DNA from: Paramacrobiotus metropolitanus
Lineage: Eukaryota > Tardigrada > Eutardigrada > Parachela > Macrobiotidae
Direction of reading: 5' to 3'
Assembly (NCBI RefSeq): GCF_019649055.1
Contig: NW_026570538.1
Location: 1-53,981 of the forward strand
DNA: 53,981 bases
Below are positions 1-53,981 of this stretch, piece by piece (position 1 is the stretch's first letter; each line of letters begins with the position of its first letter). The notes beneath the pieces are model-generated. The model made no database searches. It was not told where the DNA came from and saw nothing but the letters and a program-made list of their open reading frames with translations. A program made the translations under genes and the position numbers.

Positions 1-68
1 CTTGTCAATTTGTCACCCGTCTGTCAATTTGTCAAGCGCCTTTCAAATTGTCATTCAACCTATAAAAT
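1..68. repeat. End of a ~20-bp tandem repeat abutting the satellite
   Basis: Three diverged copies of a ~20-bp unit built around TGTCAATTTGTCA follow each other and then stop where satellite homology begins at about position 70. The unit is unrelated to the satellite monomer. The array probably continues to the left of the window. Confidence 0.6.
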
Positions 69-3000
69 TCCTGCGATTAGTCTGAAAGTTTCCCAAAAAT
101 GCCCTCTTTCATGCGAAAACATCGATGTTTCCGCGAAAGTCCGGATGTTTGGCAAAAATGCCGTCATATTTTTAGAATAACGATGTTTTTGCGAAGAAAC
201 CGGAAGTTTTGCAAAAATACCGCTTTCATTCGGAAACATCGGTTTCCCTTCGATTAGTCCGAAGGTTTTCTGAAAATGCCCTCTTTCATGCGAAAACATC
301 GATGTTTTAGCGAAAGGTCCGGATGTTTGTCAAAAATGCCATAAGTTTTGTAGAATATCAATGTTTTTGCGAGTAGTCCTTATGTCTCGGTTTTCCAGGG
401 TTTTCCAGAAATGCTCTCTTTCATGCGAAAAGATCGATGTTTTTGCGAAAGGTCCGGATGTTTGGCAAAAAACCGTCATTTTTTTAGAATACCGACGTTT
501 CCGCGAGTAGTCCTTATGTCTCGAAAAATGCCTTCATTTTTTAGAAAAACGATGTTTTTGCGAATGGACCGGAAGTTTTGCAAAAATGCCGTCTCTCATT
601 CGGAAACATCGGTGTCCTTGGGATTAGTCCGAGGGTTTTCCAGAAATGCACTCTTGCATGCGAAAACATCGATGTTTTTTCGAAAGGTCCGCATGTTTGG
701 CAAAAATACCGTCATTTTTTCAGAATATCGATGTTTTCGCGAGTAGTCCTTATGTCTCGAAAAATGGCGTTATTTTTTAGAATAACGATGTTTTTGCGAA
801 TGGACCGGAAATTTCGCAAAAATGCCGTCTCTCATTCGGAAACATCGGTGTCCTTGGGATTAGTCCGAGGGTTTTCCAGAAATGCGCTCTTGCATGCGAA
901 AACATCGATGTTTTTTCGAAAGGTCCGCATGTTTGGCAAAAATACCGTCATTTTTTCAGAATATCGATGTTTTCGCGAGTAGTCCTTATGTCTCACAAAA
1001 ATGCCGTCATTTTTCAGAAAAACGATGTTTTCGCGAATGGACCGGAAGTTTCGCAAAAATACCGCCTTTCATTCGGAAAGATAGGTGTCCCTGCGATTAG
1101 TCTGATAGTTTCCCAAAAATGCCCTCTTTCATGTGAAAACATCGATGTTTCCGCGATAGGTCCGGATGTTTGGCAAAAATGCCGTCATTTTTTAAGTATA
1201 ACCATGTTTTCGCGAAGAAACCGGAAGTCCGAGGGTTTCCCAGTCCGAGGGTTTCGAGGTCCGAGGGTTTCCCAGTCCGAGGGTTTCCCAGAAATGCATT
1301 CTTTCATGCGAAAACATCGATGTTTCTGCGATAGGTCCGGATGTTTGGCAAAAATGAAGTCATTTTTTTAGAATAACGATGTTTTCATGAAGAAACTGGA
1401 AGTTTTGCAAAATACCGCTTTTCATTCGGAAACATCGGTTTCCTTCGATTAGTCCGAAGGCTTTCTAAAATGCCCTCTTTCATGCGAAAGCATCGATGTT
1501 TTCATGAAAGGACCGGATGTTTGGCAAAATGCCGTAATTTTTTTAGAATATCGATGTTTTTGCGAGTAGTCCTTATGTCTCGGTTTTCCAGGGTTTTCCA
1601 GAAATGCTCTCTTTCATGCGAAAAGATCGATGTTTTGCGGAAGGTCCGGATGTTTGGCAAAAATGCCGTCATTTTTTCAGAATATCGATGTTTTCGCGAG
1701 TAGTCCGATTGTCTCGAAAAAAAGCCATCATTTTTTAAAATAACGATGTTTTTGCGAGTAATCCTTAAGTCTCGGTTTTCCGGGATTTTCCAGAAATGCA
1801 CTCTTTCATGCGAAAACATCGATGTTTTTGCGAAAGGTCCGCATTTTTGGCAAAAATACCGTCATTTTTTCAGAATATCGATGTTTTGGCGAGTAGTCCT
1901 TATGTCTCATAAAAATGCCGTCATTTTTTAGAAAAACGATGTTTTCGCGAATGGACCGGAAGTTTCGCAAAAATACCGCTTTTCATTCGGAAAGATCGGT
2001 GTCCCTGCGATTACTCTGAAAGTTTCCCAAAAATGCCCTCTTTCATGCGAAAACATCGATGTTTTTGCGGAAGGTCCGGATGTTTGGCAAAAATGCCGTC
2101 ATTTTATCAGAATATCGATGTTTTCGCGAGTAGTCCTATTGTCTCGAAAAAACAGCCATCATTTTTAAAAAATAACGATGTTTTGCGAGTAGTCCTTAAG
2201 TCTCGGTTTTCCGGGATTTTCCAGAAATGCACTCTTTCATGCGAAAACATCGATGTTTTTGCGGAAGGTCCGGATGTTTGGCAAAAAAGCCGTCATTTTT
2301 TCAGAATATCGATGTTTTCGCCTTATGTCTCGAAAAAAAGTAGTCCTTATGTCTCGAAAAAAGCCATCATTTTTTAGAATAACGATGTTTTCGCGAATGG
2401 ACCGGGATTTTCGCGAAAATCCCGTCGTTCATTCGGAAACATCGGTGTCCCTGCGATTAGTCTGCAATTTTACCAAAAATGCCTTCCTTTCATGCGAAAA
2501 CATTGATGCTTTTGCGATAGGCGATAGGTTGCGCGATGTTTTTTTTGGTTTTTGCGGTTTTGGCAGAAATGCCGTAATTTTTTTAGAATATCGATGTTTT
2601 TGCGAGTAGTCCTTATGTCTCGCAATATTGCTGTCATTGTTTTAGAATATCGATGTTTTTGCGAGTAGTCCTTATGTCTCGCAAAAAAGCCGTCATTGTT
2701 TTAGAATATCGACGTTTTCGCGAGTAGCCCTTATTTCTCGAAAAATGCCGTCATTTTTTAAGTATAACCATGTTTTCGCGAAGAAACCGGAAGTCCGAGG
2801 GTTTCCCAGTCCGAGGGTTTCGAGGTCCGAGGGTTTCCCAGTCCGAGGGTTTCCCAGAAATGCATTCTTTCATGCGAAAACATCGATGTTTCTGCGATAG
2901 GTCCGGATGTTTGGCAAAAATGAAGTCATTTTTTTAGAATAACGATGTTTTCGCGAAGAAACTGGAAGTTTTGCAAAAATACCGCTTTTCATTCGGAAAC

Positions 3001-6000
3001 ATCGGTTTCCCTTCGATTAGTCCGAAGGCTTTCTAAAAATGCCCTCTTTCATGCGAAAGCATCGATGTTTTCGCGAAAGGACCGGATGTTTGGCAAAAAT
3101 GCCGTAATTTTTTTAGAATATCGATGTTTTTGCGAGTAGTCCTTATGTCTCGGTTTTCCAGGGTTTTCCAGAAATGCTCTCTTTCATGCGAAAAGATCGA
3201 TGTTTTTGCGGAAGGTCCGGATGTTTGGCAAAAATGCCGTCATTTTTTCAGAATATCGATGTTTTCGCGAGTAGTCCGATTGTCTCGAAAAAAAGCCATC
3301 ATTTTTTAAAATAACGATGTTTTTGCGAGTAATCCTTAAGTCTCGGTTTTCCGGGATTTTCCAGAAATGCACTCTTTCATGCGAAAACATCGATGTTTTT
3401 GCGAAAGGTCCGCATTTTTGGCAAAAATACCGTCATTTTTTCAGAATATCGATGTTTTGGCGAGTAGTCCTTATGTCTCATAAAATGCCGTCATTTTTTA
3501 GAAAACGATGTTTTCGCGAATGGACCGGAAGTTTCGCAAAATACCGCTTTTCATTCGGAAAGATCGGTGTCCCTGCGATTACTCTGAAAGTTTCCCAAAA
3601 ATGCCCTCTTTCATGCGAAAACATCGATGTTTTTGCGGAAGGTCCGGATGTTTGGCAAAAATGCCGTCATTTTATCAGAATATCGATGTTTTCGCGAGTA
3701 GTCCTATTGTCTCGAAAAACAGCCATCATTTTTAAAAATAACGATGTTTTTGCGAGTAGTCCTTAAGTCTCGGTTTTCCGGGATTTTCCAGAAATGCACT
3801 CTTTCATGCGAAAACATCGATGTTTTTGCGGAAGGTCCGGATGTTTGGCAAAAGCCGTCATTTTTCAGAATATCGATGTTTTCGCCTTATGTCTCGAAAA
3901 AAGTAGTCCTTATGTCTCGAAAAAAGCCATCATTTTTTAGAATAACGATGTTTTCGCGAATGGACCGGGATTTTCGCGAAAATCCCGTCGTTCATTCGGA
4001 AACATCGGTGTCCCTGCGATTAGTCTGCAATTTTACCAAAAATGCCTTCCTTTCATGCGAAAACATTGATGCTTTTGCGATAGGCGATAGGTTGCGCGAT
4101 GTTTTTTTTGGTTTTTGCGGTTTTGGCAGAAATGCCGTAATTTTTTTAGAATATCGATGTTTTTGCGAGTAGTCCTTATGTCTCGCAATAATGCTGTCAT
4201 TGTTTTAGAATATCGATGTTTTTGCGAGTAGTCCTTATGTCTCGCAAAAAAGCCGTCATTGTTTTAGAATATCGACGTTTTCGCGAGTAGCCCTTATTTC
4301 TCGAAAAATGCCGTCATTTTTTAGAATAACGATGTTTTTGCGAATGGACCGGAGGTTTGGCGAAACTGCCGTTATTTTTTTAGAATAACGATGTTTTCGC
4401 AAAAAATGCCGCGTTTTTTTCGGAAACATCAGTGTCCTTGCGATTAGTCCAAGGGTTTTCCAGAAATGCACTCTTGCATGCGAAAACATCGATGTTTTTG
4501 CGAAAGGTCCGCATTTTTGGCAAAAATACCGTCATTTTTTCAGAATATCGATGTTTTGGCGAGTAGTCCTTATGTCTCATAAAAATGCCGTCATTTTTTA
4601 GAAAAACGATGTTTTCGCGAATGGACCGGAAGTTTCGCAAAAATACCGCTTTTCATTCGGAAAGATCGGTGTCCCTGCGATTACTCTGAAAGTTTCCCAA
4701 AAATGCCCTCTTTCATGCGAAAACATCGATGTTTCCGCGATAGGTCCGGATGTTTGGCAAAAATGCCGTCATTTTTTTAGAATATCGATGTTTTTGCGAG
4801 CAGTCCTTATGTCTCGGTTTTCCAGGGTTTTCCAGAAATGCTCTCTTTCATGCGAAAAGATCGATGTTTTTGCGGAAGGTCCGGATGTTTGGCAAAAATG
4901 CCGTCATTTTTTCAGAATATCGATGTTTTCGCGAGTAGTCCTATTGTCTCGAAAAAAAGCCATCATTTTTTAAAATAACGATGTTTTTGCGAGTAGTCCT
5001 TAAGTCTCGGTTTTCCGGGATTTTCCAGAAATGCACTCTTTCATGCGAAAACATCGATGTTTTTGCGGAAGGTCCGGATGTTTGGCAAAAAAGCCGTCAT
5101 TTTTCAGAATATCGATGTTTTCGCCTTATGTCTCGAAAAAAGTAGTCCTTATGTCTCGAAAAAGCCATCATTTTTTAGAATAACGATGTTTTCGCGAATG
5201 GACCGGGATTTTCGCGAAAATCCCGTCGTTCATTCGAAACATCGGTGTCCCTGCGATTAGTCTGCAATTTTACCAAAATGCCTTCCTTTCATGCGAAAAC
5301 ATTGATGCTTTTGCGATAGGCGATAGGTTGCGCGATGTTTTTTTTGGTTTTTGCGGTTTTGGCAGAAATGCCGTAATTTTTTAGAATATCGATGTTTTTG
5401 CGAGTAGTCCTTATGTCTCGCAATAATGCTGTCATTGTTTTAGAATATCGATGTTTTTGCGAGTAGTCCTTATGTCTCGCAAAAAAGCCGTCATTGTTTT
5501 AGAATATCGACGTTTTCGCGAGTAGTCCTTATTTCTCGAAAAATGCCGTCATTTTTTAGAATAACGATGTTTTTGCGAATGGACCGGAGGTTTGGCGAAA
5601 CTGCCGTTATTTTTTTAGAATAACGATGTTTTCGCAAAAAATGCCGCGTTTTTTTCGGAAACATCAGTGTCCTTGCGATTAGTCCGAGGGTTTTCCAGAA
5701 ATGCACTCTTGCATGCGAAAACATCGATGTTTTTGCGAAAGGTCCGCATTTTTGGCAAAAATACCGTCATTTTTTCAGAATATCGATGTTTTGGCGAGTA
5801 GTCCTTATGTCTCACAAAAATGCCGTCATTTTTTAGAAAACGATGTTTTCGCGAATGGACCGGAAGTTTCGCAAAAAATACCGCTTTTCATTCGGAAAGA
5901 TCGGTGTCCCTGCGATTACGCTGAAAGTTTCCCAAAATGCCCTCTTTTCATGCGAAAACATCGATGTTTCCGCGATAGGTCCGGATGTTTGGCAAAATGC

Positions 6001-7228
6001 CGTCATTTTTTAGAATAACGATGTTTTCGCGAATAAACTGGAAGTTTTGCAAAATACCGCTTTTCATTCGGAAAGATCGGTGTCCCTGCGATTACTCTGA
6101 AAGTTTCCCAAAATGCCCTCATGCGAAAACATCGATGTTTCCGCGATAGGTCCGGATGTTTGGCAAAAATGCCGTCATTTTTTTAGAATAACGATGTTTT
6201 CGCGAATAAACTGGAAGTTTTGCAGAAATACCGCTTTTCATTCTGAAACATCGGTTTCCCTTCGATTAGTCCGAAGGTTTTCTAAAAATGCCCTCTTTCA
6301 TGCGAAAACATCGATGTTTTCGCGAAAGGACCGGATGTTTGGCAAAAATGCCGTAATTTTTTTAGAATATCGATGTTTTTGCGAGTAGTCCTTATGTCTC
6401 GGTTTTCCAGGGTTTTCCAGAAATGCTCTCTCATGCGAAAAGATCGATGTTTTGCGGAAGGTCCGGATGTTTGGCAAAATGCCGTCATTTTTCAGAATAT
6501 CGATGTTTTCGCGAGTAGTCCTATTGTCTCGAAAAAAAGCCATCATTTTTCAAAATAACGATGTTTTTGCGAGTAGTCCTTAAGTCTCGGTTTTCCGGGG
6601 TTTTCCAGAAATGCACTCTTCATGCGAAAACATCGATGTTTTGCGGAAGGTCCGGATGTTTGGCAAAAAAGCCGTCATTTTTCAGAATATCGATGTTTTC
6701 GCCTTATGTCTCGAAAAAAAGTAGTCCTTATGTCTCGAAAAAAGCCATCATTTTTCAGAATAACGATGTTTTCGCGAATGGACCGATTTTCGCGAAATTC
6801 CGCCGTTCATTCGGAAACATCGGTGTCCCTGCGATTAGTCTGCAATTTTACCAAAATGCCTTTCTTTCATGCGAAAACATTGATGTTTTTTGCGATAGGC
6901 GATAGGTTGCGCGATGTTTTTTTTTGGTTTTTGCGGTTTTGGCAGAAATGCCGTAATTTTTCAGAATATCGATGTTTTTGCGAGTAGTCCTTATGTCTCG
7001 CAAAAGCCGTCATTGTTTTAGAATATCGACGTTTTCGCGAGTAGTCCTTATTTCTCGAAAATGCCGTCATTTTTAGAAAACGATGTTTTGCGAATGGACC
7101 GGAGGTTTGGCGAAACTGCCGTTATTTTTTTAGAATAATGATGTTTTCGCAAAAAATGCCGCGTTTTTTCGGAAACATCAGTGTCCTTGCGATTAGTCCG
7201 AGGGTTTCCCAGAAATGCATTCTTTCAT

Positions 7229-7250
7229 GCGAAAACATCGATGTTTTCGC
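7229..7250. repeat. Example of the 22-bp perfect palindrome in the satellite monomer
   Basis: The arms GCGAAAACATC and GATGTTTTCGC are exact reverse complements and meet with no spacer. The same perfect 22-mer is found for example at 6302-6323, 8918-8939 and 11887-11908. Other monomers keep only the inner 12-18 bases. It could be a dyad-binding site for a dimeric protein or a cruciform-prone site; neither is shown by sequence alone. Confidence 0.9.
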
Positions 7251-10200
7251 GAAAGGTCCAGATGTTTGGCAGAAATGCCGCCATTTTTTTCAGAATAACG
7301 ACGTTTTGCAAATGGACCGGAAGTTTCGCAGAAATACCGCCTTTCATTCGGAAACATCGGTGTGCCTGCGATTAGTTCGAAGGTTTTCTAAAATGCCCTC
7401 TGTCATGCAAAAACATCGATGTTACGCGAAAAGTCCGAATGTTTGGCAAAAATGCTGTCATTTTTTTAGAATTTCGATGTTTTCGCGAATGGTCCCGATG
7501 CGTCGCAAAACTGCCGTCATTTTTTTAAAATCACGATCTTTTTGCAAAAATGCCGCCTTTCATTCGGAAACATCGGTGTCCTTGCGATTAGTCTGAAGGT
7601 TTCCCAGAAATGCATTCTTTCATGCGAAAACATCGATGTTTACGCGAAAAGTCCGGATGTTCGGCAAAAATGCCGTCATTTTTTTAGAATAACGATGTTT
7701 TCGCGAATAAACTGGAAGTTTTGCAAAAATACCGCTTTTCATTCGGAAAGATCGGTGTCCCTGCGATTACTCTGAAAGTTTCCCAAAAATGCCCTCTTTC
7801 ATGCGAAAACATCGATGTTTCCGCGATAGGTCCGGATGTTTGGCAAAAATGCCGTCATTTTTTTAGAATAACGATGTTTTCGCGAATAAACTGGAAGTTT
7901 TGCAGAAATACCGCTTTTCATTCTGAAACATCGGTTTCCCTTCGATTAGTCCGAAGGTTTTCTAAAAATGCCCTCTTTCATGCGAAAACATCGATGTTTT
8001 CGCGAAAGGACCGGATGTTTGGCAAAATGCCGTAATTTTTTTAGAATATCGATGTTTTTTGCGAGTAGTCCTTATGTCTCGGTTTTCCAGGGTTTTCCAG
8101 AAATGCTCTCTTTCATGCGAAAAGATCGATGTTTTTGCGGAAGGTCCGGATGTTTGGCAAAAATGCCGTCATTTTTTCAGAATATCGATGTTTTCATGAG
8201 TAGTCCTATTGTCTCGAAAAAAGCCATCATTTTTCAAAATAACGATGTTTTGCGAGTAGTCCTTAAGTCTCGGTTTTCCGGGGTTTTCCAGAAATGCACT
8301 CTTTCATGCGAAAACATCGATGTTTTTGCGGAAGGTCCGGATGTTTGGCAAAAGCCGTCATTTTTTCAGAATATCGATGTTTTCGCCTTATGTCTCGAAA
8401 AAAAGTAGTCCTTATGTCTCGAAAAAAAGCCATCATTTTTCAGAATAACGATGTTTTCGCGAATGGACCGGGATTTTCGCGAAATTCCCGCCGTTCATTC
8501 GGAAACATCGGTGTCCCTGCGATTAGTCTGCAATTTTACCAAAAATGCCTTTCTTTCATGCGAAAACATTGATGTTTTTGCGATAGGCGATAGGTTGCGC
8601 GATGTTTTTTTTGGTTTTTGCGGTTTTGGCAGAAATGCCGTAATTTTTCAGAATATCGATGTTTTGCGAGTAGTCCTTATGTCTCGCAAAAGCCGTCATT
8701 GTTTTAGAATATCGACGTTTTCGCGAGTAGTCCTTATTTCTCGAAAAATGCCGTCATTTTTTAGAAAAACGATGTTTTTGCGAATGGACCGGAGGTTTGG
8801 CGAAACTGCCGTTATTTTTTTAGAATAATGATGTTTTCGCAAAAATGCCGCGTTTTTTCGGAAACATCAGTGTCCTTGCGATTAGTCCGAGGGTTTCCCA
8901 GAAATGCATTCTTTCATGCGAAAACATCGATGTTTTCGCGAAAGGTCCAGATGTTTGGCAGAAATGCCGCCATTTTTTCAGAATAACGACGTTTTTGCAA
9001 ATGGACCGGAAGTTTCGCAGAAATACCGCCTTTCATTCGGAAACATCGGTGTGCCTGCGATTAGTTCGAAGGTTTTCTAAAAATGCCCTCTGTCATTGAT
9101 GTTACGCGAAAAGTCCGAATGTTTGGCAAAAATGCTGTCATTTTTTTAGAATTTCGATGTTTTCGCGAATGGTCCCGATGCGTCGCAAAACTGCCGTCAT
9201 TTTTTTAAAATCACGATCTTTTGCAAAAAATGCCTTTCATTCGGAAACATCGGTGTCCTTGCGATTAGTCTGAAGGTTTCCCGGAAATGCATTCTTTCAT
9301 GCGAAAACATCGATGTTTACGCGAAAAGTCCGGATGTTCGGCAAAATTCCGTCATTTTTTAGAATAACGATGTTTTTTGCGAATGGACCGGAGGCTTGGC
9401 AAAACTGCCGTCATTTTAGAATAACGATGTTTTCGCAAAAATGCCGCCATTCATTCGGAAACATCAGTGTCCTGCGATTAGTCCGAGGGTTTTCCAGAAA
9501 TGCTCTCTTTCATGCGAAAAGATCGATGTTTTGCGGAAGGTCCGGATGTTTGGCAAAATGCCGTCATTTTATCAGAATATCGATGTTTTCGCGAGTAGTC
9601 CTATTGTCTCGAAAAAAAGCCATCATTTTTTAAAATAACGATGTTTTTGCGAGTAGTCCTTAAGTCTCGGTTTTCCGGGATTTTCCAGAAATGCACTCTT
9701 TCATGCGAAAACATCGATGTTTTTGCGGAAGGTCCGGATGTTTGGCAAAAAAGCCGTCATTTTTTCAGAATATCGATGTTTTCGCCTTATGTCTCGAAAA
9801 AAAGTAGTCCTTATGTCTCGAAAAAAGCCATCATTTTTTAGAATAACGATGTTTTCGCGAATGGACCGGGATTTTCGCGAAAATCCCGTCGTTCATTCGG
9901 AAACATCGGTGTCCCTGCGATTAGTCTGCAATTTTACCAAAAATGCCTTCCTTTCATGCGAAAACATTGATGCTTTTGCGATAGGCGATAGGTTGCGCGA
10001 TGTTTTTTTTGGTTTTTGCGGTTTTGGCAGAAATGCCGTAATTTTTTTAGAATATCGATGTTTTTGCGAGTAGTCCTTATGTCTCGCAATAATGCTGTCA
10101 TTGTTTTAGAATATCGATGTTTTGCGAGTAGTCCTTATGTCTCGCAAAAGCCGTCATTGTTTTAGAATATCGACGTTTTCGCGAGTAGTCCTTATTTCTC

Positions 10201-13200
10201 GAAAAAATGCCGTCATTTTTTAGAATAACGATGTTTTTGCGAATGGACCGGAGGTTTGGCGAAACTGCCGTTATTTTTTAGAATAACGATGTTTTCGCAA
10301 AAAATGCCGCGTTTTTTCGGAAACATCAGTGTCCTTGCGATTAGTCCAAGGGTTTTCCAGAAATGCACTCTTGCATGTGAAAACATCGATGTTTTGCGAA
10401 AGGTCCGCATTTTGGCAAAAATACCGTCATTTTTTCAGAATATCGATGTTTTGGCGAGTAGTCCTTATGTCTCACAAAATGCCGTCATGGACCGGAAGTT
10501 TCGCAAAATTACCGCTTTTCATCTGGAAAGATCGGTGTCCCTGCGATTACGCTGAAAGTTTCCCAAAAATGCCCTCTTTCATGCGAAAACATCGATGTTT
10601 CCGCGATAGGTCCGGATGTTTGGCAAAAATGCCGTCATTTTTTTAGAATAACGATGTTTTCGCGAATAAACTGGAAGTTTTGCAAAAATACCGCTTTTCA
10701 TTCGGAAAGATCGGTGTCCCTGCGATTACTCTGAAAGTTTCCCAAAAATGCCCTCTTTCATGCGAAAACATCGATGTTTCCGCGATAGGTCCGGATGTTT
10801 GGCAAAAATGCCGTCATTTTTTTAGAATAACGATGTTTTCGCGAATAAACTGGAAGTTTTGCAAAAATACCGCTTTTCATTCTGAAACATCGGTTTCCCT
10901 TCGATTAGTCCGAAGGTTTTCTAAAAATGCCCTCTTTCATGCGAAAACATCGATGTTTTCGCGAAAGGACCGGATGTTTGGCAAAAATGCCGTAATTTTT
11001 TTAGAATATCGATGTTTTTGCGAGTAGTCCTTATGTCTCGGTTTTCCAGGGTTTTCCAGAAATGCTCTCTTTCATGCGAAAAGATCGATGTTTTTGCGGA
11101 AGGTCCGGATGTTTGGCAAAAATGCCGTCATTTTTTCAGAATATCGATGTTTTCGCGAGTAGTCCTATTGTCTCGAAAAAAAGCCATCATTTTTCAAAAT
11201 AACGATGTTTTTGCGAGTAGTCCTTAAGTCTCGGTTTTCCGGGGTTTTCCAGAAATGCACTCTTTCATGCGAAAACATCGATGTTTTTGCGGAAGGTCCG
11301 GATGTTTGGCAAAAAAGCCGTCATTTTTTCAGAATATCGATGTTTTCGCCTTATGTCTCGAAAAAAAGTAGTCCTTATGTCTCGAAAAAAAGCCATCATT
11401 TTTCAGAATAACGATGTTTTCGCGAATGGACCGGGATTTTCGCGAAATTCCCGCCGTTCATTCGGAAACATCGGTGTCCCTGCGATTAGTCTGCAATTTT
11501 ACCAAAAATGCCTTTCTTTCATGCGAAAACATTGATGTTTTTGCGATAGGCGATAGGTTGCGCGATGTTTTTTTTGGTTTTTGCGGTTTTGGCAGAAATG
11601 CCGTAATTTTTTCAGAATATCGATGTTTTTGCGAGTAGTCCTTATGTCTCGCAAAAAAGCCGTCATTGTTTTAGAATATCGACGTTTTCGCGAGTAGTCC
11701 TTATTTCTCGAAAAATGCCGTCATTTTTTAGAATAACGATGTTTTTGCGAATGGACCGGAGGTTTGGCGAAACTGCCGTTATTTTTTTAGAATAATGATG
11801 TTTTCGCAAAAAATGCCGCGTTTTTTTCGGAAACATCAGTGTCCTTGCGATTAGTCCGAGGGTTTCCCAGAAATGCATTCTTTCATGCGAAAACATCGAT
11901 GTTTTCGCGAAAGGTCCAGATGTTTGGCAGAAATGCCGCCATTTTTTCAGAATAACGACGTTTTTGCAAATGGACCGGAAGTTTCGCAGAAATACCGCCT
12001 TTCATTCGGAAACATCGGTGTGCCTGCGATTAGTTCGAAGGTTTTCTAAAAATGCCCTCTGTCATTGATGTTACGCGAAAAGTCCGAATGTTTGGCAAAA
12101 ATGCTGTCATTTTTTTAGAATTTCGATGTTTTCGCGAATGGTCCCGATGCGTCGCAAAACTGCCGTCATTTTTTTAAAATCACGATCTTTTTGCAAAAAT
12201 GCCGCCTTTCATTCGGAAACATCGGTGTCCTTGCGATTAGTCTGAAGGTTTCCCAGAAATGCATTCTTTCATGCGAAAACATCGATGTTTACGCGAAAAG
12301 TCCGGATGTTCGGCAAAAATTCCGTCATTTTTTAGAATAACGATGTTTTTGCGAATGGACCGGAGGCTTGGCAAAACTGCCGTCATTTTTAGAATAACGA
12401 TGTTTTCGCAAAAAATGCCGCCATTCATTCGGAAACATCAGTGTCCTGCGATTAGTCCGAGGGTTTTCCAGAAATGCTCTCTTTCATGCGAAAAGATCGA
12501 TGTTTTTGCGGAAGGTCCGGATGTTTGGCAAAAATGCCGTCATTTTTTCAGAATATCGATGTTTTCGCGAGTAGTCCTATTGTCTCGAAAAAAAGCCATC
12601 ATTTTTCAAAATAACGATGTTTTTGCGAGTAGTCCTTAAGTCTCGGTTTTCCGGGGTTTTCCAGAAATGCACTCTTTCATGCGAAAACATCGATGTTTTT
12701 GCGGAAGGTCCGGATGTTTGGCAAAAAAGCCGTCATTTTTTCAGAATATCGATGTTTTCGCCTTATGTCTCGAAAAAAGTAGTCCTTATGTCTCGAAAAA
12801 AGCCATCATTTTTCAGAATAACGATGTTTTCGCGAATGGACCGGGATTTTCGCGAAATTCCGCCGTTCATTCGGAAACATCGGTGTCCCTGCGATTAGTC
12901 TGCAATTTTACCAAAAATGCCTTTCTTTCATGCGAAAACATTGATGTTTTGCGATAGGCGATAGGTTGCGCGATGTTTTTTTTGGTTTTGCGGTTTTGGC
13001 AGAAATGCCGTAATTTTTCAGAATATCGATGTTTTTGCGAGTAGTCCTTATGTCTCGCAAAAAAGCCGTCATTGTTTTAGAATATCGACGTTTTCGCGAG
13101 TAGTCCTTATTTCTCGAAAAATGCCGTCATTTTTTAGAAAAACGATGTTTTTGCGAATGGACCGGAGGTTTGGCGAAACTGCCGTTTTTTTTTTAGAATA

Positions 13201-13984
13201 ATGATGTTTTCGCAAAAAATGCCGCGTTTTTTTCGGAAACATCAGTGTCCTTGCGATTAGTCCGAGGGTTTCCCAGAAATGCATTCTTTCATGCGAAAAC
13301 ATCGATGTTTTCGCGAAAGGTCCAGATGTTTGGCAGAAATGCCGCCATTTTTTCAGAATAACGACGTTTTTGCAAATGGACCGGAAGTTTCGCAGAAATA
13401 CCGCCTTTCATTCGGAAACATCGGTGTGCCTGCGATTAGTTCGAAGGTTTTCTAAAAATGCCCTCTGTCATGCAAAAACATCGATGTTACGCGAAAAGTC
13501 CGAATGTTTGGCAAAAATGCTGTCATTTTTTTAGAATTTCGATGTTTTCGCGAATGGTCCCGATGCGTCGCAAAACTGCCGCCATTTTTTTAAAATCACG
13601 ATCTTTTCGCAAAAATGCCGCCTTTCATTCAGAAACATCGGTGTCCTTGCGATTAGTCTGAAGGTTTCCCAGAAATGCATTCTTTCATGCGAAAACATCG
13701 ATGTTTACGCGAAAAGTCCGGATGTTCGGCAAAAATTCCGTCATTTTTTAGAATAACGATGTTTTTGCGAATGGACCGGAGGCTTGGCAAAACTGCCGTC
13801 ATTTTTAGAATAACGATGTTTTCGCAAAAAATGCCGCCATTCATTCGGAAACATCAGTGTCCTGCGATTAGTCCGAGGGTTTCCCAGAAATGCAATCTTT
13901 CATGCGAAACATCGATGTTTCCGCGATAGGTCCGGATGTTTGGCAAAAATGCCGTCATTTTTTTAGTATAACCATGTTTTCGCG

Positions 13985-14060
13985 AAGAAACCGGAAGTCC
14001 GAGGGTTTCCCAGTCCGAGGATTTCGAGGTCCGAGGGTTTCCCAGTCCGAGGGTTTCCCA
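13985..14060. repeat. Nested 16-bp expansion inside the satellite
   Basis: Within one monomer the stretch AGTCCGAGGGTTTCCC is repeated four times in tandem, the second copy being changed to end in TTTCG. The same four-copy cassette recurs once per higher-order block: near 1227, 2790, 15030, 15548, 16590, 17570, 18475, 19515, 20020, 21058, 22040 and, in shorter or edited forms, 23544, 24570 and 25970. It marks the copies of one duplicated unit. Confidence 0.85.
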
Positions 14061-17000
14061 GGAATGCATTCTTTCATGCGAAAACATCGATGTTTTCGCG
14101 AAAGGTCCAGATGTTTGGCAGAAATGTCGTAATTTTTTTAGAATATCGATGTTTTTGCGAGTAGTCCTTATGTCTCGCAATAATGCCGTGATTTTTTTAA
14201 GAATAACAATGTTTTCGCAAAAATGCCGCCTTTTATTCGGAAACATCGGTGTCTTTGCGATTAGTCAGAGGGTTTCCCAAAAATGCCTTCTTTCATGCGA
14301 AACATCGATGTTTTCGCGGATGGACCGGGATTTTCGCGAAAATCCCGCCGTTCATTCGGAAACATCGGTGTCCCTGCGATTAGTCTGCAATTTTACCAAA
14401 AATGCCCTCTTGTATGCGTAAACGTTGATGTTTTTGCGATAGGTCCAGATGTTTGGCAGAAATGCCGTAATTTTTCTAGAATATCGATGTTTTTGCGAGT
14501 AATCCTTATGTCTCGCAAAAAAGCCGTCATTGTTTTAGAATATCGACGTTTTCGCGAGTAGTCCTTATGTCTCGAAAAATGCCGTTATTTTTAAGAATAA
14601 CGATGTTTTTGCGAATGGACCGGAAATTTCGCAAAAATGCTGCATCTCATTCGGAAACATCGGTGTCCTTGGGATTAGTCCGAGAGTTTTCCAGAAATGC
14701 ACTCTTGCATGCGAAAACATCGATGTTTTTGCGAAAGGTCCGCATGTTTGGCAAAAAAACCGTCATTTTTTCAAAATATCGATGTTTTCGCGAGTAGTCC
14801 TTATGTCTCACAAAAATGCCGTCATTTTTTAGAAAAACGATGTTTTCGCGAATGGACCGGATGTTGCGCAAAAATACCGCCTTTCATTTGGAAAGATAGG
14901 TGTCCCTGCGATTAGTCTGATAGTTTCCCAAAAATGCCCTCTTTCATTTGAAAACATCGATGTTTCCGCGAAAGGTCCGGATGTTTGGCAAAAATGCCGT
15001 CATTTTTTTAGTATAACCATGTTTTCGCGAAGAAACCGGAAGTCCGAGGGTTTCCCAGTCCGAGGGTTTCGAGGTCCGAGGGTTTCCCAGTCCGACGGTT
15101 TCCCAGAAATGCATTCTTTCATGCAAAAACATCGATGTTTTGGCGAAAGGTCCAGATGTTTGGCAGAAATGCCGTAATTTTTTTAGAATATCGATGTTTT
15201 TGCGAGTAGTCCTTATGTCTCGCAATAATGCCGTCATTGTTTTAGAATATCGACGTTTTCGCGAGTAGTCCTTATTTCTCGAAAACTGCCGTCATTTTTT
15301 AGAATAACGATGTTTTTTGCGAATGGACCGGAGGTTGGCAAAACTGCCGTCATTTTTAGAATAACGATGTTTTCGCAAAAAATGCCGCCATTCATTCGGA
15401 AACATCAGTGTCCTGCGATTAGTCCGAGGGTTTCCCAGAAATGCAATCTTTCATGCGAAACATCGATGTTTCCGCGATAGGTCCGGATGTTTGGCAAAAA
15501 TGCCGTCATTTTTTTAATATAACCATGTTTTCGCGAAGAAACCGGAAGTCCGAGGGTTTCCCAGTCCGAGGGTTTCGAGGTCCGAGGGTTTCCCAGTCCG
15601 AGGGTTTCCCAGAAATGCATTCTTTCATGCGAAAACATCGATGTTTTCGCGAAAGGTCCAGATGTTTGGCAGAAATGTCGTAATTTTTTTAGAATATCGA
15701 TGTTTTTGCGAGTAGTCCTTATGTCTCGCAATAATGCCGTGATTTTTTTAAGAATAACAATGTTTTCGCAAAAATGCCGCCTTTTATTCGGAAACATCGG
15801 TGTCTTTGCGATTAGTCAGAGGGCTTCCCAAAAATGCCTTCTTTCATGCGAAACATCGATGTTTTCGCGGATGGACCGGGATTTTCGCGAAAATCCCGCC
15901 GTTCATTCGGAAACATCGGTGTCCCTGCGATTAGTCTGCAATTTTACCAAAAATGCCCTCTTTCATGCGAAAACATTGATGTTTTTGCGATAGGTCCAGA
16001 TGTTTGGCAGAAATGCCGTAATTTTTTTAGAATATCCATGTTTTTGCGAGTAGTCCTTATGTCTCGCAAAAAAGCCGTCATTGTTTTAGAATATCGACGT
16101 TTTCGCGAGTAGTCCTTATGTCTAGAAAAATGCCGTTATTTTTAAGAATAACGATGTTTTTGCGAATGGACCGGAAATTTCGCAAAAATGCCGCATCTCA
16201 TTCGGAAACATCGGTGTCCTTGGGATTAGTCCGAGAGTTTTCCAGAAATGCACTCTTGCATGCGAAAACATCGATGTTTTTGCGAAAGGTCCGCATGTTT
16301 GGCAAAAATACCGTCATTTTTTCAGAATATCGATGTTTTCGCGAGTAGTCCTTATGTCTCACAAAAATGCCGTCATTTTTTAGAAAAACGATGTTTTCGC
16401 GAATGGACCGGAAGTTTCGCAAAAATACCGCCTTTCATTCGGAAAGATAGGTGTCCCTGCGATTAGTCTGATAGTTTCCCAAAAATGCCCTCTTTCATGT
16501 GAAAACATCGATGTTTCCGCGATAGGTCCGGATGTTTGGCAAAAATGCCGTCATTTTTTTAGTATAACCATGTTTTCGCGAAGAAACCGGAAGTCCGAGG
16601 GTTTCCCAGTCCGAGGGTTTCGAGGTCCGAGGGTTTCCCAGTCCGAGGGTTTCCCAGAAATGCATTCTTTCATGCGAAAACATCGATGTTTTCGCGAAAG
16701 GTCCAGATGTTTGGCAGAAATGTCGTAATTTTTTTAGAATATCGATGTTTTTGCGAGTAGTCCTTATGTCTCGCAATAATGCCGTCATTTTTTCAGAATA
16801 TCGATGTTTTCTCGAGTAGTCTTTATGTCTCGAAAAAATGCCGTCATTTTTTTAAGAATAACAATGTTTTCGCAAAAATGCCGCCTTTTATTCGGAAACA
16901 TCGGTGTCATTGCGATTAGTCAGAGGGTTTCCCAAAAATGCCTTCTTTCATGCGAAACATCGATGTTTTCGCGCATGGACCGGGATTTTCGCGAAAATCC

Positions 17001-20000
17001 CGCCGTTCATTCGGAAACATCGGTGTCCCTGCGATTAGTCTGCAATTTTACCAAAAATGCCCTCTTTCATGCGAAAACATTGATGTTTTGCGATAGGTCC
17101 AGATGTTTGGCAGAAATGCCGTAATTTTTTTAGGATATCGATGTTTTTCGCAATTTCGCAAAAATGCCGCATCTCATTCGGAAACATCGGTGTCCTTGGG
17201 ATTAGTCCGAGAGTTTTCCAGAAATGCACTCTTGCATGCGAAAACATCGATGTTTTTGCGAAAGGTCCGCATGTTTGGCAAAAATACCGTCATTTTTTCA
17301 GAATATCGATGTTTTCGCGAGTAGTCCTTATGTCTCACAAAAATGCCATCATTTTTTAGAAAAACGATGTTTTCGCGAATGGACCGGAAGTTTCGCAAAA
17401 ATACCGCCTTTCATTCGGAAAGATAGGTGTCCCTGCGATTAGTCTGATAGTTTCCCAAAAATGCCCTCTTTCATGTGAAAACATCGATGTTTCCGCGATA
17501 GGTCCGGATGTTTGGCAAAAATGCCGTCATTTTTTTAGTATAACCATGTTTTCGCGAAGAAACCGGAAGTCCGAGGGTTTCCCAGTCCGAGGGTTTCGAG
17601 GTCCGAGGGTTTCCCAGTCCGAGGGTTTCCCAGAAATGCATTCTTTCATGCAAAAACATCGATGTTTTGGCGAAAGGTCAAGAAGTTTGGCAGAAATGCC
17701 GTAATTTTTTTAGAATATAGATGTTTTTGCGAGTAGTCCTTATGTCTCGCAATAATGCCGTCATTGTTTTAGAATATCGACGTTTTCGCGAGTAGTCCTT
17801 ATTTCTCGAAAAATGCCGTCATTTTTTAGAATAACGATGTTTTTGCGAATGGACCGGAGGTTTGGCGAAACTGCCGTTATTTTTTTAGAATAACGATGTT
17901 TTCGCAAAAAATGCCGCGTTTTTTTCGGAAACATCAGTGTCCTTGCGATTAGTCCGAGGGTTTCCCAGAAATGCATTCTTTCATGCGAAAACATCGATGT
18001 TTTCGCGAAAGGTCCAGATGTTTGGCAGAAATGCCGCCATTTTTTCAGAATAACGACGTTTTTGCAAATGGACCGGAAGTTTCGCAGAAATACCGCCTTT
18101 CATTCGGAAACATCGGTGTGCCTGCGATTAGTTCGAAGGTTTTCTAAAAATGCCCTCTGTCATGCAAAAACATCGATGTTACGCGAAAAGTCCGAATGTT
18201 TGGCAAAAATGCTGTCATTTTTTTAGAATTTCGATGTTTTCGCGAATGGTCCCGATTCGTCGCAAAACTGCCGCCATTTTTTTAAAATCACGATCTTTTC
18301 GCAAAAATGCCGCCTTTCATTCAGAAGCATCGGTGTCCTTGCGATTAGTCTGAAGGTTTCCCAGAAATGCATTCTTTCATGCGAAAACATCGATGTTTAC
18401 GCGAAAAGTCCGGATGTTTGGCAAAAATGCCGTCATTTTTTTAGTATAACCATGTTTTCGCGAAGAAACCGGAAGTCCGAGGGTTTCCCAGTCCGAGGAT
18501 TTCGAGGTCCGAGGGTTTCCCAGTCCGAGGGTTTCCCAGGAATGCATTCTTTCATGCGAAAACATCGATGTTTTCGCGAAAGGTCCAGATGTTTGGCAGA
18601 AATGTCGTAATTTTTTTAGAATATCGATGTTTTTGCGAGTAGTCCTTATTTCTCGAAAAATGCCGTCATTTTTTAGAATAACGATGTTTTCGCAAAAATG
18701 CCGCCTTTTATTCGGAAACATCGGTGTCTTTGCGATTAGTCAGAGGGTTTCCCAAAAATGCCTTCTTTCATGCGAAACATCGATGTTTTCGCGGATGGAC
18801 CGGGATTTTCGCGAAAATCCCGCCGTTCATTCGGAAACATCGGTGTCCCTGCGATTAGTCTGCAATTTTACCAAAAATGCCCTCTTGTATGCGTAAACGT
18901 TGATGTTTTTGCGATAGGTCCAGATGTTTGGCAGAAATGCCGTAATTTTTCTAGAATATCGATGTTCTTGCGAGTAATCCTTATGTCTCGCAAAAAAGCC
19001 GTCATTGTTTTAGAATATCGACGTTTTCGCGAGTAGTCCTTATGTCTCGAAAAATGCCGTTATTTTTAAGAATAACGATGTTTTTGCGAATGGACCGGAA
19101 ATTTCGCAAAATGCTGCATCTCATTCGGAAACATCGGTGTCCTTGGGATTAGTCCGAGAGTTTTCCAGAAATGCACTCTTGCATGCGAAAACATCGATGT
19201 TTTTGCGAAAGGTCCGCATGTTTGGCAAAAAAACCGTCATTTTTTCAAAATATCGATGTTTTCGCGAGTAGTCCTTATGTCTCACAAAAATGCCGTCATT
19301 TTTTAGAAAAACGATGTTTTCGCGAATGGACCGGATGTTGCGCAAAAATACCGCCTTTCATTTGGAAAGATAGGTGTCCCTGCGATTAGTCTGATAGTTT
19401 CCCAAAAATGCCCTCTTTCATTTGAAAACATCGATGTTTCCGCGAAAGGTCCGGATGTTTGGCAAAAATGCCGTCATTTTTTTAGTATAACCATGTTTTC
19501 GCGAAGAAACCGGAAGTCCGAGGGTTTCCCAGTCCGAGGGTTTCGAGGTCCGAGGGTTTCCCAGTCCGACGGTTTCCAGAAATGCATTCTTTCATGCAAA
19601 ACATCGATGTTTTGGCGAAAGGTCCAGATGTTTGGCAGAAATGCCGTAATTTTTTTAGAATATCGATGTTTTTGCGAGTAGTCCTTATGTCTCGCAATAA
19701 TGCCGTCATTGTTTTAGAATATCGACGTTTTCGCGAGTAGTCCTTATTTCTCGAAAACTGCCGTCATTTTTTAGAATAACGATGTTTTTGCGAATGGACC
19801 GGAGGTTGGCAAAACTGCCGTCATTTTTAGAATAACGATGTTTTCGCAAAAAATGCCGCCATTCATTCGGAAACATCAGTGTCCTGCGATTAGTCCGAGG
19901 GTTTCCCAGAAATGCAATCTTTCATGCGAAACATCGATGTTTCCGCGATAGGTCCGGATGTTTGGCAAAAATGCCGTCATTTTTTTAATATAACCATGTT

Positions 20001-23000
20001 TTCGCGAAGAAACCGGAAGTCCGAGGGTTTCCCAGTCCGAGGGTTTCGAGGTCCGAGGGTTTCCCAGTCCGAGGGTTTCCCAGAAATGCATTCTTTCATG
20101 CGAAAACATCGATGTTTTCGCGAAAGGTCCAGATGTTTGGCAGAAATGTCGTAATTTTTTTAGAATATCGATGTTTTTGCGAGTAGTCCTTATGTCTCGC
20201 AATAATGCCGTGATTTTTTTAAGAATAACAATGTTTTCGCAAAAATGCCGCCTTTTATTCGGAAACATCGGTGTCTTTGCGATTAGTCAGAGGGCTTCCC
20301 AAAAATGCCTTCTTTCATGCGAAACATCGATGTTTTCGCGGATGGACCGGATTTTCGCGAAAATCCCGCCGTTCATTCGGAAACATCGGTGTCCCTGCGA
20401 TTAGTCTGCAATTTTACCAAAATGCCCTCTTTCATGCGAAAACATTGATGTTTTGCGATAGGTCCAGATGTTTGGCAGAAATGCCGTAATTTTTTTAGAA
20501 TATCCATGTTTTTGCGAGTAGTCCTTATGTCTCGCAAAAAAGCCGTCATTGTTTTAGAATATCGACGTTTTCGCGAGTAGTCCTTATGTCTCGAAAAATG
20601 CCGTTATTTTTAAGAATAACGATGTTTTTGCGAATGGACCGGAAATTTCGCAAAAATGCCGCATCTCATTCGGAAACATCGGTGTCCTTGGGATTAGTCC
20701 GAGAGTTTTCCAGAAATGCACTCTTGCATGCGAAAACATCGATGTTTTTGCGAAAGGTCCGCATGTTTGGCAAAAATACCGTCATTTTTTCAAAATATCG
20801 ATGTTTTCGCGAGTAGTCCTTATGTCTCACAAAAATGCCGTCATTTTTAGAAAACGATGTTTTCGCGAATGGACCGGAAGTTTCGCAAAAATACCGCCTT
20901 TCATTCGGAAAGATAGGTGTCCCTGCGATTAGTCTGATAGTTTCCCAAAAATGCCCTCTTTCATGTGAAAACATCGATGTTTCCGCGATAGGTCCGGATG
21001 TTTGGCAAAAATGCCGTCATTTTTTTAGTATAACCATGTTTTCGCGAAGAAACCGGAAGTCCGAGGGTTTCCCAGTCCGAGGGTTTCGAGGTCCGAGGGT
21101 TTCCCAGTCCGAGGGTTTCCCAGAAATGCATTCTTTCATGCGAAAACATCGATGTTTTCGCGAAAGGTCCAGATGTTTGGCAGAAATGTCGTAATTTTTT
21201 TAGAATATCGATGTTTTTGCGAGTAGTCCTTATGTCTCGCAATAATGCCGTCATTTTTTCAGAATATCGATGTTTTCTCGAGTAGTCTTTATGTCTCGAA
21301 AAAATGCCGTCATTTTTTTAAGAATAACAATGTTTTCGCAAAAATCCCGCCGTTCATTCGGAAACATCGGTGTCCCTGCGATTAGTCTGCAATTTTACCA
21401 AAAATGCCCTCTTTCATGCGAAAACATTGATGTTTTTGCGATAGGTCCAGATGTTTGGCAGAAATGCCGTAATTTTTTTAGAATATCGATGTTTTTGCGA
21501 GTAGTCCTTATGTCTCGCAAAAAAGCCGTCATTGTTTTAGAATATCGACGTTTTCGCGAGTAGTCCTTATGTCTCGAAAAATGCCGTTATTTTTAAGAAT
21601 AACGATGTTTTTGCGAATGGACCGGAAATTTCGCAAAAATGCCGCATCTCATTCGGAAACATCGGTGTCCTTGGGATTAGTCCGAGTTTTCCAGAAATGC
21701 ACTCTTGCATGCGAAAACATCGATGTTTTTGCGAAAGGTCCGCATGTTGGGCAAAAATACCGTCATTTTTCAAAATATCGATGTTTTCGCGAGTAGTCCT
21801 TATGTCTCACAAAATGCCGTCATTTTTTAGAAAAACGATGTTTTCGCGAATGGACCGGAAGTTTCGCAAAAATACCGCCTTCATTCGGAAAGATAGGTGT
21901 TCCTGCGATTAGTCTGATAGTTTCCCAAAAATGCCCTCTTTCATGTGAAAACATCGATGTTTCCGCGATAGGTCCGGATGTTTGGCAAAAATGCCGTCAT
22001 TTTTTTAGTATAACCATGTTTTCGCGAAGAAACCGGAAGTCCGAGGGTTTCCCAGTCCGAGGGTTTCGAGGTCCGAGGGTTTCCCAGTCCGAGGGTTTCC
22101 CAGAAATGCATTCTTTCATGCGAAAACATCGATGTTTTCGCGAAAGGTCCAGATGTTTGGCAGAAATGCCGTAATTTTTTTTGAATATCGATGTTTCTGC
22201 GAGTAGTACTTATGTCTCGCAAAAATGTTGTCATTTTTTTAAGAATAACAATGTTTTCGCAAAAATGCCGCCTTTTATTCGGAAACATCTGTGTCTTTCC
22301 GATTAGTCAGAGGGTTTCCCAAAAATGCCTTCTTTCATGCGAAAACATCGATGTTTTCGCGAATGTTCCTTATGTCTCGCAAAAATGCCGTCATTTTTTC
22401 AGAATATCGATGTTTTCGCGAAAATTGCCGCCTTTTTTTGGAAACATCAGTGTCCTTGCGATTAGTCAGAAGGTTTCCCAAAAATGCCTTCTTTCATGCA
22501 AAAACATCGATGTTTTCGCGAATGTTCCTTATGTCTCGTGCCATTTTTTTCAGAATATCGATGTTTTCGCGAGTAGTCTTTATGTCTCGAAAAATGTCGT
22601 CATTTTTAGAATAACGATATGAATGGACCGGAGGTTTGGCCAAAATTCCTTTATTTTTTAGAATAACGATGTTTTCGCAAAAAATGCCGCGTTTTTTTCG
22701 GAAACATCAGTGTCCTTGCGATTAGTCCGAGGGTTTTTCCAGAAATGCATTCTTTCATGCGAAAACATCGATGTTTTCGCGAAAGGACCAGATGTTTGGC
22801 AAAAAGGCCGCCGTTTTCTTAGAATAACGATGTTTTTGCTAATGGACCGGAAATTCGCAAAATGCCGCACCGGGATTAGTTCTCAAAAATGCACTCCATG
22901 CGAAAACATCGATGTTTTGCGAAAGGTCCGAGGTTTTGCAAAATGCCGTTATTTTTTTAGAATAACGATGTTTTCGCAAAAAAATGCCGCGTTTTTTAGG

Positions 23001-26000
23001 AAACATCAGTGTCCTTGCGATTAGTCCGAGGTTTTCCAGAAATGCATTCTTTCATGCGAAAACATCGATGTTTTCGCGAAAGGTCAGATGTTTGGCAAAA
23101 GGCCGCCGTTTTCTTAGAATAACGATGTTTTTTGCTAATGGACCGGAAGTTTCGCAAAATGCCGCATCTCATTCGGAAACATCGGTGTCCTTGGGATTAG
23201 TCCGAGGTTTTCCAGAAATGCTCTTGCATGCGAAAACATCGATGTTTTTGCGAAAAGTCCGAATGTTTTGCAAAAAATACCGTCATTTTTTCAGAATATC
23301 GATGTTTTCGCGAGTAGTCCTATGTCTCACAAAAATGCCGTCATTTTTTAGAAAAATGATTTCGCGCGATGGACCGAAGTTTCGCAAAATACCGCCTTTC
23401 ATCGAAAGATCGGTGTCCTGCGATTAGTCTGATAGTTTCCCAAAATGCTCTTTCATGTGAAAACATCGATGTTTCCGCGATAGGTCCGATGTTTGGCAAA
23501 ATGCCGTCATTTTTTCAGATATATGTTTTCGCGAAGAAACCGAAGTCCGAGGTTTCCCAGTCCGAGGTTTCGAGGTCCGAGGTTTCCAGTCCGAGGTTTC
23601 CCAGAAATGCCTTCTTTCATGCGAAAACATCGATGTTTTCGCGAAAGCCAGAGGTTTGGCAGAAATGCGTAATTTTTTTAGAATATCGATGTTTTTGCGA
23701 GTAGTCCTTATGTCTCGCAATAATGCCGTCATTTTTTCAGAATATCGATGTTTTCTCGAGTAGTCTTTATGTCTCGAAAAATGCCGTATTTTTTAAGAAT
23801 AACAATGTTTTCGCAAAATGCCGCCTTTTATTCGGAAACATCGGTGTCTTTGCGATTAGTCAGAGGTTTCCCAAAAATGCCTTCTTTCATGCGAAACATC
23901 GATGTTTTCGCGGATGGACCGGATTTTCGCAAAAATGCCGCCGTTCATTCGGAAACATCGGTGTCCTGCGGATTAGTCTGCAATTTTACCGAAATGCACT
24001 CTTGCATGCGAAAACATCGATGTTTTGCGAAAGGTCCGATGTTTGGCAGAAATGCCGTAATTTTTTTAGAATATCGATGTTTTTGCGAGTAGTCCTTATG
24101 TCTCACAAAAAATGCCGTCATTGTTTTAGAATATCGACGTTTTCGCGAGCGAGAATGGACCGGAAATTTCGCAAAAATGCCGCATCTCATTCGGAAACAT
24201 CGGTGTCCTTGGATTAGTCCGAGTTTTCCAGAAATGCATTCTTGCATGCGAAAACATCGATGTTTTTGCTGAAAGGTCTCGATGTTTGGCAAAATACCGT
24301 CATTTTTCAAAATATCGATGTTTTCGCGAGTAGTCCTTATGTCTCACAAAATGCCGTCATTTTTTAGAAAACATCGATGTTTTCGCGAATGGACCGGAAG
24401 TTTCGCAAAATACCGCCTTTCATTCGAAAGATAGGTGTCCCTGCGATTAGTCTGGTAGTTTCCCAAAAATGCCCTCTTTCATGTGAAAACATCGATGTTT
24501 CCGCGATAGGTCCGATGTTTGGCAAAATGCCGTCATTTTTTTTAGTATAACCATGTTTTCGCGAAGAAACCGGAAGTCCGAGGTTTCCCAGTCCGAGGTT
24601 TCGAGGTCCGAGGTTTCCAGTCCGAGGGTTTCCAGAATGATTTTCATGCGAAAACATCGATGTTTCGCGAAAGGTCCAGATGTTTGGCAGATGTTTCCCA
24701 GTCCGAGGGTTTCGAGGTCCGAGGGTTTCCCAGTCCGAGGGTTTCCAGAAATGACATTCTTTCATGCGAAAACATCGATGTTTTCGCGAAAGGTCCAGAT
24801 GTTTGGCAGAAATGCCGTAATTTTTTTGAATATCGATGTTTCTGCGAGTAGTACTTATGTCTCGCAAAAATGTTGTCATTTTTTAAGAATAACAATGTTT
24901 TCGCAAAAATGCCGCCTTTTATTCGGAAACATCTGTGTCTTTCCGATTAGTCAGAGGGTTTCCCAAAAATGCCTTCTTTCATGCGAAAACATCGATGTTT
25001 TCGCGAATGTTCCTTATGTCTCGCAAAAATGCCGTCATTTTTTCAGAATATCGATGTTTTCGCGAAAATTGCCGCCTTTTTTTGGAAACATCAGTGTCCT
25101 TGCGATTAGTCAGAAGGTTTCCCAAAAGTGCCTTCTTTCATGCAAAAACATCGATGTTTTCGCGAATGTTCCTTATGTCTCGCAAAAATGCCGTCAATTT
25201 TTTTAGAATATCGATGTTTTCGCGAGTAGTCTTTATGTCTCGAAAAAATGTCGTCATTTTTTAGAATAACGATGTTCTCGCGAATGGACCGGAGGTTTGG
25301 CCAAAATTCCTTTATTTTTTTAGAATAACGATGTTTTCGCAAAAAATGCCGCGTTTTTTTCGGAAACATCAGTGTCCTTGCGATTAGTCCGAGGGTTTTT
25401 CCAGAAATGCATTCTTTCATGCGAAAACATCGATGTTTTCGCGAAAGGTCCAGATGTTTGGCAAAAAGGCCGCCGTTTTCTTAGAATAACGATGTTTTTG
25501 CTAATGGACCGGAAGTTTCGCAAAAATGCCGCCTTTCATTCGGAAACATCGGCGTCCCTGCGATTAGTTCGAAGGTTTTCTAAAAATGCCCTCTGTCATG
25601 CAAAAACATCGATGTTACGCGAAAAGTCCGAATGTTTTGCAAAAATGCTGTCATTTTTTTGTAATATCGATGTTTTCGCGAATGGTCCCGATGTGTCGCA
25701 AAACTGCCGTCATTTTTTTAAAATAACGATCTTTTCGCAAAAATGCCGCCTTTCATTCGGAAACATCGGTGTCCTTGCGATTAGTCTGAGGGTTTCCCAG
25801 AAATGCATTCTTTCATGCGAAAACATCGATGTTTACGCGAAAAGTCCGGATGTTCGGCAAAAATGCCGTCATCTTTTTAGGATATCGATGTTTTTGCGAG
25901 TAGTCCTTATGTCTCGCAAAAATGCCGTCATTTTTTCAGAATATCGATGTTTTCGCGAAGAAACCGGAAGTCCGAGGGTTTCCCAGTCCGAGGGTTTCCC

Positions 26001-26430
26001 AGAAATGCATTCTTTCATGCGAAAACATCGATGTTTTCGCGAAAGGTCCAGATGTTTGGCAGAAATGCCGTAATTTTTTTAGAATATCGATGTTTTTGCG
26101 AGTAGTCCTTATGTCTCGCAAAAATGCCGTCATTTTTTCAGAATATCGATGTTTTCGCGAGTAGTCTTTATGTCTCGAAAAAATGCCGTCATTTTTTTAA
26201 GAATAACAATGTTTTCGCAAAAATGCCGCCTTTTATTCGGAAACATCGGTGTCTTTGCGATTAGTCAGAGGGTTTCCCAAAAATGCCTTCTTTCATGCGA
26301 AAACATCGATGTTTTCGCGAATGTTCCTTATGTCTCGCAAAAATGCCGTCATTTTTTCAGAAAATCGATGTTTTCGCGAATGGATCGGAGATTTGGCGAA
26401 ACTGCCGTCATTTTTTTAGAATAACGATGT

Positions 26431-27270
26431 CTTCACACATCTGACTGTGCGTGCGAATGTGCGTTCTCATACAATACAATACTGCTGTCTAGTACTTAAG
26501 CATGCCGTTGAATACTGTGCATCACGTCTGTCTTAGCATACGCTAATAGCACGGTTTACACATGTACCAATAAAGTACCATGTATCAGAATCATATTTCT
26601 TCAGCAGGAGAATGATATCCAGCTAATTTTATTTACTTAGCTAATGGCTTACTACAGTTAAAACTCAAAATAAAAACCTACTGCGTAACTCAGTCTTCTC
26701 AGAATTATTCTGGCTTATTATCGTTGAGTTGGCAGAATTAAACTGTGTGAAAAAACTGCAGCATATGCATGTGCGGCTACGCCCATGTACAGATAAGGCC
26801 TGCGGGTAGGGACTGCCTATGCAAGTTCGCACTTCTTAGTGATTACGCCGCCCACTGCGTTCATTTTACATAACTAGCTATTCGCTTGTTTCCGTCGGTT
26901 TATTTTCCGCCCTTTTGAATTCTTTATTAATGCAGCTACTTTTGCAGATGTCTTTCAGCGCTCACAGTGCTGCATATATGTATCTGTATGTACAGTATAT
27001 GCATGGAGCGATAATCCAGTGCCACGGAAAAGTGCTGTCGGATTAGCCTGCAAAATAAGCGTTGCACAAAATAAATAAATAATGTCGATAGCAGTAAGAA
27101 CAAAACTCCCCGACGCCAGGCATTAACATTTTGCAAACCTTCGTCGGCAGCACATTTTGTACAAGGCTTCCGCTTTCACTACAGAACATGCAGAGGAAAT
27201 CAGTTGAACTTGGCTTTTGATGTATAACAATTAATGCGCATAAAGTTTTTAACGATTGCACTGTGGATCG
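26431..27270. other. Intergenic, no gene recognised
   Basis: Unique-looking sequence directly right of the satellite. The only ORFs are short ones on the minus strand (up to 84 codons) with no recognisable domain. No repeat structure was seen. Confidence 0.6.
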
Positions 27271-27436
27271 ACTTTGCTGTAAAAGACACATGGCCATAAA
27301 GCGGAAAGTGAACCAATATCAGATTCGAAGCATTTTTCCCCGATTTTACAATGAATTATAAAATACTTTAAAATTCATTGTAAAATTATGAGAAAGTGCT
27401 TTGAACTTTAATGGCCATGTATTTTTTACAGCAGTG
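27271..27436. mobile_element. Small foldback (inverted-repeat) element
   Basis: A left half with GCTGTAAAAGACACATGGCC and a right half ending GGCCATGTATTTTTTACAGC are imperfect reverse complements. At the centre (about 27348-27384) ACAATGAATTATAAA pairs with TTTAAAATTCATTGT. The whole ~166 bp folds into one imperfect hairpin. No clear target-site duplication was found, so foldback MITE is a tentative class. Confidence 0.6.
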
Positions 27437-27781
27437 TTTCAAGAATATTGGTTATTAACCAGACTTCTGGAACAAAACAATGCATTTAAACTTTCCGCCC
27501 ATTTTCATTCGTCATATCTCGACAATTTTTGCGCGTGCAAACTGGTTTAAGAACAATGTACAAAATCATTTAGCTTTAGAAGGACATTACAGAAAATGGA
27601 TTCGTAGTGAAAAGCGAAAGTTTTAGGGTATATACCATTTTTGACACCATGTACCGGGCCTCCTTGAATCATTTCGCTCTAATTCCGACTTGCAGCTTCT
27701 GCTTCGCACATGTACACATTGTCATCTATTCACAGAATACGGTAATAGAATTCGTGGTGACGGGCAAGGAACGCAAGCTAA
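27437..27781. other. Intergenic, no gene recognised
   Basis: About 345 bases between the foldback and the Harbinger-like element. A 100-codon ORF that starts at 27607 runs on into the transposons and has no recognisable domain, so I do not call it a gene. Confidence 0.5.
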
Positions 27782-29325
27782 GAGGGAGTTTAGAGCGGTT
27801 GCTACTAGGGTTGTCATCACGTCATCACACGCTATCACAATCACGCCGATTTCTTATTCCCAATCCCATCATGCCGAAGAATTGTAGCCGTGATAATGTG
27901 ATGGGATGAATGATGGGATTGGGAAGTGATGGGATGATTTTCCATTGCCCGAAAATATGTGTGTTAGTGCCAAAATTTACTGTGCTTTAGTTATACTGCA
28001 TAACTTTTGCGCGCTACAAAATTTTCTTCTTTTTAAATCAGGCAAACGCTGTATGGGGGAAAATTTATCAGCAAGGCCTTAAGCATTCTGGTCATTACGG
28101 TACGCTACGTCACTTTCACCATAGTCTATTTGATTTGGTTGATAATACATTTCTCAACTGTGATAACCGTTTTTTACAACATTTATACCTCATGAAAACA
28201 GTAAAATAAATTTTTTTCAAAACATAATTCAATAAATTTTATTTTATTTTCGTCCCATCCTACTATTCCCATCACTTCACCTTCCCATTCCCATCACATC
28301 CCACCTCAAAAATCAGGGTGGGATGACAACCATAGTTGCTGCAACTTTGTGGCTACGTGCTATCCCCTCTTCCGATGCGCAAATGCTAGTCTGTTCGCAT
28401 AAACTCGTCGCCAGCTTGCTACACTTCTAGCTGATAGCAAGAAAGTAGCCAGTTCCCAGCGGCTTGCTACGACTAGACGGCACCCGCCCGGTGTGACCGT
28501 AGAAGGCAACCGCCCACAGTAACGGCAGGTAGCAACAGCAGCGCCCGCCCACCGCTACGGCAGCGGACAACCTCTTATGGTGGCGGGTTACTTGACTATG
28601 GCAAGCCGATATTAGGCTTTTGGCAAGCCGACATTAGGCATATGGTAAGCCGACATTAAGTACATTAGGGCAAGCCGATATTAATATTGGTATTTTCTGG
28701 AAATTAATTCAATCCGCTTTAACTTTCTAATTTATTGTACATATAAAACATTATTTATTTGATTTGTTTCAAGATTTCGTCTTCAAAATCTAAATCGAAA
28801 TCTTTGAAAATTTTAATTTTGAAACTTCAAGTTTAGTTGTAAGTTAAAATTAAAAAAAAATATTTAAGTTCCAATTTGAACTTGAATTTTAAAAAAAATA
28901 CAGTTCAACTTTCAAATTTATTTTAAAAGTTAAAATTGAAGTTTAAATTTAAAAAGTTTCATTACATTATCGTGTTTGTTAATTCGACCTTGGTTTCAAA
29001 CTTTTTAATGGTTATTGTGTACTGTATCGAATTTTTACGCATCATCTGCGAAGTTGGTACATATATGGATTAGTAACCTCAAGAGGTTACTACATGGCTT
29101 TACCATTGTCCTTACGAGCTAGCAATCTAGTCACGACTACCAATAGCATCGTTTGTTTATGGAGACATTTGCGCTACATAGTCGGGCTACATAGCCAGCT
29201 ACGTAGCAGTAGTCAGCCAGCATAAACTCATTTTGTGGAACTACTTGCTACCAAAACGGCTACGGGAGACCACGCCTGCGAAAATGGTAGCAAGTAGCAA
29301 GTAGTCAGGTCCGATAAACTGCCTC
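27782..29325. mobile_element. PIF/Harbinger-like non-autonomous element, copy 1 (split by a hAT-like insert)
   Basis: The ends GAGGGAGTTTA and, inverted, GAGGCAGTTTAT are flanked on both sides by TAA. The second copy at 44621-45612 has the same ends and the same TAA duplication, in opposite orientation. A 3-bp TAA-type duplication is typical of PIF/Harbinger elements. Without the nested insert the element is ~1.0 kb. It has a TAGCAAGTAGCAAGTAG-rich end, a run of four copies of GCAAGCCGAYATTA (28610-28690) and an AT-rich core (about 28690-29010). There is no transposase ORF, so it must be non-autonomous. Confidence 0.75.
27806..28334. mobile_element. hAT-like non-autonomous element nested in the Harbinger-like element
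   Basis: This 529-bp insert interrupts sequence that is continuous in the copy at 44621-45612. It is flanked by an 8-bp duplication, GTTGCTAC on the left (27798-27805) and GTTGCTGC on the right (28335-28342, one change). Its ends are inverted: TAGGGTTGTCATC and, on the other strand, TATGGTTGTCATC. An 8-bp duplication and TAGGG-type ends are hAT hallmarks. The subterminal regions carry many CCCATCAC/TTCCCAT motifs in both orientations, as expected of transposase-binding repeats. No transposase ORF is present. Confidence 0.8.
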
Positions 29326-29353
29326 TAAGTAAAAGTCTGCCGTTGTCGCTGGA

Positions 29354-32300
29354 CTAAACGTATGACACTCTGACGTTATCGCTATCGAGTTCGCTATCGT
29401 TCAGGCAGTGAGCGGCATAAATCTGCACCGCCGATTCCCGGATGGTCTGCACGGCCTCCGCGCCACAGTACGCCGCTTTTTGCGCGCTGGCTGGACCAAT
29501 GAACTTCTCGATTCTCGCCACGTTAACGCTGCAGTAAAAAGCGGGAATATCAGTTAAAACTGACTCTGCAACCCAGTTTTCGATGCACATAATATTATAC
29601 GTATATGCAAAGTGTAAAACGTATTAAATCGTGCAATTTCAATAGGTATTCGGGTATTGGTACTTCATATATGGTCGGCCGACGCCACCTTCCTGGCAGT
29701 ATTCCACGCGGCCGCACACCGGATGGCTGTTGACAGGGACTTCCTCCACCTCATCCCTAGCAGTCGCTTCCTCGGCCCGGCGGAGGAACTGCTGCAACTT
29801 GGGGTCGTGTTGGCGGCAGTGACTAACCGCGCGAAAGTAATTGACGGGTGCAATGCTGGTCGCGCAGAGACGGGCCAAGGCGATTTTCAACTCGGAGCCG
29901 TACCATCCGCTGGAATCATCTTCGAGGAATTCCGGGCAGCGGGTCAGCAGGTCGCGGACGCAGTGTCCGGTGTTGTTGGAGTATCTGCAAAGCACCCGCG
30001 TATCCTATCAGGAAGCATAGGAATAAAACATTGCCATTGAATGATTATTTTATTATTTTTATTACTATTATTATTGCCGAACAACAGCAGCCGAACTCCA
30101 TAAACGGGGATACCATACCAGTAACCAGGCTTCTGGAAAATGTTATTCATTATTTTGAAATGTGGCGTCCTGGTGCGCAGTGCTTAGTTTTTCAAGGTTC
30201 GCCCTGGCATTGCCCGAGTCAAAAGCTCTTCGGAAGAATTCTTTGAGCAGTATTGTCAAAAGGAATTTGCACGCGATGGAAGAGGGCAATACAAACGCCG
30301 ACCGCCCCAATAGTCGTTCAACTCGTAAAGCGCCACAGGGAAACAAGGGAAAGAGAATGGACGACGCAAAGCAGCTTCGTAAACGCGTGGCTCAGATGTT
30401 TCAAAATAGGCGGACCAAGGACATTGTGAAATTTCTTTCCTCCGAAACCATAGCGGAAATGAATGATGAAACCGTAGCTGCATTAAAAGATAAGCATCCC
30501 CAGCGGTTGACCAATGACATTTTTCCCACTCTTGCATCAGCGCCAACAGCGATACCGCGTGTCTCTCCGGCTGAGTTACTGGACGCCGTTTGTAGTATGC
30601 CTGCTGGCTCTGCTGGAGGGTTTACGGGAATGAAACCGCAGCACTTAAAAGACATGCTGAACCGCCGGGATGATGTGGAAAGTGAGCTGTGTCTGGCGAT
30701 GACGAGTCTAATAGACATTGTACTCAATGGTAAAGTTCCAGCTGAAGTGCGACCCTTTCTGTTTGGAGCTAATTAATCCCTTTAAAAAAACCTACTGGAG
30801 GAATCCGCCCCATCGCAGTTGGTGAGGTGTTACGCAGAGTAGATTCAAAAATCGTCAGCGCAAGATGTCAGGAACAATTAGGTGCACTATTCCGTCCCAT
30901 TCAACTGGGATATGGCACGAAAGGAGGCGCGGAAGCTGTGGTACATGCAGCGCGAAGTTACTTGGAAACTGACCACGGAGGCACGCGCGTGATGGTCAAA
31001 CTGGACTTCAAAAATGCTTTCAATATGTCCCTACAGATACAACGTGACTGCGAGTGTTAACGCTAACACTCACAGATGCAACGGTACAAAGTTCAAGCAG
31101 AGATAACGCTCTGCACAGGGATTGGTTGAATGAATTATCACAGTTGCTCCATTTCACGGATTTGCGTGATTTCCAACAGTTGATCGACATCAACTTTTAG
31201 AATTCACACTTCGCACTCACACCACTGCGTATACCTACTTATTCGTATATTTACAGTTAGTTTCACTGTACACTTACACATCGCATTATATTTAGTAGCT
31301 ACAACAAGGCGGTACGTATGATCTGTTCGGTTAAATCGCTTTTGCTTGAGTTACCTGTTTGTCGTAAGATAATTGGTAATTACTCATTAGGTAATTACTC
31401 ATTAAAACATGTTAACTCGCTAATTATCATTTCAAGTATACTTACAGTTACATTTCAAGTATACTTAGACAAGGAGTTTACAAGTTTATTTATTTTCTGA
31501 TTTACCGTAAAATCGTTAATTTTTACAAATTGCAGGTAACTCATAATATAATTACCCGGCTTAGTTTACTTACTTATTAGGACACAATAAAAAATAAAAT
31601 TAATTAATTTTGGACACGACTGTTGAGAATTACACCGAAGTATTAGTGCGTATTTCAAAACTTGTATAATGATACTTTAACAAGGAAAAATAGCCGTGAC
31701 AGCAATTTTACCAAAGACTTCGGTGCAGCTAAACAGACACCATGCGTTTTGCACGTTCAAAGATAACCACGTTGTGAATGCTTATGTTATCTTCCGAATG
31801 GCCTGTTTTTTGATGGCTCACGGCATATGAATCATGCGGCATCTGCCAGTGACAGTGTTGTCACTGCCAGTCACGTTATATCTGTAGGGACATAATATGA
31901 TCTGTAGAAGCGCAGTGTTGGAAGCTGTGCAGTCGGTCATACCAGTGTACAATCCCTACTTTGACCAGTCGTACGCACCCGTGTCCCATCTAGCCTGCCA
32001 GGATACCGTCAGAAGATATGCCGCTAATCTTCTACCGTCATCGCTTCGGAAAGCGGCGTGCAGCAGGGAGATCCAGGGGGACCGTTAGCATATTGCCTGG
32101 GGACATTTCCATTGCTACGTAAGTTGAGGAGCCAGTTCAAAGCCGGCTTTTGGATGACGTAACCTAGCGGGACTGATTGAAAAAATAATGGCAGATATCC
32201 GAACAATAGAAGAAGAAGGAAGAAAGATTGGTCTCGTGTTGAACTACAGTAAATGTGAAGCCTTCTTCTTCGGCGGAACCGAAAAAGAGCGAGCGGCCGC

Positions 32301-34147
32301 CAAGCATCGTTTAGTTTGGGAATGGCCTGATTTTGAGATTTTAGAGAGCGAAAACTTAACGCTATTGGGAGCACCTGTCAACGCGGTCGCAGTGCCATCC
32401 TTTTTAAAAAACGAAATTCAACTGATAGAGAGACTAGTGGATAGACTAAAACTGCTGCCATCCCAACAAGCTCTGTACCTGCTCCGAAACTGTCTCAGCG
32501 TGCCGAAATTAATGCATACCCTACGCAGCAGCCACTGCTACGAACATCCCGAGGTTCTGCGTGAATTCGACGATTTAATGCACGGTGCGGTTACCTCTAT
32601 TGTCCATGCCCATATCGAAGACAAGAACTGGATACAGATGACTCTTCCGGTCGGCCGGGGAGGCTTGGGAATGCGGCGAGCAGAGGAGCTAGCTTTATCG
32701 GCGTTTATCGCCTCAGCGTCCTCGGTTTTGCCAGTGTGCCTAGAAATGCTCCCAGTCGACCGAATATCGGGTCTAGATCAGGCTACGGACAAGTGGGTGA
32801 AGACGTATCAGTGCGAAATGCCCTCCGAAAATCTGAGGAAATATCAGAAAAGCTGGGATCGGCCCGTCGTGGAACGTACATACTCACAGCTACGCCTACA
32901 AGCAATGGACAGTGGTAAGCCGCAGGAAATGGCAGCACTATTAGCGGCGTCTGAGAAAGAATCTGCGGCATGGCTGCACGCGCTACCGGCAGCATGCTTG
33001 GGAAAGGTGGTGAATGACGAACAAGTTCGAATTGCAGTAGGATAATGGATTACGATTCGGTTTGCCAGTAGTGGCAGCGCATGAATGCGTAGGATGTGGC
33101 TTCCAGGTAACTCCTGATGGTCGTCATGGATTGTCCTGCCTGTACAGCAAAGGTAGGTGGAGCCAACATACAGAATTGAACAGTATACTGGAACGAGGTT
33201 GCGTAGCAGCGGGCTTTCCCTGCGAGTTGGAACCCGTTGGTTTATCCAGAGACAACGGAAAGCGTCCAGACGGATTGAAATTGGTGCCCGTTCGAGAAGG
33301 AAAGCAGCTGGTATGGGACGCCACCTTTGCGGACACGTTAGCACAGTCGTATCTTAGACGGTCAGCAAAGGTTGCGGGCGCAGCGGCACACCAAGCAGAA
33401 AACCGGAAACCGATACAATTATCGGGGTCTGGGCGAACAGTACTGGTTTTATCCTTTTGCTGTAGAAACACTCGGAGTGCTCGGCGAAGGAGCCAGAGAA
33501 ATGGTCAACTTTTTTGGTCGGAAAATCAAGGAGAGAACCGGAGAAGGCAGATCCACGGCTTTTTTAAAGCAGCGCATTAGCCTTGCAATTATTAAAGGCA
33601 ATGCGGCCGCGATTTTAGGAACTTTACCGGGAAAGAATAAAGTTGTTGACAATAGTGATTTTGGTTGTTTTTTTAATTCTTGATTGTGCAGTATTGGCCG
33701 TAGTGGATTGATTGACTGTTATGTCGCTGAGTGAACATAAATAAAAAGCACATTTTGAAAATTTTATCCTTTTGTTTGGTAGGATATTATGAGATGGAAG
33801 TTACCCAACTTAGAATTAATCGAAGCCAATTAAGACACATAATCTTGAAACCAGCCGTACTACCACCGCAGGCTACGGACAGATTAACATAAGTAACAGA
33901 AAATACGGCCGATAAATGAAGCGACATTAATGTTAACCAACCGGCAATACGCTTCGTCCACCGGCTGGTATTCGAGCAGGATCTCCGCGGTCAACGGCCA
34001 CGGGATACTCAAGCTCATCAAGCGCTCCACGGTGAGATGCTCCTGCCTTTCGTACTCTTGGCACTGGGCGGCTAGTTCTTCGCAGTTCAGACTGACGACG
34101 ATGCGCGCACACAGCGCCCAGGCAAACAACGCTAATTGTCGAAACAT
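29354..34147 (-). CDS. Secreted cysteine-rich protein of unknown function, 3 exons
   Basis: I do not recognise the family. Exon 1 is 34147-33942 and begins with an ATG and a signal-peptide-like segment (MFRQLALFAWALCARIVVSL). Exon 2 is 29984-29689 and exon 3 is 29565-29354, ending in a stop. Splice sites are GTTGGT donor / TTTGCAG acceptor and GTGGCG donor / TTGCAG acceptor. Phases agree across both junctions, and the three exons sum to 714 nt, or 237 residues plus stop. About a dozen cysteines are spread over the mature chain, and the product has no membrane segment, which suggests a disulphide-rich extracellular protein. Intron 1 is 3957 bp and is filled with a dead retroelement, a nested DNA element and a tRNA-derived SINE. 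Intron 2 is 123 bp. The model rests on ORFs, splice signals and phase only; a further 3' exon or a different join cannot be excluded. Confidence 0.65.
30160..33760 (+). mobile_element. Decayed retroelement: reverse transcriptase plus C-terminal restriction-like endonuclease
   Basis: Reading fragments in the plus strand give, in order, an N-terminal segment from ATG 30276 with PAGSAGGFTGMKPQHLKDML (about 30599-30658), a reverse-transcriptase core with GGIRPIAVGEVLRR (from ~30797) and KLDFKNAFN (~30999-31025), GVQQGDP at ~32054, a thumb region (to 33045), a CCHC finger (CVGCGF...HGLSC, ~33086-33140) and a PD-(D/E)XK-like nuclease (KRPDG ... WDATFADT, ~33260-33345). A further C-terminal conserved segment runs to ~33650, and AATAAA lies at 33740. 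RT followed by CCHC and this nuclease type is the layout of R2-like non-LTR elements. It is dead: frame changes near 30772, 32040, 32165 and 33409, a stop/frame change at ~33043, and an inserted DNA element at 31026-31892. It lies antisense inside intron 1 of the secreted-protein gene. Confidence 0.85.
31026..31892. mobile_element. 867-bp non-autonomous DNA element with TA target duplication
   Basis: Both ends carry a 25-bp terminal inverted repeat that begins TGTCCCTACAGATA and ends AACGTGACTG, with one mismatch between the copies. TA is present on each side (31024-31025 and 31893-31894). Removing the element plus one TA restores the reverse-transcriptase frame across KNAFN and the codons that follow, which proves it is an insertion. 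The TA duplication points to a Tc1/mariner-type element. There are extra hairpins just inside each end (GAGTGTTA/TAACACTC and CAGTGACA/TGTCACTG). The interior has no transposase ORF. Confidence 0.88.
33784..33893 (-). repeat. tRNA-derived SINE copy 1 (degenerate)
   Basis: Read on the minus strand this contains a polymerase III A-box-like stretch (TAGCCTGCGGTGGTAGTACG), a decayed B box and then GTTGGGTAACTTCCATCTCA. It matches the element at 40750-40842 along its length, including the tail beyond the tRNA-like part, which is why I call it a SINE. It lies in intron 1 of the secreted-protein gene, only ~50 bases downstream of that gene's exon 1 donor. Confidence 0.6.
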
Positions 34148-35169
34148 TCTACGATCTCCGGTTTACCATATATTCTGGCTGTCAAAAGAACGGTTAGTTT
34201 ATGAAAGTGTGCGGCTGAATTACGGTGTTATATTCGGACCAGCCTTTCTATATTTAGCTTACAATTTCGCTCTCATCCTTTTTCGTTCTATTCTGTACGT
34301 ACTCATGTCTGAACGTGTAGCCAGCCTATACAAATACGCGGCCAAAGAACTAACCAATCTAGATTTAATTGCTTTTCCTATTTTGTTATCGATCTAGTAA
34401 CGCAGCATAAGTATACCACGTACGATACAGTACGGTACTCTGCTGTGTTATGGTAACAGTCAGGATATTATAATCGATTTATGCGGTGATAAGGTCAAGG
34501 TGCCCATTTTTGGCTTTTTGACAAGAATGTGGAATTTGGTTAACATAGATGCACTCATTGTGCTGGAAAAATTGAGAACTTATTCACGATTTTTATCCGT
34601 TGCAGTGCAATGGTTCATATATTATGTACTGTATAATGTACCTAATGTATTGTACATATATAAGCTGTATAATGTACCAGTGCCTACACCTATCTACAGC
34701 GCAGTTAACAAATAAATTTTCAAGCGTGCAACTAAATGGAAAAATTACATACAGAAGATAAATTACTTACCTAATTGAACTGCATCCGAATTCAGGAATA
34801 TTCACGATAAAGGGAATTTATGACTTGGAGAGCCGTCTAACTGCTGTCGTCTTTGTAGTGTGTACTGCTTTTTCGTGTAGCGCGTCGCAATACGGCGGCC
34901 TCCGGCATCCGTACTGTCTGTGTTTGTTGGCGTTTAATTGTACAATGAAATGCACTTATAATTACTAGGAAAATGCACTATTGCGTGCATTGGTAGACCG
35001 GAGCGCAGCTTTAAAGACTGGGAGTACTTACTTCTGAAATAGCTTTTCACGAGAAAAATCCCCAATTCACTGGACAATGTGGACATTAGAATAATTATAC
35101 TGTCAAGCAAAGACAGATGAAAAAAGAGCAAAGGCCACAACGTTGGCTATAATTAACGTGATCCGTTGA
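34148..35169. other. Intergenic, no gene recognised
   Basis: AT-rich sequence between the start of the secreted-protein gene and the end of the leucine-rich-repeat gene. ORFs of 67-71 codons, and the tail of an antisense ORF from 33930, have no recognisable domain. Part of this must be the promoter region of the secreted-protein gene, but no motif stands out. Confidence 0.5.
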
Positions 35170-36603
35170 TCATGTCGCCAGTTGTTTATGGAACGTCTTG
35201 AGGAATTTAACGAACACCGACCGGCACACCATGTTCACGCCGGTGGTGTACACCAAGGTCACGGCCTCGCTAAACTCCGGCTCTGTGTTGGAGACATCCA
35301 GCACCGACTGCCCGGCGGCGCAGCGCACTTCCAGAACGCTGGGCGACGCGGTTGGCTGCATTTGGTGCGGTTGGCGCAGGATCCAGGCGTGCATGTCGCG
35401 CAGCACGTGCCGGCACTTCAGGGTGTTGTCCACCGACACCGTCGCCTGTAGCGCGTCCGACGCGTCGAAATCCACGTGGGAAAAGGTCACATTCCCCCGG
35501 GCGCAGGTAACCGTGATCACTTCCGGTTGCGGACAGGTTTCCGGCGTCTCTGGTGTCGTCCAAGGACCGCCGGAGGTCGCCGGGGTCGTTGAGGGCACCT
35601 CGGAAGTCGCCGGTGCGTCCGGGTTCACGCAAGCTTCGTAGTACGACAACCGGGGTAGTCGGCTTGGCCTTGGCCCTCCCGGGCCGCCGACGGACCACTC
35701 CTGGCCGAACGGCACCGTCCCACAGCTAAACCGCAGCCAGGGCTTGACGTCCTCCGCTCGCAGCGCCATCTCGTACGCCCACCCAACCATCCCGAACGCC
35801 GCGCAGCACGTGCAGTCCGGCGTGATGTTCGGACACAGGAAGTCGTTCCCAAAGGTCACCGTCGACTGCCGTGTCATGCTAAGCGTATCCAGGACGCTAC
35901 GTGGCGGAAAGGTCACGTTCCCGTCGAATTGGAGGGAGAAGAAGTTGCGTCCGAAGGTGAAGTTGCGGGTGTGCGTGAAGCTGGTCAGCGGGCGGCGCTG
36001 GCTGCCGACGTTGATCACCGTGAGATTGGCGGCGATCGGCGCGAAGACTCCCCAGTCGAGGCTCTCCAGCTCGTTCCCGAGGAGGATGATCCACTCCACC
36101 GGCGCCGGCGGGGCGTCACCCAGGCGGGTGTCGAAAGCATCCGGGTGGAGGTGGGTGACGTCGCTGTAGGAGAGGTCCAGGACCCGAAGGCGCCCGTAGC
36201 CGCGCAGGAAGGTCCCGTCCAACGGCCCGATCTTGCTGTATTGAATGTAGAGGAGCTCGATAGTCGTCTTTACCTCGGCGAGGAAGGCCGTCACCGGCGC
36301 CGACAGGTTATGGTCCCCGTGGAAGCGCTCCAGCTTGACCTCGGTCAGGAGGGTCAAGGTGGCGGGGAGGGGCGAGGCGTTGCCGGCCAGGAGATTGAGC
36401 GGGGACCGGGAGAAGCCGGCGCCCAGGCGGAGCGAGGTGGTATTCGTCGGGATGCGGTGAACGTCGAAGGCGGCTGGGATGGTGAGGCCGGCGCCGGAGA
36501 AGGCGGATTTCGGACAGGAGAATTGGCCGTTATATATGATGCTGCATTCCGGGTGCGGTAGATCACCTTCATACAATGCGCAATATGAACAAATAACCGG
36601 CAT
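35170..36603 (-). CDS. Leucine-rich-repeat extracellular-type protein
   Basis: A single uninterrupted 477-codon ORF. Residues ~55-220 contain irregular leucine-rich repeats (for example LRVLDLSYSDVTHLHPDAF and VEWIILLGNELESLDWGVF). A cysteine cluster (CPNITPDCTCCAAF) follows at ~265-280, then a Pro/Thr/Ser-rich linker (~325-355) and a C-terminal region with paired cysteines. Several N-x-T/S glycosylation sites also point to a secreted or surface protein. The first ATG gives MPVICSYC..., which is not a convincing signal peptide, so a signal-encoding upstream exon may exist, with an acceptor somewhere in 36550-36640. No transmembrane segment is visible. The ORF is strongly GC-rich compared with its AT-rich flanks, which also produces long antisense ORFs (35929-36561 on plus) that I treat as shadows. 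The ligand and role are unknown. Confidence 0.75.
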   Translation of the reverse strand: MPVICSYCALYEGDLPHPECSIIYNGQFSCPKSAFSGAGLTIPAAFDVHRIPTNTTSLRLGAGFSRSPLNLLAGNASPLPATLTLLTEVKLERFHGDHNLSAPVTAFLAEVKTTIELLYIQYSKIGPLDGTFLRGYGRLRVLDLSYSDVTHLHPDAFDTRLGDAPPAPVEWIILLGNELESLDWGVFAPIAANLTVINVGSQRRPLTSFTHTRNFTFGRNFFSLQFDGNVTFPPRSVLDTLSMTRQSTVTFGNDFLCPNITPDCTCCAAFGMVGWAYEMALRAEDVKPWLRFSCGTVPFGQEWSVGGPGGPRPSRLPRLSYYEACVNPDAPATSEVPSTTPATSGGPWTTPETPETCPQPEVITVTCARGNVTFSHVDFDASDALQATVSVDNTLKCRHVLRDMHAWILRQPHQMQPTASPSVLEVRCAAGQSVLDVSNTEPEFSEAVTLVYTTGVNMVCRSVFVKFLKTFHKQLAT

Positions 36604-38052
36604 AAACCAAATATCTATTTATAAATATAATTTCAATAAAAAATTAATTGTTATTATATTTAATAAAGAAATACATAAAAAATAAAAAAATTATTATAGT
36701 AGATAAAAAGTATTATAAAAGGATAGGACTTAGTAGGGAAAAAGAGAAATATAGTACTTTAATACAACTCAAGTAATAAAGATATCATGGTAGCGTAAAA
36801 AAATTTGAAAAAAATTTAAAAGGACAACTAAAAATGCGTTAATAAACTAGAGACCGCTGAAATGAAATAACGTACTGGTTATGTTTGTATGTACCGCATC
36901 TGGGGTCGTATCGCACCGTCCACTGGACAACAGCAGCACGAAGCATATACAAAAAGCTGCAATGCCGAAACCTGTTAGTCGTTCTTGCGTATTTTAAGGT
37001 TTCCACAGCGCAGATGCTCACCCATCACCCAATAACTGCACCGGAAATCCATGGCTGCGGTTGGGCGATGCAGTTCACTGACTGCAAGCTGACCGGAAAT
37101 CGCCAGTAGCCGGTGGTAGCACGCAGTGAAAATTAAGGGAATAGTAATTTATTAATGTATGTTAACCGTTTAAACAATTCACACGCTTCGGCAATTAAGA
37201 GAAGCTACAAGAGGCCTGCTGTGTTTTCCTTATCTGTGCAGCTAGCATACTAACTGATTAGACACTACTGAACACCGATATTGTGTATTGTCGTCTGCTT
37301 ATCTACAGATACGGTATCGGGCATCCCTATCGGCGATCGGAGGGGACGCCTGACCATTACACTGTCAACTGCGCTGGAAACTGCATTTCTTACAGTTAAT
37401 GTTAATATAACTAATCACCAGTGACCTCTGCTGTTTTTATAATATTTCCGGCAACTAATAGCATGCTTTCTGTTGATTGAGAAAATACTTCCGACTCAGA
37501 AACTGGCCCCAAGGACGCTGTTTTCAGTTTAGAGTTCATTTCGCCTTCCAAACGTCAATAATTAGGTCGCCAGTCACGATATTGCCAAAGCCGTGACTGG
37601 CTCCTGCGAAATGCAGGCTTTCAAGAATATTTCAAGTATTCAAAAAAAAAATAATTTACGGAAAAGATGATACTTCTCGGATGCAAAATATACGGGTACG
37701 TGGACGTCTCCACATTGATACACATATATCCGAAGTTCCTAACGAGTGCGATTCTGTGGAAAGAAATATATCTCTGTGACAGTCTACTTTGACATCTACA
37801 GTAATGGAACAGCTGGAAAAACAGGTAAGAAAAGATTGGACAAAAGGAAAACAGCGTAATAAATGCAGAGGGCGGTTTTTCAGGTTTCTTCTATTTTTAT
37901 GCTGTAAAAGTTGATGTTATTTCAGGAAAAATTCAAGGTAGATCAGAAAGTTCTGCGCGCATTGTTGTGTTTCCTGAAGTTGAGAATAAGGCAGCTTTAT
38001 GTTACTTACTATGTAGTAATTTTACGAGAGCGTGCTGTACCTAAGAAACTTG
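36604..38052. other. Intergenic, AT-rich; old repeat at its centre
   Basis: No gene is recognised. Positions 36610-36830 are very A/T-rich. Positions ~37390-37560 are one half of a diverged duplicated segment (other half ~39290-39462). A short inverted repeat CCAGTCACG/CGTGACTGG sits at ~37570-37602. Confidence 0.5.
37390..37560 (+). repeat. Diverged dispersed repeat, copy 1
   Basis: Shares TATAACTAATCA, CAATATTTCCGG (variant), TCTGTTGATTGAGAA, AAGGACGCT and TTTCGCCTTCCA, in the same order and spacing, with 39290-39462. The two are direct copies ~1.9 kb apart with many substitutions, so the duplication is old. Confidence 0.65.
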
Positions 38053-38535
38053 GAAACTTACAACACTCGGACATGGATTATTCAGACTTGGATTTGGTCC
38101 AAGTTAAGTAATCCAAGTCGAGTTGTCCAAATCATTTGGATAACTTAACTGGGGTTACTAAACTTGGATTGCTGAACTTGGACTACTTACCTTAATTACG
38201 TTCTTATGCTGTTTTCTCGTGCGCATTCTTAGTTATTCTCAGGTTATTCTTAGGTTTCTTCTTGGTCCTTCGCAGGTTCATCTTATGTTTTCTTAGGTCA
38301 TCCTTATGTTCTTCTTGTGTTACTAAGAACACTACGAAACCTAAGAAAACCGAAGAATGACCTAAGAAACCTAAGAATAACCTGAGAATAACCCACGAAT
38401 ACGCTCGAGAAAACAACAAAAGAAAACAACGTAATCCAGGTTAAGTAATCCAAGTTTTGTTATCCAAACCCAAGCTGGAGTAATCCAGATGCAAGTTTTA
38501 GTAATCCGAATCCCAATCCAAGTGTCAGCGCTGGC
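38053..38535. mobile_element. Inverted-repeat element rich in AATCCAAGTT and CTTAGGTT motifs
   Basis: The outer parts carry many copies of AATCCAAGTT and its complement. The inner part (38204-38419) folds back on itself: TTCTTAGTTATTCTCAGG near the left pairs with CCTGAGAATAACCCACG on the right, with repeated CTTAGGTTT inside. The ends ACACTCGGA and, inverted, ACACTTGGA are similar. The class is unknown because no clear target duplication is visible. The 71-codon minus ORF here is simply the translated repeat. Confidence 0.6.
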
Positions 38536-39289
38536 CTGAATTATTTTCTGGAAAAACTTGGAACAATTGTTGGGATGGTGCCTGTTCTTACATTATGCGG
38601 AAGACATTGGTACCCACCGGACATTTAGTCAAGAGCCTTGGAGCCATTTCACGCCGGGATATTGGCCAACCGAGCAGCATCAATCGGCCGTTGGACGCTG
38701 GTTGTTTTATTAGCGCAAGCCAGTCACACTGCAAATTTTGTTAACAAAAAAAATGATTTACTACAACAGAAAAATTTCTCTCAAATTATCCGTTAAATCA
38801 ATGGTTCCAAGAACGGACGCCGCGTTGCCCCGCTGGATTTCGATCGATAGGCGCTGGCGTAAGAGTTCATGTGATCGAGGTTGGAGGCTTAATTATTTTG
38901 TTAGTCAGCGTTGTTGCTGGCTTCATCCTGGCCAAGGCAGCGGTGCCGGCTGAAAATTAATTCGAATAACGGTGTACACCGTTGTTCACGTTAATTGGCG
39001 ACCGGCAAATTAACGCTAATGACTGCCCTTAAATGCCCTTGACTGATTGAAGGACATTGGATGCCGCGTGTGGAATGCGCCGTCTCCCAGCACGGAGGTC
39101 CACCCGACGAACGTCCAGAGAATCTGACTGCGCTGTACGCAGACCAGTTTTCTCCAATACTATCCAGAAATTTCATTTGTCTGCTTTGAATCTGATTGAA
39201 ATTATATTGCATGTTATTCGCTTCATCCAGAAATCCATTCGCTGATTTTTTGTGATTATTACCGTATTTTTGTCGACATATAATTGAAA
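38536..39289. other. Intergenic, no gene recognised
   Basis: ORFs at 38738-38953, 39057-39245 (plus) and 38991-39212 (minus) lack recognisable domains. A small palindrome ACGGTGTACACCGT at ~38970 also occurs at ~51695, followed by similar sequence, suggesting a further dispersed repeat. Confidence 0.45.
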
Positions 39290-39462
39290 TGCTGCAGATG
39301 ATAAGTATAACTAATCATCAGTGATCACAGTGTTTTCGCAATATTTCCGGTAACTATTGGCAATGTCTTCTGTTGATTGAGAAGCCACTTCCGCCTCAGA
39401 AGTGAGCCCAAAGGACGCTCTTTTAAAGTCGAGTTCGTTTCGCCTTCCAGACGCTAATATAA
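39290..39462 (+). repeat. Diverged dispersed repeat, copy 2
   Basis: Second copy of the segment at 37390-37560, in the same orientation, with conserved blocks TCTGTTGATTGAGAAGCC, AAAGGACGCT and TTTCGCCTTCCAGACG. Confidence 0.65.
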
Positions 39463-39499
39463 GTATTTATTTGCCCTTCGTACCTGTTCATCGTGATAC

Positions 39500-39650
39500 T
39501 GTAGTAACTGTACTAGGGTTTTCCGGGTTGAAAACCGCACTGGACTTTTGTAATGACGAGCGATGTTAGGCAGTGTCGGGATATAAATTCCTTGAGTGAA
39601 CCTTCTCGAAAAGAAACGGGGTCTGGCAGCATATTGCATCAATACTGTTC
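39500..39650 (+). repeat. Dispersed repeat related to 52000-52150
   Basis: Blocks CACTGGA, GGCAGTGTCGGGAT, a CTGAGTGA-like stretch and CTTCTCGAAAA occur here and, in the same order, around 52020-52110. The antisense strands of both give weakly similar peptides, so the shared unit could once have been coding. I do not recognise it. The remaining bases to the importin gene (39651-39926) show nothing. Confidence 0.45.
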
Positions 39651-39926
39651 ACCGGGCTTTTATTCGGCAGCAGCCAGTGCACATATCTTCCGGAATGCTT
39701 CCGCAGATTTACATTACGAGTAGTTAAAACGATTAAAATTTCAACAGCGAAAAAACACCCAAATCATTATTGGCATTCAAGACCTTTTGATGGGCACTCA
39801 AAGTACCCACCCTAATAGCTTCCAGTCGGAAAAAAATTAACTGTACAAGGGTCCACACTAATGTTGGTAAGAAGCATTCATTTCACGCTAAAGTTATTCT
39901 CTTTAAAAGTCCCGTCTAGAAAATAC

Positions 39927-42900
39927 TTAGAAAGAAAAGCCGCCTTGCGACGCTTGCTGACAGCCCGTGAAATCGTAAACAGGGTGCTCGCCGCCACCGA
40001 ATTCGCCCTCTTCCTCCTCTACCCCGAAGTAGACCTCAATCATCTCCAATGCCTTCTGATAGATATCCGGATTGTCGCGCGTTTGAAGTGCTTCTAACTT
40101 ATCTAGCCCTGAAGCCGAACAGACGGTCATAATTCCATCATCCCCAGACTGATAACAATAATAATAATAATAATAATAATTCGGGATACGAAAGCGGATC
40201 CTTACCGTAGCAATGCTCGACGATCAGCGCGTGGGGATTGAGGCCCTGATCATCCAGGCGATGTTGTCCGACACGGAGAACGCAGTCGAGACCCGCGAGC
40301 GCCACCTGCACGATCCGCGCATCGGTGCTGCCCAAGAGATCGCACATGGGCGGAATACATCCCGCTTGCACGAACATCCTCTATCACAACATCAACGGTG
40401 GGTATTCAGGTTTCCAGAAAACCGGTGTAACGTCAGCGTACTGAATCTGTTCCCTGCTGCCACCCGACAGCGCGTTCGTTATAGCCCACGCCGCTTCTTT
40501 TCGCGTCTTGAATTCAGCATTACCCAGGATCTCGAGGAGAAGGGGCACCAGTCCGGCGTCTATCACCAGCTGCAAATATATGCCAACATCCAAATGTTAC
40601 GATACAGAATGTAACCGCAAAGTGTGGTGTGTCAGCCTTTATTATTATTATCATTATCACTCTACAGTCTTTCCATGAAGATATCGTACCAGGCTACTGG
40701 AAAATGGGTTTTTGATTAGTTTAGAAACTTTTATACTTTTTTGGTTTGATGTTATGAGATAAAAGTTTACCCAACCTAGGAATCGAACCCAGGCCATACA
40801 ATTTCAAAACCAGACGTACTACCACCAGGCTATCGGCAGGAAACATATTAAATGTATGATTATTATTATCACTACAATTTGCTTAGGTTTGTCATATTGG
40901 TTGGTACAGCACAAGATCGTCGATAGTTCACAGTCTCACGAAAATGATTACAGAAAACAGGAATCATTGAATTCCCGATCAGGATAGCATTGAGGAAGTG
41001 TTTCTGTTATAAATGTTTTCTAGTACTAAGTTTGTACTTACGACATGATACTTATTAAAGGTACAGTGTTTTTATATTAAAGAAAAGTTTTACGTAGTTG
41101 ACAATAAGGCTATATTTTGGCGCCGCAAAAAAAAACAGCAAGACGACCGGCACATCATCAAGGGACCTGAAACCTGTTTACCTGAATCTGACTGCGGTTC
41201 CCGGCGGTGATATTGGACAGCGTCCAGCAGGCTTCCTTACGAATGGATTCTCTGACATCGCGGCGAAGCAGTAACGCCTGTAACGGCTGCAGTACGCCGC
41301 TATGCAAAACGGTCTGCGTCTGCCGGTCATCTCCTGTGGCAATATTCCCCACGGCGCGCAAGGCAGCGGCTACCACGTTCTGGACATCGTGACTAAAATA
41401 AGGTTTACAGTATTCATTCTTCATTTGATTATAATTGCTGAGCGAAGCTCGCTTTGTACATATTGAGAAATAAAATCATTTATAAGATCTATCAAAGTAC
41501 ACCTACAATATTTTACATGCGATCATTGCGAGGTGTAAACTCACCCCAACAGTCCCACCAATCGCCGAGAAACTCCCGCATCAATAACCGCCTGAATCTG
41601 GTCATTTGGACCATTGCCCAGGGAAGAAATCGCCCAGCATGCATCGGTCAGCACATCCGCATCGGAATGGAACAGAAGGCGGGCTAAAACCGGCAGAGCT
41701 TCTTTCACCTAAGGAAGAATTTTCCTGACAGAAAGGTCAACGCCCGCCAACACAAAGAAAAGAGCACCTTAGTAAAATCTGGTTGGGGTTTTTGCCGCGG
41801 CACAAATTGGACAGAGCCTACACAGCAGTGCGGACCATCGATAGAGGCTGGGAACGGGAGAAGATGCTACAAAACATTGCAGAACGTATGTGCATCTGAA
41901 GTTGTGTCTGCTAGCTAATAAATACTTTATCAGTGGAGCAAGGATTCCTTCGTTCAACACCAGATCCCGGCATTGCGTGCCATCCCCAGCAATGTTGCCC
42001 AAAGCCCAGACAGCCTACAAACAGCCAGTTACCACCCAGACTTTCTCGTTTTCTCGCGTAACATCTGGTTGGAAAGTTATGGGTGAATCAAAATTCCACA
42101 AAGTTTAAATGCGTTCAGGTGTACCAAAAGTCTCATTATAAACCGATCGTCTTCAAATTTTGCACGTAAATGCCCATTGGCATGAAGACCAGTTTTACGC
42201 CAAACCAGAGTTGCAACATTGTTTTCTCAAATTTTAAATGATTTTCATCATCTTTTGAAATTTATTTCGAATATTCAAAATTTTTTTGCAACTCTGGTTC
42301 GGTGTAAAAATTATCTTCATGTGTATGAATGCGCGTTTACATATAAAAGCTGTAGAGGCTCGGTTTATAATGAGACTTTTGGTACACCTGAATGCATAAA
42401 CTTGTCAGGATTTTAATTCACCCATAACTTTCTATAACCGGATGTAGCGCGTGCAGCTACGTATACAGATCTTTTAGCTACAAAATATCATTAAGCAAAC
42501 GCGACAAATGCGCGACAGCAAACGTTCCCGTGGGTGTACAGGAATTTGGTGCTCTATATAATGTACCAGCCCAAATCCCTTAATCCTAATACCCGCTTAT
42601 ACTGCCTACCTGCTCCTGAACATCCTCAGTCGGAGAATCCAGCAATCGAATGAAGACCGGCACAGCGCCCACCTCAACAACGTGGCGAGTCTGCTGGGAG
42701 GTCCCGGAGGCGATATTGCTTAAAGCCCACGCCGCCTCCAACTAACCAAACACACAACGATTCTCCAGCACAGAATATTACGAAATCCGTCTTACAGTTT
42801 TCTAATCAACTAGCCGAATAAAGCAATCGCAAAGTACGGCTGTGTTTTTGAACGCATGAAAACTTGTCCCGCATCCAATGCCCCAGACTACATAATATTA

Positions 42901-43715
42901 TACGGTAAATATTCACCTGAAGCCGGGGTTGATCAGTCATCTGCAGAAACTGCACCAACCGCGGCAGAATGCCGGTACTGATCACTGCATCGATAGGTGG
43001 ATCAGGTTCTAGAGTACAGACAAACTGAACTGTGGATTTGAGAGTTTATTCACAGCACCACTCAGTAAACACATGCAAATAAAGAGTTTGTCCCAATTAA
43101 TTTGAGAAGGGACAGTACACAATACACTCATAGCAGTACCACGCACAATCTTCAAACTTAAACGTTGAGAAACTGTGGATTTTATGCTGTTCACTTACCT
43201 CGAGAAAGCAACTTTCGAAAGTTCTGCGTCGCGTTCAGCATCCTTCGCGGATCCTGACTGGCGAGATCATTTAGCATCTCAGGACTGATTTGCTGCAACG
43301 AAGCGAACTCTGACCGTACATATTGTACAAGCACTGAAAAACTAACGGCGATTTGCAATTTGAGAATTCCTTAGCTGGATTTAAGCATTGGTTTTCAGGG
43401 GTTCTAATCTACAAGTTCCACGGTTTACCTCAATGTCTGCATCGTGCATATCCCCTTCTTCATCCGTGGAGGACCTCAGGTTTTCAATGTGGAGTTTTTT
43501 GGCAATCTACCAAAAGTTTTGTACAAATCGTCACACCAGAACGTTAACCGGCAGCGCATGACGCAGTTTGCCACGAATGAACCCGGATCCCTGCGGGTTA
43601 CCTGTTCTTCACGCTTATTTCGACGTAATTCGTTGGTTTCCATCTCCCGGCGCTCGCGAGCGGCATGGTGATCCCTGCCAGCGTTTTTATATTTGTCACT
43701 ACGTTGGCTGTGCAT
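39927..43715 (-). CDS. Importin subunit alpha (KPNA1/5/6-type), 12 exons, exon 7 with a stop and a frameshift
   Basis: Cytosolic receptor that binds classical nuclear localisation signals and pairs with importin beta. Exons: 43715-43602, 43506-43429, 43292-43199, 43008-42917, 42741-42610, 42014-41926, 41866-41768, 41708-41545, 41392-41182, 40569-40442, 40378-40206, 40108-39927. All have GT/AG borders and matching phases except after exon 7. The first two exons hold the basic importin-beta-binding region ([10 protein letters not shown] then [11 protein letters not shown]). ARM repeats follow with [68 protein letters not shown] and [13 protein letters not shown]; their Trp/Asn ladders line the cargo groove. 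The C-terminus is GLDKLEALQ...YFGVEEEE. Total ~518 residues, the usual length. The lineage call rests on SIRKEACW and [12 protein letters not shown]. In exon 7 the conserved Trp of [14 protein letters not shown] is TAG (41820-41818), and a run of four C (plus-strand GGGG 41785-41788) is one base short for PDFTK to stay in frame. Confidence 0.9.
40149..40181. repeat. (ATA)n trinucleotide tract in importin intron 11
   Basis: About ten AAT/ATA units lie inside the 97-bp last intron of the importin alpha gene. The next ~300 bases upstream of exon 10 also contain short TTA/TTATCA runs (40637-40665). Confidence 0.8.
40750..40842 (-). repeat. tRNA-derived SINE copy 2, in importin intron 9
   Basis: On the minus strand an A box TAGCCTGGTGG (40832-40822) and a perfect B box GGTTCGATTCC (40789-40779) are spaced as in a tRNA. 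A T-arm-like stem CCTGG/CTAGG is present, but the acceptor stem does not pair, so it is not a working tRNA gene. The tail GTTGGGTAAACTTTTATCTC is shared with the copy at 33784-33893. It lies in the 612-bp intron between importin exons 9 and 10. Confidence 0.7.
42061..42445. mobile_element. Foldback element in importin intron 5
   Basis: The left arm from ACATCTGGTTGGAAAGTTAT and the right arm ending ATAACTTTCTATAACCGGAT are reverse complements. Pairing continues through AAAGTCTCATTATAAACCGA / TCGGTTTATAATGAGACTTT and ends near CCAGAGTTGCAA / TTGCAACTCTGG around an AT-rich centre. The whole ~385 bp is thus one large imperfect palindrome. It lies in the 595-bp intron between importin exons 5 and 6 and accounts for most of it. 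The target duplication is unclear. Confidence 0.8.
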
Positions 43716-44620
43716 TTTTGCGCAATAGGAAGTAATGGGGTACCCAATCTAAACCATATAAACCACTCAACGTCCAGGAGTTTTCCACTTGGCGAATGCA
43801 CACGACTCGCACAAGAGCTTCCAGTTAAAAGTAAAAACGGTTCAGTTTCCTGTCGAGATTACTAAAACAAACCGCAGCGAAGTTAATCTACGTAAATTAA
43901 CCGACGTATATACACTACAAATGAGATAATATCCGCTCAGTTGAAGCAGAAAAATATTACACTAGAAGCCTCTTTACCTGGATCCGTTGAATAAAAAAAG
44001 ACGTGCTGTCACTAGTGATTCAGGATGAGATCATCTGTCGCGGTGACATCATACATTCATGGCATTGCATGCATACTGTGCAGTTTCACTAAACTTGGCA
44101 CTACATATACATCATGTATATGTAACATTAACTGTGACAAAGATTAGCCGAAAGTTTTTAAGACTAATTTCTGCACCGTATGCCTTGGAGATCAAATCGG
44201 AAGGGATTAGTGACCAGGTGCAGACCAGCCGATTTGTTGCACAGTGGAAACATACTGACATGCAATGGCTGTTGGGGCAAGAGAAAGTTGGCTGGATCTT
44301 TACTTCCGGGCATAATATAAACGTCTACGTGGCGCTACGAAAGTAAGAAACCATGCGGATATGTACTGCTTTATTACATGGGCAAGCATTGACATAATTA
44401 TGGACAAGCATTGTACAGAAATATATATATCAAACGTTTTGCGGTAAGAGAAATGACTGATCCATAGAAACTTACAACCAATGATGCAAGAGTTGCATCC
44501 ACATTCTTCATTTTTTCCACACTCCCTTCCAATGATTTATGCCGGGACAGGTGTCGCGTCTACAAGTTGAGACTTAGTTTGTAACGATATGTAAAACTAC
44601 ACAAGCGAATCAGTATATAA
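43716..44620. other. Intergenic, importin upstream region
   Basis: Holds the presumed promoter of the importin alpha gene (reading left from 43715); no core promoter motif is obvious. A 95-codon plus-strand ORF (ATG 44059 to 44346) has no recognisable domain or splice context, so I do not call it a gene. Confidence 0.5.
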
Positions 44621-45612
44621 GAGGCAGTTTATCGGACCTGACTACTTGCTACTTGCTACCAATTTCGTAGGCGTGGTCTCCCGTAGCCGTTTTGGTAGCA
44701 AGTAGTTCCACAAAATGAGTTTATGCTGGCTGACTACTGCTACGTAGCTGGCTATGTAGCACCGACTATGTAGCGCAAATGTCTGCATAAACAGACGATG
44801 CTACGGGTAGTCGTGACTAGATTGCTAGCTCGTAAGGACAATGGTTAAGCCATGTAGTAACCTCTTGAGGTTGCTAATGCATATACCAACTTCACAGATA
44901 ATGCGGAGAAATTCGTTACAGTACACAATAACCATTAAAAAGTTTGAAACCAAGTTCGAATTAACAAACACGATCATGTAAGTAATAAAACTTTGTAAAT
45001 TTTAACTTCAATTTTTTTAACTTTTAAATTAAATTTGAAAGTTAAACTGTATTTTTTTTAAAATTCAAGCTCAATTGGAACTTATTTTTTTTAAATTTTC
45101 AAAATTAAAATTTTCAAAGATTTCAATTTAGATTTTTAAGATAAAATCTTGAAACAAATCAAATAAATAAAAAATGTTTCATGTATACAATAAATTAAAA
45201 AGTTAAAAGCGGATTAAAATAATTTCCAGAAAATAGCAATATTACGAGTACGCCTAATATCGGCCTGCCATAATGTATTTAATGTCGGCTTGCCATATAC
45301 CTGTCGGCTTGCCATAAGCCTAATATCGGCCATAGTCAAGTAACCCGCCACCATAAGAGGTTGTCCGCTGCCGCAGCGGTGGGCGGGCGCTGCTGTTGCT
45401 ACCTGCCGTTACTGTGGGCGGATGCCTTCTGCGGTCACACCGGGCGGGTGCCGTCTAGTCGTAGCAAGCCGCTGTGAACTGGCTACTTTCTTGCTATCAG
45501 CTAGAAGTGTAGCAAGCTGGCGACGAGTTTATGCGAACAGACTAGCATTTGTGCATCGGGGGAGGGGATAGCACGTAGCCACAAAGTTGTAGCAACCGCT
45601 ATAAACTCCCTC
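44621..45612. mobile_element. PIF/Harbinger-like non-autonomous element, copy 2 (intact, inverted)
   Basis: An uninterrupted ~992-bp copy of the element at 27782-29325, in the opposite orientation. It begins GAGGCAGTTTATC and ends ATAAACTCCCTC and is flanked on both sides by TAA. It contains the same CGGCTTGCCAT repeats, AT-rich core and GTAGCAAGTAG ends. The two copies differ by scattered substitutions and small indels. No transposase ORF. It sits where the missing 3' exons of the POLD2 fragment would be expected. Confidence 0.8.
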
Positions 45613-45697
45613 TAAAATTACATATGCGAATCGTAAAAATGCAGTACATGGTAAAAATTTGAAAGAGATGTGCTGGTCGTGCTGCTCATACTTTTAC

Positions 45698-47076
45698 AGA
45701 GAGTTTCTGTCGCTCTTCAAGATCCACTTCTATGAGATCACCAGCAATAATCACAGCAGCAACACAGGCCATTTTCTGTCTCTGCTTTTCATCTCCAGTT
45801 CGACCAGCGAGTAAATCTGTACATGAATCCACAGGAAATGTGCTTGTATTACTGTGGCCAACACCCAATCCAGAAAAGAACGCAAGGTAACTGCAAAATG
45901 CATAACAATTTCAAACATTCCTCAGCGTAACTGTTTGCGAACTACACCTTAAACAATCTTAACCTACGAAACACAGCCTTACGAAACATGAAATTTAACA
46001 ATCGACAGTTTCGAAATGTGATGATTTTTTAATTTACATCTATTATTCTGTCTAGGGTGTAGTTTATGTGAACACACGGCATCAGAAATGATAGCAATAT
46101 GATAAATTTGTTAATACAATACTATCTCGCCCGTAATTCACTCTGGGTATTTAACGTAATAGCATTAGTACCAGAAATATAACATAATTCGAATAGACAT
46201 GTCGTAAAATAACTGTTAACTTGCGACGGCTTTTGATAATCAAGAAATGCCGTCTCGTACACACACCAGTCAGACTCGGGAAGATCAAAATGCGGCTGCG
46301 GCGGCATGCCCAGAAACCTGTAGTCCTCCACGACGAACGCTCCAGTGCCGTTTTTCCATCCAATCAGCGCCGTAATGACCCCCGTGCAGGCCCGCCAGAA
46401 AGGGGGGGGCGCACCGGCGGGCGCCCCCCCTTTTTCGGATTTTTGACCGCCGGGGGGGCGCATTTAAAGTACTGAAGGGGCGGGGCGAGGCTGGCTGACG
46501 TGTCACGTGTTATTTTCGCCATACTTTGAGTCCGGCAGACCGCCCCGGCGCACTTGCGCCCCCCCTTCTCCAAAAAACCTTGTGGCGGGCCTGCCCCCGT
46601 GACCACCATTTGGAGATCCAGATTCTTTCCCACAACGATGATTCGCTGCGATTCATCCTCTATATATAGGGTGTCAGTGTCACTAATGTAGCGTGGTAGC
46701 ACAATCTGTCCATGAATTTCAAAGTCTTCGTGCATTTCCCGCAAGATGTTGGGCTTTAACTCCATCTCCTTGTAGAGTGTTCCAATCAGGCATACTGTCT
46801 CGTTCTCCACGACGTCGCTCACGGTACATACTCTGTACTTGTACCCTGTAGTGGATAAATCAGTAGTTGCAGATAAAAGGACTCCACAGAGCACGACATT
46901 TGGATTGCCAACGCTTCGGACTTACCCCATGTCGCTTCAACCACCGATAACATGCGAGGTCTCAGCACAGTCAATCGCTGATAATACAACTGAGCAAACT
47001 GAGGATTAACTGTTGTCGCATAGCGAGTACGAAAAGATTCGCTTTTATCAATAATATCACCACCCTTCCGGGACAT
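45698..47076 (-). pseudogene. DNA polymerase delta small subunit (POLD2), 5' half only, exon 2 interrupted
   Basis: POLD2 is the B-subunit that scaffolds the replicative polymerase delta. Exon 1 is 47076-46926 (MSRKGGDIIDKSESF ... RPRMLSVVEATWG). Exon 2 is 46845-46267 and contains IGTLYKEMELKPNILREM, YIEDESQRI and, after the insertion, GTGAFVVEDYRF, all typical of the OB-fold half of POLD2. Exon 3 is 45890-45698 (YLAFFSGLGVGHSN ... VAAVIIAGDLIE). Junction phases agree once the 209-bp element and one 6-bp duplication at 46386-46600 are left out; left in, they add 215 bp and break the frame. The C-terminal phosphodiesterase-like half is missing: no matching exon occurs between 45698 and the importin gene, and the Harbinger-like element begins 85 bases further on. 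A truncated, disabled copy fits best; a working gene with a rearranged assembly is the alternative. Confidence 0.75.
46386..46594. mobile_element. 209-bp GC-rich inverted-repeat element inserted in POLD2 exon 2
   Basis: The ends are inverted repeats: GCAGGCCCGCCA then GAAAGGGGGGGGCGCA on the left, and on the other strand GCAGGCCCGCCA then ...GAAGGGGGGGCGCA on the right. CCCCGT is duplicated at both sides (46380-46385 and 46595-46600). Removing the element plus one CCCCGT gives an uninterrupted POLD2 reading through MVVTG and VITALIGW. Its very high GC and poly-G/C runs contrast with the surroundings. No GT-AG pair would excise it exactly from the minus-strand transcript. The transposon family is unknown to me. 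Confidence 0.85.
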
Positions 47077-47262
47077 TATAACTCAGAAAAAAGGTGAACC
47101 AACTTATAACAAAAACATGTGGTAATAGTAGGCAGATAAACGTTCTAATAAATATGGAAACATGTGGTTCATAACGCTCACAAAGACTCCATGCTGCAAG
47201 TAATTGCGGAACACAGCTGCCATACGAGGGCGATATGCAGTACGTTGTAGTGTACTGTTTTC

Positions 47263-47476
47263 TTGTGGCCGCCACAAAAAAAACTCGTTATGCCTGTAGT
47301 GTAATGATTTCTTGTGGCCGCCACAAAAAATTTCATGATGCTGGTATTGTGCTGTTTTCTTGTGGCCGCCACAAAAAATTTCATTCTGCCGGTAGTGTAC
47401 TGTTTTTTGTGGCCGCCACAAGAAAAACTCGTTATGCCTGTAGTGTAATGATTTCTTGTGGCGACCACCAGAAAAC
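47263..47476. repeat. 48-bp minisatellite with TTGTGGC-C-GCCACAA palindrome, ~5 copies
   Basis: Copies of a unit start at 47263, 47312, 47360, 47407 and 47456 (spacing 47-49 bp). Each carries a near-perfect palindrome TTGTGGC C GCCACAA (the last copy is altered), followed by AAAAATTTCAT or AAAACTCGTTATGCC and GTAGTGTA. Long ORFs on both strands across this stretch are translated repeat. It lies between the POLD2 start and the cadherin exons. Confidence 0.88.
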
Positions 47477-47504
47477 GTCAGATTACACGCATAATGAAAT
47501 TTTG

Positions 47505-47900
47505 TGTGGCGCACGCACCCAAACCCACAAACGCAAAGAGGGGGACAGGAGGATCCGGGTGGCGGTACCGGAGGCGGTGGTGTGCCTACACCATCCTCCA
47601 ACGGCGGAGGCGGTGCCGTTACCAGCCCGGTCAACTTCTTCCAGACCAATTATCAGTTCACGTCAACGGCCTGCACGACGGGATCGGTGGTGGGCACCGT
47701 TTCCGCACAGTTCTTTGGCGACGGACTGCAGTAAGCATTATAAGACTGCTGATAGCTCGAACCTTACCAGTAGACCTCGTCTAAATGCGCCTTGTTCCAG
47801 GTACTCCATACAAGGTGGTAACGCGTTTTTCGCAATAAATCTCGTCTATGGACAGATAACCATCAGCAATCTACCGCCTCCTGGTACGGTGCAGTCATAA
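47505..47900 (+). CDS. Cadherin-repeat protein fragment, two exons
   Basis: Exon A ends at 47730 (donor GTAAGC) and exon B is 47801-47900 (acceptor TTGTTCCAG, stop TAA). The phase matches (CA + G). Joined, they encode a Gly-rich stretch (GGGTGGGGVPTPSSNGGGG) followed by one cadherin-like repeat: NFFQTNYQF, then VVGTVSAQFFGDG, then YSIQGGNAFFAI, then GQITISNLPPPGT. This fits the usual order of strands and the VG.V.A.D and F.I..G.I motifs of extracellular cadherin domains, but the acidic calcium-binding residues of classical repeats are mostly absent. There is no signal peptide or membrane segment, so this is probably a middle or last piece of a longer gene whose 5' exons were not found. The start of exon A is uncertain; a splice acceptor may lie at GGGACAG (about 47549) just before the Gly-rich part. 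Confidence 0.6.
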   Translation, partial: CGARTQTHKRKEGDRRIRVAVPEAVVCLHHPPTAEAVPLPARSTSSRPIISSRQRPARRDRWWAPFPHSSLATDCSKHYKTADSSNLTSRPRLNAPCSRYSIQGGNAFFAINLVYGQITISNLPPPGTVQS

Positions 47901-48340
47901 ACAGGCTTTACCTTGATGCATTCATTAATAACAATGACAAGTTCAGTATTTAGCAGAAATTACAGACAATATCGATTCACCTCCTACTTTAGTGCAGGCT
48001 GGTTTTGGTTCCAGTTTAAACACTTGTTTTATTTTTATACAGGAACCTGGTCGCGGACGTTAACAGAAAATGGGTCTACACGCAAGTAGTGGATATTTAT
48101 ATATATATATATATAAATAAATATATATATACATATATATATTTAAAGGAGACTATGTAAAATGGATGTACATACAAGATGGGCATGATAGGTAGCTAGG
48201 TGTGCCATGTATATCATGTATATCTTGAAACTGGAGAAGAGCGTTCGCTGTCTTTCTCCAGCAGGGTTTTATTCTACATCTTGTTATTATCAAAGGGCAT
48301 GGTGTATCTTATAATTAATTATACGTGTAGATACTGTATA
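47901..48340. other. Intergenic with an AT microsatellite
   Basis: An (AT)n-rich tract lies at about 48089-48146. No gene is recognised. Confidence 0.6.
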
Positions 48341-48619
48341 TATAGGGGGAAAAATGTGTCTAGCCGAACCAGTCCGTTGGGGTACTAATAAACCCTGGGA
48401 ATGGGAATTGGGAGTTGGTATTGGGAATTGGTACTGGGAATGGTATTGGTATTGGGAAACACATAATAGATGAGAATGGTATTTCGTAATGGGAATGGGA
48501 ATGGGAAAACGAAAATTTTCCTGAGAAGTACGCAGGTGAAGTTTCTAGTATACATCATAACGCGTACCATTACTAGGTGGCGAAACAAAATGGCGGTCTG
48601 CTTTGCTGTGCTAGGTCCT

Positions 48620-50190
48620 GCCCAGTGCTGAATCGACATCCTACTAGTTTCATTTAGCAACTGCAACCTAAAAGTAAATAAGCTAAAACAACATCGTACA
48701 ACGTTTGCGTTTAGTATGGAGGGTTTGGTAAAAATGGGTAGACTTAGAGGATGACCTGAAAGGGCCCCTGAAAGCCAAAATTCTAATTTACCTACTTCTT
48801 AACAAAAATTGTTGCAATTAGTTGCAATAGTTGCAATGTGTTACTTCTCGTAAAATCCGCAACATCTTTTTTTAAGTGCATTTATTTTTTAAGATTTAAC
48901 GATACAACGTCTTATTGCGCTCTATCTGTACCTTTATACATATGTTCACAATTCACATGATCGACAGATATGTGCATAACTTATAAGCTTTCCTCTTACA
49001 CATGGGGAGTGTCACACAGTCTGGACGTCTGCCATCTGTAGAAAAGATGTGAAACGACCACTTCCAGATTATTTCGCTTTATTATTTCCGGTCTATTGGT
49101 TTTGCTGCCGCTGAAATACTTTTATTTTAATTTTGACTATAATTGAAATTAAAATGTTCAAAAAATTCTGCCCGGCGTTTTGCCATTTGCCAAATGCCGG
49201 CCTTTTTCCAGTTATGTGTTATCTAAGTAACTGAAATAAATATTATCGTTGTTAATTACGCAATATTGTTGTACTGGTATTGTAGCCGTAGAATCATGTT
49301 CTACAGATTGGCATTGGTAACAACTCAACCGGAAACACATGTACCGCCTATCTCAGTAGAATTGCGAATCCAGGTTATCGGTTGTGAAGAATTCTGAGAT
49401 GTTCTGACTATCTGGATGTGAAATCAGTCGACGTGCTCACGCTGCCTTGACCGGCAGACGGTTGACTTTCCCACATGTTCTTGCTCTTGCCCTTGCTCTT
49501 GCACTTGCTCTGATTCTGATTAAATTGATGATGATGTTCCTGAATTCGCGCGTTACGTAAGATTGTGATTTACTTAAGATCTAGGTAATTACCGACGAAC
49601 CATCGAACCTCCAGTTTTATCGTGGTACGGGTGTGTAACCCAACCCACTAGGGGAAGCTTAGAAGTTGCCATTGCATGGCGCCTCCTGGGTGTCCTGACC
49701 ATCTAACCCAGTGAATTCCAACGAACGCCCTTTCCGGATCCGCTAAAACTAGCAACACTCTGCCATCCAGTTGTGGTTTATAACAGTACCTCTTCCACCT
49801 TGCCAACCACACTTCCACCACAATAACCGGCACCTAATTTGAAGAATACACAACTTTGCCATAATTTGCATGGAAAAGAGTTGCAAAAATAGTAATTTAA
49901 CGGAAGATTATTTTATGTGCTGAAATATAAATTAGAGTGCTACGATATAAGAAGAGTGACCTACATTAAGTTTGCACATAGTAAAAGCGTTCGGAAAACA
50001 TCAGCAGCAGAATTTTCTTGAATGATAATAGAGGTCAGACTGAACAGCTCGCATTCTTGAGAGCCATTATCCGTTTCGCTCCAAGAGTTTCCTAGCCAGG
50101 TCTATACAGTATCCCCAGTCTCTCCCTAGTCCTATTAGCACAAAGTGTTTCTCTCAGACGACCTGTTGTCCACTGCCAGCGCAAACCAAA
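48620..50190. other. Interior of the inverted-repeat block, no gene recognised
   Basis: AT-rich sequence with only short ORFs (61 codons at 49648-49833, minus). A short CTTGCT-type hexanucleotide run is seen at ~49480-49520. Confidence 0.5.
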
Positions 50191-50262
50191 ACAGTGTACA
50201 GACAGATATGCGTAGTTCCGAACAGTGATAGCGATAGCCAGAGGACACTCACAGCGTCGCAC

Positions 50263-50685
50263 ATGCCGCGTAAGAAACCACGGTCTGTGCTCAAGTCAGC
50301 ACAGGATGCAGACAGTAATTCTCTTCCGCAAACAGGAATAGGCAGAAACGAAGTGCGTATTCCCGAAATATATGACGAGCTGAACGAGTCAAAAGCTGAA
50401 CATGTAATGCATGAAAGCTTGGTCAGCCAGCTGGCCACTGAGCAGGCAGAGTCGAATGCAACACATGCACAGCAAAGTGCACAACCGGCAATAGTAGATA
50501 TACGGAGTATTAATAAGCGCAATAATTATGAGTATTTGAGTTCATTCAATATCGATGACAACGGTAATCTACATACCGAATTTAGAGCGAATCCTTACCC
50601 AAAGTCCTTACCCACAGACCGCCATTTTGTTGAGCCACCCGGTATACCAGAAAGTGCTTCGACTACGTCTGCCTTCTTCTTGTAA
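50263..50685 (+). CDS. Unrecognised ORF inside the inverted-repeat block
   Basis: A 140-codon ORF from ATG 50263 (open frame without ATG from 50194) to a stop at 50683-50685. The product starts with a basic patch (MPRKKPRSVLK), is rich in Ser, Gln, Asn and Glu, and contains VDIRSINKRNNYEYLSSF. I recognise no domain. Its last ~25 codons overlap the start of the right inverted repeat (ACCGCCATTTTGTT region), so at least the C-terminus is transposon sequence. It may be the first exon of a longer gene, a degenerate transposon ORF, or chance. Confidence 0.3.
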   Translation: MPRKKPRSVLKSAQDADSNSLPQTGIGRNEVRIPEIYDELNESKAEHVMHESLVSQLATEQAESNATHAQQSAQPAIVDIRSINKRNNYEYLSSFNIDDNGNLHTEFRANPYPKSLPTDRHFVEPPGIPESASTTSAFFL

Positions 50686-50824
50686 GAATTTTCGTTTTCC
50701 CATTCCCATTCCCATTACGAAATACCATTCCCATCTATTAGGGTCTTTCCCATTACCAATACCATTCCCAGTACCAATTCCCAATACAAACTCCCAATTC
50801 CCATTCCCAGGGTTTATTAGTACC

Positions 50825-51114
50825 CAGTCCCTTGTACTTCTGATGTAAGCCAGCTGGTGGTTTACGTTGTGGCTGCACAGCGTCTTATGTAAAGCGCTGC
50901 TGTTAAGGCAGTGCGGCATTGACGGTACATGTGGTATTAGCTTCACCAGGCAGATCCGGGCTATAGTGCAGGTTTAGCCTGTTTACCTGCAGTTGTACGA
51001 GTGCTGCTTACCTGTTATCAGTACCTGCAATCTTAATAGCAGCGCTTTACATAAGACGCTGTGCAGCCACAACGTAAACCACCAGCTGGCTTACATCAGA
51101 AGTACAAGGGACTG
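50825..51114. mobile_element. Foldback element with 83-bp arms, one mismatch
   Basis: The left arm 50825-50907 and right arm 51032-51114 are reverse complements over 83 bases with a single difference (AACAGC against AATAGC). They start CAGTCCCTTGTACTTCTGAT and are separated by a 124-bp loop. The element is absent from the matching part of the left inverted repeat near 48365-48380, so it inserted into (or replaced a few bases of) the right repeat only. The near-identical arms imply recent origin or ongoing gene conversion. Confidence 0.9.
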
Positions 51115-51143
51115 TTTCGGCTAGACACATTTTCCCCCCTATA

Positions 51144-52456
51144 TACAACAGAAGTGCTAAAGTATTCTGCTTTAGTTTATGATGAGAACCCCGCTAAAAC
51201 ATCCTTAAACTGGTCTGTCAGTGCGCACATAAGTTAAATACGAGTATCTCGTACAGTATCTCCCGTATACGTATTATCTGCCACTGCAACATCCCCGTCT
51301 ACCATATCCCGCACGTTCCCGGATTCTGTGCAGTGAAGTGGGAGGAAATGGTGGACGTGGAAATGCACGACTGACGGCGAGTTGTACACTCCACGCCAAG
51401 AGATAGAACCGTCGAGGGACTTGGACATTACGGCCCGCGACGTGTCTGTTCGCCATGTACATGTAGAACGCCATGTTCATGACTGGCAGTCTGGCTAGCA
51501 TCCACCTAGCTTCCTGCTGGTTAGAACTGCCAATATTCACTCCACGAGGCAAGAGATGTTACATTGGCCACGAGCACACTGTTGGTGACCAATACGCAGT
51601 GGCAGATGAAAGTGACCCTGGTGGCGCCGGGCCGCCTTCTTCGACTTCATCATGGCCAGTGGCACCCGTGCCGACTGCAAATGGATGTACGCTACGGTGT
51701 ACACCGTTGCTTACGTTATAATTTGTCAACTGGCTTCTGTCAATTCAGCTTTAATTTGTGGCTGCTGACGTACACCTGCATCACAAGTTAGTAAGCTCCA
51801 TCACGTGTGTGCACGATAAATTATGTTGGCGATACTGTATACGAGTATTACGCCATTTCCTGGAATACCAACAGTAGAACGCATTTCCTGCCGACGCGGC
51901 AACCGGAGAAAAGATCTTACTTGTTGAAGAATGTCGGGTTCGTATTGCTCCATCCGCCGTACACGATCTACAGCACCAGCCACGACATACAGTAAGTGCT
52001 GTGCTGGGGCTTTCCCAATTTAAAAGAGCACTGGAGTGACGATTGTGGGCAGTGCCGGGATGTATCGTATAATCGTGTCGTTCGTCCCTGAGTGATGCTT
52101 CTCGAAAAAAGCAGGCCTGCGTTGTTACTTCTGCTGCATTATTAATGCACACTAAACATGACACTCTAAATCAGCGGATTAATGCCTTCGATAAGCGCTA
52201 ATCTAAGGACTATGGATGATATTTGGGCTGTTCATATAGAAGTACTGATAGGAAGAATGAATTAAAAGGACCTTCGCTACGCAGACGCTCCGTTCCGGTC
52301 GATCAAACTTCGATAGTTGGAATAGTCACTAATAATTAGCGACTTCTCCAATTATCTGAGCTTGATAATTATGCGGATTCCGCTTGTGCATATGTTCAAG
52401 ACAGATATGGATGGCGATGTGGAACAGTACTCGCACTATTCGCCTGAATAATTCCG
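51144..52456. other. No gene recognised; dispersed repeat near 52000-52150
   Basis: ORFs of 60-127 codons on both strands overlap here (for example 51274-51552 minus and 51781-52164 minus) without convincing domains or splice structure. The part at ~52000-52150 is related to 39500-39650 (GGCAGTGCCGGGAT, CCTGAGTGATGCTTCTCGAA). Confidence 0.45.
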
Positions 52457-52807
52457 ATGGCGGCGGCGTCGCAGCGAGAACGAAGAGCACTTTCACCATT
52501 CTTGAATGAGCGATTGGCTGGAGCTTGTTTAAACCATATCATATGTCTAAGCAAAGCTCAGCAAAGCGTTTACTGTAAGTTCTACAACGTAATACGCTGT
52601 AGAACGTGCAGTAATCAAGCTTTTATAAGTCTCGAACGCCGGGAAAAAAAGCTTGTTATCAGTGTTACTGGTGCCAAGGTGTATCTTGCCGGTGCGTTCA
52701 GCGAGGTCCCAACAATTGCCCGATTGTGTGCTGTAGCAAGCGGTCAAAGTGCAATGAATCTGATAGGATCATCGTCAGTGATCACGGAATCGAAACAGGC
52801 TAAATAA
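52457..52807 (+). CDS. Unrecognised 116-codon ORF
   Basis: It runs from ATG 52457 to a TAA at 52805-52807. The middle (CRTCSNQAFISLERREKKLVISVTGA...) looks protein-like, but I cannot assign it to a family. It has no signal peptide or membrane segment, no visible introns and no neighbour that suggests a role. It may be a chance ORF or a lone exon. Confidence 0.25.
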   Translation: MAAASQRERRALSPFLNERLAGACLNHIICLSKAQQSVYCKFYNVIRCRTCSNQAFISLERREKKLVISVTGAKVYLAGAFSEVPTIARLCAVASGQSAMNLIGSSSVITESKQAK

Positions 52808-53981
52808 TCCACCAGAATACATATGTTCACTATTAAGCGATACCATCGCATGCTGGCTTGACAGCGATTACCAGGTACCTGTTATAGATTGCTAGCAGAC
52901 TTCATGTGTACCATTTGTAAAATCATTTGTAAAACAGACGACCCGAATAGGAGATATTCTTTCTGTACCTGCTATTGCTGTCCTCTCATTTAGAATTTTC
53001 TTAAAAATCTTCTTGATGCTCTAATTTGTAAGATTATAAAATTAGGCTACAGTATTTGTCATTTAATTAAATTCTCGCGGAATATGCGAGATATCGGTGG
53101 ATTTCGGCCAGGCAGCTGTGTGACCTTTGCAGTGTAGTTCAGTGCTACACGATGATCTCTTCCATGTTATGTCCATGAAACATTATCAGTTGTATAGACT
53201 GTAAGCTTGCCAGAAAAAAAAAAGTTTTATTAAAAAAAATCCGCTCAGCTGAAAAAGTATAATTAAATACACACCGGACAGCGTACAAAAATGTATTTCA
53301 ATTGCCTTTCTGCAACTGCCTCAACTTGGTTGAGGACTGAGATCTCCGGACCGGCTTGTACCGGCAATGCAATTGTAATTTGTGCGTAATTTGAAGCCAG
53401 AATACCTGGACTATCTACGGTAATATTATATCAACTATAATTATTGTCAGCATTAATTATTTTAATAAACACGTATTCACAGATAATAATTACAGGGTTG
53501 TTTGATAAAATGGGCAGTTTAGCATGGTTAATCGAGTAGATCTGCTTTTTTCACTTTTGTTCTCAGCATAAATACATGGATGACTTACATAATTAGAGCT
53601 TTTATCGGAAGGCATATATAGAAGCGATTAATTTACTGTAGATCACATCGTTCAAAGCAGTGCCTTATTTACGGCTATCAACGTTCGAAACGAAGAAGTT
53701 TCAGTGTCATTCGTGCATTAGAAATTTAGAACTGATTATCGAAAAGATACTGCGTGTACATACGAATTTTTATTGATTAACGGATCGCGAGGTAATAACT
53801 GTACATACAAAGACCACAAGGGGAGTAAAATGCGCATAATAAATGGAATTGTACACGGACCATACAACTGGTCGATGCCGGGAGACTGTACAGGACTTTG
53901 GCGCTGAAATAATTCTTCATCCGAGTGTAATTAGCGGGTGGACAGAAGGCTCCGGGCCGGAGCGGAGATTGAGCAAAGGGG
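52808..53981. other. Intergenic, no gene recognised
   Basis: AT-rich sequence to the window end with no ORF of note. A short stretch CCGCTCAGCTGAA (~53242) recalls CCGCTCAGTTGAA at ~43933, perhaps a further worn repeat. Confidence 0.45.

Follow-up and report, generated by a model that had tools for sequence, protein, structure and literature searches.

The CENP-B box is a short, 17-bp protein site with nine essential bases that recurs in mammalian centromeric satellites that are otherwise different. In Meloidogyne, divergent satellite families of the same genome share a short motif, form higher-order repeats (HORs) and are mixed at junctions, and association with CenH3 is reported for the satellites carrying the 19-bp box (PMC9673304, PMC3694981). 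A third related arrangement is found in the Helentron HINE elements of Crassostrea gigas, which combine satellite-like central repeats with a palindrome (PMC7492417). Little seems to be in print on tardigrade satellites: among the matches listed for satellite DNA, centromere, holocentric and tandem repeat, no title or abstract opening described one. For Paramacrobiotus metropolitanus, a 170-Mbp genome and 2n = 10 are reported (PMC11191345).

We analyzed a window of 53,981 bp that constitutes the entire contig C318 (GC content 42.6%) of the 169.8-Mb (169,799,020 bp), 533-contig P. metropolitanus genome. Three satellite families were distinguished in this genome, and a palindromic motif, hereafter the box, is common to satellites that are otherwise unrelated. 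This shared box is the most informative feature and the part worth following, and was absent from the original prediction for this DNA, which concerned the satellite array itself. As in Meloidogyne, families share a short motif, HORs are present and families mix at junctions. The differences from the sets described there are that the animal group and the motif are others, that the motif in P. metropolitanus is a perfect 20–22-bp palindrome occurring in two forms, that nothing detectable beyond the box connects families 1 and 2, and that the association with CenH3 is one reported in Meloidogyne. The likeness to the CENP-B box lies in a short putative protein site that recurs in otherwise different satellites. 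By analogy, the arrangement may work like the Meloidogyne and CENP-B sets, a comparison that makes no claim to membership in a centromeric class.

Table 1. Features located in the 53,981-bp window (contig C318).
Feature	Position	Strand	Basis
Fragment of the family-3 347-bp unit (TGTCAATTTGTCA motif), at contig end	1..67	+	Similarity to C24 unit
Family-1 satellite array, 58–60-bp monomers in HORs	~68..26434	+	TRF, monomer profile
HOR domain A, repeat 1.24–1.69 kb, marker CGATAGGTTGCGCGATG	2522..13000	+	Marker spacing
24 exact CGAAAACATCGATGTTTTCG boxes	6303..26317 (first 6303–6322, last 26298–26317)	+	Pattern search
HOR domain B, marker 16-bp-period AGTCCGAGGGTTTCCC blocks	13996..26003	+	TRF, profile, block pairs
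Right flank, genic and transposon DNA mixed, no box within 2 mismatches	26435..53981	.	ORF/Pfam, box search
Broken reverse transcriptase region	30159..33580	+	Pfam on one piece
ORF with leucine-rich repeat, LRR_8 E 1.2e-05 (below curated cut-off)	35170..36618	-	Pfam
Armadillo-repeat exon	41158..41475	-	Pfam
DNA polymerase delta subunit 2 exon	46560..46921	-	Pfam

The tandem satellite array originally predicted at 70–26430 is real, with TRF and the monomer profile placing it within a few bases of those limits (Table 1) and shuffles excluding chance. A one-strand monomer profile identified 423 monomers on the plus strand of the array at ≥75% profile coverage. A two-strand search of the window returned 439 plus-strand and 404 minus-strand matches, the latter being so many because the family-1 monomer contains a palindrome. 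Outside the array there were eight profile matches, each of at most 6.6 bits. The longest array stretch lacking profile coverage is 65 bp, and at this scale the predicted freedom from foreign insertions holds, since the long uncovered stretches are 16-bp-period blocks that recur within the higher-order repeat. What is not confirmed is that the array is complete, with both edges visible. The first 69 bases of the window are identical to the 347-bp satellite unit of contig C24 at 63 of 69 positions, so that the left boundary is a satellite-to-satellite junction 68 bp from the contig end, and non-satellite DNA opens only at the right edge, near 26434. On C24, the 347-bp array directly adjoins a family-1 array.

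The proposed ~59-bp monomer gives the right length and too simple a picture, given that the array comprises two HOR domains and probable sub-units; the higher-order repeats rule out a simple 59-bp satellite. The domain A marker is found at eight positions (2522, 4085, 5321, 6900, 8588, 9986, 11551 and 12959), and two 16-bp-period blocks of the domain B type are present outside that domain as well, at 1226 and 2792. A 3.8-kb block of domain B recurs at 96.6% identity. Further block pairs in the array have lengths of 2.7, 2.1 and 1.9 kb and identities of 96.0, 93.4 and 96.9%, respectively, and the shorter listed pairs are 76–98% identical. The window array grew and was homogenized in kilobase blocks, and the recombinational homogenization proposed earlier fits these large blocks repeated at 93–97% identity. 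The array is a head-to-tail tandem satellite with HORs, found at multiple loci and homogenized in blocks. Its autocorrelation peaks at 19–20 and 39–40 bp, which suggests that the family-1 monomer consists of three ~20-bp sub-units.

The adjoining 27 kb had been described as full of transposons. Pfam searches of ten right-flank ORFs, which address ORF-bearing elements only, bear this out in part: a single fragment of a broken reverse transcriptase stands beside a leucine-rich-repeat ORF, an exon of DNA polymerase delta subunit 2 and an Armadillo-repeat exon, which we read as importin-alpha-like. The RVT_1 match (piece 30773–31060) has an E-value of 8.9e-06, below the curated cut-off, and the three other ORFs of that region, none of which matched a Pfam family, were assigned to it by reading. 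Comparison of the reverse transcriptase region with phage gave no match, nor did Rfam and tRNA searches.

A monomer search of the genome overturned the notion of a single clean locus. Family 1, with 59/60-bp monomers, is present on at least seven contigs besides C318, namely, C24, C25, C88, C142, C171, C207 and C458 (here and below, contig lists derived from pattern searches are lower bounds), and a 935-bp query from the window array shows 67–81% similarity to these relatives in matches over 400 bp. The family-1 arrays on C24, C25 and C88 are located more than 100 kb from either end of contigs of 1.40, 1.33 and 0.63 Mb, respectively. This distribution establishes neither a single site on each chromosome nor a uniform scatter. 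The ~460-bp unit of C142 is chimeric, family-1 monomers being joined in it to a TGTCAATTTGTCA-type segment. This unit forms a regular array at 18–27 kb of the contig, as opposed to the first 9.5 kb (C142:1-10000), where family-1 sequence is present as few, irregular fragments. Family 2, which carries box 1, consists of units of ~199, 313 and 512 bp on C135, C111 and C116; on C135, exact boxes lie at 245.8–281.1 kb among the matches listed, and the array fills 312.5–321.5 kb, near the contig end. In family 3, found on at least C19, C24, C51 and C56, the unit measures 322, 347 or ~498 bp. Across the three families, the shortest array measures 0.3 kb and the longest at least 35 kb. The monomer had seemed undescribed and, in agreement, five motif strings from the satellite and its relatives occur in no paper of the literature searched, where the one paper found on a 59-bp satellite monomer concerns mouse.

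Box 1 is a perfect 20-bp palindrome, CGAAAACATCGATGTTTTCG, extended to 22 bp by a flanking G and C, and can occur in the family-1 monomer. Within two mismatches, the window contains 92 boxes, located between 114 and 26317, compared to none in each of 100 shuffles, so that chance is excluded for the window boxes. Genome-wide, the 22-bp form is found at 77 sites, every one of them assigned to a contig (3 on C24, 1 on C25, 2 on C135, 12 on C142, 32 on C171, 3 on C207 and 24 on C318) and the other exact 20-mers of box 1 at 208 forward and 22 reverse matches, for an exact total of 285–307 sites in 170 Mb; the reversed control patterns for both the 22-mer and the 20-mer have no match in the genome. 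A 257-Gb collection of bacterial and archaeal sequences contains one stretch with the exact 20-bp box, in a Lacticaseibacillus porcinae contig, which is probably a chance occurrence, and viral contigs contain none. In the C171 array, which has a 240-bp unit, one box class contains a 32-bp palindrome in the consensus, TATATGCAAAAACATCGATGTTTTTGCATATA.

For the comparison of families 1 and 2, which omitted C142 and C458, a ~600-bp slice was taken from the center of each long array, and C111 and C116 were represented by their doubled unit consensus. The best local score was 18–23 in all 18 array pairs, a level that none of 40 shuffles attained. Once the box was masked, the 18 scores fell to 10–14, values attained by 1–37 of 40 shuffles. 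The best alignment between C135 and C318 is exactly the box. On this evidence, families 1 and 2 share box 1 and nothing else detectable, that is, one short motif is common to otherwise unrelated satellites beyond chance. Satellites often look unconstrained; two families that are unrelated save for one 20-bp palindrome, together with a third that carries a related palindrome, amount to a natural experiment.

Family 3 carries box 2, whose sequence is GCGAAACATCCGGATGTTT or closely similar; exact sites number 183 in the forward and 127 in the reverse orientation. In its fullest form, box 2 is the palindrome CGAAACATCCGGATGTTTCG, equal in length to the fullest box 1, with the outer GCGAAA...TTTCGC equally spaced and with a different ten-base center; the copy in the 347-bp unit of C24 has lost its palindromic symmetry. 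Among the 12 pairs of family-2 and family-3 arrays, detectable similarity is limited to C135 with C19 and is lacking in the other 11, and because of this the treatment of the two boxes as one system is a reading. Half of box 2 is present in the family-1 monomer. Together with the ~20-bp periodicity of the family-1 array, this half box would fit a neutral descent of all families from a single ancestral ~20-bp repeat having two dyad centers (TTTTCGCGAAAACATCGATG-like), with the box as its undecayed remainder. We consider such an origin quite improbable: with families 1 and 2 lacking residual similarity outside the box, the box alone would have had to persist, by chance, in several arrays, and in two of them it is also the best-conserved window.

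Within-array conservation was assessed by aligning the unit copies and ranking all 20-bp windows; the windows overlap, so the ranks are not probabilities. Rows covering less than 80% of the unit model were dropped, which left 41 of 43 for C135, 17 of 19 for C116, 20 of 21 for C111, 21 of 42 for C142, 11 of 18 for C51, 9 of 12 for C19, 14 of 16 for the 347-bp and 3 of 5 for the 322-bp unit of C24, and 39 of 115 for C171. Across these nine arrays, the box is the best window in two, ranks high in four and is unremarkable in three. No non-box window is equally good in C135 (0/135) and C111 (0/138). High ranks were obtained for C51 (15/438 equally good non-box windows), C19 (15/430), the 347-bp unit of C24 (13/288) and the three boxes of C171 (20, 10 and 15 of 102). 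The box does not stand out in C116 (56/253) or in the 322-bp unit of C24 (97/261, from three units), nor do two of the three boxes of C142 (271/328 and 320/328), the third having 32/328. Between family-1 loci, scored without C25 (three monomers) and C458 (two), the six best-conserved windows all overlap the box, where the alignment may itself be anchored. The longest perfect palindrome (16–32 bp) sits at a box in eight of the nine unit consensuses. Covariation between the palindrome arms, considered as general evidence for symmetry, was negative in eight of nine arrays, only C171 exceeding its shuffles (C25, with one copy, was dropped from this test).

We tentatively favor, as a serious possibility that falls short of being probable, the interpretation that the window array is one block of a satellite set kept around a box for a dimer-binding protein and packaged as heterochromatin. 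The box would be the recognition site of a putative dimeric, sequence-specific DNA-binding protein that packages box-bearing arrays as constitutive heterochromatin, possibly, although not necessarily, centromeric. Satellites would amplify in blocks, the common constraint on the unrelated arrays being the box rather than the whole unit, and the box would work in the manner of CENP-B boxes or the 19-bp box of Meloidogyne. Several findings weigh against the box being such a site: the 92 boxes within two mismatches (24 of them exact) stand against 423 monomers, conservation is unremarkable in C116, in two of the three C142 boxes and in the 322-bp unit of C24, arm covariation is absent from eight of nine arrays, and box 2 is broken in the 347-bp unit of C24. 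A more specific proposal, which we regard as unlikely, is that the palindromic box, in its two forms, is a modular binding code and that centromeric or pericentromeric chromatin is defined by the lineage-specific dimeric protein that reads it. This would be an independent invention of the CENP-B-box principle, in which the satellite turns over freely and the box alone is kept. The families sharing the box make it testable whether satellites bear any functional signal, with a defined bait for pull-down and a defined prediction for chromatin.

The box could instead be a hotspot of recombination or amplification, with no selected binding site. As a palindrome, it would break often, through hairpin extrusion or cleavage by a transposase, would seed tandem duplication in any DNA that contains it and would spread from array to array by template switching. 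That families 1 and 2 have the palindrome alone in common would fit, as would the chimeric unit of C142 and the abutment of families 1 and 3, seen on C24 and again where the window begins; in Meloidogyne, some monomer transitions are likewise placed exactly at a conserved box (PMC3694981). A first look at the array ends with unit models suggested no common phase. In family 1, five of seven right ends fall inside the box, which spans 20 of 56 model positions (post-hoc binomial P = 0.06), a result that is usable for breakage and that counts against a binding site. However, none of the six left ends does, and the overall 5 of 13 equals the share expected from the model positions (P = 0.52), for which reason the ends did not shift our weighting of the readings. 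None of the family-2 and family-3 ends seen (both ends of C116, and those of C135, C51 and the 347-bp array of C24) lies at the box in the unit models, and the family-1/family-3 junctions on C24 and in the window are at different points of both satellites. We rate a hotspot as fairly unlikely, and retain the binding-site interpretation.

Non-autonomous mobile elements of one group commonly have only their ends in common, so unrelated interiors with a shared box could also arise if the box were a terminal or subterminal module of such a group, either a Helitron/Helentron 3' palindrome or abutted MITE-like inverted ends. Box 2 occurs singly, together with ~190 bp of homology to family 3, at ~1300–1700 of the segment C6:2435300-2438500, just behind an open frame (454–1485 of the segment) that matches a PIF1-like helicase (E = 3.4e-52), by our reading that of a Helitron. 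In this copy, the whole palindrome is internal to the homologous stretch and not at its ends. The oyster Helentrons, with satellite-like central repeats and a 3' palindrome, offer a model (PMC7492417), the likeness being tandem repeats and a palindrome tied to helicase-bearing elements, which is suggested in P. metropolitanus by the one C6 fragment only. In contrast to the HINE elements, neither defined ends nor constant flanks nor subterminal inverted repeats were seen in P. metropolitanus, and some arrays, at more than 20 kb, are far longer. Furthermore, the family-1 left ends and the family-2 and family-3 ends seen are not at half boxes, and no element end or terminator was found among the loci examined. 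A mobile-element origin of the box is unlikely in our estimation, and the binding site remains the interpretation that we prefer.

The CENP-B box proper was rejected as a candidate, with no exact match to the essential bases in the array. Among ten units, the best full-box matches are at shuffle level in nine, all but C51 (2 of 100 shuffles), and those to the essential bases in all ten. Telomeres could not be placed in the assembly because TTAGG-type repeats show no enrichment (16 sites versus 12 for the control) and GATGGGTTTT dimers within one mismatch are absent from the whole assembly.

Two further observations concern the surroundings of family-3 arrays. The left flanks of the arrays on C51 (1015500–1024500) and C56 (1–9500) are 94–96% identical but rearranged, and these loci may represent two unmerged haplotypes or a segmental duplication. 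On C19 (690000–695000), inverted family-3 copies are located outside the direct array, at positions 495–1222 of the segment, and likewise at the other end.
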